A stretch of 44,839 nucleotides of DNA from Elusimicrobiota bacterium (GCA_026388075.1 JAPLKN010000108.1:1-44839), one strand, 5' to 3'; positions 1 through 44,839 are shown, counted from the first letter of the stretch. Notes: a model not told the origin generated them from the sequence alone. A program made the numbers and translations.

Positions 1-84
1 GAATTTCCTTGTATACCGGTATAAGACTGCCCTGCTTGACAAAACCTTAAATTCTTCAAATAATGGATAAATATTTTTAATCAT
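1..84 (-). CDS. trpE: anthranilate synthase component I, N-terminal fragment, apparently frameshifted
   Basis: The gene runs off the window edge, so only 28 codons are visible. The ATG (84-82) overlaps the hisI stop as ATGA, suggesting translational coupling. The first residues, [16 protein letters not shown], look like the TrpE start. In the annotated frame the next residues are not TrpE-like, but the neighbouring frame continues as [12 protein letters not shown], which matches the conserved TrpE N-terminus (LIPVYREI type). Adding one T to the TT at 36-37 of the plus strand restores one continuous frame. This may be a real frameshift or a sequencing error. TrpE converts chorismate to anthranilate in tryptophan synthesis. 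The identification rests on a short stretch only. Confidence 0.6.
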
Positions 85-467
85 TTTTTATATTTTTTTG
101 CCGGATCAAATATTTTTTTCCCTACAATATTATTTTTTCCGGAAGGATCTACTTTACGATAAAAACAGCTTCTGTAACCCGTATGGCAGGCTGCATCTCC
201 AATTTGTTTAACTTTTATTAAAAGACAGTCGCCGTCGCAATCGTAATAAATTTCTTTTACTTTCTGAAAGTTACCGGACTTTTCGCCTTTTACCCAAAAC
301 TTTTTACGCGAACGGCTCCAAAAGGTCGTCTTTTTGTTTTTTATAGTCTTTTTTAACGATTCTTTGTTCATATATGCAACCATTAGCACGGTTCCATCTT
401 TAAAATCCTGAACAATACAAGGGATTAAACCCATTGAATCAAATTTTAACTCTTTAATAAATTTCAT
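81..467 (-). CDS. hisI: phosphoribosyl-AMP cyclohydrolase
   Basis: This 128-aa protein hydrolyses phosphoribosyl-AMP to the ProFAR intermediate, the third step of histidine synthesis. The family signature is visible: a DCDGDCLL segment with metal-binding cysteine and aspartates, followed by [12 protein letters not shown] with the other conserved cysteines. The length fits a monofunctional HisI; there is no C-terminal HisE domain, and no hisE is seen in the window. The start ATG is preceded by AAGGA. It is the last his gene of the operon. It is separated from hisF by palindromic element A, and its stop overlaps the trpE-like start by 4 nt. Confidence 0.95.
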
Positions 468-495
468 TTTTGTTCCTTTCCTTCATATTTAGCGC

Positions 496-605
496 ATAGC
501 GTTTAGCGTATAGTAAAAAATTCAAAAGCATTTTAAAGATTCTTTTATTTTCCTATACCTGCCCGCCGGCAGGCGCGGCGCTATGCACTATACGCTATCC
601 GCTAT
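496..605. repeat. palindromic intergenic element A (AGCGTATAG family)
   Basis: The hisF-hisI gap is filled by an inverted repeat. TAGCGTATAG at 504-513 pairs with CTATACGCTA at 588-597, and after a 2x2 internal loop ATAGCG at 496-501 pairs with CGCTAT at 600-605. Between the arms lies a GC-rich hairpin, CCTGCC-CGCC-GGCAGG, unusual for this AT-rich sequence. The right arm contains the TAG stop codon of hisF (604-602). Element B (27661-27780) has the same arms and a similar GC-rich core, so this is a repeat family. It could be a non-autonomous mobile element or an RNA hairpin. Confidence 0.8.
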
Positions 606-1363
606 AATCTCACTGGAATATTTTTGTTTTTTAAATATTTTTTTACTTGAGATATGGACAACTCTTTATAGTGAAAAAGCGACGCAGCCAAAAGAGCCGA
701 AGCGCCGGCATGGTATCCTTTTTCAAAATCCTTCAATTCGCCTGCCCCTCCGGAAGCAATTACAGGTATTTTTACGGAATCGCATACTGCTTTTAAAAGT
801 TTGAGGTCATACCCATTTTTTGTCCCATCTGCATCCATGCTGGTTAAAAGGATTTCTCCGGCACCCAGTTTTTCTACCTTTTTTGCCCATTTGACTGCAT
901 CCAGACGCGTTTTTTTTCTACCGCCATGGGTATATACATTCCACTTATTTTTACTTCGGGATTCTTTTTTTGCGTCAATTGCCACTACTATGCACTGGTT
1001 ACCAAATTTCCTGCTTGCTTCTTTAACAAAGCTGGGATTTAAAACTGCCGCTGTATTTAAAGACACTTTATCTGCTCCGGCTTTGAGCAGGTTTCTAATA
1101 TCGCTTATATTTCTTATTCCCCCTCCGACTGTAAGCGGAATAAAAACTTTCCCGGCTGTCCGTTTTACAACTTCCAAAGTAATTGGCCTTTCATCCGATG
1201 AAGCCGTAATATCAAGAAAAACGAGCTCATCCGCACCTTCACTGTTATAACGTTCGGCTATAGCTACAGGATCTCCAGCATCCCTAAGTTTAAGAAACTT
1301 TGTGCCCTTTACTACCCGGCCTGCATCCACATCCAAACAAGGAATAATTCTTACCGACAGCAT
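602..1363 (-). CDS. hisF: imidazole glycerol phosphate synthase, cyclase subunit
   Basis: This 253-aa TIM-barrel protein uses ammonia from HisH to convert PRFAR to imidazole glycerol phosphate and AICAR. The N-terminus [15 protein letters not shown] carries the catalytic Asp of the HisF family. Later GGGIRN, a second acidic site in VVAIDAKK, and ASGGAG phosphate-binding loops are present. Length is typical. AAGGGA lies upstream of the ATG. It follows hisA after a 126-nt structured spacer. Its TAG stop lies inside palindromic element A, so the last codon boundary is set by the repeat. Confidence 0.97.
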
Positions 1364-1388
1364 TTCTTTCCCTTTGTTATCCGTTTCG

Positions 1389-1443
1389 CCCCTCCGGAAA
1401 TATAGCCCCGGAAAAACCGAGCTGAGAACCTGTTTCGGAAGGG
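1389..1443. other. structured hisA-hisF spacer (imperfect inverted repeat)
   Basis: The 126-nt spacer between hisA and hisF (1364-1489) is long for this operon. CCCCTCCG (1389-1396) can pair with CGGAAGGG (1436-1443) with one G-U wobble. A second small hairpin on the minus strand, CGGCA...TGCCG, starts directly after the hisA stop. AACGG(CAG)ATAACAA is present near both ends as a direct repeat. This may be an eroded intercistronic element or an RNA structure; no ORF is supported here. Confidence 0.35.
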
Positions 1444-1489
1444 TTTTTGTTATTACTGGCGACTTGCCTCCGGCAATTGTTATCTGCCG

Positions 1490-2212
1490 TTATTGCTCTG
1501 CGATTTGAATTGCTTCTTCAAGTTTTAAATTTTCCGTATAAAGAGCTTTCCCGACTACTGCCCCGATAACCCCTTCTTTTTCAAGCTTTTTAATATTTTT
1601 CACATCTTCAAGATTTGTGACTCCTCCGGAAGCAATAACTTTTATTCCAAAACCGGCGACATTTTTCAGCCCTTTAAGATTCGGGCCTTCAAGCATACCG
1701 TCCTTTTGAATATCTGTATAAAGAACCTGATCAACATTCATCTCTTTCAATTTTGCCAATAGTTCATTAACAGTTACGGAAGTAGTATCTTTCCAGCCGC
1801 CGATAGCCACATTACCGTCACGCGCATCAACAGCGACTATTATTTTGTCGCCATATTTTTCCAGCGCTTTTCTTAAAATATCAGGATTATAAATGGCTAC
1901 TGTGCCCATTATCACGTAATCAATTCCTATTTCTTTCAATGAATCAACTGATTCAATACTGCGAAGCCCTCCGCCTACCTGAACAGGAATATTTACTGCT
2001 TCTTTAATTTTTTTTATAATTTCAAAGTTTTGAAGTTTGCCGCCTAGCGCCCCGTCAAGATCAACCACGTGAAGCCTTTTGGCCCCCTTAGCCTGCCATA
2101 GTTTAGCCATAAAAACCGGATCTTTGGAATATATAGTTTCTTCTTCTATTTTTCCCTGTTTCAGCATCACGCAGTTTCCGCCCCGGATGTCAATTGCCGG
2201 TATTATTAACAT
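1490..2212 (-). CDS. hisA: 1-(5-phosphoribosyl)-5-[(5-phosphoribosylamino)methylideneamino] imidazole-4-carboxamide isomerase
   Basis: This 240-aa HisA is a TIM barrel that opens the ProFAR ribose to PRFAR, the substrate of HisF/HisH. The N-terminal IIPAIDIRGGNCVML holds the catalytic Asp. LHVVDLDGALGG, VGGGLRS and IASGGV are the conserved HisA/HisF phosphate-binding and active-site segments; the second catalytic Asp is in VYTD-like LYTDIQKDGM. Length is normal. The start overlaps the hisH stop by 7 nt (2206-2212), pointing to coupled translation of the amidotransferase and isomerase. Confidence 0.97.
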   Translation of the reverse strand: MLIIPAIDIRGGNCVMLKQGKIEEETIYSKDPVFMAKLWQAKGAKRLHVVDLDGALGGKLQNFEIIKKIKEAVNIPVQVGGGLRSIESVDSLKEIGIDYVIMGTVAIYNPDILRKALEKYGDKIIVAVDARDGNVAIGGWKDTTSVTVNELLAKLKEMNVDQVLYTDIQKDGMLEGPNLKGLKNVAGFGIKVIASGGVTNLEDVKNIKKLEKEGVIGAVVGKALYTENLKLEEAIQIAEQ

Positions 2213-2856
2213 TTTCCCACCTCATTTACAAAATTTCTTAAAAGCCTAAGCCCGTTTTCACCGCTTTTTTCAGGATGAAACTGGCACGCCCAGACTTTTC
2301 CGCTTACAAGTGATGAACAAAATTTAATACCGTATCTGGTTATTCCGGCAACAAATTTTTCATCAGAAGGTATTCCATAATATGAGTGAACAAAATAAAA
2401 AAAAGAATTTTCAGGAATATTTTTAAACATTCTATCCGACTCATCAGACTTAACTTTCTCAACTATATTCCAGCCCATGTGAGGTATTTTTAGGGCAGAA
2501 TACTTTTTGTCAGTGAAATCAAATTTCTTAACTTTTCCTTTGACCACACTAAGGCCATTATGTTTACCGTTTTCAAAGCTTTTATCAAAAAGAAGCTGAA
2601 ATCCAAGACAAAGCCCCAGAAAATATTTATCTGACGCTATTGCCTCCTGAATGGCCTTATCAAGGCCTCTTTCTTTTAGATACTCAATTGCCGGGCCAAA
2701 AGAACCGACACCCGGAAAAACCAAAGCTTTTGCAGATAGGATCTTTTTTATATTTTCGGTAATGATTACTTTTGCGCCGATATGCTCTATTGCCTTTGAA
2801 ACGCTTCTGAGATTCCCCATCCCGTAATCAATTACGGCTATTTCGATTTTTTTCAT
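2206..2856 (-). CDS. hisH: imidazole glycerol phosphate synthase, glutamine amidotransferase subunit
   Basis: HisH hydrolyses glutamine and channels ammonia to HisF. The class I glutaminase triad is visible: the nucleophile Cys in GLCLGFQLLF, and His and Glu in CQFHPEKSG near the C-terminus. The N-terminal IAVIDYGMGNLRSV is family-typical. I place the start at the ATG at 2856 (MKKIEIAVIDYG), giving 216 aa. A TTG 33 nt upstream would add 11 unlikely residues and overlap hisB. This leaves 4 nt to the hisB stop. No strong Shine-Dalgarno is visible, so coupling to hisB is likely. Confidence 0.96.
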   Translation of the reverse strand: MKKIEIAVIDYGMGNLRSVSKAIEHIGAKVIITENIKKILSAKALVFPGVGSFGPAIEYLKERGLDKAIQEAIASDKYFLGLCLGFQLLFDKSFENGKHNGLSVVKGKVKKFDFTDKKYSALKIPHMGWNIVEKVKSDESDRMFKNIPENSFFYFVHSYYGIPSDEKFVAGITRYGIKFCSSLVSGKVWACQFHPEKSGENGLRLLRNFVNEVGKC

Positions 2857-2860
2857 GATA

Positions 2861-3448
2861 CTAAAGTTTGCCCTTAGTGGAAGGAACACCTTTCTGTTTG
2901 GAGTTTAGTTTAATCGCTTCGCCCAAAGCACGGCCTAAACCCTTAAAAACTGACTCGGCAATGTGGTGACAATTTGATCCTTTTCTCATAGATATGTGAA
3001 GTGTAATGCCGGAATTGATGGCAAAAGCATAAAAAAATTCTTTTAAAAGGCTGAAATCAAAACCAGATTTTTGAAATTTGAATTTGACGCTGTAATCTAA
3101 AAACGGCCTGCCGGATAAATCCACAGCTACATAGGAAAGCGCCTCATCCATAGGAAGAAGGAAGTTCCCATACCTGTTAATTCCCTTTTTTTCGCCCAAA
3201 GCTTTTTTAATCGCCTGGCCTAATACTATCCCTAAATCTTCAACCAGATGATGGCTGTCTACATAAGTGTCTCCTTGAGCTTTCACTGATAAACTTAACT
3301 TCCCGTGATGAGCTAAAAGTTCAAGCATATGATTCATGAAAGGTATAGTATTGGAAAATTTTACCGGCTTTGATTTAACCAGATTTAAGGAAATGTCAAT
3401 TTTAGTTTCTTTGGTAACGCGTTTAATTTTTGCTTTTCTTTCTTTCAA
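2861..3448 (-). CDS. hisB: imidazoleglycerol-phosphate dehydratase
   Basis: HisB dehydrates imidazole glycerol phosphate, the sixth step of the pathway. The di-manganese site histidine motifs are present: LLAHHGK, DSHHLVEDLG, and SNCHHIAESVFK. The phosphatase domain of bifunctional enterobacterial HisB is absent. I choose the TTG at 3448: GGAG lies 6 nt upstream, the protein starts KERKAKIKRVTKETKIDI as HisB normally does, its length (195 aa) is typical, and it avoids overlapping the small gene ending at 3462. Longer alternatives start at TTG 3508 or ATG 3490 and overlap that gene. The dehydratase assignment is firm; the start is a judgement. Confidence 0.93.
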   Translation of the reverse strand: MKERKAKIKRVTKETKIDISLNLVKSKPVKFSNTIPFMNHMLELLAHHGKLSLSVKAQGDTYVDSHHLVEDLGIVLGQAIKKALGEKKGINRYGNFLLPMDEALSYVAVDLSGRPFLDYSVKFKFQKSGFDFSLLKEFFYAFAINSGITLHISMRKGSNCHHIAESVFKGLGRALGEAIKLNSKQKGVPSTKGKL

Positions 3449-3461
3449 AATATTCTCCGTT

Positions 3462-3668
3462 TTAGTGTAAGATATTTGATTTTGAGGCATTGTAAACAAT
3501 TTTTTCAATTATATCTTCATTTTTTAAGGCTTTTTCAAGTTTGGTTAGTAGAGCTAGTTCTTGAATTGTAAATTTTGTCCTTTTTTTTAATCCCGATTCC
3601 CCGGCCGCCGCTTCATTAACCAAAAAAAGCAGAAGTTCTATGTCCCTTTGAGTTAAATCAACCTTCAT
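3462..3668 (-). CDS. small helical protein of unknown function in the his operon
   Basis: This 68-aa ORF lies between hisD and hisB. Its ATG overlaps the hisD stop as TAATG, and its stop is 13 nt before the proposed hisB TTG, so it fits exactly into the operon. The sequence is rich in Leu, Glu and Lys (e.g. QRDIELLLFLVNEAA, IQELALLTKLEKALK) and looks like two or three helices. There is no signal peptide, membrane segment or cysteine motif. I do not recognise a family and it is not a known histidine enzyme. It could be a regulator, an enzyme partner or only a coupling cistron. The spacing and overlap argue that it is translated. Confidence 0.6.
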   Translation of the reverse strand: MKVDLTQRDIELLLFLVNEAAAGESGLKKRTKFTIQELALLTKLEKALKNEDIIEKIVYNASKSNILH

Positions 3669-4849
3669 TACTTTCCTCCATTTCTAAGTTTAACCGATTC
3701 TCTGTGGCTTTTTAATCCTTCCGTCTCTGCAAGTTTTTGTATATAGACTCCGTCTTCTTTCAAGCTGCCTTCCTGAAAACTAACATAACTTGTTCTTTTT
3801 ATGAAAGTCTGAACCGAAAGACCGCTTGAAAATCTTGATGTCCTACCTGTAGGCAAAACATGTGACGGCCCGGCCCAGTAATCGCCAAGAGCTGTGGGTG
3901 TTTTATAGCCGCTGAAAATTGCACCCGCATTTTTTATTTTATTGATTAGCTTGTCTGCACCTTTTATCATAAGCTCAAGATGTTCCGGCGCCAAACTATT
4001 AACTAAATTCAATGCTTTAGGAATCGGGCACAGAATAAACTTTATCTGGCCTTTTAGTCCTTTGGGAATAAGATTTTTTACTTGGCTAAATATTTTTTTA
4101 GAATCGGTGTAAAGAAAAGCTTTAGCATCCGGATCATGTTCAGACTGCGCCATAAGGTCAGCTACGATGTAAGATACATCAGCTCCTTTATCGGCTATAA
4201 TCGCCACTTCGCTCGGCCCTGCCAAAGAATCTATGCCCACTTTCCCGAAAACCTGCCTTTTTGCTTCGTTCACATACGCATTTCCCGGCCCAATTATAAG
4301 ATCAACCGGAGCAATTGTTTTTGTTCCATATGCCAAAGCCGCTATAGCTTGGGGCCCGCCGACACGGTATATTTCATCAACCCCAGCCAATTTTGCGGCA
4401 TATAAAACTGCGGGCGTCAATTTATTCGGCGGTGTTACCATGGCAATTTTTTTTACGCCGGCAACTTTAGCGGGAATGGCTGTCATCAACACTGTAGAAG
4501 GATAAGAAAATCTTCCGCCCGGAACATATATTCCAATCCTTTCTATAGCCGAACATAGCTGCCCTACAAATATTTTTCCATTTTTTATTTTCCAGTATAA
4601 ATTAAGATTGTTCAGTTCTGCCAAATGAAAATTTTTAATATTTTCTGCGGCTTTTTCAAGAGCTTTTTTAAGCAGATTATCAACTTTTTTTGAAGAATTT
4701 TGTATTTCAGATTTAGAAACCCTAATTTTTTTTGGAAAAAGCGTATAATTATCAAACTTTTTTGAGTAAAAAATTAGGGCCTTATCGCCTCTTAATTTTA
4801 TCTTACTTATAATACCTTTAATAGATGCGATTAGAGTATTGCCTTTCAT
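3668..4849 (-). CDS. hisD: histidinol dehydrogenase
   Basis: HisD carries out the last two NAD-dependent oxidations, from histidinol to histidine. Family motifs: GPGNAYVNEAKRQVFG, GIDSLAGPSEVAI, the zinc/catalytic QSEHDPDA segment, and APEHLEL near the C-terminus. At 393 aa it is somewhat shorter than the usual 425-435 aa, because only 11 residues precede the conserved helix before LRGDKAL. That short N-terminus agrees with the promoter position: the -10 box ends 8 nt before the ATG, leaving no room for a leader. It is the first gene of the his operon. Confidence 0.96.
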   Translation of the reverse strand: MKGNTLIASIKGIISKIKLRGDKALIFYSKKFDNYTLFPKKIRVSKSEIQNSSKKVDNLLKKALEKAAENIKNFHLAELNNLNLYWKIKNGKIFVGQLCSAIERIGIYVPGGRFSYPSTVLMTAIPAKVAGVKKIAMVTPPNKLTPAVLYAAKLAGVDEIYRVGGPQAIAALAYGTKTIAPVDLIIGPGNAYVNEAKRQVFGKVGIDSLAGPSEVAIIADKGADVSYIVADLMAQSEHDPDAKAFLYTDSKKIFSQVKNLIPKGLKGQIKFILCPIPKALNLVNSLAPEHLELMIKGADKLINKIKNAGAIFSGYKTPTALGDYWAGPSHVLPTGRTSRFSSGLSVQTFIKRTSYVSFQEGSLKEDGVYIQKLAETEGLKSHRESVKLRNGGK

Positions 4850-4857
4850 AAGAAAAA

Positions 4858-4886
4858 ATTATATCAAAAAGTATAGTTTTTGGCAA
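4858..4886 (-). promoter_or_regulatory. sigma-70-type promoter of the his operon (leaderless)
   Basis: On the minus strand there is a -35 TTGCCA (4886-4881), a 17-nt spacer and a perfect -10 TATAAT (4863-4858). The hisD ATG begins 8 nt after the -10 box (TTTTTCTT between), so transcription should start at or very near the A of ATG. No Shine-Dalgarno can be included in such a transcript. Confidence 0.75.
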
Positions 4887-4937
4887 CTAACTTGTATTTT
4901 CTTATATATAAAGAGAAGTTGAAAGCTTTAGGCTGGA

Positions 4938-5948
4938 TTACCGATTGCTTTGAAGTATGTTTATTGCAGCTACATAATATATATCTTCTACTGAACAACC
5001 GCGACTCAAATCGCTGGCCGGTTTTGATAAGCCCTGAATTATTGGCCCTATGGCTTTAAAACCTCCCAGCCGCTCAACCGCTTTGTAGCAAATATTTCCG
5101 GAATTTAAGTCCGGAAATATAAAAATATTGGCATCGCCTTTTATTGGCGAATCAGGGGCCTTTCTTACCGCAATATTTTCAACTACTGCTGCATCAAACT
5201 GAAATTCACCGTCAATAACAACTTTATCATCTGATTTAAAATATTCATTAGTCATTACAACGGCATCTTTTACTTTTTTAGTAGACTGATGCTGGGCACT
5301 GCCCTTGGTAGAAAAAGAAAGGAATACAACCTTTGCTGTTTTTTCAGGAAAAAGTATTTTAAAGTTTCTTACTGTTGATACGGCTATATCCGTAAGCGAA
5401 TTGGAGCTTGGAACGGGATTAACTGCGCAATCAGCAAAAAGAACCGGATTTTTTATTACTGTGTGGCCTTCAGGAGGCACCATAAGGAAAAATGAAGAAA
5501 TTATCTTAATATTTTCAGCAGTCCCTATCGTAAGTAATGCGGCTCTTAAAACATCCGCGGTATCGGAACGGGCTCCCGCAACACAACCGTCAGCTTTTCC
5601 GCTTTTTACATATAGCGAAGAAAAATATAAAGGATCAAGCATTAAGTTTACGGTATCTTCCTTGAAAAAACCTTTTCCTTCCCTATATTCAACTATTTTT
5701 GAAAGAATTTTTTCATCCAAAAGCTCTCTTTTCGGAATAATTACCGAAAGTTTTGATATGTCTAAATTTTTTCTTTTTGCGGTCTCTTCAATATTTTTCA
5801 AGTCAGTTGCAACCACAACAGCTTTACACACGTTGTCTTTAACAAGCCGGACAGCAGCTTCAAGAGTTCTTTCTTCGTCGCCTTCCGCAAAAATTATCGT
5901 ACTATTAGTTTTTTTTGCTCTTTCAATAAGTTCGTTCAGTATTTTCAT
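4938..5948 (-). CDS. pta: phosphate acetyltransferase
   Basis: Pta interconverts acetyl-CoA and acetyl phosphate. The 336-aa length matches short, single-domain Pta enzymes. The N-terminal IIFAEGDEERTLEAA, central DGCVAGARSDTADVLRAAL, NPVPSSNSLTDIA and SFSTKGSAQH segments, and the C-terminal DANIFIFPDLNSGNICYKA, are characteristic of the PTA_PTB family. No ackA is in the window. It follows the EFR1 gene by 3 nt, so it ends an operon that also holds redox and envelope genes. The position suggests acetate/acetyl-CoA energy metabolism; the cluster link is inference. Phosphate butyryltransferase is a less likely alternative. Confidence 0.93.
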   Translation of the reverse strand: MKILNELIERAKKTNSTIIFAEGDEERTLEAAVRLVKDNVCKAVVVATDLKNIEETAKRKNLDISKLSVIIPKRELLDEKILSKIVEYREGKGFFKEDTVNLMLDPLYFSSLYVKSGKADGCVAGARSDTADVLRAALLTIGTAENIKIISSFFLMVPPEGHTVIKNPVLFADCAVNPVPSSNSLTDIAVSTVRNFKILFPEKTAKVVFLSFSTKGSAQHQSTKKVKDAVVMTNEYFKSDDKVVIDGEFQFDAAVVENIAVRKAPDSPIKGDANIFIFPDLNSGNICYKAVERLGGFKAIGPIIQGLSKPASDLSRGCSVEDIYYVAAINILQSNR

Positions 5949-5951
5949 TTT

Positions 5952-6731
5952 TTACCTCATAAAAAAATCTTCGGCCTTCAATTGCGGATGGTGGTATCTT
6001 TTTCTCATTACTGTATTTTTTTTGTATTGTATTGCTTCAACGGGACACCACTGAAGACATCCCATGCACTGCTGGCATTTATGTAGCCAAACCGGCCTTC
6101 CGTTTACAAGCTTGATATTAGCAGCCGGGCAAATTCTATAACATATTCCGCAGCCTGTGCATTTTTCGTCAGCCCAAAAATTCTTATCCATCTCAGGTAT
6201 GTGCGGTGAAGCAAAATTATAGAATTTTTTGGACAATAACCAGTTTATGAACGGAAGGCTTTTTTCCGCTTTGTTTTCTTTTTTCAATTTCACATATTCA
6301 GCAATTATTTTAACTTTTTCTGCGGCTTTTTTAAAAAATCTGTTCTGTTTGCTTAATGGAAACGCTCCGTACATAGGAGTATAGTTTCCCGGCATTCTTA
6401 CAGCAAATCCTGCTGAAAGCTTTACTCCGTTGGATTTAAGAATTTCAACTGCTTGATCAAGCGTTGATCCGGGAAGCCCGCCGTAAGTTGCAACTGCAAA
6501 GAAATAGCTTTTTGAATTCTTTACGTTTTTAAGAAAATCTCTGACAATGAGAGGCAAACCCCACATATAAACAGGAAAGACTATTCCTATTATATCAAAA
6601 TCAAGATTTAACTTTGAATTAACGCTTTTCGCAATTGAAATAAGCTCAGTATTCCCAAGTTCGGATGCCAAATCCTGCGCAATTTTTAAAGAATTGCCAG
6701 TCCCGGAAAAATAATAAATCGAATTCTTCAT
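5952..6731 (-). CDS. EFR1-family flavodoxin/ferredoxin protein
   Basis: The 259-aa protein combines an N-terminal flavodoxin-like domain (residues about 1-155) with a C-terminal pair of 4Fe-4S clusters. The FMN phosphate loop reads YYFSGTGNSLKIA. The cluster motifs are CTGCGICYRICP and CQQCMGCLQWCP. This architecture is EFR1, common in anaerobes and thought to shuttle electrons between ferredoxin and flavin carriers; its partners are unknown. It sits between the DUF2156 gene (7-nt gap) and pta (3-nt gap) in one transcription unit. Confidence 0.9.
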   Translation of the reverse strand: MKNSIYYFSGTGNSLKIAQDLASELGNTELISIAKSVNSKLNLDFDIIGIVFPVYMWGLPLIVRDFLKNVKNSKSYFFAVATYGGLPGSTLDQAVEILKSNGVKLSAGFAVRMPGNYTPMYGAFPLSKQNRFFKKAAEKVKIIAEYVKLKKENKAEKSLPFINWLLSKKFYNFASPHIPEMDKNFWADEKCTGCGICYRICPAANIKLVNGRPVWLHKCQQCMGCLQWCPVEAIQYKKNTVMRKRYHHPQLKAEDFFMR

Positions 6732-6738
6732 GAAATCC

Positions 6739-7620
6739 TTATTTCAGCCTTATCGTGTATTTATTTATTAACTTGAGAGGATGATATGAAAGCTTAGATT
6801 TCCTCAAGCCTTCAACCCCTAAATCCTGTTCCATATTTACAAACTTAAAACCGGCAGCTTCGTTGGCCAAAAACTCATTGTTCATCGTCTGATTCAGCCC
6901 GATTACGCCATTTTTTGATTTTAGTATATGTATAACAAAAGTATCTTTATTTAATAATTCCCCCGCAGCAAGCGCGGCGATTTCTCCGCCAATTTCAATT
7001 AGCCCGCCGAAAAGTTTTAGGCAAGAAAAATTTCCGAGCATTTCTTTTATAGCTTTTTTTTCATGTTTTAGGCTTTCTGCGCCTTCGCAGTCCCTAAACT
7101 CGCACCATTTATCAACAAACTTGAGACATTCATTATTATTTTTATCATTAATCCGGACATATTTATACTTGTTTCCAGATTTAAAACGTTTTATATAATT
7201 TCTTTTCCCGTCATATATTTTACCCTTTAGAACTATCAAATCTTCACTATTATAGAGATAATCGCAGTTATCTCTGTCAAGAAAAATAGAAATATCTGAC
7301 TCATTTTCAAAGAGCTTTTTAGTATCTTCCTGTACTAAAATAAAAGATGTTTTGCCGTCTTTTAGTATTTTTTTAATGACGCTTTTTTTGTCGCCAAGGC
7401 CTATCGGATCAAAAAAATTGCTTGTTTCATTTTTACGGGAAGAAAGCAATACAAAATCTTCTAAAGTTGACAGTGAAAGATTATACAAATCTTTCCAGGC
7501 AAATAAATTTGCAAAAGTGTACTCGCATATTTCAGGCTTGATTTTGGAAAACAAATCGTCAAAAAGCTTCTTATCGCTTATTTCAATATTTCTATACTTT
7601 GGATAAGCTGGAATGTTCAT
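6739..7620 (-). CDS. DUF2156 domain protein
   Basis: The preferred ATG at 7620 gives 293 aa starting MNIPAYPKYRNIEISDKKLF. A longer reading would overlap the upstream gene. The segments FSKIKPEICEYTFANLFAW and the later IGLNQTMNNEFLANEAAGF and NMEQDLGVEGLRKSK are typical of the DUF2156 (GNAT-like) family. That family is related to the C-terminal aminoacyltransferase domain of MprF and includes many cytosolic proteins of unknown role in clostridia and candidate phyla. No membrane segment is seen. The start is 7 nt from the stop of the barrel gene. Confidence 0.82.
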   Translation of the reverse strand: MNIPAYPKYRNIEISDKKLFDDLFSKIKPEICEYTFANLFAWKDLYNLSLSTLEDFVLLSSRKNETSNFFDPIGLGDKKSVIKKILKDGKTSFILVQEDTKKLFENESDISIFLDRDNCDYLYNSEDLIVLKGKIYDGKRNYIKRFKSGNKYKYVRINDKNNNECLKFVDKWCEFRDCEGAESLKHEKKAIKEMLGNFSCLKLFGGLIEIGGEIAALAAGELLNKDTFVIHILKSKNGVIGLNQTMNNEFLANEAAGFKFVNMEQDLGVEGLRKSKLSYHPLKLINKYTIRLK

Positions 7621-7627
7621 AATATGA

Positions 7628-8852
7628 TTATTTATTGCTCCACGTATAATACAAGGTTGAGACAGTAAGATACATTTTGGGGCCACGCGGCTCAAAAGCT
7701 TTCGCCATAGAAACTTCAAATTTTACTGGAAGTTTTTTAAAAAGAATTAATGTATATCCCAAGCCTGACCCTACGCTATATTTTGCGTCTTGTACCCCGG
7801 AAAATATTTCCTTGCCGCCAATCTTTACGCCTTCAGCAAAAATATTCCACGTAACAATTGAGTATTCTATGCCTAAAAATTTTTCATATCCAATGCCAGC
7901 GATAGGTATATTATGTTTTACGCTATTATAGATAATTGAATTTCCTGAAAATTCTCTATAATTATATCCTTTCATAACCTTATATCCGCCCGCATAGTAA
8001 ATAGCCGAAAGAGGTTTTGAGTCAAAACTTAAAGGATAGCTGGCTTGCAAATCATATTCAAAATACTGCCTTTTATAAATTGTGAAATAATTTCTGATAT
8101 TCAATTCCATCTGACTATAATTATAATCACTTCCCAGATTTTTTAGGGAATTTTCTATTTTTAATGATCTTGATCCGCCTCTCGGTATTGACCTTGATTC
8201 ATCTAAATCACTGTTATAAATCCCAATTTCGCCCACAATGTTTCGCCCTTTATCAAGAATAAGCATTGTGCCAGTGGAACTGGTGGAAGTATTTTCAAAT
8301 CTAAGGGCGGTTTTCAGTTCGGTATTTTTGCACAAGAGATACTTAGCGTAAGGCGACATTGACTGCACCCTCTGAAGATATTGGCTGTTAGAAAATATCG
8401 CCTCAAAATCAACATAATCCTTTAGCAACAATCCTATAGGTATTTTTTTGAAATTGTACATTAAATCGACGCCAACACCCATATTATTATGAACAAGATC
8501 ATATTGAGAAACAAATTCTAATGTAGTTTTTTTGTATTCCTGCTTAAGCGAAAAATCCAACGAACCGCTTGGAAGATATATATTGACATCCGGCTTGACT
8601 CTTACAACAGTTTCTCTTGTGGTAATTTGAGGAAGCTGAGCCTGAAGTTTTTCAATCTTAGCCTCTAATTCTTCCACGCTTTCTTGCCTGGCTTTGGCTT
8701 TTTCTTCTGCCTTTTCTTTTTTTTTGCTTTTGCGTGATTTGTTCGTTTTGCATTTTTGTATTTTCAGCAAAAACATTTGAAAATAAAAAAACCCCCAGAA
8801 TAACAACTGTTGTTGTTCTAGAGAGCATTAATTCTATTTGTTTTTTTATCAT
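7628..8852 (-). CDS. outer-membrane beta-barrel protein, signal peptide and barrel separated by a frameshift
   Basis: The true start is probably the ATG at 8852, which overlaps the yajQ stop as ATGA and encodes a good signal peptide ending FLFSNVFA (29 aa). In that frame the protein degenerates after the A9 tract (minus strand, 8725-8717). In the next frame, from the tract to 7628, lies a long ORF. It has a Lys/Glu coiled coil (AKIEKLQAQL), then alternating-hydrophobic strands rich in Tyr, Gly and Asn, ending in YLTVSTLYYTWSNK, consistent with a barrel. Removing one A gives exactly 1224 nt, or 407 aa, in one frame. I cannot name the family. The frameshift may be a phase-variation state, a mutation or a sequence error. 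Confidence 0.7.
8717..8725 (-). repeat. A9 homopolymer tract inside the barrel-protein gene
   Basis: Nine consecutive T on the plus strand (A on the coding strand) mark the exact boundary between the signal-peptide frame and the barrel frame. Eight A would restore the reading frame (coding CAA AAA AAA GAA AAG GCA). Such tracts can slip during replication and switch surface genes on and off, but they are also where indel errors occur. Confidence 0.75.
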
Positions 8853-9346
8853 CGGTAATTAATAAATTGAAGGGGCAAGGAAAAATTTGAGTTGCGCAAA
8901 AAAGCGATTACTGACTGAAGCTCGTCTTTTTTTACTGAAACTATCCTGACTTTTTGGCCTTCTATCTGAGCTTGAACTTTAAATTTAGCATCCCGAATCA
9001 TTTTAGCAAGTTCTTTCGCCTTTTCTGAAGGAAGCCCGCTTACCAGCTCAATTGCCTGTTTGACTGTGCCTTCAAATGCTTTCTCTGGATTTAAGGTTTT
9101 CATAGATTTTAATGATACCCCCCGGCGCGCCATCCGCTCTTCCACAATATCACGAACAGCTTTCAGCTTAAAATCATCGTCTCCGACCAAAATAATTTTT
9201 TTCTCTGCCTTATTATATTCAATTGATGATTTGCTCCCCTTAAAGTCAAATCTTTGCGCAAGTTCTTTCTGCGCCTGATTAATAGCGTTATCAACTTCTT
9301 GAAAATTTATTTCAGAAACAATATCAAAAGAAAAATTATTCGCCAT
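8849..9346 (-). CDS. yajQ: YajQ family nucleotide-binding protein
   Basis: The 165-aa length and the N-terminus FSFDIVSEINFQEVDNAINQ, followed by RFDFKGSKSSIE, are diagnostic of YajQ (UPF0234). Some family members bind cyclic di-GMP and act with transcription factors; others bind nucleotides or RNA, and the partner here is unknown. The C-terminal VSVKKDELQSVIAFLR is also conserved. GGAGG lies 5 nt before the ATG. It follows the CBS gene by 17 nt, and its stop overlaps the start of the barrel gene by ATGA. Confidence 0.95.
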   Translation of the reverse strand: MANNFSFDIVSEINFQEVDNAINQAQKELAQRFDFKGSKSSIEYNKAEKKIILVGDDDFKLKAVRDIVEERMARRGVSLKSMKTLNPEKAFEGTVKQAIELVSGLPSEKAKELAKMIRDAKFKVQAQIEGQKVRIVSVKKDELQSVIAFLRNSNFSLPLQFINYR

Positions 9347-9363
9347 AATATCCTCCGAAAATA

Positions 9364-9816
9364 CTAAAAAATCTTATTTTCCGAAATCGCCTTTACTAAA
9401 TCCTTTTTTGTAATTACGCCAATCAGACTATCATTCTCCATTACCAAAAAATAATTTATTCCCTTATCCACAACAAGCGCTGCAATACTTTCTATATCTG
9501 TATTGGGGCTGATCTGGCTGATTTTTTTTCTCATTATATCTTTAACTGTGCTTGCTGCAATTTTTTTCAAATCTTGTTCCAATTTTTTTTCGCCTAAAGT
9601 TACAAGCCCGCTTAAAAGAAAAACAAACGTGGGAAGATGCACTTTTCTATCTCGAACAATTAAATCGTCTTCCAAAACAAGGCCCACCACTTTTCCGCTT
9701 AATATCACCGGCGCTCCGCTGATATTTTTTTCAACAAATAGTTCAGCAAGTTTATGGATTTCAAGATCAGGACTTACCGTAATAACATTTTTCATCATTA
9801 TGTCGCTGGCATTCAT
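9364..9816 (-). CDS. CBS-domain protein
   Basis: Two CBS motifs make up nearly the whole protein: one at about residues 1-60 (DIMMKNVITVSPDLEI, ISGAPVILSGKVVGLVLEDDL) and one at 90-150 (DIMRKKISQISPNTDIESI, GINYFLVMENDSLIGVITKKDLV). Such pairs usually bind adenine nucleotides and regulate other proteins. No fused enzyme domain is seen. The start at 9816 is chosen because GGAGG lies 6 nt upstream of ATG (MNASDIMMKN). An earlier in-frame start at 9840 would place that SD inside the coding region. It probably heads the transcript with yajQ. Confidence 0.88.
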   Translation of the reverse strand: MNASDIMMKNVITVSPDLEIHKLAELFVEKNISGAPVILSGKVVGLVLEDDLIVRDRKVHLPTFVFLLSGLVTLGEKKLEQDLKKIAASTVKDIMRKKISQISPNTDIESIAALVVDKGINYFLVMENDSLIGVITKKDLVKAISENKIF

Positions 9817-10065
9817 CTCAATCCTCCGTTTATCACGCACTTAAAAACTTATTCAATTGTTTCATTTTTAAATAAGGTTATACTGAACACATTAAACAAT
9901 ACGGGCTTTATATTCAACCAATTTTACGATGTCTTAGCGCAACAAGTCTCATCCTGCTATAAAGGAATGCTCCACTGCACTAAAAAAGTAAACAAACCCA
10001 ACTGTTGCGTTAACCATATTATTTGCGCAAAAGTGGGGTTGATTTTAGTTGTTAATAAATATTAA
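9817..10065. other. non-coding gap with a candidate hairpin
   Basis: No coding region is supported in this 249-nt gap. TTAGCGCAAC (9934-9943) and GTTGCGTTAA (10004-10013) form a 10-bp inverted repeat with one wobble pair around a 60-nt loop. A weak promoter-like pair TTGGTT/TGTTTA with 17-nt spacing on the minus strand might serve the CBS-yajQ unit, but I would not rely on it. Confidence 0.35.
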
Positions 10066-10212
10066 TTACTTCTTCCCAACTATCTTAAAAACTTTTGTTC
10101 CGCACTCAGGACAAACTCCTGAAATTGCTTTCATTCCATTTTTCATAACAACATCTTTCGGGTCTTTAACTTCTACCTGCTTTTTACACTTCATACATCT
10201 TGCATCTGCCAT
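10066..10212 (-). CDS. small zinc-ribbon protein, DUF5679-like (copy 1)
   Basis: This 48-aa gene is translated from an ATG with GGAGG 6 nt upstream. It begins MADARCMKCKKQVEVKDP and ends VCPECGTKVFKIVGKK, so two CxxC pairs should bind one zinc ion. The middle, VVMKNGMKAISG, is typical of DUF5679 proteins, short ribbons of unknown role found widely in bacteria and archaea. Copy 2 (10468-10617) is about 80 percent identical by eye, so this is a tandem duplication. Confidence 0.85.
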   Translation of the reverse strand: MADARCMKCKKQVEVKDPKDVVMKNGMKAISGVCPECGTKVFKIVGKK

Positions 10213-10467
10213 AATTGGCCTCCTTCAATTCTACTTGCTATTAAACTTTTAGATTTAGTGAACCATTTTCAATTCTTTTATGTTTTTTACATTCAAATAA
10301 TGTAATTACATAATTGCCTGTGATAACGAGCCTATTTTAATATAAATTCAGTCAATAAAAAAATGTGGGTATCTGAGAGTTTGCAAATATTCTTGTATAG
10401 GGCAAAAAAAGAAATCCCTTATCTAAAATACAAAAATATGGCTAATTTTTATTTAATCTTTTTTATA
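10213..10467. other. gap between the two zinc-ribbon genes
   Basis: No gene is supported in this 255-nt gap. ATGTAATTACAT at 10300-10311 is a perfect 12-bp palindrome about 90 nt upstream of copy 1 and could be an operator. A TTGACT at 10357-10362 (minus strand) lacks a well-spaced -10 box. No clear terminator was found. Confidence 0.3.
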
Positions 10468-10617
10468 TTATTTGCTCTTTCCCACAATTCTGAAAACTTT
10501 AGTCCCGCATTCAGGGCAAGAACCTGAAACTGCTTTCATCCCATTTTTCATAACAACATCTTTCGGCTCTTTAATCTCCACCTGCTTTTTACATTTCATA
10601 CATCTTCCTTCTGCCAT
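10468..10617 (-). CDS. small zinc-ribbon protein, DUF5679-like (copy 2)
   Basis: The 49-aa product begins MAEGRCMKCKKQVEIKEP and ends SCPECGTKVFRIVGKSK, with two CxxC pairs for zinc. GAGGAGG lies just before the ATG at an ideal distance. It is the upstream member of a tandem pair. Differences from copy 1 are conservative (for example D to E, V to I, K to R), which argues that both copies are under selection. A promoter at 10684-10712 lies upstream. Function is unknown; nucleic-acid or protein binding is plausible for so small a ribbon. Confidence 0.85.
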   Translation of the reverse strand: MAEGRCMKCKKQVEIKEPKDVVMKNGMKAVSGSCPECGTKVFRIVGKSK

Positions 10618-10683
10618 ATGAATCCTCCTCAAGCCCTCTGTGAACAGGCTTAACTAATAACTTCACTATCTGCAGGGATTACT

Positions 10684-10712
10684 ATTTTATACACTTTTTT
10701 TAGTTTTGTAAA
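10684..10712 (-). promoter_or_regulatory. sigma-70-type promoter of zinc-ribbon copy 2
   Basis: On the minus strand: -35 TTTACA (10712-10707), 17-nt spacer, -10 TAAAAT (10689-10684). The predicted leader of about 60 nt contains a small inverted repeat (AAGCC...GGGCTT) ending just before GAGGAGG, which might affect ribosome access. Confidence 0.6.
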
Positions 10713-10733
10713 CCCCGGTTTTAAAAAGTGATA

Positions 10734-10820
10734 AGGGATAAGCGGTAAGGATTAAGTAAAGAACAAAAAAGATTTTACGACTTGCCTTGACTTAATTCTT
10801 ACCCCTTACAACTTATCCCT
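10734..10820. repeat. palindromic intergenic element E (GGATTAAG family)
   Basis: The ends are a perfect 9-bp inverted repeat, AGGGATAAG (10734-10742) and CTTATCCCT (10812-10820), with further complementary segments inside (GGTAAGGATTAAGT against ACTTAATTCTTACC). It starts 1 nt after the ftsB stop codon. TAAGCGGTAAGGATTAAG is shared exactly with element D (33096-33226), so the two belong to one family. Confidence 0.75.
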
Positions 10821-10821
10821 G

Positions 10822-11097
10822 CTATTTTCTAAACCTGTATTCTACCTCGTCTTTTGAAATAACGCCAAGTTCTCGTCTTGCAATATTTTCAATGTATGAA
10901 CCTTCTTTTTCTAAAAGATAAATCTCCCTTTTAAGCTTAGCATTCTTTTTTTCAATTTCAAAACGTTCTTGTTTCAGCCTGTATATTTCCTGATATTGAC
11001 GGATAAGATTTCTGAAATTGTTATTCCCGACAAGAAATATCAAAATTATTATAACCGCTATAACAACGGGAACTTTTTGTGAATAAAACATTTTCAT
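10822..11097 (-). CDS. ftsB: FtsB/DivIC-type septum formation initiator
   Basis: This 91-aa bitopic protein has a short cytosolic N-terminus, one membrane segment (about residues 9-24, VPVVIAVIIILIFLVG) and a coiled coil (YRLKQERFEIEKKNAKLKRE). It closes with ARRELGVISKDEVEYRF, the usual end of the FtsB/DivIC family. Family members join FtsL and FtsQ in the divisome. It follows eno after 45 nt; the eno-ftsB order is common in many bacteria, which supports the call. The stop TAG abuts element E. Confidence 0.88.
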   Translation of the reverse strand: MKMFYSQKVPVVIAVIIILIFLVGNNNFRNLIRQYQEIYRLKQERFEIEKKNAKLKREIYLLEKEGSYIENIARRELGVISKDEVEYRFRK

Positions 11098-11142
11098 AAC
11101 AAAAAAAAGTATTCCTTAAAAATATCATTTTACTGGCAAATT

Positions 11143-12441
11143 TTATTTATTAAATACTTTTCGCCCTAAAAACTTCGCTTTATTTCCTAATTGCTCTTCA
11201 ATTCTTAAAAGTTGGTTATATTTACAGATTCTGTCGGTACGAGACGCGGACCCGGTCTTAATCTGTCCGGCATTCAGGGCTACCGCCAAATCAGCAATAA
11301 AGACATCTTCCGTTTCTCCTGACCGGTGGGAGATAATTGCGGTATATTTTGCGTTATACGCCATTTGAACCGCAGCAACTGTCTCAGATAATGATCCGAT
11401 TTGATTTACTTTAATTAAAATTGAGTTTCCTATTCCCTTTTTTATTCCTTCTGAAAATATTTTTGTATTTGTTACAAAAATATCATCTCCGACAAGCTGT
11501 ATTTTTTTACCTAATCTTTCCGTTAACACTTCCCACCCGTCCCAATCTTTCTCGCTAAGCCCGTCTTCTATAGAAATAATCGGGTATTTGTTTGCCAGCT
11601 TTGAATAAAATTCAACCATTTCAGCCGAATTTTTTACCTTGTTTTCCTGCTCGCCTTCAAGATTATATTTTCCACCCTCGTAAAGCTCATTAGCTGCAAC
11701 ATCCAATGCAAAAAGAACATCTTTGCCTATAGCATACCCCGCAGTTTTGACCGCTTCTTCAATAAGACAAAGAGCTTCTTCATTAGATTGTAAATTAGGC
11801 GCAAAACCGCCTTCATCGCCCACGCTGGTAGCATACCCTTTTTTCTTCAAAACATTTTTTAAATTATGAAATATTTCAGCCCCCATACGTAAAGCATCTC
11901 TGAAAGAAGAAGTCCCTACGGGGGCTATCATAAACTCCTGGAGGTCAACATTATTGTCAGCATGCGCACCGCCGTTCAATATATTCATCAGCGGGACCGG
12001 TAGAATATAATCCGAAGATTTAATTCCAAATACCTGCCGGATATATTCATAAAGAGGCATATTCTTATCTATCGCACCAGCTCTTGCGCAAGCCAAAGAA
12101 ACGCCCAAAATTGCGTTCGCCCCCAGATTACTTTTAAAATCAGTGCCGTCTAAAGCAATCATTTTTTCATCAATTTTCTTTTGATCACTAATTTCCATGC
12201 TCAAAATAGCAGGAGCAATTTTTTTGTTTATATTTTCAGCCGCTTTTAATACGCCTTTTCCTAAGTATCTTTTTTTGTCGCCGTCTCTCAGCTCAAGCGC
12301 TTCCCTTTCTCCGGTTGATGCTCCCGAAGGCACCGCCGCCCGCCCCATTATGCCGTTATCAAGAATAATATCTGCCTCAATCGTCGGGTTGCCGCGGGAA
12401 TCAATAATTTCCCTTCCTACAACTTTGCTAATCTTTGCCAT
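11143..12441 (-). CDS. eno: enolase
   Basis: Enolase converts 2-phosphoglycerate to phosphoenolpyruvate and is often part of RNA-processing assemblies in other bacteria. The 432-aa length is standard. Visible motifs are [65 protein letters not shown] and the SHRSGETED signature, which carry the magnesium ligands and catalytic Lys/Glu. AAGGAG lies 7 nt upstream of ATG. A separate promoter (12487-12515) uncouples it from the LPS genes upstream. Confidence 0.98.
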
Positions 12442-12486
12442 TTTTTAACTCCTTATCTCCGCTTGGTTTTGACAAAATTAATAGAG

Positions 12487-12515
12487 AATATATCAATTTA
12501 CAAATGTATTGTAAA
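12487..12515 (-). promoter_or_regulatory. sigma-70-type promoter of eno-ftsB
   Basis: On the minus strand: -35 TTTACA (12515-12510), 17-nt spacer, -10 TATATT (12492-12487), both 5 of 6 to consensus. The leader would be about 40 nt and includes the eno Shine-Dalgarno AAGGAG. Confidence 0.7.
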
Positions 12516-12525
12516 GTTTTAGATT

Positions 12526-13242
12526 TCAGATTCCCATCTTTTTGCCAAGCGACACGTACTCAGAAAAACTTGCTCTAAAGAAACTTTCTACTACTTCCAA
12601 CCCCCTTCCTTTTACTTCTGCCCAATATTGTCCCAAAGAATGGCTCATTTTGACGTAGTCCCTTGTGGCGAGCTGGGAAGGATAACATTGTATAGCTTCC
12701 TTTTTCTTTTCCCAAACATCTCCAATATCAATTAAAACATTAGGATATAGCGGAAACCATACGGGATATGAATATATCATAAAGTTGAAAGTTTTCCTTT
12801 TTGCCACTTTCCTTAAAGCACTGTTTACTGCTCTGTGGTCGGTATGATTATCAAACCAAAATGGAACAAAAACGATATCCGGATCAATTTTCTTAAATAG
12901 GGAATAAAACTTATCGGCTAAATTATGCTGTTTTGCAAGGGATTCAACCTGATATTTTAAGAAATGTTTATTTGAAAAACCTATCACTGACGCAGCATTC
13001 ATCGCTTCCTTAAATCTGATATCAGAATCGAGGGTGCAATACAAAACTTCGGCACTTCCGCCGGAATTGATGTGTTTATAAATCGTTCCACCGCAGCCTA
13101 TCGTTTCATCATCAGGATGAGGAGCTATCACTAGAACCTTTTTTCCCGGAAGCTCTTTTTCAACCGGTAAAGAATACTTTAAATGCGGTTGAATAAATTC
13201 ATAAAGTCTGAATAGTTTCTTGTATCTAACAAAATTAGCCAT
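12526..13242 (-). CDS. PIG-L family deacetylase
   Basis: The zinc-binding signature is clear: VLVIAPHPDDETIGCGGTI at about residues 34-52, with the second motif FDNHTDHRAVNSAL further on. Such enzymes remove acetyl groups from N-acetylglucosamine-type sugars in GPI precursors, mycothiol, bacillithiol or surface polysaccharides. The 238-aa length is normal, and no signal peptide is seen. It ends the LPS-type gene block, 7 nt after the GT2 gene, so a role in deacetylating an LPS sugar is the best inference. Confidence 0.88.
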   Translation of the reverse strand: MANFVRYKKLFRLYEFIQPHLKYSLPVEKELPGKKVLVIAPHPDDETIGCGGTIYKHINSGGSAEVLYCTLDSDIRFKEAMNAASVIGFSNKHFLKYQVESLAKQHNLADKFYSLFKKIDPDIVFVPFWFDNHTDHRAVNSALRKVAKRKTFNFMIYSYPVWFPLYPNVLIDIGDVWEKKKEAIQCYPSQLATRDYVKMSHSLGQYWAEVKGRGLEVVESFFRASFSEYVSLGKKMGI

Positions 13243-13249
13243 TTCCGCC

Positions 13250-14134
13250 TCACAATTTTATCAGCCTGAAGTTTTTATGCCTTCCAAACTCAATCCCAAA
13301 AGGATAAGAACGCATAAAATCTTTTATCGCTTTTATAAAATTCCTTTCTGATAAATATCTTTTTCTACATTGTTCTATAAAAGCCGAAGAGTCATTCTTA
13401 ATAAATTCCTTCATAACATAAGGATGTTCTCCAATAAAATTTTTTAGATTCCCTAGATCTGAAAAATAATCACATACATCTTTGTCAAGACAATTATTAT
13501 TCAACCATTTATCTTCATGCCAAAGTTTATGGAAATCTTTAATTTTTTTCGCCATAACTTCAGGTGGTCGAGCCCAACAATAATGATAAATTCTTGCTCC
13601 GCTTTCGATTACACAGAGTTTTCTTCTTTCTTTTCTAAAACCTTGCGCATCTCCATGAGATACGATGCCTCTGAAATTTCTTACTAAACGCACTTCCTGT
13701 TTATACCAGTTTCTTCCGGTCTGAATTGTTGAATAACTCCCATAGAAATGAAGGTAGTTAAATATTATGCCATCAACAAAATTCTTAGTTTCCGCTTTTT
13801 CGATAGCAGATACTATTTTATCATAATCTTTTTCATTTACCACCTCATCTGACTGAATATAAAATATCCAATCACCGAAACATTTTGAAAGCGCAATATT
13901 GGTCTGTTCGGAAAGAATTTCGCCGCCTAAACGTTTTTTTTCATCCCAGGTTGTATCAATAATTTTTATTTTTTTATCATTTATTGCCTCGACTTTTTCT
14001 CTGGTACCATCGTCTGAATTCCCTACACAAACAATGAACTCTGAACATATAGGCAAAATTGATTTAATCGATTCTGCAAAAGGGTATCCTAATTTAACGC
14101 CGTTTCTTATTATTGTTGCTCCGCTGATTTGCAT
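13250..14134 (-). CDS. family 2 glycosyltransferase
   Basis: A 294-aa GT-A fold protein. The N-terminal ISGATIIRNGVKLGYPF, the nucleotide-binding VCVGNSDDGTREKVEAI and the DxD-like WIFYIQSDEVV mark a GT2 transferase of the glycan-decorating type. Near the middle are R-E-V-R-L-V-R and a WYKQE segment, as in related enzymes. There is no membrane segment. Its first 25 nt overlap the end of the O-antigen ligase gene, indicating co-expression. The acceptor is probably LPS core or O-antigen; the sugar is unknown. Confidence 0.85.
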   Translation of the reverse strand: MQISGATIIRNGVKLGYPFAESIKSILPICSEFIVCVGNSDDGTREKVEAINDKKIKIIDTTWDEKKRLGGEILSEQTNIALSKCFGDWIFYIQSDEVVNEKDYDKIVSAIEKAETKNFVDGIIFNYLHFYGSYSTIQTGRNWYKQEVRLVRNFRGIVSHGDAQGFRKERRKLCVIESGARIYHYCWARPPEVMAKKIKDFHKLWHEDKWLNNNCLDKDVCDYFSDLGNLKNFIGEHPYVMKEFIKNDSSAFIEQCRKRYLSERNFIKAIKDFMRSYPFGIEFGRHKNFRLIKL

Positions 14135-15330
14135 AAACTATTCCTCGATTGTGAAAAAATAAGGCCAAGAAACCAAAAAAGCTCCATAGCCACCCCCGGT
14201 CCGCCTAAAAGAGTATCAAAAGAATCGCCTATAAATATCCCTATAAATCCCCAAAATACTCCTATTGCTATCGCCGCTAGAAACAAATCCGTTGAACGAA
14301 ATGTTTTAATGAGGCCAGTAAAAATAAAATATGCGATAGCTGCGAAAATAAGCAATCCCACTAAACCGAAATCGGCAGTAAAATTTAAATAAAATGAATG
14401 AAGATGAGGATGGCGCCCAACTTTCTTCAAATTATCAGGCAACATATCAAAATATTTCTGCTGTTTAATGCCCTGCCCCGGACCGTATCCCAAAAAAGGC
14501 CTTGAAGTTATTTCTTGTAATGCAACTTTGTAAAGAGAAATTCTTTCTTGTATATTTAAATCGCTCGAAGTGGTTTTATAAATTCTTTCCTTAACCACAG
14601 GAACAAACAGGTACGAACAAATAGCAATAAGTGACAATGAAAAAAAGCTTAGTAAAAATATTTTCCAATTTTTTGTTTTTAATGTCCAAAATACAGAGAA
14701 AGAGAAATAAGAAATAAATGCCGCAATATAATATCCTCTTGATCCTGTAAGTAAAATTGCAAAGTTAAAGAACAAAAATAATGAAAAAAAGAATATTCTT
14801 GTTTTAACGGAAATGTCCTTTCTAATTAATCCCTGTGCTAGGAAAAAAAATGAAGCAAAAAGGCAAAGGGCAGCTAACGCTATATGACTGCGAAGTCCTC
14901 TGAGCAGCCCATCGTATACCAGGCCTTCCGAATAAAATCCCTTAAGGAATTGAGGCGAAAAAAGTCCAAAATAAGCCATAATAGAAATACCAACAATTAC
15001 CCCAAAAACCGTAAAATAACCCCAAATTATATTTCTAAAATATCCGGCTTTTAATATTCCGTATCCCAAAACAAATGGTAAAAGCCAGTGGCTGAAATAC
15101 CCAATTAAAGTCATATAGCCGACATTTGGCTGTCCTGAAAACAAATTAATAATGAGCCCGTAAACTATGAAAATGATCAAAATATAGAATAATTTTTCCT
15201 TTTCTATTCTTTTATAAAAATTCCATAAAAATATTATTCCAAATGAAACTGAAAGATATCCCCATATATGACTAAACGGCATCAAAATAGCAAACATATA
15301 GTTAGCATACACTAAAAGATTTTCAATCAT
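14110..15330 (-). CDS. O-antigen ligase-like membrane protein
   Basis: A protein with about ten to twelve membrane helices. The large periplasmic loop carries the Wzy_C motif region LTGSRGYYIAA, then GYGPGQGIKQQ and RHPHLHSFYLNFTADFG, with the conserved His pair, as in WaaL/RfaL. These join undecaprenyl-linked O-antigen to lipid A core in the inner membrane. I prefer the ATG at 15330 (MIENLLVYAN), which overlaps the upstream GT9 gene by 8 nt; a start at 15363 overlaps by 41 nt. An O-antigen polymerase (Wzy) role cannot be excluded. Confidence 0.85.
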   Translation of the reverse strand: MIENLLVYANYMFAILMPFSHIWGYLSVSFGIIFLWNFYKRIEKEKLFYILIIFIVYGLIINLFSGQPNVGYMTLIGYFSHWLLPFVLGYGILKAGYFRNIIWGYFTVFGVIVGISIMAYFGLFSPQFLKGFYSEGLVYDGLLRGLRSHIALAALCLFASFFFLAQGLIRKDISVKTRIFFFSLFLFFNFAILLTGSRGYYIAAFISYFSFSVFWTLKTKNWKIFLLSFFSLSLIAICSYLFVPVVKERIYKTTSSDLNIQERISLYKVALQEITSRPFLGYGPGQGIKQQKYFDMLPDNLKKVGRHPHLHSFYLNFTADFGLVGLLIFAAIAYFIFTGLIKTFRSTDLFLAAIAIGVFWGFIGIFIGDSFDTLLGGPGVAMELFWFLGLIFSQSRNSLCKSAEQQ

Positions 15331-16270
15331 ATTTTTCCAGAAATTTCTGCCAGACTTCATCAACTTCTATTTCGGACATATTGCTTTGTTTTACTACAGT
15401 GTGGCTTTCTAAAGGTTGAGGTCCTACTTGATTTGGGTCAGTAGATCCGAACAAGGCTATAACAGGAATACGGAGAGATGCCGCAAGATGCATTGGCCCT
15501 GAATCCACGCCAATAAATAATTTAGCCTTTGAAATAATTCCTGCTAAAGACAATATTCCAAAATCAGTAAATAATCCTACTTTTTCATCGTTTTTTTCTA
15601 TTAATTTACTAAGCTGATCTTTTTCACTCGGAGACCCTATTAAAACAGGACAATATTTTCTATCAACTAATAAATTTATCAGCTTAGTCCACTTTTCTTT
15701 CTGCCAAGACTTTTCTTTTCTTCTTTTACTGGTTCCTGGCGAAATAATTACAAGTCTTGATTTTTCAATTTTATTTTCTTGAATCCATATTTCAACTTTA
15801 TCAATAATATTTTTGGGGATCTTTATCAGATTGACATAGTTTTCTTTTATTTCTTTTAATCCGACTTTAATCCCCAATTTCAAATTATTAGATAAAGAAG
15901 GTACTCCGAATTTCTCAGCTTTGCTTGTTAACAACATTTTTAAGGAAGCAGTTTTGAAACCAATCCTTTCTGGGATATCAGAAAGAAAACTCAATAAAAG
16001 AGATATTGGAGATTCAGAAAAAAGGACTGCCTTAGAATATTTTTCCTTTCTTAGTTGTGATATAACTCCAACTTTTTCAAAAAAACCTTTCTCTTCTTTT
16101 TCTATCAACTGATTAACAAATCCGGTTGCCTCTAAAATAGGCATGAGATCTTTTCTTATATAGCTTGCTAATTTAGTATCCGGCCACTCTCTTCTTGCGG
16201 CTTCAAGAACCGGCAGGCTAAACATCATATCTCCCAATTGATTCATATGAAAAAATATTATTTTATCCAT
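15323..16270 (-). CDS. family 9 glycosyltransferase (heptosyltransferase-like)
   Basis: A 315-aa GT-B enzyme. The N-terminal IIFFHMNQLGDMMFSLPVLE is the GT9 acceptor-side motif with the catalytic Asp in LGDMMF. The C-terminal FIGVDSGPMHLAASLRIPVI and ALFGSTDPNQVGP form the nucleotide-sugar site. It probably adds a heptose or another sugar to the LPS inner core. Its ATG overlaps the stop of the preceding GT9 gene by 13 nt. The C-terminal cysteine cluster of the two other GT9 enzymes is lacking. Exact donor and acceptor cannot be told from sequence. Confidence 0.9.
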   Translation of the reverse strand: MDKIIFFHMNQLGDMMFSLPVLEAARREWPDTKLASYIRKDLMPILEATGFVNQLIEKEEKGFFEKVGVISQLRKEKYSKAVLFSESPISLLLSFLSDIPERIGFKTASLKMLLTSKAEKFGVPSLSNNLKLGIKVGLKEIKENYVNLIKIPKNIIDKVEIWIQENKIEKSRLVIISPGTSKRRKEKSWQKEKWTKLINLLVDRKYCPVLIGSPSEKDQLSKLIEKNDEKVGLFTDFGILSLAGIISKAKLFIGVDSGPMHLAASLRIPVIALFGSTDPNQVGPQPLESHTVVKQSNMSEIEVDEVWQKFLEKYD

Positions 16271-17250
16271 TTTTCTACGGCTTTCAAAACTTCTTCGGGT
16301 TTAATATCTATAAGACAGTCAATATTTTTGCATAGAGGTCTTTTTCTGCATGGAGAACATTGAAAATCATGGCTTAAAATAGAAGCATTTTTTGCTATCG
16401 GAGAAGTTTCTTTAACGTCTGAACCGCCAAATATGGCAACAACAGGAATCCCTAAAGCAGACGCAAGATGTACTGGCCCCGTATCTGGTCCAACAACTAT
16501 GCAACACTTTGATAAAATTGCCGCTAAAGTTTTGAGATCGGTTTTTTGAGATAAATCTACAACATTATTATTATTTGAAAAATCTAAAGGTGCTTTTTTA
16601 TCTCCTAAAATAATAACTTTATAATTCGGATAATTTGAATTTATCATTCTGATTAGTTGTTCAAAATATTTAATAGGCCATTGCTTTGCCTTACCTCGAG
16701 TTAAAGGAGCAATTCCTATAAGTTGATCAGAGTCATTAATTCCTTCTTCTTTTAATATGTCACTGGCCTTTTGTTTAATATTGTCATTTATTAAAATATT
16801 AAATTTTGGTTCAAAATTTCTTGAAGATAAAAAACGAACAACTTCCAGTGATCGAAAAACTGAATTCATAGATCTCTTCTCAGGAAATACTTCTTTATAA
16901 AATAGCCAGCTAAGTTCTTTCATTCCTGGAACGCCCAACTTTTTTTTAGCTCCGGAAAAAAATGGAATAAGGGCAGTCTTTAAGAGCCCCTGTAAATCAA
17001 TGATAAGGTCAAATTTTTCTTGTCTGACTTTTCTAATTATTCTTATAAGTTCTTTCAGTTTAAATCCGCTTTTTCTATTCCATACTATTTTTTCATCAAC
17101 TTGAGGGAAAAGATCTAATATATCAGACCAAATATCAAAAATTAGCCAAAAAATCTTAGCGCTTGGATATAGCTTCCTTAACGCAGTAAGCGTAGGATTT
17201 GAATGAATTATATCTCCCATTGAACTTGTTTTAATAATCAATATTTTCAT
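16258..17250 (-). CDS. family 9 glycosyltransferase (heptosyltransferase-like)
   Basis: A 330-aa GT9 enzyme with ILIIKTSSMGDIIHSNPTL at the N-terminus (catalytic Asp in MGDIIH) and VVGPDTGPVHLASALGIPVV in the donor domain. The C-terminus has a four-cysteine pattern, CSPC...C....C, also seen in the fused GT9 protein next door. In WaaC/WaaF-type proteins this region is structural. The gene lies between the fused GT9 (29-nt gap) and the short GT9 (13-nt overlap), consistent with successive core-sugar additions. Confidence 0.9.
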   Translation of the reverse strand: MKILIIKTSSMGDIIHSNPTLTALRKLYPSAKIFWLIFDIWSDILDLFPQVDEKIVWNRKSGFKLKELIRIIRKVRQEKFDLIIDLQGLLKTALIPFFSGAKKKLGVPGMKELSWLFYKEVFPEKRSMNSVFRSLEVVRFLSSRNFEPKFNILINDNIKQKASDILKEEGINDSDQLIGIAPLTRGKAKQWPIKYFEQLIRMINSNYPNYKVIILGDKKAPLDFSNNNNVVDLSQKTDLKTLAAILSKCCIVVGPDTGPVHLASALGIPVVAIFGGSDVKETSPIAKNASILSHDFQCSPCRKRPLCKNIDCLIDIKPEEVLKAVEKWIK

Positions 17251-17279
17251 ATATTTTAAGAAAAATATTAAGCTATAAA

Positions 17280-18977
17280 TTAATTCTCTGCGCGGACTTT
17301 ATTAAGTTGCTGCTTTATTGCTTGAAAGACTTCTTCTATAGAGATTAATTCCATACACTTTTTATTTTTACAGTTTCGTTTTCTACAAGGCTGACATTCT
17401 ACTTTATGCTGAATTACTATTGTTTTATTTCCAAAAGGGCCTGTTCTTTTTGCATTTGTTGGTCCAAGTATTGCAATTGAAGGCATATTTAAAGCATTAG
17501 CTATATGCATAGGGCCAGCTTCATTTGCCACAAAAATATTTACTTTGCTTAAAAGAGCTGCCAGCTCCTTCAAATTTAGTTGGTCAGTTAAATCTAAAAC
17601 CTTGCCCTTGACATTTGAAATAATCTCTTCATTTAATCCTTTTTCACCTGCGCCGCCCTCTTTTCCTCCAACCATAATAACCTGAGCATTTAATTCATTA
17701 ATTAATCTATTAATAAGCTCGGAATATCTTTCAGGGAACCATCTTCTTGAAATCCAGCCGCCACCGGGATGGATAGCTATAATAGGTTTTTCACTTGTTA
17801 TTTTATTTACGGCAAAAATATTTTGAATTTTATTTTTTACTTCTTCAGGAATAAATATACTAAACTCCAAACCCTTTGATTTACATTTAAGATATTTGGC
17901 CACTTCAAGATTTCGTTCGATACTATGAGCATCATTATTTGTAGATTTTATTTCTTTAGAAAAAAACCAAGATAATTCCCTCATCCCATTAGTTGAGCTT
18001 GAAGCAATTCTAAATTTAGCACCAGCAAATAAAACCATTATGGCCGACCTAGAAAGGCCGTGAAGATCTATACTTAAATCAATGTTTTTAGAACGAAAAT
18101 ATTGATACATTTTAATAAAATAACCTAAAGATATATCTTTCTTTTTCCATACTATTACTTCATCTATATCACTGTTTCCTTCCAATAAAGGTGCGCATCG
18201 CTCGTCAACAAAATAACCTATCCAAGCATGAGGATATTCTTTTCTTATGGCAGCAACCGTAGGCAAAGAAAAAACAATATCTCCTATTCTTGAAGGTTGG
18301 ATAATCAAAATTTTTGGTTTTGGGTGCTTTTTAAGATATTCCGCTAAATTATTTAACCAGTAATATTTGTGAGTAAATTCTGATAATTTATTAAGCTCAT
18401 CTTCAATCAATAGTGTTTTTTCATCAATATTATCATTTTTTTTGACTAAAATTGGATTTCCGTATGCTATTACTGCTTGAGAAAAAAGTTTAGGCCGTTC
18501 ATATTTATCCCAGGCTTTTTCAAATATAACTCTTCTTTTTGCAGCAGAACTTACCGGAATAATTGGCAATCCCGTTTTTTGTGCAAGAAATATTATGCCA
18601 GATTTAACTTTTTTATAAGGACCTTTTCCTCCATCAACTGCAAACGCAGCTGAATGACCTTTTTTTACATTAATTATCATTTCCACTAAAGATCTCTCAG
18701 CGCGTTTAGTAGATGAGCCCCGGACAGGCATATAACCAAACCGTCTTAGAATTCCTTTCTGAATTTCTCCGTCTTTTGAAAAAGATGACATGACAGTGAC
18801 TTTTTGTTTTCTATGGTAGAAGAAAGGAATTAGCTGTTCTCCGTGCCAAAATGCAAAAGCAAATCCTGAATGAGGTGGTCTTTTCCACCCTTCTTGGCTG
18901 TTCACTTCTCTTATACGCAGAGTTCTTCCAATAAAACTTATTAAAATATAACCGATAAAGGATAACAATTTTGTCAT
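17280..18977 (-). CDS. fused DUF374 acyltransferase-like / family 9 glycosyltransferase
   Basis: The 565-aa protein has two domains normally encoded separately. Residues 1 to about 205 are DUF374/COG2121 (lysophospholipid acyltransferase-like): FAFWHGEQ with His45, SSFSKDGE with Asp69, PVRGSSTKRA, and FAVDGGKGPYKKVKSGI. Residues about 222-565 are GT9: ILIIQPSRIGDIVFSLPT, GGGWISRRWFPERY, VANEAGPMHIANALNMPS, and the CQPC...C....C tail. The frame is continuous with no sign of an assembly join. It lies 3 nt after waaA, so the fusion probably acylates and glycosylates the same lipid A-core precursor. Confidence 0.85.
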   Translation of the reverse strand: MTKLLSFIGYILISFIGRTLRIREVNSQEGWKRPPHSGFAFAFWHGEQLIPFFYHRKQKVTVMSSFSKDGEIQKGILRRFGYMPVRGSSTKRAERSLVEMIINVKKGHSAAFAVDGGKGPYKKVKSGIIFLAQKTGLPIIPVSSAAKRRVIFEKAWDKYERPKLFSQAVIAYGNPILVKKNDNIDEKTLLIEDELNKLSEFTHKYYWLNNLAEYLKKHPKPKILIIQPSRIGDIVFSLPTVAAIRKEYPHAWIGYFVDERCAPLLEGNSDIDEVIVWKKKDISLGYFIKMYQYFRSKNIDLSIDLHGLSRSAIMVLFAGAKFRIASSSTNGMRELSWFFSKEIKSTNNDAHSIERNLEVAKYLKCKSKGLEFSIFIPEEVKNKIQNIFAVNKITSEKPIIAIHPGGGWISRRWFPERYSELINRLINELNAQVIMVGGKEGGAGEKGLNEEIISNVKGKVLDLTDQLNLKELAALLSKVNIFVANEAGPMHIANALNMPSIAILGPTNAKRTGPFGNKTIVIQHKVECQPCRKRNCKNKKCMELISIEEVFQAIKQQLNKVRAEN

Positions 18978-18980
18978 ATA

Positions 18981-20228
18981 TTATTTTAGAAGCGGCAGAA
19001 TCACTCCCATAATATTTTTAAGCGCTCCTTTTTGCTCAATAACGCACTCGTTAGCTTTCTTTCCAGATTCAATTAAAAGTCCTTTATCGGATAAAAGCTC
19101 TTCAGCTTTTTTGAAAAGTTCTGTTTCATCTCTCACTACGAATCCGCCACCTTTTTCTATCAATAAATTCGCTTCATTAGAGAAGTTTTCCATATGAGGG
19201 CCAAATAAAATTGCTTTTGAAAAACTTGCTGGCTCTATAGGGTTCTGTCCTCCTTTATTTGCAAGAGATCCTCCGACAAAGACAAGGTCAGCTATAGAAT
19301 AAAACTTCATTAGATCGCCAAAAGTATCTACCAGCAAACAATCAAAATCGTGAAAACTCTTTGAAGAATATAAAGAATAACTTATTCCTTTATATTTCAA
19401 ATATTTTCCTATCTCATTTATCCTGGAAATATACCTTGGAGCCAATACTAGTTTTAAATTATTGAATCTGTTCCTTAATAATTTCCACACATTTACAACT
19501 ATTTTTTCTTCTCCTTGCTTTGTACTTCCTGCGACAAGAATTATATCTGAATTAGAAATATTAACCTCATTTCTTGAAAAAGAAGGTGCTGCCAAATCTC
19601 TATCATACTTAATATTACCTGTTACAAATATCTTCTTTTCATCGCAACCTAAATTTTTAAATCTTTGAGCATCTTCGGAAGATCTTGCACAAATAATATC
19701 AATATTTTCAAAAATCCTTTTAAAGAAAAATTTAACCAGCTTATAAAAATAATACGTCTTTATAGACATCCTTCCATTAATAATTGCAATTTTTGCTTTA
19801 TGCCGTTTTACTTCTAGTATTAGAGCTGGCCACAATTCAGTTTCAACTAAAAATAGAGTCTTTAGTCTAATCTTTCTTAGAACCTTTTTGATAAAAAAAG
19901 AAAAATCAACCGGCACAAAGAAAACAAAATCGGCAATCTTTCTATTTTCAGCATATTCTCTTCCAGAAACAGTCATTGTTGTTAATATAGTAATATTTTC
20001 TTTTAGCTTACTTATCAAAGGCTCAACTGCCCTAACCTCTCCTATTGAAGCACAGTGGAACCATACAACATCCTTTTCAAATATGATTTTTCTAAAATTC
20101 CAAATACCCAGTCTTTCTTCCAATTTATAAAAAACTTCCTTTTTCAAGTTTTTAATATTTTTAATAATAAAATACGCAGATACTGGTACAAAAAAAATAA
20201 TAAAAAGTAAATCATATATAAATATCAT
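18981..20228 (-). CDS. waaA: 3-deoxy-D-manno-octulosonic acid (Kdo) transferase
   Basis: WaaA adds Kdo to lipid IVA and defines a Gram-negative LPS pathway. At 415 aa it has the usual single N-terminal membrane anchor (about residues 2-22), then FHCASIGEVRAVEPLI with the catalytic Glu. FLVETELWPALILE, VAGSTKQGEEKIV, FVGGSLANKGGQNPIEPA and FGPHMENF are family-typical donor and acceptor segments. Family members transfer one to several Kdo units; the number here is unknown. It is the first gene of the LPS block. Confidence 0.95.
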   Translation of the reverse strand: MIFIYDLLFIIFFVPVSAYFIIKNIKNLKKEVFYKLEERLGIWNFRKIIFEKDVVWFHCASIGEVRAVEPLISKLKENITILTTMTVSGREYAENRKIADFVFFVPVDFSFFIKKVLRKIRLKTLFLVETELWPALILEVKRHKAKIAIINGRMSIKTYYFYKLVKFFFKRIFENIDIICARSSEDAQRFKNLGCDEKKIFVTGNIKYDRDLAAPSFSRNEVNISNSDIILVAGSTKQGEEKIVVNVWKLLRNRFNNLKLVLAPRYISRINEIGKYLKYKGISYSLYSSKSFHDFDCLLVDTFGDLMKFYSIADLVFVGGSLANKGGQNPIEPASFSKAILFGPHMENFSNEANLLIEKGGGFVVRDETELFKKAEELLSDKGLLIESGKKANECVIEQKGALKNIMGVILPLLK

Positions 20229-20281
20229 TAAAATGCCTTTTTCAATAAAGTTTAGTTTGAATTGATTTGAAAATATTTTTG

Positions 20282-20303
20282 ATGCCTTTCAACTAAAAGG
20301 CAT
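20282..20303 (-). terminator. possible terminator hairpin after the MetH-activation-like gene
   Basis: ATGCCTTT and AAAGGCAT form an 8-bp stem with a 6-nt loop, 12 nt after the TAA of the upstream gene. On the minus strand it is followed by CAAAAATATTTT, which is not a clean U-tract, so termination may be partial. It separates the sec run from the waaA run. Confidence 0.35.
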
Positions 20304-20315
20304 AGGCAGGCTTAA

Positions 20316-20891
20316 TTATCTTTTCCCCTTTTTTATTGGTGTCCTGTAAATAATTCCGCAGGAAGAATAAATGGGATTTAAAACACCTTTTTCCGAAATA
20401 TTTATACCGACTTTCTCGCCGGATACAATTTCAAACATTTTGGGAAAGAGTTTTTTGGAATCCACATTATTACTTTTTGATATTTCGCAGTCTTCGCTCA
20501 GCGCTTCTTCTCTGATTAACCTTTCAATAAAGTTTAAAGACTGCTCAACACCTTCAAGGGCAATTGAATGAGCAATTGATTCTCCGGCCATATCTTTTCG
20601 GTCACGTATATCCTTAAGCTCGTTTTCTATTTTTTCTCCAACAGTTACGAAATAAGCAGTTGCAGCCACCCAATTTTCAGGCTGAGAAACTAGCACTTCT
20701 TTAGGAAATTTTTCTTTTGGAATAGTCTCATATATCGCAGCAGGAGTAATAAATTTCTGGTATCGCTTAGATTCTGTTTCAACTTTTTCTTCTATTTCAG
20801 AATTTATTTCCTGGATTTTAGTTGTTTTTTTGAGCAGTCTTATTATCTCCCTGCTTCTTAAATTTATCTTGAATTTTTTGATCTTTTTCAT
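20316..20891 (-). CDS. stand-alone MetH reactivation-domain-like protein
   Basis: This 191-aa protein resembles the C-terminal activation (AdoMet-binding) domain of B12-dependent methionine synthase, without the catalytic and cobalamin-binding parts. The clues are AATAYFVTVGEKIENELKDI, SIALEGVEQSLNFIERLI, and the end LFPKMFEIVSGEKVGINIS followed by GVLNPIYSSCGIIY. The last two recall the MetH iGv-LTes-am-P-SvsG pattern. In anaerobes such short proteins often serve corrinoid methyltransferases. Here it sits 6 nt after secF with no corrinoid gene beside it, so its partner is elsewhere. The family call is by motif only. Confidence 0.6.
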   Translation of the reverse strand: MKKIKKFKINLRSREIIRLLKKTTKIQEINSEIEEKVETESKRYQKFITPAAIYETIPKEKFPKEVLVSQPENWVAATAYFVTVGEKIENELKDIRDRKDMAGESIAHSIALEGVEQSLNFIERLIREEALSEDCEISKSNNVDSKKLFPKMFEIVSGEKVGINISEKGVLNPIYSSCGIIYRTPIKKGKR

Positions 20892-20897
20892 TGAGTT

Positions 20898-21851
20898 TCA
20901 GGCCTTTTTATACCCTTTCATGGAACTCATGGCATACTGCAGTCTTTTCTTTTTTCCTTCTTCCCATTCATAAACAAGAGCCGAACACACATAAATAGAC
21001 GAATAGGTCCCTATTACTACTCCCAAAATCATCGCAAAAGCAAAATCGTGCAAAACCTCGCCCCCTACGAAAAAAAGGACTACCACTACAATAAAAACGG
21101 TTAACGAAGTTATTATGGTTCTCGAAAGTGTTTGATTGATGCTTTTGTTCATTATTGACTTAAGGTTTTCTTTTGCAAGATATTTCAGGTTTTCCCGAAT
21201 ACGGTCAAAAACTACAATGGTATCGTTTATAGAATAACCTGCTATGGTTAAAAGTGCGGCAATAACTGTAAGAGTTATTTCCTTGCCAAAAAGAGAAAAT
21301 AATCCGAAAATCACGAAAACATCATGCATAATACCGATAACTCCTGCCATTCCCCATATACCGGCATGAAAACGAATACCGACATAAACAATAATACCAA
21401 GAAAAGCAAATATCAACGCATAGAAAGCTTGTTTGCTTAAATGTTTTCCAACCGCAGGTCCTACATATTCCGTCCGTTCAACATCAAACGGATTTTTGGC
21501 AAACTTCGCAGAAAAAGATTCGGTTACCTTCTTTGCAAATTCATCTTCATTAACATCAGATTTTTTTACACGGATAATAACTGAAGTTTTTCCTGTTTTA
21601 TCACGTGAACTCTGCAATTCAACGCTTTTTATTCCTGCAGAATCAAGCGCTGACCTGACATCAGCCATATTTAACTGCTGTTCAAATCCCACCTGCATAA
21701 GGATACCGCCGGAAAAATCAATACCGTAATTCGGCCCTTTAATTATTAGAGACGCTGCCCCTATAAGAACTAAAATCGCGGAAATAATAAAAAACAGATG
21801 CCTCTTACCGATAAAATCAATATTTGTGTTATGTAGAAACTTAAATTGCAC
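20898..21851 (-). CDS. secF: protein-export membrane protein SecF
   Basis: SecF with SecD uses proton motive force to drive late steps of Sec export. The 317-aa length is typical. There is a first membrane segment (residues about 18-38), the NYGIDSGGI-like YGIDFSGGILMQ periplasmic motif, then five C-terminal membrane helices with AGYSINDTIVVFDRIREN, the signature of SecF. The start is GTG, supported by GGGAGG 5 nt upstream. The gene follows secD by 11 nt, as in most bacteria. Confidence 0.97.
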   Translation of the reverse strand: MQFKFLHNTNIDFIGKRHLFFIISAILVLIGAASLIIKGPNYGIDFSGGILMQVGFEQQLNMADVRSALDSAGIKSVELQSSRDKTGKTSVIIRVKKSDVNEDEFAKKVTESFSAKFAKNPFDVERTEYVGPAVGKHLSKQAFYALIFAFLGIIVYVGIRFHAGIWGMAGVIGIMHDVFVIFGLFSLFGKEITLTVIAALLTIAGYSINDTIVVFDRIRENLKYLAKENLKSIMNKSINQTLSRTIITSLTVFIVVVVLFFVGGEVLHDFAFAMILGVVIGTYSSIYVCSALVYEWEEGKKKRLQYAMSSMKGYKKA

Positions 21852-21862
21852 AAATTCCTCCC

Positions 21863-23278
21863 TTAAAACTTAATTTTATGTATAAATCCTTGTTCAAAAA
21901 GAAAATCATATGTCATTTTTGTAAGTGTAATAGCGGTGAACATGCTTATAACTAAACCGATCGTAAGAGTTACAGCAAATCCTTTTATTGGCCCTGTTCC
22001 GAACTGAAAAAGAAACACGGCAGCGATAAGCGTAGTCAAATTTGAATCCAATATTGTTGAAAACGCCCTTTGGTAGCCGGCATCAACTGCAAGATGCGCG
22101 GTTTTTCCTACCGCAAGTTCTTCGCGAATACGCTCTAAAATTAAAACATTAGCATCTACAGCCATCGCCAATGTCAAAACTATACCTGCTATACCCGGTA
22201 AGGTAAGCGTAAAATGAAAATAAGCCATAACCCCAATAAGCACAAAAAGGTTTACTATGAGAGCCAGATCGGCAACCAATCCTTCAAACCGGTAATATAT
22301 AATCATAAAAAATAGCACCAAAAGGGTTCCTATTACCGCCGATGTTACACCCGTTCTAATAGAATCGTCTCCAAGAGTCGGGCCAACGGTTCTTTCTTCA
22401 ATTACATGTACAGGGGCAGGAAGCGCACCTGCTCTAAGCACTGTTGCAAGAAGCCTTGCTTCTTCGGCAGTAAAGTTTCCTTCAATAACTGCTTTCCCAT
22501 CAGGGATACGCGACCTAATAACCGGAGCAGACTGAACTATGCCGTCCAATACTATCGCCAGGTTTCTTTCAATGTTTCTTTCGGTTACATCAGAAAATAT
22601 TCTTCCGCCTTCCTTATTAAATTCAAGCGAAACGTGAGGATATCCAAACTCCCCTCCCAACTGAACTTTAGCGTTTACAAGATAAGCGCCCGTTATTTCC
22701 GGAGTTGATTTTAAAAGATAATATTGCTGTTCTTTTCCTTGAAAAATTGAAAAACCTTTAGGAATCATTTTAATAATTTCGGGGTATTTCTGGATTTCAT
22801 CCATAGTCGCATTTTTTGCGCGAAGTTTTTCTTGTATGTCGCCGATTGTTCTTCCCTCATCCACAAGACGAAACTCAAGCATGGCGGTTTTGCCTATAAG
22901 CTCTTTGGCTCTGGCGGGATCTTTGATGCCCGGCAGTTGAACCACTATCCAGCGTTCACCTTGTCTTGCTATTAAAGGCTCGGATACGCCGAACTGGTCA
23001 ATTCTGTTACGGATAATTTCTATTGCGCGATCAACCGCATCCTTAATATTTGCTCCTTCGTCAAGTTTGGAAGCGTCAAGCTCAAGCAAAAGATGAGTTC
23101 CGCCGCGAAGATCAAGACCTAAGTTTAGAACTTTCCCGACCATCTTATCTTTCTCTTTCTCAAGCTGGCTTCGCTCGGACGGGCTCATTCGATACCATTC
23201 AAAAGTCGGATAAATAAAATATCCCGCAAGCACAAGCACAAGTACGGCAACAAGCGCTTTAAGTTTCGTCTTAGACAT
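21863..23278 (-). CDS. secD: protein translocase subunit SecD
   Basis: The start is probably the second ATG at 23278 (MSKTKLKALVAVLVLVLAG), which has GGAG at a proper distance; the ATG at 23284 lies too close to it. The 471-aa protein has an N-terminal membrane helix, LGLDLRGGTHLLLELD at the start of the P1 domain, and six C-terminal helices with MAVDANVLILERIREEL, all SecD-typical. It lies between the GT39 gene and secF. The related yajC is 2 kb upstream, with an HD gene and a GT39 gene between. Confidence 0.97.
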   Translation of the reverse strand: MSKTKLKALVAVLVLVLAGYFIYPTFEWYRMSPSERSQLEKEKDKMVGKVLNLGLDLRGGTHLLLELDASKLDEGANIKDAVDRAIEIIRNRIDQFGVSEPLIARQGERWIVVQLPGIKDPARAKELIGKTAMLEFRLVDEGRTIGDIQEKLRAKNATMDEIQKYPEIIKMIPKGFSIFQGKEQQYYLLKSTPEITGAYLVNAKVQLGGEFGYPHVSLEFNKEGGRIFSDVTERNIERNLAIVLDGIVQSAPVIRSRIPDGKAVIEGNFTAEEARLLATVLRAGALPAPVHVIEERTVGPTLGDDSIRTGVTSAVIGTLLVLFFMIIYYRFEGLVADLALIVNLFVLIGVMAYFHFTLTLPGIAGIVLTLAMAVDANVLILERIREELAVGKTAHLAVDAGYQRAFSTILDSNLTTLIAAVFLFQFGTGPIKGFAVTLTIGLVISMFTAITLTKMTYDFLFEQGFIHKIKF

Positions 23279-23291
23279 AATCATTCTCCTT

Positions 23292-24743
23292 TCAATTAAC
23301 AGAAAATAAAACTGTTTCTTCTGTTTCTTTTATGATATTTAGAGGTTTGTTCAAAAATAGCGGATGCATTTTTTTAAACATTTCTTTTGACATAACAAAA
23401 TTATATTTGTTTTGGGACTTAATTTTATCAACTATTTCTTCAGGGGTGTTTTTGACCAGTCTTTTATCAGCATAAAACCACAAAAAGTTATTGTAATACG
23501 AAAACCATTTGTTTAGCGCTATAATATCTCCGTCAATTCTTTTAGCTTCTTCCAAGAACTGCATGTTCTTCAAATATTCTCTGGAATCAAGCGTCTTGGG
23601 AATAATAGGATAAAATAAATAAGAAACACTCAAAAGAGTTGTAATTATTATCAGCCAAAAAGCTGATTTTATTTTAATATTAAACTTAAAACCCTCAAAA
23701 GCTGCTGCGCTTATTAAAGCAAAAGGGACATAAAGCGGCACAATATAGTGATACTGTTTAACTTTAGCCGCTTGAAACATCAAAAAAGGAACAAACGCCC
23801 ACAAAAGAACAAAGATTATTTTTTTCCTTGATTCTATGTCTATACTTGAAAAACTTTTAATCCATTTATATATTCCAATAATTAAAAACGGAAGCCAAGG
23901 CCAGTAGTTTGAAACTAAAATCTCAAAATAAGCATACCAAGGATTTAACGAAGGATTGCCCGAATAAGTCGCAGGATATCCTTTTATGCCGGTCATTAAA
24001 GCAACGCTTAAATACTGGTCCAAGAAAGCTTTTTTGTACTTTAAATACATTATGATATGCCAAGGAGCTATTACTGCAACCGCCAACATTAAACCAAAGT
24101 AAAAATGAGGATTTAAAAGTATCTTAAATTCTTTTAACAGTAAAATAGCTAAAATTATTACCGCAAAAACAAATAAACCCGGAATCTGGCGGGTCATAAC
24201 TGCTAACCCTGCACAAAATCCCATAAGATAAAAATATATATTTTTCTTTTCTGACCGGGCCATCCAGAAAAAAATTAGCGTCAAAGAAAAAAATACGGCA
24301 AACGGCCCATCAGTCACTGCGCTTCTAGCATGATAAAGATATTGCTGAGTAAAAGTTAAAATCAATGCCGAAAAAAAAGCCGTATAATAATTAAAATATC
24401 TGTCAGCAAAAAAAAGAACAGCTAAAACACAGAGAAAACACAAAATCGCAGACGGAAGCTTCATTGCAAACGCATTAAATCCAAAGATCTTTCCTGAAAA
24501 AGCGTTCAGCCAGTAAAGCACAGGAGGTTTAGACGTATGGAAATCCGGCCCAAATGCATTTCTTGGCGTTAGATAATCTCCGGTCCTTGCCATTTCCCTG
24601 GCAACGCCTGAATAATAGCAGTCATCTCCGGCCAAGGGCATTTCACCGAGACGGTGGAAAATAACAATAAAAGAAACTATTATTGCAAAAACAAAAAGAA
24701 ACTTTTTTTCTGTTAAAAGTTTCTGAATGTCAGGAATAGTCAT
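23292..24743 (-). CDS. family 39-type glycosyltransferase (ArnT/PMT-like)
   Basis: A 483-aa GT-C membrane enzyme with about 11 helices. The first periplasmic loop holds MPLAGDDCYYSGVAREMART with the acidic pair expected to act in catalysis, then FHTSKPPVLYWLNAF, the ArnT-like P-P-Y-W motif. These enzymes use polyprenyl-phosphate sugars to modify lipid A or proteins. It is inserted between yajC/HD and secD, 7 nt before secD, breaking an otherwise common order. Whether it modifies lipid A (with the LPS block) or a protein is not shown by the sequence. Confidence 0.85.
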   Translation of the reverse strand: MTIPDIQKLLTEKKFLFVFAIIVSFIVIFHRLGEMPLAGDDCYYSGVAREMARTGDYLTPRNAFGPDFHTSKPPVLYWLNAFSGKIFGFNAFAMKLPSAILCFLCVLAVLFFADRYFNYYTAFFSALILTFTQQYLYHARSAVTDGPFAVFFSLTLIFFWMARSEKKNIYFYLMGFCAGLAVMTRQIPGLFVFAVIILAILLLKEFKILLNPHFYFGLMLAVAVIAPWHIIMYLKYKKAFLDQYLSVALMTGIKGYPATYSGNPSLNPWYAYFEILVSNYWPWLPFLIIGIYKWIKSFSSIDIESRKKIIFVLLWAFVPFLMFQAAKVKQYHYIVPLYVPFALISAAAFEGFKFNIKIKSAFWLIIITTLLSVSYLFYPIIPKTLDSREYLKNMQFLEEAKRIDGDIIALNKWFSYYNNFLWFYADKRLVKNTPEEIVDKIKSQNKYNFVMSKEMFKKMHPLFLNKPLNIIKETEETVLFSVN

Positions 24744-24746
24744 ATA

Positions 24747-25430
24747 TTATAGCAGCTTCCTTTCGTTAACTATTAATTCAAAATTGCAGCCCAAAAATTT
24801 TGCCGCGCGCCGGCACATAATCATGCGCGACATAAATATCTCAAAATATTCCATTACTTGTGAAATCTTTGTGTCTATGGTCAAATCCAAAGTTATAACT
24901 TTTTTTCTTCCGTCAACTTTTAAAAAAGATCGTTCCGCAGCATAATTTACCCTGTCGTGTATGTCTGCCCCTATCATGCTGGGGTTTCTTACACGAGTTT
25001 TGTGCACATCTGATTTATCGGCTAAAATCAGTGCTGCAGCTATAGGATTTACCGGCTCGCCGATTTCTTCCTCATGGTTTCCTATAGCAGAAATTATCAT
25101 CGCGATTTCATCGGCAGTCGCGCCCATCTGGCTTAGGATTTTCATCGCTATTAATGCTGCCGACTGGCCATGGTCCTGCCTATTAACAACGTTTCCGATA
25201 TCGTGCAAATATCCCGCAATTCCGGCAAGTTCCGGTAAAGGTTCAGGAAAGTTCAAATGAGTAAGGGTATTATGCGCAACCGAAGCAACAAGGCTGACAT
25301 GCCTAAAGCCGTGTTCAGTATAGCCCACGGCGCCAAGATACTCATTAGCTGCCGTGATAAAATTATTTGCCAGCTGATTTTTCTTTACTTTTTCAAGGGT
25401 TATACCAGAATAATTATGAATATCTTTCAT
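24747..25430 (-). CDS. HD-domain phosphohydrolase-like protein (paralogue 1)
   Basis: The 227-aa protein has HD-superfamily metal ligands: His44 (HGFRHVSL), His76-Asp77 (GYLHDIGN), His87, His119 (IGNHEE) and Asp138 (ADKSDVHKTRV). This arrangement suggests a two-metal site. A C-terminal extension (about residues 165-227: LTIDTKISQVMEYFEIF, then MCRRAAKFLGC) is shared with paralogue 2 (26976-27644). No signal peptide or other domain is visible. Substrate is unknown; nucleotides or cyclic dinucleotides are guesses from the superfamily. It lies 11 nt after yajC and 3 nt before GT39. Confidence 0.8.
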   Translation of the reverse strand: MKDIHNYSGITLEKVKKNQLANNFITAANEYLGAVGYTEHGFRHVSLVASVAHNTLTHLNFPEPLPELAGIAGYLHDIGNVVNRQDHGQSAALIAMKILSQMGATADEIAMIISAIGNHEEEIGEPVNPIAAALILADKSDVHKTRVRNPSMIGADIHDRVNYAAERSFLKVDGRKKVITLDLTIDTKISQVMEYFEIFMSRMIMCRRAAKFLGCNFELIVNERKLL

Positions 25431-25441
25431 TGATTGCTATT

Positions 25442-25822
25442 TTACTTGACTATTTCGGGTGTTACAACTTGATTTTGTCCTTCAGGAGGCAAAACCACGC
25501 TGATAGACCCCTTAGAGATCTGAACTTTTACATTTTCGGCGATTTTAACTTCAACTATTTCACCTTTTACCGATGAAACCACGCCGAACATCCCGCCGGC
25601 AGTAATAACTTTATCGTCTTTTTGCAGTTCATTGATCATTTTCTGGTGATCTTTTGCTTTTTTCTGCTGCGGTCTGATAAGAAAAAAGTAGAAAATGACA
25701 AAGATGACGACAAGCGGCATAAAACTGCTTATAGCATTTGCCTGTTGCGGATCAGCAGCATGAAGATTTGATGCAAGCGAAAAAACTAAAAACAATGAGG
25801 ATTTTAAACTAATTTTGCTCAT
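25442..25822 (-). CDS. yajC: preprotein translocase subunit YajC
   Basis: YajC is an accessory protein of the SecDF complex. The core motif is clear: one membrane segment (about residues 34-50, FMPLVVIFVIFYFFLI) followed by RPQQKKAKDHQKMIN, then DDKVITAGGMFGVVSSV. At 126 aa it is slightly long because the N-terminus carries an apparent signal peptide ending SLASNLHA before ADPQ. GGGGAG lies upstream of ATG. The gene follows tgt by 20 nt, as in many bacteria, with paralogous HD genes on both sides of the tgt-yajC pair. Confidence 0.95.
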   Translation of the reverse strand: MSKISLKSSLFLVFSLASNLHAADPQQANAISSFMPLVVIFVIFYFFLIRPQQKKAKDHQKMINELQKDDKVITAGGMFGVVSSVKGEIVEVKIAENVKVQISKGSISVVLPPEGQNQVVTPEIVK

Positions 25823-25842
25823 TTTTTTCTCCCCTTTTCGTT

Positions 25843-27644
<1,802 letters not shown>

Positions 27645-27660
27645 CGTTATACCTCTTCTA

Positions 27661-27780
27661 TTAGCGTATAGTGAATAGCGTTTAGGGTATAGAAAACGGC
27701 ATTGATAAAATTCTCCTGTCTTTAACTATACGCTATCCCTGCCCCGCCACGGGCGGGCGGCGCTACACGCTATACGCTAA
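27661..27780. repeat. palindromic intergenic element B (AGCGTATAG family)
   Basis: This 120-bp element has perfect 11-bp terminal inverted repeats, TTAGCGTATAG (27661-27671) and CTATACGCTAA (27770-27780). It holds a second internal copy of the arm motif and a GC-rich hairpin, CCCGCC-ACG-GGCGGG. The right terminus contains the queA stop codon TAG (27779-27777). It shares arms and core type with element A. Confidence 0.85.
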
Positions 27781-28847
27781 ATAATAAGCATCGCATCGCC
27801 GTAAGAAAAAAATCTATATTTCTTTTCTATGGCTTCTTTATAAGATCTAAATATGGCTTCTTTTCCGGCAAACGCGCAAACCATCATAAGCGGTGTTGAT
27901 TTTGGCAAATGTAAATTTGTTAAAATCGCGTCAATTACCTTAAATTCATATCCGGGATGAATAAAAATATTTGTAAAATTGTTTGACGGCATAACCTTAA
28001 AACTGCCGTTTACTTTTTTTGCGCTTGATTCTATTGCCCGAACAGCTGTCGTACCGCAGGCGAACACTTTTTTCCCTCCATCAATGGCATTGTTTATTAT
28101 TCCGGAAGCATTTTCGTCAATTTCATAATATTCAGGAAGCATCATATGCTTTGAAATATCTTCGGAATCAATTAATTTAAAAGTTCCACGACCGACATGC
28201 AAAATTATTTCAGCGATTTTGACGCCTTTTTGTTTAATTTTTTCAATAAGCTCATTTGTAAAATGAAGCCCGGCTGTCGGAGCAGCAATTGAGCCTGTTT
28301 CTTTAGCGTACACGGTCTGATACCTTTCTTTGTCAAATTCCTTTAAGTTATCTGATTCGGCCCGCTTTATGTAAGGAGGAAGAGGCATAGCCCCAAACTT
28401 TTCAATAAGTTCTTCAACACAATTTTTGTCAATCTCAATTAGAGCTTCGCCGCTCGGCATATAGCTAATTATTTTTACTGAATATTTATCACCTAACAGA
28501 ATCTTTTTCCCAGGCGCAATAAACGGCTTTACCAATGCAAGATATTTTCCGGCTATCATTTGAGATTTTGGTTCAATAAATAAAATTTCAACTTTTCCGC
28601 CGGTTTCTTTTTTTCCGTAAATTCTTGAAGGGATTACTTTTGTTTTGTTGAGAATTAGACAATCGCCCGGATTCAAATAATCCAGTATATCTTTAAAAAA
28701 AAGATGGCGGATTTCCCCTGTTTTTTTATCAAGCGCTAACAGCCTTGAATTATCGCGCTGTTCAACAGGTTTTTGAGCAATAAGTTCTCTCGGCACTTCA
28801 AATGAATATTCCGTTAATTTGTTTGAGATAACTTCTTCTGCAATCAT
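27777..28847 (-). CDS. queA: S-adenosylmethionine:tRNA ribosyltransferase-isomerase
   Basis: QueA moves the ribosyl part of AdoMet onto preQ1-tRNA, making epoxyqueuosine. The 356-aa protein has RELIAQKPVEQRDNSRLL, CLILNKTKVIPSRIYGKK, SIAAPTAGLHFT, ILHVGRGTFKLI, and a C-terminal TNLHLPKSTPLMMVCAFAG, all QueA-typical. It follows the spoIID-like gene by 4 nt. Its stop codon is part of palindromic element B, so the C-terminal end ALLI-like MLII is fixed by the repeat border. Confidence 0.97.
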   Translation of the reverse strand: MIAEEVISNKLTEYSFEVPRELIAQKPVEQRDNSRLLALDKKTGEIRHLFFKDILDYLNPGDCLILNKTKVIPSRIYGKKETGGKVEILFIEPKSQMIAGKYLALVKPFIAPGKKILLGDKYSVKIISYMPSGEALIEIDKNCVEELIEKFGAMPLPPYIKRAESDNLKEFDKERYQTVYAKETGSIAAPTAGLHFTNELIEKIKQKGVKIAEIILHVGRGTFKLIDSEDISKHMMLPEYYEIDENASGIINNAIDGGKKVFACGTTAVRAIESSAKKVNGSFKVMPSNNFTNIFIHPGYEFKVIDAILTNLHLPKSTPLMMVCAFAGKEAIFRSYKEAIEKKYRFFSYGDAMLII

Positions 28848-28851
28848 TTAT

Positions 28852-30027
28852 TTATTGTTCCTCTTCATCCCACTTAGCAAGATATGTTCCTGGATAAAAA
28901 TATTTTAGTATTTTTTCATAATCAAAACCCTTATCGGCCATATTTCTTGCGCTTTCCTGGCAAAGGCCTACGCCATGGCCCCATCCAAGCCCTGAAAATT
29001 CAAAAGAATCCCCCTTTTCTGATATTTCTTCAAATAGAGTACTTTTAATATGCCAAGGATCAACCAAAACACGGAATTTCGCCGCGTTTAATTCAATAGT
29101 TTGTTTATCCCCGTAAATTTTAAGAATCTTTGTCCTTCCAGAATCCGTTTTTCCTATCATCTTTATTTTTTCAATGTATCCAACTTCATAGCCATTATCA
29201 GAAAGTCTTTGCGTAATAAAATCTTTGCTTACTTTATTTTTCCAATAATCCACTTTATAGCCGTTAGAATACTTTACAGATCGTCCTTTCAGATACTTAG
29301 GGGCTGTCCCTCCCCATACTTCTTCAATATTTTCGGTATGGCCTCCGCAAGAACTGTGAAAAAAAGTGCTCGCAAGTTTACCGTTATAAAACAATACCTC
29401 GCCCCTTGTTTCATTGACTGCTCTATTAGTATTTTCATTTTCTGAATCTACTCCTACGTATACCTGGCAAAGCGTTGTATCGCACAGATTAAAACCTTCT
29501 TTCATATGAAGAGATAGACTCCTAAGAGCAAATGTCCGGCTGATAACAGCCTGAGCCCTTAAAGACTCTTCCGGCCAAGATGCTACGACCTCTTTTGGAA
29601 GAACCCCGTAAAGATATTCTTCAACATCAAGCTCATTTATTACTGAAATCTTACCGTTTACTAAATTTAAAAATATATTACCTCGATATTCCTTACTATT
29701 TACTAAAATCCTGCTTGATTCTCCCTTCGGTATAATTTCAATATCTGAAGAAAAACTTCTCCCGCTAAAAACTATTCTATCATCTTCAGCTTTTACTATA
29801 TATCTCCTGTTATCTTTAAGGACATAAGTATTTCCTGAAACATGGAGATAACATACTCCTTTACAGAAAATATTCACAACCTGTTCATTTTTCAAAATCC
29901 TCACTTTTAACAGCTGAACCGTAATTTGGGATGAAAGTTCACATGGCAATAAAAAGCCCAAAAATAAAAAAACCCAAAAGGCTTTATTTAAGTTATTTTT
30001 TAGCAGAAATTTCATGGTAAATTTCAT
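28852..30027 (-). CDS. SpoIID/LytB domain protein
   Basis: A 391-aa exported protein with an N-terminal hydrophobic segment (about residues 13-29). The SpoIID domain follows, marked by YLYGVLPKEVVASWPEESL, RAQAVISRTFAL, HSSCGGHTENIEEVWGG, and FSGLGWGHGVGLCQESARNM with YFYPGTYL at the end. SpoIID-type enzymes are lytic transglycosylases acting on denuded glycan strands; in non-sporeformers they probably remodel the wall at division. The ATG overlaps the DUF2905 stop by 4 nt. The ruvB-spoIID-queA-tgt neighbourhood is widespread. Confidence 0.92.
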   Translation of the reverse strand: MKFTMKFLLKNNLNKAFWVFLFLGFLLPCELSSQITVQLLKVRILKNEQVVNIFCKGVCYLHVSGNTYVLKDNRRYIVKAEDDRIVFSGRSFSSDIEIIPKGESSRILVNSKEYRGNIFLNLVNGKISVINELDVEEYLYGVLPKEVVASWPEESLRAQAVISRTFALRSLSLHMKEGFNLCDTTLCQVYVGVDSENENTNRAVNETRGEVLFYNGKLASTFFHSSCGGHTENIEEVWGGTAPKYLKGRSVKYSNGYKVDYWKNKVSKDFITQRLSDNGYEVGYIEKIKMIGKTDSGRTKILKIYGDKQTIELNAAKFRVLVDPWHIKSTLFEEISEKGDSFEFSGLGWGHGVGLCQESARNMADKGFDYEKILKYFYPGTYLAKWDEEEQ

Positions 30028-30239
30028 TTTGACCTAAAAATCCAAAAAATTAAAGAAATTACAACACTTAAGATCAAGCAAGTGGCTAGCGGAAAATAAA
30101 AAGCAAATTTTTCTTTTTTAATGTAAATATCGCCCGGCAGCTTGCCTAAAAAAGGAACTTTAGGAATGATTAAAAGAATAATTCCAAGAATTACCAGTAT
30201 TATTCCGAAAAAAATTAATATTTTTGCAAACGCAGTCAT
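30024..30239 (-). CDS. DUF2905 small membrane protein
   Basis: A 71-aa protein with two membrane segments (about residues 5-26 and 47-67) joined by a short loop, LGKLPGDIYIKKEKFAFYFP, which is the DUF2905 signature. Function is unknown. Genes of this family often occur between ruvB and queA, as here. It starts 8 nt after queH and overlaps the spoIID start by ATGA. Confidence 0.9.
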   Translation of the reverse strand: MTAFAKILIFFGIILVILGIILLIIPKVPFLGKLPGDIYIKKEKFAFYFPLATCLILSVVISLIFWIFRSK

Positions 30240-30247
30240 TTATCTTA

Positions 30248-30784
30248 TTATTTTTGCTTTTTTTCTTTTTGCTCTTCAAGAGAAAACGAACACCCGCAGT
30301 ATTTCTGAACGTAAAGCTTTTTTTCTGCTATTTTATTTTTGCCGTCATAATAAAAAGGCCTGAAATCCCTGTAAATAAAATTTAAATTTTCAGCTTTTGC
30401 GATTTGTTCAGCGATAAATTTTATGTCTTCGTGCTTTTGATGCGGGCTTGATAAAAGCGTTGATGAAAAGTTTCTTATGTTAAGCCTTTTTGCTTCCAGC
30501 GCTGTCTGGCTTAACCTAAGGTAATAACAAAGTTTGCAGCGTTCAGTATTTTTTCTGGTATTTTGCCAGATCCAGCTGTCTTTTGAAAAATCAGGGCCGT
30601 TTATCAGTTCTTTCCCCTGTTCTGTTAAAAAAACAATAAGGGCTTCTTTTCTTTTATCGTGCTCATCCTTTGGCTGTATGTTGGGATTAAACCAAAAACT
30701 CTTTATCTCAAAATCTTTTGAAAGCATATCCAAAACAGACGGCGAACAGGGAGCGCAGCAGTGATGAAGCAGCAATCTTTCCAT
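30248..30784 (-). CDS. queH: epoxyqueuosine reductase QueH
   Basis: QueH (formerly DUF208) reduces epoxyqueuosine to queuosine and replaces B12-dependent QueG. The N-terminal LLLHHCCAPCSPSVL has the adjacent CC pair. RCKLCYYLRLSQTA supplies two more cysteines, and YCGCSFSLEEQ the third pair; these bind the Fe-S cluster and a second metal. I choose the ATG at 30784 (MERLLLHHCC, 178 aa). An upstream TTG would put the start inside palindromic element C. The presumed SD, ACGGGGT, is the end of that element. Queuosine synthesis is completed here with queA and tgt. Confidence 0.94.
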   Translation of the reverse strand: MERLLLHHCCAPCSPSVLDMLSKDFEIKSFWFNPNIQPKDEHDKRKEALIVFLTEQGKELINGPDFSKDSWIWQNTRKNTERCKLCYYLRLSQTALEAKRLNIRNFSSTLLSSPHQKHEDIKFIAEQIAKAENLNFIYRDFRPFYYDGKNKIAEKKLYVQKYCGCSFSLEEQKEKKQK

Positions 30785-30791
30785 AAGATTT

Positions 30792-30924
30792 ACCCCGTTA
30801 GAGAATTCTGTCAATTCCTATATCTAGCATGAACCGATGTTCTTATATTTCCCCCTAATGTCGTCATCAGTATTTGGTAGAAACCCGTTGATCGCCTGCC
30901 AGTGAGGCAAGTCTCTAACGGGGT
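30792..30924. repeat. palindromic intergenic element C (CCCCGTTAGAGA type)
   Basis: This 133-bp element has perfect 13-bp terminal inverted repeats, ACCCCGTTAGAGA (30792-30804) and TCTCTAACGGGGT (30912-30924). The right end directly abuts the ruvB stop TAA (30927-30925), and the left end supplies the likely queH Shine-Dalgarno. A small internal hairpin (GCCT...AGGC) and an AACCCGTTGATC segment lie near the right end. No other copy was found in the window. Confidence 0.85.
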
Positions 30925-31959
30925 TTACTTAATGAGTTCTTGAGCAGATATATTGGTTTGTTTTAAACCAAGGTGGGTATAACCATTTGTCGTAACCATA
31001 CGGCCCCTGGGAGTACGCGCGATAAAACCGGACTGGATTAGAAATGGCTCATACACATCGGTAATAGTATCAACTTCTTCTGAAACGGCAACCGCAATAG
31101 TGTCAACACCAACCGGGCCGCCGGAAAATTTTTCAATAATGGTTTTTAGGATTAGCCTGTCCATCTTTTCAAGGCCTGCCTTATCAACTTCCAGTGCTTC
31201 AAGAGCACTCTGCGCAATTGCCTTCGTTATCTTTCCCTGTCCTTCAACTTCAGCAAAATCCCTTACTCTTTTCAAAAGCCGGTTAACTATTCTCGGGGTA
31301 CCTCTTGATCGCAAAGCGATTTCCTCTGTCCCGCCTTCATCAATTTCAATTTTCATGATTTTTGCAGATCTTAAAACAATTTTTTTTAGTTCCTCGTGTT
31401 CATAAAAGTTTAAATGGTTGACTATACCAAACCTGTCCCTCAAAGGGCTTGAAAGCAGCCCCGCGCGAGTTGTCGCTCCGACAAGAGTAAATTTTGGAAC
31501 CGGGAGTTTTATTGTTTTTGCGGAAGGCCCCTGGCCGATAATTATGTCAAGCTCAAAATCTTCCATAACCGGATAAAGAGCTTCTTCAACCAGGTGGTTC
31601 ATCCTGTGTATTTCATCAATGAAAAATATATCTCCTTCAGACAAATTAGTCAGTATAGCGGCAAGGTCTCCCACGCGCTCTAAGACAGGCCCTGAAGTCA
31701 TGCGGAGGTTTCCGCCCATTTCCCTTGCTATTATATGCGCAAGAGTTGTTTTCCCAAGCCCGGGAGGCGCATAGAAAAGGCAATGATCAAGACTTTCTTT
31801 TCTTTTTTTGGAAGCTTCTATAAATATTTTTAGATTTTTCTTGAGCTTTTCCTGGCCTATAAATTCATCCAGAGTTTTTGGGCGCAGGGTATTTTCCGCC
31901 CTGTTTTCTTCGGAAGTCTTTACTGCGGACACAATCCTTTCAAAATTTTGTTCTTCCAT
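30925..31959 (-). CDS. ruvB: Holliday junction branch migration helicase RuvB
   Basis: RuvB is the AAA+ motor that drives RuvA-bound Holliday junctions. Walker A is [12 protein letters not shown], Walker B is [10 protein letters not shown], sensor 1 lies in [11 protein letters not shown], and the C-terminal winged helix contains [18 protein letters not shown] and ARTPRGRM. I place the start at ATG 31959 ([11 protein letters not shown], 344 aa) because AGGTG is well spaced before it; a GTG three codons earlier is possible. It follows ruvA by 30 nt. The stop abuts element C. Confidence 0.98.
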
Positions 31960-31989
31960 TTTTTGCACCTATAACATCAAACTATTAAT

Positions 31990-32601
31990 TTATATATATT
32001 TCAACGCTTGCCGTATTATTTCCTCAACTGAAAGTTCCGCCCCGCCATTATCTGAAATTTTTTCAACCGCCGAGTATGCATACATCTCTTTATACCCAAG
32101 CGCCACCAGTCCCGCGATAGCTTCAGACTGCGGAGTGGATGCTTTTTTTCTTTCAACCCATTTCTCTGTTCCCGAAATTTTCACTTCCCCAATTTTATCT
32201 TTTAGTGCGATCATAATTTTCTCAGCAGTCTTTTTAGTAAATCCGAACAATCCCGTAAGAATTGAGACATCTTTGTGAATTATGGAATGCCTGAAATCCG
32301 GCAGCGACTTGGTAATTTTATCAAGATATTCCAAGGCTTTTTTTGCGCCGGCGCCCGGAACCTCGTCTTTTAACAAATTAAAAATATCGCGTTCTTCTTC
32401 GGCCAAAAATCCGTAGTAGCTAGTGCTTCCTCCGTACATAGCTACGGACTCAACTATGAAAAGTTTTATTTCTTTACCAAGCGAGGGAAGTTTTTCTGAA
32501 GTTGAAAGAGGGATAAATACCTTGTAACCGACCCCCCCTGCATCGATAATTGCCGAATCCATTGATTTGCCGTCTAATATTCCCCTGAGGTGATTAATCA
32601 T
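31990..32601 (-). CDS. ruvA: Holliday junction protein RuvA
   Basis: RuvA binds the four-way junction and recruits RuvB. The 203-aa protein starts MINHLRGILDGK and has the OB-fold segment DAGGVGYKVFIPLST. The helix-hairpin-helix segments are partly atypical: LLKDEVPGAGAKKALEYLD, then LTGLFGFTKKTAEKIMIALK. The C-terminal domain (GLVALGYKEMYAYSAVEKI) contacts RuvB. It starts 3 nt after the ruvC stop, and order ruvC-ruvA-ruvB is standard. Confidence 0.95.
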   Translation of the reverse strand: MINHLRGILDGKSMDSAIIDAGGVGYKVFIPLSTSEKLPSLGKEIKLFIVESVAMYGGSTSYYGFLAEEERDIFNLLKDEVPGAGAKKALEYLDKITKSLPDFRHSIIHKDVSILTGLFGFTKKTAEKIMIALKDKIGEVKISGTEKWVERKKASTPQSEAIAGLVALGYKEMYAYSAVEKISDNGGAELSVEEIIRQALKYI

Positions 32602-32604
32602 ATT

Positions 32605-33081
32605 TCACCATTTAGCCGTATTCAAATGGCATATCGCTATAGCTAATGCGTCTGCGGCATCGTCGGGTTTTGGGATTTCTTTCATCCCTAAAAGCGTTTT
32701 TACCATTTGCTGAATTTGAGCTTTGTCCGCAGAACCGTATCCGGTAAGCGCTATTTTCACGTGACGCGGATTATATTCATATAGCGGAATTTTTGAAAGC
32801 GCCGCAGAAAGCAACACTACACCGCGGGCCTGGCTGACAGCAGCCACGGTCCTTGCTTCTTTTGAAAAAAACAGTTCTTCAAGCGCAAAAGCGTTCGGCT
32901 TATATGCTTGAATAATATTGGTTAAATCCTGATAAATAAATTTTAGGCGTTCGCTTAAAGTCTGTGCCGGTTTTGTTTTTATGCACCCGTAATCAACCAA
33001 AAATACTCTATTTTTATCTATGGCTTTTACTAAACCCCAGCCTGTAAGCGCTAAACCGGGATCAACTCCTAAAATGATCAT
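32605..33081 (-). CDS. ruvC: crossover junction endodeoxyribonuclease RuvC
   Basis: RuvC resolves Holliday junctions. The RNase H-like acidic residues are visible: Asp7 in ILGVDPGLALTGWG, Glu68 in FALEELFF, and Asp141/Asp144 in KPDDAADALAIAICH. At 158 aa the length is normal. It lies downstream of yebC after palindromic element D and 3 nt before ruvA. Confidence 0.96.
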   Translation of the reverse strand: MIILGVDPGLALTGWGLVKAIDKNRVFLVDYGCIKTKPAQTLSERLKFIYQDLTNIIQAYKPNAFALEELFFSKEARTVAAVSQARGVVLLSAALSKIPLYEYNPRHVKIALTGYGSADKAQIQQMVKTLLGMKEIPKPDDAADALAIAICHLNTAKW

Positions 33082-33095
33082 AAAACCCCGAGTAA

Positions 33096-33226
33096 CAGGA
33101 TTAAGTAGTAAGCGGTAAGGATTAAGCTGAATAATTAAAAAGTCTTCAAACTTTATCCTTAGAGCAAAGCGTCTTAATCCTTAATACTGAATTTACTTAA
33201 TTCTTAATCCTGAATACTTAATCCTG
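33096..33226. repeat. palindromic intergenic element D (GGATTAAG family)
   Basis: This 131-bp element has perfect 10-bp terminal repeats, CAGGATTAAG (33096-33105) and CTTAATCCTG (33217-33226), and several further copies of GGATTAAG in both orientations inside. It begins 2 nt after the yebC stop and ends 14 nt before the ruvC start. TAAGCGGTAAGGATTAAG is shared with element E. The arms are long and imperfect. Confidence 0.85.
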
Positions 33227-33228
33227 CC

Positions 33229-33990
33229 TTATTTCTGCATTTTTTCTATTCTTTCAATTTCCGCATTTGAAATTTCAAAATTTGAATAGACATTTTTTAC
33301 ATCGTCATGTCCTTCCAGCTCATCCATTAAAGCAATCATTTGTTCCGCGTCTTTTCCTTGAAGTTTTATATATGTTTGAGGCTGGGGAGAAACTTCAGCA
33401 GTATCAATTACCACGTTTTTTTGTTCAAGCCCTTTTTTTACAGCTTCAAAATCTTCGGGCTTAGCGAATATTTCGTATATATCCTCATCTTCGGTACGTA
33501 AATCTTCTACCCCTAAATCAAGAACTATCGTCATCAGCTGGTCTTCATTAATTTTTTTCTTATCAACGGAAATATAGCCTTTCTTTGAAAACATCCAGGA
33601 AACGCATCCCGCTTCGCCCATGTTTCCGCCATGTTGCGAAAAAATCTTCCTGATTTCTGATGCAGTCCGGTTTTTATTGTCAGTTGTAATTTCAACTATA
33701 AGGGCAACTCCCGCCGGCCCGTAACCCTCATAATTTAGTTCTTCGTATATCGCGCCGGGAAGCTCGCCTGTACCGCGCTGAACCGCTTTTTTTATGTTAT
33801 CCTGCGGCATATTCGCTTCACGCGCGGATTCTATCGCTTTTCTCAACCGAGCGTTGTTTTCAATGTTTCCTCCCCCCTCCTTAGCGGCAACAACAATTTC
33901 TCTTATAAGCCTCGTAAAAACTTTTCCTCTTTTAGCATCAATAATAGCTTTTTTGTGCTTAATACCTGCCCATTTCGAATGGCCGGACAT
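33229..33990 (-). CDS. yebC: YebC/PmpR family regulatory protein
   Basis: The 253-aa protein begins MSGHSKWAGIKHKKAIIDAK, the hallmark of this family. GGNIENNARLRKAIESAR, YEGYGPAGVALIVEITTDN and GCVSWMFSKKG are also conserved. Members act as DNA-binding transcription regulators or, for YebC_I/II types, help ribosomes with difficult peptide sequences; which applies here is not shown. Position before ruvCAB is common. AGGAG precedes ATG, and a promoter at 34048-34076 probably drives the yebC-ruv-que-sec run. Confidence 0.96.
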   Translation of the reverse strand: MSGHSKWAGIKHKKAIIDAKRGKVFTRLIREIVVAAKEGGGNIENNARLRKAIESAREANMPQDNIKKAVQRGTGELPGAIYEELNYEGYGPAGVALIVEITTDNKNRTASEIRKIFSQHGGNMGEAGCVSWMFSKKGYISVDKKKINEDQLMTIVLDLGVEDLRTEDEDIYEIFAKPEDFEAVKKGLEQKNVVIDTAEVSPQPQTYIKLQGKDAEQMIALMDELEGHDDVKNVYSNFEISNAEIERIEKMQK

Positions 33991-34047
33991 TTAAACTCTC
34001 CTATCGTAATATTTTATTTTATTTTTTGCAGTGAATTTATACTGAGG

Positions 34048-34076
34048 ATTGTACAAAAAATTTTTAAGATAAGCAA
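34048..34076 (-). promoter_or_regulatory. promoter upstream of yebC
   Basis: On the minus strand: TTGCTT (34076-34071), 17-nt spacer, TACAAT (34053-34048). The -10 is 5 of 6 to consensus and the -35 only 3 of 6. The expected leader is about 50 nt and includes the yebC Shine-Dalgarno AGGAG. It lies after the stop of the glycosyltransferase gene, with no clear terminator between. Confidence 0.5.
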
Positions 34077-34091
34077 CGGATTGAAATGGCA

Positions 34092-35453
34092 CTATCTGCC
34101 CAGAGGTGCTTCGCCTGGAAGGAATTTTCCCGTCTTAATCAATTCTTCAATTTTATATGTGCCGAGTTTTCTTCCCTTTATAAAACCGTCCCATGCAGCC
34201 TCGGCAAAAATACCCCCCTCCCTGAGATCAAACAGCCATTCATCAGCGTATTTGAGTTTGCCGGCAGGTTTAACGCCTGCATGAATATCCTGCAGCCATT
34301 TACTGTTTATATCTTCATGGGGCCCGACGCTCGGAGCCATTAAAATCGGGATTCCCAGGGCACAATAGAAGGTAAGCTCGCTCGGCTTGCTCCATAAAAC
34401 ATCCGTAGTTCTTAAAATCTTGTTAAATTTGTCAAAATACCTGTATATATCATTGTCATAAATTATATTGATTCCGTTATCAATATATTTTGAAAGTTCA
34501 AGGTAATTAATAAAACTCTTAAATTTAACATACACTTCCGCACTAATGCCTGCCGACAAATTTACTTTGAGTTTTCCTTCTTTAATCTTTTCTTTAACAC
34601 TTTTTAAAATTTCCAAAGCCATGTTAGTCTGAACCCCTGATCCTCCCACTGCAAAAGTTACGCTAAAATATTTATCGGTCCGCTCTTTCGGTATTTCTTT
34701 CCCCAGGTATGCCTTAACAGTATTTTTGTGCACGCTAAAAAAACGCAATAAAGGGTCCAGACGGACTAAACGGCTATATAGATCTTCTTTTAATATTTCA
34801 AGGTTTTCATGGCTTCCGACATTTTCTTTAGGCAGGGGAAAACCGGTCAGAAATATTCTTTCTTCGGGAACACCGTATTGAAGAAGCCTTTTTCTGATAC
34901 GCGTACAAGGTGCTATATATTTGATTTTACTTTTCTTTGGATCTTTTGCAACCCAAACCCTATTGCAGTCCGAATCGCAAATTACCAGATAATTATCCCG
35001 GTGTTTAGTTTCAAGCATATCAACGGCAATTGAAGAGCTGTAAAATGTGCTCAATAAAGGAACGGTATCATTTTTAATCTTGTTTAAAAGTGTTCGTGAA
35101 AGCCCGCTTTTAGCTATAAGTTTTCCCAGATATTTTGAGCTGAAATTAGGTTTTGAAAGGTCTCTGGCCGGATAATAAGGCGGTATCTGCTGAAGTAATT
35201 GGTAAAATAGTTGGAAAAATTTTCCAATCAATATAAGTTCTTCTGCTTTAGAAAAGAAATAATATAAATGCCGGAGTTTTCTCCAAACTTTGTATTCTTT
35301 CGGCTCGCAGAAAGTTTGTGAACCTTCAATTAATATTTCTTCTTTTGCCAAATCCTTTAAAGGATAAGCCGCGCGCATGTGCCCCAAGCCCATCATTGCA
35401 GAAACTACCCAAGCTTTTTTTTCGTTTGTTTTGATCTCGGCTTTCGGCTCCAA
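34092..35453 (-). CDS. GT-B glycosyltransferase-like protein (GT28/MGDG synthase-like)
   Basis: A 453-aa protein. The N-terminal VVSAMMGLGHMRAAYPL recalls the G-x-GH-xxA loop of MurG and MGDG synthases, and the C-terminal KPSELTFYCALGIPILMAP, then GPHEDINSKWLQDIHAG, matches the donor-binding part of that clan. No signal or membrane segment is seen. Family naming is uncertain because the middle is divergent. The start is TTG at 35453, supported by AAGGAG 6 nt upstream, which is formed by the end of the preceding gene (gap 1 nt). A lipid-linked acceptor is likely, given the neighbouring GT21-like gene. Confidence 0.6.
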   Translation of the reverse strand: MEPKAEIKTNEKKAWVVSAMMGLGHMRAAYPLKDLAKEEILIEGSQTFCEPKEYKVWRKLRHLYYFFSKAEELILIGKFFQLFYQLLQQIPPYYPARDLSKPNFSSKYLGKLIAKSGLSRTLLNKIKNDTVPLLSTFYSSSIAVDMLETKHRDNYLVICDSDCNRVWVAKDPKKSKIKYIAPCTRIRKRLLQYGVPEERIFLTGFPLPKENVGSHENLEILKEDLYSRLVRLDPLLRFFSVHKNTVKAYLGKEIPKERTDKYFSVTFAVGGSGVQTNMALEILKSVKEKIKEGKLKVNLSAGISAEVYVKFKSFINYLELSKYIDNGINIIYDNDIYRYFDKFNKILRTTDVLWSKPSELTFYCALGIPILMAPSVGPHEDINSKWLQDIHAGVKPAGKLKYADEWLFDLREGGIFAEAAWDGFIKGRKLGTYKIEELIKTGKFLPGEAPLGR

Positions 35454-35454
35454 A

Positions 35455-36609
35455 CTATTCTCCTTCTATGAATATTTTACTTTCCCTGCCTATCTTAATA
35501 TGCTTGCCTCTCCACACAACTCTTGAGCTAAAAAAAGGAATGAAATAAATAAATAATAAAAGTATGTCTTTTAAAACAACACAAAAAGGTAAAATTAATA
35601 TAACCCAAATATTTTTCCTGTCGTATATATTAACTGCAAAAAAATTCAAATATTCAAGAACAATTTTAAAAAGTACGGCTCCCAATAAAAGAGTCACTCC
35701 TTTGCTTCCCAAAAAGATAATTGAAATAATTGAAAGGCCGATTGGATTAACAAATATTTCCCCCATATACATTAACTTTTCAAGATGGTATCTCATTTTT
35801 GCCCAACGCGATATTCTGGAGCAAAAACTTTTAATAGAAGAGTGGCTGTTAAAATTCGTAATCCAAACATGATTTGTTGAAATATAAATATTATTTTTGT
35901 AGAAAGTATTTCCCATTACGTAATCTTCCGCAAGAAATTGTTTAAAATATTCAAATCCTCCCAAATTAGACAGTGCGGCTTTTTCAACAAGCATTGATTT
36001 CCCTATTATTATAGGTATTCTTAGGTATTCCCAGGCGCCAATAATATTTCCCGAAATAAAGAAGCTTAAGTACGCGTTTTCTATCACGCTGCCAGCCGTT
36101 TTTGAACCCATGCCTCGAACCGGAGAAAACACTATTTTTGAATTTTTAGTAACGTATTCATGAATAAGATTTTTTAAAGTGTCTTTTTCTACCCTTGTAT
36201 TAGAGTCAGATATCCAAAAAACCGATCCCGAAGATTCCTTTTCCATGGAAATAAGCGTTTCCACTTTAGGATTAAGTATTTTCCCTTTTCCCACGGGAAC
36301 AATTTTGATGGACACCTTTGGATATTTTTTCCTCAAGTTTTCTATTATTCTATCGGTTTCATCTTCAATAGAATCGATCCCGAATATTATTTCAAAATTT
36401 GGATAGTCCAAAAGAAAAAATGTTTCTAGATTGTTCCCTAATTCGTCATCGCTGTGTTTAATAGGCTTTAATATGCTGACCTTGGGGAATAATTTAGCAT
36501 TTCCAAAATCCAATCGCCTTGGTTTTCTAAAAAACACGGTCAAAACCGTATAATTCATCCAAATTAAGAAAGAAAATATAATTATGCTCAAACAAAAATA
36601 AAATATCAT
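35455..36609 (-). CDS. ceramide glucosyltransferase-like (GT21/HpnI-like) glycosyltransferase
   Basis: A 384-aa membrane-bound GT-A enzyme. There is an N-terminal membrane segment (residues about 3-22) and two to three at the C-terminus. The D1 region is FGIDSIEDETDRII, D2 is WISDSNTRV, D3 is LAEDYVMG, and the RxxRW motif is RISRWAKMR. This is the ceramide glucosyltransferase family pattern, also shown by hopanoid HpnI. No ceramide or hopanoid synthesis gene is in the window, so the lipid acceptor is unknown. It sits in a run with a GT28-like enzyme and a UPF0104 protein. Confidence 0.85.
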   Translation of the reverse strand: MIFYFCLSIIIFSFLIWMNYTVLTVFFRKPRRLDFGNAKLFPKVSILKPIKHSDDELGNNLETFFLLDYPNFEIIFGIDSIEDETDRIIENLRKKYPKVSIKIVPVGKGKILNPKVETLISMEKESSGSVFWISDSNTRVEKDTLKNLIHEYVTKNSKIVFSPVRGMGSKTAGSVIENAYLSFFISGNIIGAWEYLRIPIIIGKSMLVEKAALSNLGGFEYFKQFLAEDYVMGNTFYKNNIYISTNHVWITNFNSHSSIKSFCSRISRWAKMRYHLEKLMYMGEIFVNPIGLSIISIIFLGSKGVTLLLGAVLFKIVLEYLNFFAVNIYDRKNIWVILILPFCVVLKDILLLFIYFIPFFSSRVVWRGKHIKIGRESKIFIEGE

Positions 36610-36653
36610 ATTAATTTTGAGATTATACTAAATTAAAAAAGACTAGTTTAAAA

Positions 36654-37628
36654 TCATTTGTCATTTGTTTCTAAATTAATTTTTTCTTTTTTCAAAAATA
36701 TTTCTATATAAAAATAATAGAGCCCAACCAAATTCAAAGGCAAAAGCGCCATGAAATGCGACAAAATAGCATAAGATAATGCAATGTTTTTTTCTACACC
36801 GAAAATACTTAAGGCCATCATAGTAAAAAATTCCCAAGTTCCCACAAAACCCGGTGATGAGGGTATCGCAACGCTCAGGACTGAAATACCTATTATAAGA
36901 TAAAGCCCGATTAAGCTTACCTTTATATTAAATGCAATTAAAAGCAAATAAGTAGAAATCGCGCTAACTACAAACCAGTTAAAAATTGTTAAAGGTATTG
37001 CGACTGTCAAAACCTGCCTATCTTTTAAAAACTTTATTGCTGAAGTAATATTTTCAAGCAGTTTGCCGATTTTTTCACTATGTTTTTTGTTAACAAATCT
37101 TCCAATAAAGCTTACAAATATTTTTCTTAATTTTAAAAATAAAAGTATGGCAGAAATTATTACAGCAAATAATATTATAAGCCTCCCTATTTTAAATTGC
37201 GCCGGAATAACAATAAAATATGACCCTATTAAAATCATAAAAACCGGAGGCAAAAGATCAAGTAATCTTTCCAAAAAAACAGTCGCCAATGTATAACTTT
37301 TCGGCAAGCCGCTTTTCTTAGAAAGAAAATATGCCTGGAAAATATCTCCTCCCCTCAAAGGCACAAAAGTATTCAGCATAAGCCCCATTGATGTCGCCTC
37401 AAAAAAGTTTTTCCAAGCAACACTGCGATATTCTTTACCTAATTTTTTCCATCGGTAACTGCGAAGCATTAGAGCGATTAATGAGATAATGAAAACTATT
37501 GCTAACATTTCTATCTTCACAGTTTTTATTATCCGGAATATTTCAGAAAAGTTGGAATTTCTAAACGCAAGCCACAGGAAAAATGCGCTTATCAGAAGGC
37601 CAAAAAAGATGCGAATTAATTTTTTCAT
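36654..37628 (-). CDS. UPF0104 / lysylphosphatidylglycerol synthase-type transmembrane protein
   Basis: The 324-aa protein has about eight hydrophobic helices. WKNFFEATSMGLMLNTFVPL, then RGGDIFQAYFLSK, and SVLSVAIPSSPGFVGTWEFF are the characteristic segments of this family, which resembles the membrane part of MprF (flippase) and includes AglD and HpnL. A role in moving or processing a lipid-linked product is plausible. It is 4 nt from the GT-C gene upstream and 44 nt from the GT21-like gene downstream. Confidence 0.85.
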   Translation of the reverse strand: MKKLIRIFFGLLISAFFLWLAFRNSNFSEIFRIIKTVKIEMLAIVFIISLIALMLRSYRWKKLGKEYRSVAWKNFFEATSMGLMLNTFVPLRGGDIFQAYFLSKKSGLPKSYTLATVFLERLLDLLPPVFMILIGSYFIVIPAQFKIGRLIILFAVIISAILLFLKLRKIFVSFIGRFVNKKHSEKIGKLLENITSAIKFLKDRQVLTVAIPLTIFNWFVVSAISTYLLLIAFNIKVSLIGLYLIIGISVLSVAIPSSPGFVGTWEFFTMMALSIFGVEKNIALSYAILSHFMALLPLNLVGLYYFYIEIFLKKEKINLETNDK

Positions 37629-37632
37629 AATT

Positions 37633-39933
37633 TCATTTTCTCTCTTTTAAAATAAAATTTTCTAATATTTCCCAGCGATTACTTGAATAGAGCTCTTTTT
37701 CTAAAAAGAAATTTTGAGGAATACTATGGGGCTTAGAAGCTTCTTTTTCACTCATAATTTCGTAGAGATAAACATAGTTATTGGGATTTGAGCTATACTG
37801 AGCCCACCATTGAGGCTGTTGTTTTTTAATTGAGTATATTTCTTTATAGGGAACGGAAATATCCGCAATATCTTTATAAATTTCTTTAACATACTTTGAC
37901 CAAAATTCGCAAAACACTGTAAAAGACTTCGCGTCCCAATAAAAAGTTTCATAGTTTTTCAACCTCATAGTTTCGGGAACATTCAGAAGAATATGAGTTA
38001 TTCCATTGGATATTATTTTATCGTAAAGATCTTTGCCATTTTTACATTGGCTTACCCATTCAACCATTGGATTAAAATCACCCGCCCCGCTTGTTATGAA
38101 TTGTCTTTCGCAATAAAGTCCTCTTGTTTCTCCGAGAAACAGAAGTTTTGCTTTTGGATTTAACTTTCTATTTGCATATTCAAGCGTTTGATAATAAGGG
38201 CATGGATAACTGGTCCTTTGTGTTGAAAGATATTCCTTTTTTGACTGCTGACCAATCAAATATCGGAGCGGATCCTGTGTTGCCCATAATAAATAATTCG
38301 AGAATGAGATATTCCCGAGCGTAATAATAATTAACAAAACATAAATTCCATTTTTTGCAAATTTTGCATTTTTGTGATTAGCTATATAATATGCGAAAAT
38401 AACGCTGACGACCGGCAGAGTTGGAATGAAATATCTGAGATAAAACCTGCCCAGCAATACCCAAAAAATAAACGATATAAACAAATAACCAAATAAGATC
38501 TTAATTTCTAAATCTATTTTACGATACATAAACAAAAACACCGCAAACACTAAGAAAACGGGGCCTAGAACTGTTTCTTGCTGCAATTTTCCCATTGTTA
38601 AAGGCCAAAGAAAAAGAAAATAATTTAAAAAATTAAATTCTGGCCGAGGTGGATCTAAGAAAAGAGACTTTGTTAAATGAATTTTTTCATATCCTATTTT
38701 TTCCCAAAAAAAAGGAAAGACAGGATTTCCCGAATAAATAAAATTCCTAAGATACCATGGCAGGCACGTTATCATAGCAATTAAAGAGAAAAAGAAAACC
38801 GACTTAAATATTTTAAAACTATTTTCCTTTGCCATAACTCCCTGAATAATCAATGTTCCGATAAGCGCAAAATAACAAAAAACAATACCGGTATATTTAC
38901 TTCCCATAGAAAATCCGCAGAAAATAGCGCTTATTATAAACCACTGCTTCTTTTTTGAAACAATATAATTCACGAGAGCAAAAACCGCACCGAACTCGAA
39001 AATACCAATCCCAAGCTCGATAGCCGTCTTCCATGAAACAGTCGCAACCTGAGGGATGGAATAAAAGATCAATGCAGAAAAAACCGCAGTCGTACGATTA
39101 AAATATTTTTCCGAGAAAATATAGACCGCATAAACAATCAATAATCCGCAGGAATAATGAATAAGTTTTGCGGTTATTTCATTATTTATCGAAAGCCCCA
39201 TAAGATAAAGCATATTTATATTAAAAGGAAAATAAGAGGCAGGAATAAAATTTGTCGTAAGCATTTTGTGTTCTTTAAGCCAGTGCACTAGAACACCGAG
39301 TTGATAAAATTGTGAATCGTAAAAGAGCTCAGGTGTCAAAGCACCCAACAGGTTAAAAAACGCAATAACACATACTAAAAATAAAGCTAATTTTTCTCTT
39401 AGTAAAAATCTTTTTCTGGTCATCTCAAAATTCTTGTAAATCGCAGAAAAACCAAAAAAAGAAAATATTGCAGTTATAGTCAAAAATACAGTTTTGAAAT
39501 AAAACCCAAAGATCCCAAGAAAAAAACCCAATAATGAAAATATCCCTAAACCTAACACCGTTGAAAACATCAGTTTTTCATTGCCAGAAATATTATATTT
39601 TAGATTATTGTTTCCATTTTCTTTTTCAAAGAATTTAATTCTCAAAATAGCTTCCAGGACAATTGTCCCGGCACCACAAGCCGAAATAAAAATTAATACG
39701 GCCCAAAAAATATTAATGAAGTGTTCTTTGAAGCGAATCAGAAAAGACTTAAAATAAAATAATTCTTCACTTGAGTTGAAAGGCCAAAAAATGCCTACAA
39801 AACCCGCGCTATAGTATTTTGATAAGACAATCCAAGCCCATATACTAAATATTACTCCTATCATCCAAACAGGAATAATGGGATTCAGTTCATTTGGTTC
39901 TATTTTAGTTATATTCGTTTTATTTTGCTTCAT
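37633..39933 (-). CDS. large GT-C type membrane glycosyltransferase
   Basis: A 766-aa protein with roughly 12-13 membrane helices in its first 560 residues and a soluble C-terminal domain (about 560-766). The first loop contains LTPELFYDSQFYQLGVLVHW, with the Asp expected for a polyprenyl-phosphate-sugar dependent GT-C enzyme, and TNFIPASYFPFNINMLYLM. It resembles GT39/ArnT-like enzymes but is longer. The ATG overlaps the stop of the radical SAM gene as ATGA. The acceptor is unknown; the large soluble domain, ending in NRWEILENFIL, may bind it. Confidence 0.7.
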   Translation of the reverse strand: MKQNKTNITKIEPNELNPIIPVWMIGVIFSIWAWIVLSKYYSAGFVGIFWPFNSSEELFYFKSFLIRFKEHFINIFWAVLIFISACGAGTIVLEAILRIKFFEKENGNNNLKYNISGNEKLMFSTVLGLGIFSLLGFFLGIFGFYFKTVFLTITAIFSFFGFSAIYKNFEMTRKRFLLREKLALFLVCVIAFFNLLGALTPELFYDSQFYQLGVLVHWLKEHKMLTTNFIPASYFPFNINMLYLMGLSINNEITAKLIHYSCGLLIVYAVYIFSEKYFNRTTAVFSALIFYSIPQVATVSWKTAIELGIGIFEFGAVFALVNYIVSKKKQWFIISAIFCGFSMGSKYTGIVFCYFALIGTLIIQGVMAKENSFKIFKSVFFFSLIAMITCLPWYLRNFIYSGNPVFPFFWEKIGYEKIHLTKSLFLDPPRPEFNFLNYFLFLWPLTMGKLQQETVLGPVFLVFAVFLFMYRKIDLEIKILFGYLFISFIFWVLLGRFYLRYFIPTLPVVSVIFAYYIANHKNAKFAKNGIYVLLIIITLGNISFSNYLLWATQDPLRYLIGQQSKKEYLSTQRTSYPCPYYQTLEYANRKLNPKAKLLFLGETRGLYCERQFITSGAGDFNPMVEWVSQCKNGKDLYDKIISNGITHILLNVPETMRLKNYETFYWDAKSFTVFCEFWSKYVKEIYKDIADISVPYKEIYSIKKQQPQWWAQYSSNPNNYVYLYEIMSEKEASKPHSIPQNFFLEKELYSSNRWEILENFILKERK

Positions 39934-41372
39934 ATTTTTTTTGAGGCCTTAATCACTTTAGGGATAACAAACAGTTTAACTGCAGATTTTAATTGCCACC
40001 ATTTCTGTCTTATTGACTGTTTTAAGAAAAATAATTTCAAAATCTGCCCTATTCTGAAATAAAACATTCGAAAAGCTTGGGCACTAATTTCTTGAAGCAT
40101 TTGAAAATCTTGTTCAGGCCACCAACTATGAATTACCTGCTTCTCAGGATTTTTAGCATATTTCATCCAGTAATCATCCTTTATAATTCCTTTTTGAAGC
40201 GCCGATGTATAAAAATAACTTATAGGTAGAGGGTTAAAAATACTAAAAGGTGCGTAGTCGAACCCAGCTTCCATGGCAAATGTAATTGTTTGCAGCATTT
40301 CTTTTTTTGATTCGCCAGGAAATCCAATAATGAAATTCCCATAAGATAGTATTCCTGAATTTTTTAAATCCTTAACAAGCTGTTTTACTTTTTCAAGATT
40401 AAGCTTTTTATTTATTCTTTCCTGAAGGTTCTGCGTGCCGGTTTCAATACCAAGCTGTACCATGCGGCATCCAGCATCTTTCATTTTCTTCAATACTTCC
40501 TTTTCAAACTTCATATCGGCCCTGCTTCTACAATGCCATCTTATTTTTATTTTGCGATTTATTATTTCTTCGCAAATTAACCGCACTCTTTCCATATTAT
40601 ACGTAAAATTCTCATCAAAAAACAAAATATCTCTTATCCCAATCCTTAGTATTTCTTCAATTTCATCGACTACATTTCTGGGGGAGCGCATGCGAACTCT
40701 TTGGCCGCGTTCAATATTTGTACAAAAATGACAATTATAAGCGCAGCCTCGCGAAGTCATCATAGTAGTAATAGGATTTGAATAAGTTATAAAACTTTTG
40801 TACTTTGTATACGGAAGAAGCTTTCTATCCGGGAAAGGTAATTTGTCTAAATTCTCAGTTTTTTGAAGTTCCTGTTTCTTAGCTGTATTATTTTTTGAAA
40901 TAACCCCCTCGATTTTCTCAGGACTTTTACATGAAAAGAGAGCCTCGATTAAATTTGTTAAGACTATTTCCCCTTCTCCATAAATGCAATAATCCACATT
41001 CGGATTTGAAATCGTTTCTTGAGGATATATGTAAATGTGCGGACCTCCCGCAATTACTGCTATTTTGGAATTTACTCTCTTGACAATAGCTGCTGTCTTG
41101 AATGAATCCAAAAGATAATCTGTGCAAAAATATATTCCCACTACATCAGGTTTTCTTTTTATTATTTCTTTCTCAATATCTTGGAAATCGTAATTCTCCG
41201 CTGGAGCATCAATTATCTCAACGCAATGTTCTGAATATTTCTTAAGATAACTTGCTACATATAGAATCCCCAAAGGGGGATATAGACCTGATTCTTTATC
41301 CAGTTTCTTGTAAAATCCGGCCGATTCTATTGCATGCGTTTTTTTGGGAGGAAATATGAATAATATTTTCAT
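39930..41372 (-). CDS. B12-binding-domain radical SAM protein
   Basis: A 480-aa protein. The N-terminal half (about 1-150) looks like the B12-binding fold (LYPPLGILYVASYLKK, VIAGGPHIYIYPQE, YCIYGEGE), but I do not see the full DxHxxG cobalamin-ligand motif. The radical SAM core follows, with the 4Fe-4S cysteines at 210, 214 and 217 (TSRGCAYNCHFC) and LFFDENFT and VQLGIETGTQN later. Family members include methyltransferases and HpnJ. It is coupled to the GT-C gene (4-nt overlap). Target could be a sugar or lipid of the same pathway. Confidence 0.88.
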   Translation of the reverse strand: MKILFIFPPKKTHAIESAGFYKKLDKESGLYPPLGILYVASYLKKYSEHCVEIIDAPAENYDFQDIEKEIIKRKPDVVGIYFCTDYLLDSFKTAAIVKRVNSKIAVIAGGPHIYIYPQETISNPNVDYCIYGEGEIVLTNLIEALFSCKSPEKIEGVISKNNTAKKQELQKTENLDKLPFPDRKLLPYTKYKSFITYSNPITTMMTSRGCAYNCHFCTNIERGQRVRMRSPRNVVDEIEEILRIGIRDILFFDENFTYNMERVRLICEEIINRKIKIRWHCRSRADMKFEKEVLKKMKDAGCRMVQLGIETGTQNLQERINKKLNLEKVKQLVKDLKNSGILSYGNFIIGFPGESKKEMLQTITFAMEAGFDYAPFSIFNPLPISYFYTSALQKGIIKDDYWMKYAKNPEKQVIHSWWPEQDFQMLQEISAQAFRMFYFRIGQILKLFFLKQSIRQKWWQLKSAVKLFVIPKVIKASKKI

Positions 41373-41388
41373 TTTTCAAGTTATGTTT

Positions 41389-42504
41389 TTATTTCTGAAC
41401 AAAATTTCTGCAATGTCTGCAGATATCTGGAAATTTGTTGTTATGAATACTATTTATTAGATCATTAAATTCATTCTTCCATATTTTCCTGAAATCGGTA
41501 TATAGTAAATTTCCCAAGCTATTATCTTTCTGGTACTGTCTGGTATTTGCTTCATTTATAGCGCAACATGGCTGAACATGTCCCGTAGCAAGTATAAAAG
41601 GTTCCGTCCAACGAGTGCAGTCTTTAACGCATCGGGTTTGTTTAATATTTTGGTTCCATCCAACAAAAATGTTTAAATCTTTTGCGCATTTTTCAGTTTC
41701 TGTTTTAATTTTTTCAGGCAAAGTAGTTTTCATGTATTCTATTTCTTTAAACTGCAGAATGCTACTAAAATAAATCAACGTTGCTAAGTTATATCCACTA
41801 TTAACTATAGAATGCACCAGCCTTATAAAGTCAGGAAGTTCATTAAAATTGGAGTTGTTTATTATGAAGTGAAAAAAGATCTCTGGAAAAGGCGACTTGT
41901 ATTTCTTTTTTATCTTCATAAGAGTTTTTACATTCCTTACAACTTTATCAAAATCTGTTCCTATTCGGATTGCATTATATGTTTCTTTATTAGCAGCATC
42001 GATAGACATCCAAATTTTATCTACACCTACTTTAATTAGCTCTTCGGCATTTATTTCATTTATTAAATCAAATGTATCAAAAAATTCGACATAGACGGAT
42101 TTTCTTTTTACATAGCTCAATATCTGGATAAAGTCTTTGTTAAGAAAATTAGACCCTATTCCGGTTATTCCAAGCCACTTTAGCTTTGGAAATTGATCAA
42201 TTATTTTCTTGAATTCATCCAAAGACATATCCTTTGGCTGCTCATTCCAATAAGTATGCTCGCACATAGTACATTTAAGGTGGCACTTAGTTGTAATTTC
42301 AACTTCTATTTGTTCTGGGTATGGAGCTAAAATCGGAAATTTTCTGATAATGGGATCCATTAAAGCCAATCCGCTGTCTCTGGTAAATATATGAACCCAA
42401 ATGAAATTATATGCAGATTTTAAACCCCTTGTTTTTAATAGATAAATTAATGCCTTGAGCCTAGACTTAATAAGTCCTAATAGTTTTAAACGCCTAAATG
42501 CCAT
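41389..42504 (-). CDS. SPASM-type radical SAM protein
   Basis: The 371-aa protein has the radical SAM cluster at Cys74, Cys78 and Cys81 (TTKCHLKCTMCEH). A cysteine-rich C-terminal SPASM-like region contains TRCVKDCTRW, HVQPCCAIN, SLGNLLYTDFRKIW and DICRHCRNF. Such proteins carry extra Fe-S clusters and modify peptides, sugars or lipids. Here the neighbours (two B12 radical SAM genes, GT-C, nucleotidyltransferase) favour a sugar or lipid substrate. The ATG shares one base with the stop of the upstream gene (TAATG). An N-terminal basic segment without a clear membrane helix precedes the core. Confidence 0.85.
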   Translation of the reverse strand: MAFRRLKLLGLIKSRLKALIYLLKTRGLKSAYNFIWVHIFTRDSGLALMDPIIRKFPILAPYPEQIEVEITTKCHLKCTMCEHTYWNEQPKDMSLDEFKKIIDQFPKLKWLGITGIGSNFLNKDFIQILSYVKRKSVYVEFFDTFDLINEINAEELIKVGVDKIWMSIDAANKETYNAIRIGTDFDKVVRNVKTLMKIKKKYKSPFPEIFFHFIINNSNFNELPDFIRLVHSIVNSGYNLATLIYFSSILQFKEIEYMKTTLPEKIKTETEKCAKDLNIFVGWNQNIKQTRCVKDCTRWTEPFILATGHVQPCCAINEANTRQYQKDNSLGNLLYTDFRKIWKNEFNDLINSIHNNKFPDICRHCRNFVQK

Positions 42505-43850
42505 TATTTTCTCCTTAAACCCAATAAGGGCATAACAATTCTAAATAATTTCCCGAAAAATTGGGGTGGACTTATGAACATAAGTTTAAGATAGTATAAC
42601 ATAAAACCAAATTTTTTCCCCAGCATAATATCAACCACCATCTTGCTTCTAATTTTTTCAATATCCTTTCTTGAATAATTCTCATTTCCTGCCACAGGGC
42701 AGCTTTCCATATCAAAGTCTTTCCAGGCATAAGTTTCTGGAATAAGTTTTTTTTCTTTGCACCATTCCCACAATTTTGTGCCGGGATAAGGTGTAGTGAT
42801 GCCAATACCTACACTATCGAGACTATTTTTTTTAATAAACTCTCTGGTCTTATTCATGTCTTCCAAAGTTTCAGTAGGATTTCCTATCATGAAAGTCGCA
42901 TAAACCAAAAGGCCTGCTTCTTTAACCATTTTTAACGCTTTTTCAGATTGTTCAACAGTTACTTTTTTGTCTATAATATCAAGCACTCTCTGTGAACCGC
43001 TTTCTATCCCGAAATTTACCTGCCTTAGCCCAGCTTTTTTGGCGAGTTCCAATATTTCAGGATTTACGCTAGTTACTCTGGCATTTGCGGCCCAAATAAT
43101 ATCTATTTTATTTTCTAATATTAATGAACATATTTGTTTTATCCTGTTAGAATTAAAGAAAAGGTCATCGTCCATAAAAAATATGGAATTTATCTGATAA
43201 CCTTTTACAAGTTCTAATATTTCGTTGACTACTCGCTTTGGGGTGTTGTACCTAACCTTTAGACCTCTCCAGCTATTATGGCAAAAAATACAGCTGTATG
43301 GACAGCCGCGACTGGTGATCATGGAGGCAAGTTTTTTCCCAGGAGGAAGGAAATATAGATGTGCGGTAGGAGTATTGCCAGACTTTGCAGAATAGAATTT
43401 CATTTTAAGAAGACTGCGACTCGGAGGAGGTATATCATCAATGTTTTCTATAAGAGGCCCTTTAACTATTCTAGTTTTTGATTTTGAAAAAACTATATCC
43501 AATAGAGCGCGTTCACCTTCACCTACAACAACATAATCAGCATGTCGCAAGGCTTCTTCGCTCATTATGCTAGCGTGGACACCTCCGATAACTGTAACAA
43601 AGCCTTTTTTCTTAGCACCATCAAGAATTTTGTAAGCCTCATCAGCTAAAGGCGTAGTAGCGGTTATCCCAACAAAGTCCGGATTATATTCTTTCAGCAA
43701 CTTATCAACATCATCCCCGGCGAACTGATCAATAATTTTAACGTCTATCTTATTAGCCAAGAGAAATGAAGCCAAATAGCCGAGGTTAAGCGGTTCATTA
43801 TCTGCAAACTCCTTATTTCTGCCGGGATTTATTAGTGCAACTTTTTTCAT
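42504..43850 (-). CDS. B12-binding-domain radical SAM protein
   Basis: The preferred start is ATG 43850 (MKKVALINPGRNKEF), 448 aa; an upstream TTG at 43859 would add three residues. The first 140 residues form a B12-binding-like fold (VIGGVHASIMSEEAL, YVVVGEGERALL). The cluster cysteines are at 183, 187 and 190 (TSRGCPYSCIFC), followed by FFMDDDLFF, VNFGIESGSQRVLDII and GNPTETLEDM. It is related in layout to the protein at 39930-41372 but not closely in sequence. The stop overlaps the SPASM gene start by one base. No obvious Shine-Dalgarno is seen. Confidence 0.88.
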   Translation of the reverse strand: MKKVALINPGRNKEFADNEPLNLGYLASFLLANKIDVKIIDQFAGDDVDKLLKEYNPDFVGITATTPLADEAYKILDGAKKKGFVTVIGGVHASIMSEEALRHADYVVVGEGERALLDIVFSKSKTRIVKGPLIENIDDIPPPSRSLLKMKFYSAKSGNTPTAHLYFLPPGKKLASMITSRGCPYSCIFCHNSWRGLKVRYNTPKRVVNEILELVKGYQINSIFFMDDDLFFNSNRIKQICSLILENKIDIIWAANARVTSVNPEILELAKKAGLRQVNFGIESGSQRVLDIIDKKVTVEQSEKALKMVKEAGLLVYATFMIGNPTETLEDMNKTREFIKKNSLDSVGIGITTPYPGTKLWEWCKEKKLIPETYAWKDFDMESCPVAGNENYSRKDIEKIRSKMVVDIMLGKKFGFMLYYLKLMFISPPQFFGKLFRIVMPLLGLRRK

Positions 43851-43855
43851 AATCT

Positions 43856-44584
43856 TCAAAAATGCGAAAAACCGGAACCAAACGAATCCAGCTCCTTAAA
43901 AGTGTTCACATTTACATATTTGTCGCATATATTAAATGGTTTAATCAATTTACCGTCATCAATTGCGCATTGTATCAAATCCGGCAACTCCTTTTCTCCC
44001 CTTTTACTGTTAATAATCGTTTTTGGGATATAATTCAATATCTCATTTTTAAATACGCAATTTCCCGTGCCCATAATGTTATTGGGAGGATTTTTTGGCT
44101 TTTCAATCAGTTGCACTATTCTTCCGCTTTTATCTTGAATAATGGAATATGTTTTTTTTATCATCTCTTTATCGGAAACATTAATAACGCCGCAAACACC
44201 GAAAAGTTTTTCAGTTTTAAACTTCTCGATCATATCCTTATGTTTCGGGAAAAGCATAAACTCGTCACCTAAAAGCAATAGGAAGTCATCCTTTCCGAGA
44301 AGCTCTTTTCCCCATTCAATCGCATCAACTAAGCCATATCGATCCCATTGAATAACGTATTTGACTGTTTTCCCTTTATAATTATTGCCGTATTTATTGA
44401 TAATATCTTCGGCACGATAACCAACCATAACTATTAATTCGTTTATTTCATCAAGTGCCGAAACACAATCAAAACTATATTCAATAAGAGGTTTACCAAA
44501 AACATCCAACAAGCATTTATTGATCCCTTCCGAAACTTTTCCAAGCCTTTTGCCTCTTCCACCTGCAAGGATTAGCGCTTTCAT
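43856..44584 (-). CDS. sugar nucleotidyltransferase
   Basis: The start is ATG 44584 (MKALILAGGRGKRLG), with AGGAG 5 nt upstream; an earlier in-frame start would overlap the upstream gene. The 242-aa protein has the nucleotide-binding loop LAGGRGKRLG, KCLLDVFGKPLIEYS, LLLGDEFML and IEKPKNPPNNIMGTG of NTP_transferase enzymes. It resembles glucose-1-phosphate thymidylyl- or uridylyltransferases. It lies 1 nt after the epimerase stop. It probably makes an activated sugar for the surface glycan of this operon. Confidence 0.88.
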   Translation of the reverse strand: MKALILAGGRGKRLGKVSEGINKCLLDVFGKPLIEYSFDCVSALDEINELIVMVGYRAEDIINKYGNNYKGKTVKYVIQWDRYGLVDAIEWGKELLGKDDFLLLLGDEFMLFPKHKDMIEKFKTEKLFGVCGVINVSDKEMIKKTYSIIQDKSGRIVQLIEKPKNPPNNIMGTGNCVFKNEILNYIPKTIINSKRGEKELPDLIQCAIDDGKLIKPFNICDKYVNVNTFKELDSFGSGFSHF

Positions 44585-44585
44585 T

Positions 44586-44839
44586 TTAGCTCCTAAAAAG
44601 CCCGTGATTATTTTTAATCCAGGCAATTAGTTTCTCAACACCTTCTCTGGGTTTTATTTTTGATTTCCAGTTTAGATATTTCTCGGCTTTTCTACTATCA
44701 CAAACAAAATATTTTAGATCTCCGAAACGTTCCGGCTCAAAAGCATAATCCACCTTCTTTCCCAAAATATCCTCTATCAACTTTATGCATTCTAACAAAG
44801 ATATAATATTTTCTTCTCCTCCGCCAATATTATATATTC
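44586..44839 (-). CDS. NAD-dependent sugar epimerase/dehydratase, C-terminal part
   Basis: The gene runs off the window edge, so about 83 C-terminal codons are seen. IYNIGGGEENIISLLECIKL, then FGDLKYFVCDSRKAEKYLNW and REGVEKLIAWI fit the C-terminal end of short-chain epimerases, closest in style to CDP-paratose/tyvelose 2-epimerase. The true start is outside the window. It is 1 nt upstream of the nucleotidyltransferase, so the two probably supply one sugar nucleotide. Confidence 0.8.
   Translation of the reverse strand, partial: IYNIGGGEENIISLLECIKLIEDILGKKVDYAFEPERFGDLKYFVCDSRKAEKYLNWKSKIKPREGVEKLIAWIKNNHGLFRS

Follow-up and report, generated by a model that had tools for sequence, protein, structure and literature searches.

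The run of co-directional genes at the end of this Elusimicrobiota contig probably represents the juxtaposition of two modules (we put the probability of this reading at about 0.6): the tail of a surface-glycan locus (part A, 44839-36654) and a putative two-step glycolipid synthase (part B, 36609-34092). Part A is best read as the 3'-terminal portion of a surface-glycan locus that varies between lineages, and the basis for this assignment is its protein families, their recurrence, and a fixed chromosomal address in relatives. The window, that is, the whole stretch of 44,839 nucleotides analysed, is a complete contig (G000:C108) from a 2.14-Mb genome that is 95% complete.

Organisation of the run

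The run lies on the minus strand from 44839 to 34092 and comprises eight complete genes, preceded by the final 83 codons of a gene resembling that for CDP-tyvelose 2-epimerase, which is present as a 3' end alone because the contig ends there.

Table 1. Genes of the run, in order from position 44839 downwards, with their principal matches.
Gene product	Coordinates	Strand	Match
Extended-SDR NDP-sugar epimerase, 3' end (83 codons + stop)	44586..44839	-	nearest CDP-tyvelose 2-epimerase / GalE
Part A: sugar-1-phosphate nucleotidyltransferase (NTP-transferase), 242 aa from ATG at 44584	43856..44584	-	PF00483 2.5e-28
Part A: B12-binding radical SAM enzyme B12a, CX3CX2C at residue 186	42504..43859	-	PF02310 1.9e-18, PF04055 7.7e-29
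Part A: radical SAM/SPASM enzyme	41389..42504	-	PF04055, PF13186
Part A: B12-binding radical SAM enzyme B12b, CX3CX2C at residue 210	39930..41372	-	PF02310 1.8e-19, PF04055 1.8e-28
Part A: 766-aa GT-C glycosyltransferase (PMT_2)	37633..39933	-	PF13231 6e-11
Part A: UPF0104 / LPG_synthase_TM membrane protein, flippase-like	36654..37628	-	PF03706 1.9e-46
Part B: GT21 glycosyltransferase, ceramide-glucosyltransferase / HpnI-like	35455..36609	-	PF13506 9.9e-30
Part B: 453-aa DUF6938 protein, GT-B fold, GT28/MGDG-synthase-like	34092..35453	-	PF22053 4.4e-15

The epimerase stop codon (TAA) is followed after 1 nt by the ATG of the NTP-transferase. The NTP-transferase and B12a genes overlap by 4 nt, B12a meets the SPASM gene at TAATG and B12b meets the GT-C gene in an ATGA overlap; gaps of 16, 4 and 1 nt separate SPASM from B12b, GT-C from UPF0104 and GT21 from DUF6938, respectively. 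The widest gap of the run, 44 nt between UPF0104 and GT21, contains a perfect TATAAT and coincides with the module boundary inferred from the comparison of relatives. An earlier note had described an operon-like run of nine genes; its common direction and its ATGA, TAATG and 1-nt junctions hold good, but the epimerase is only a 3' end and GT21 is set off by the 44-nt gap. Adjacency of the nine genes is unremarkable by itself, since dense co-directional runs fill the contig. What does exceed chance is that in relatives the genes of part A recur at one locus and those of part B recur as a pair.

The enzyme classes that had been assigned earlier agree with Pfam throughout (NTP_transferase, B12-binding with Radical_SAM in two proteins, Radical_SAM with SPASM, PMT_2, LPG_synthase_TM, Glyco_transf_21 and DUF6938). 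The best PDB match (phmmer) of the 83-residue epimerase end is CDP-tyvelose 2-epimerase (1.3e-14), with galE at 3.5e-9, and the NTP-transferase scores 144 bits against the AglF profile, under its cut-off of 400. The UPF0104 protein passes the cut-off of the TIGR00374 flippase-like domain (101.3 bits against 43.2) and is a putative transporter. A search of solved structures with the GT-C sequence gave no relative at E<=0.1.

A probable variable glycan locus with a fixed address in relatives

GT-C homologues are found in 71 of the 341 genomes of the phylum (E<=1e-60). These homologues, together with the sequence on either side, were annotated by means of profiles made from the collected material. 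Across the phylum the GT-C gene is flanked by hemW-GT2 and/or hrcA-grpE-dnaK-dnaJ, in the recurring layout lepB-nfeD-band7-hemW-GT2-B12 radical SAM-[variable genes]-GT-C-(UPF0104)-hrcA-grpE-dnaK-dnaJ, which is visible in full in few single loci because many contigs are short. In its minimal form (locus L155, lepB-hemW-GT2-GT-C-hrcA-grpE-dnaK-dnaJ) just GT2 and GT-C lie between hemW and hrcA. GT-C is the constant gene of the locus; its variable cargo includes GT2, GT4 and GT9 transferases, methyltransferases, an asparagine-synthase-like protein and SPASM enzymes. The GT2 and hemW flank is out of view in the window because the contig end cuts off the 5' part of the locus. On the other side, part A is followed by part B and then by yebC-ruvCAB, with no hrcA after part A.

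Of 40 informative loci, 30 have a B12 radical SAM gene no more than 6 kb from GT-C; in 143 kb of sequence from elsewhere, the same survey contained none. The first set of loci, picked partly from radical SAM hits, gives 19 of 19 with the window included, and the second, picked by GT-C rank, gives 11 of 21; the latter is the fairer figure because of the way in which the first set was chosen. UPF0104 is close to GT-C in about a quarter of loci (10/44, window included). Homologues of the NTP-transferase occur at the same locus in G003, G004 and G006, those of the SPASM enzyme are 51-52% identical in G003, G006 and G007 and 38% in G004, and those of B12b are 56-59% identical in G004, G088, G093 and G095. 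In G006 all six part A genes have homologues directly upstream of hrcA, in a different order, so that the content of part A is better conserved than its order.

The GT2 adjacent to hemW in relatives is AglJ/ArnC-like. AglJ and ArnC load sugars onto polyprenyl phosphate, and the locus shares with the systems based on polyprenyl-phosphate sugars (ArnC/ArnT and archaeal AglJ/Dol-P-sugar) the presence of such a GT2 together with a GT-C; it differs in that the two are often separated by one or several B12 radical SAM genes. In the pathway that we propose for part A, the NTP-transferase and the epimerase would make an NDP-sugar, and a GT2 of this type, found at the hemW end in relatives and beyond this contig if present, would load the sugar onto polyprenyl phosphate. 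Editing of the sugar, or of the lipid-linked intermediate, may fall to at least one of the three radical SAM enzymes, such families being known for C-methylation, deoxygenation and epimerisation. UPF0104 may aid passage of the lipid-linked sugar across the membrane, and GT-C would then transfer the sugar, outside the membrane, to a surface acceptor, of LPS type or otherwise. An LPS-type glycan is probably the acceptor, a guess from gene content, because a Kdo transferase, GT9 heptosyltransferase-type proteins and a Wzy_C ligase-like protein are encoded elsewhere in the window.

These neighbours also suit a more conventional view, possible if on the unlikely side, in which part A is plain O-antigen decoration, editing O-antigen or LPS core sugars. 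This overlaps the two-module explanation and differs from it in expecting known chemistry only. The CDP-tyvelose 2-epimerase-like gene end, the LPS-core genes and the Wzy_C ligase-like protein are consistent with it, as is cargo that differs between genomes, like that of O-antigen loci. Against it, no Wzx or Wzy was found among the approximately 20 locus proteins scanned with Pfam, which are a subset (the locus in the window being itself cut), and the combination of GT-C with an AglJ/ArnC-like GT2 suggests a polyprenyl-monophosphate donor route instead.

The site between hemW and hrcA-grpE-dnaK holds, phylum-wide, a glycan cassette in which B12-type radical SAM enzymes are frequent. Its fixed position gives uncharacterised radical SAM genes a likely place of action, the sugars of surface glycans.

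The GT21-DUF6938 pair

The GT21 protein of part B is well above the gathering score of PF13506 (103.7 bits against 21.7), matches ceramide glucosyltransferase in the PDB (1.6e-31) and has the DSN, EDY and RISRW motifs in the layout of UGCG-type ceramide glucosyltransferases, from which it differs in being paired with DUF6938. The DUF6938 protein (PF22053, 56.4 bits against a gathering score of 27) shares with the processive diacylglycerol glucosyltransferase UgtP and with MGD1, both of GT28, a predicted GT-B fold and an N-terminal GxGHxRAA motif, and a profile search links it distantly to processive diacylglycerol beta-glucosyltransferase (3.6e-7). Its AlphaFold model (pLDDT 76) matches GT-B structures including MGD1; having been built on ten sequences, and with TM-scores of about 0.3-0.55, it is usable for fold class alone. 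Kinship with GT28 would fit the fold and the profile match, yet the protein belongs to a Pfam family of its own, whose members share about 40-60% identity with the protein in the window, compared with about 10-14% for solved structures. The simplest reading of part B, given these likenesses of GT21 and DUF6938, is a two-sugar glycolipid, in which GT21 would add the first sugar to a membrane lipid and the DUF6938 protein the next. DUF6938 would thereby gain a likely role as a family of GT-B lipid glycosyltransferases partnered with GT21.

Of the 341 genomes from the phylum, 7 have DUF6938 at full length. Five of these, besides the genome of the window, belong to the order (G001, G002, G003, G004 and G007), and in each of the five the best GT21 homologue is upstream on the same strand, directly adjacent in four and separated by 1.2 kb in G002. 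The pairing is an order-level feature, since in G252, from another family, the gene upstream of DUF6938 (on a 3.4-kb contig) is GlgC-like rather than GT21. GT21 occurs without full-length DUF6938 in G017, G079 and G103. DUF6938 is found without an adjoining GT21 in Patescibacteria, in an archaeon (Woesearchaeota) and in a Clostridiaceae bin; together with G252, these show that it needs no adjacent GT21. No consistent DUF6938 neighbour was found in these three groups, BacA being present in one case and a GT1-type transferase in another, and no part B partner other than GT21 is conserved among the relatives compared.

In the same five relatives, part A (its GT-C and radical SAM genes) is found on contigs other than that of part B, and the genes before GT21 encode a 659-aa protein without a Pfam match, a metallophosphoesterase, an M42 peptidase, and GGDEF and CBS proteins. 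A single conserved nine-gene operon is therefore rejected, the two parts being on different contigs in 5/5 comparable relatives, and the idea of one joint nine-gene pathway, put forward in the earlier note, is not supported; the nine-gene order recurs in none of the relatives, an outcome that the note had named as refuting, and what persists is part of the part A content, as in the reordered six genes of G006. The lipid-linked glycan or glycolipid context proposed at the same time is supported by GT-C, by UPF0104, by the AglJ/ArnC-like GT2 at the locus in relatives and by the ceramide-glucosyltransferase-like GT21.

A lineage-specific form of the joint pathway, in which part B builds the anchor of a single radical-modified glycolipid and part A decorates it, would account for the common strand, for gaps of no more than 44 nt throughout, which make co-transcription possible, and for lipid-type transferases in both halves. 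We consider it improbable, however, in view of the unrelated neighbours of the two parts on their separate contigs and of a junction that is the widest gap of the run and holds the TATAAT.

Radical SAM enzymes and the resemblance to hopanoid synthesis

B12a and B12b both have a B12-binding domain and a CX3CX2C motif (PF02310, PF04055 and motif check) and are predicted B12-dependent radical SAM enzymes, in which a degenerate B12 domain is possible. The SPASM enzyme has CX3CX2C at residue 74 and seven more cysteines from residue 273 onward. Its best NCBIfam matches are maturases of peptides or metalloenzymes, which raises the question of whether the SPASM and B12 enzymes could act on such a target, the glycan locus being merely where they are located. 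This is quite improbable: the leading match, TIGR04317, scores 135 bits against a cut-off of 380 and no maturase cut-off is reached, neither a precursor peptide nor an oxidoreductase is recognised in the run, and the SPASM homologues remain in the glycan locus in G003, G004, G006, G007 and G092.

HpnI, HpnK and HpnJ act successively on bacteriohopanetetrol (PMC12583986), and the earlier note had compared the run with HpnI, HpnJ and HpnL. The likeness to this cyclitol ether pathway, shared through GT21 and the B12-type radical SAM family, is at family level. Against HpnI (TIGR03472) the GT21 protein scores 168.1 bits, under the curated cut-off of 310; the two B12 radical SAM enzymes score 192.6 and 128.9 bits in the comparison with HpnJ (TIGR03471, cut-off 577.6), nearly equalled by their BchE scores and in B12a exceeded; and UPF0104 scores 41.3 bits against HpnL (TIGR03476, cut-off 195.65). 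Squalene-hopene cyclase (PF13243) is absent from all 40 genomes searched (the genome itself and 39 relatives), HpnH (TIGR03470) does not exceed its cut-off in any of 9 genomes, HpnK is missing from the run, and the GT21 and HpnJ-like genes are unlinked in relatives. Without the cyclase and with no HpnH over cut-off, we conclude that the known hopanoid side-chain pathway is not present here; a hopanoid or other triterpenoid pathway is rejected, and a side-chain pathway of this type on a polycyclic or other polyol lipid is largely refuted and most unlikely.

For the two-module reading, a bolder version can be offered tentatively. The SPASM enzyme, the two B12 radical SAM enzymes, the NTP-transferase, GT-C and UPF0104 might form a conserved cassette that edits a polyprenyl-linked sugar or a glycan acceptor by radical chemistry undescribed for surface glycans, with DUF6938 as a new lipid glycosyltransferase family common to Patescibacteria and an archaeon. 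If the radical chemistry proposed for part A holds, uncultured bacteria would carry radical-edited surface sugars that have not been looked for so far. Literature searches on Elusimicrobia radical SAM enzymes, B12 radical SAM enzymes with O-antigen, DUF6938, GT21 with diacylglycerol, and AprD4 found nothing pertinent.

Among solved structures, both B12 radical SAM enzymes match AprD4 best (1.6e-25 and 2.2e-17), a radical SAM enzyme that acts on a sugar in apramycin synthesis; they differ from it in scoring 114 and 79 bits on the NCBIfam AprD4 profile, under the cut-off of 500. A phylogeny of 59 B12 radical SAM proteins taken from the loci described above groups B12a in a clade of eight members (support 100/100); the clade that holds B12b has ten (support 100/99).

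The interval between hemW and hrcA

The interval bounded by hemW on one side and hrcA-grpE-dnaK-dnaJ on the other, as seen in the relatives' loci L155 and L120, looks like a phylum-wide hotspot for the insertion of glycan genes, their number ranging from two in L155, the minimal form of the locus, to more than 10 in L108-L110.

An extended radical SAM frame in a relative

In the relative's genome G092, one frame joins a radical SAM part like that of B12a, one of the window's two B12-type radical SAM enzymes, to a long extension, and is adjoined by a second B12a copy.

Other genes in the window

LPG_synthase_C is the C-terminal counterpart of LPG_synthase_TM, and each is encoded alone, in separate proteins. 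The two HD-domain proteins are similar and flank a tRNA-guanine transglycosylase gene. A Pfam search with the 191-aa protein gave no match; its C-terminal stretch may resemble the MetH reactivation domain.

Positions of the features (window coordinates unless a locus is named)
Feature	Position	Strand
LPG_synthase_C (PF09924), sole domain	6739-7719	-
UPF0104 protein, LPG_synthase_TM	36654-37628	-
LPS-core-like cluster: PIG-L deacetylase, GT2, Wzy_C ligase-like protein, GT9 proteins, Kdo transferase	12526-20228	-
DUF374 domain fused to GT9 heptosyltransferase domain, single frame, 565 aa	17280-18977	-
191-aa protein	20316-20891	-
HD-domain proteins	24747-25430, 26976-27644	-
B12a-like extended frame, 810 aa	L112:413-2845	+
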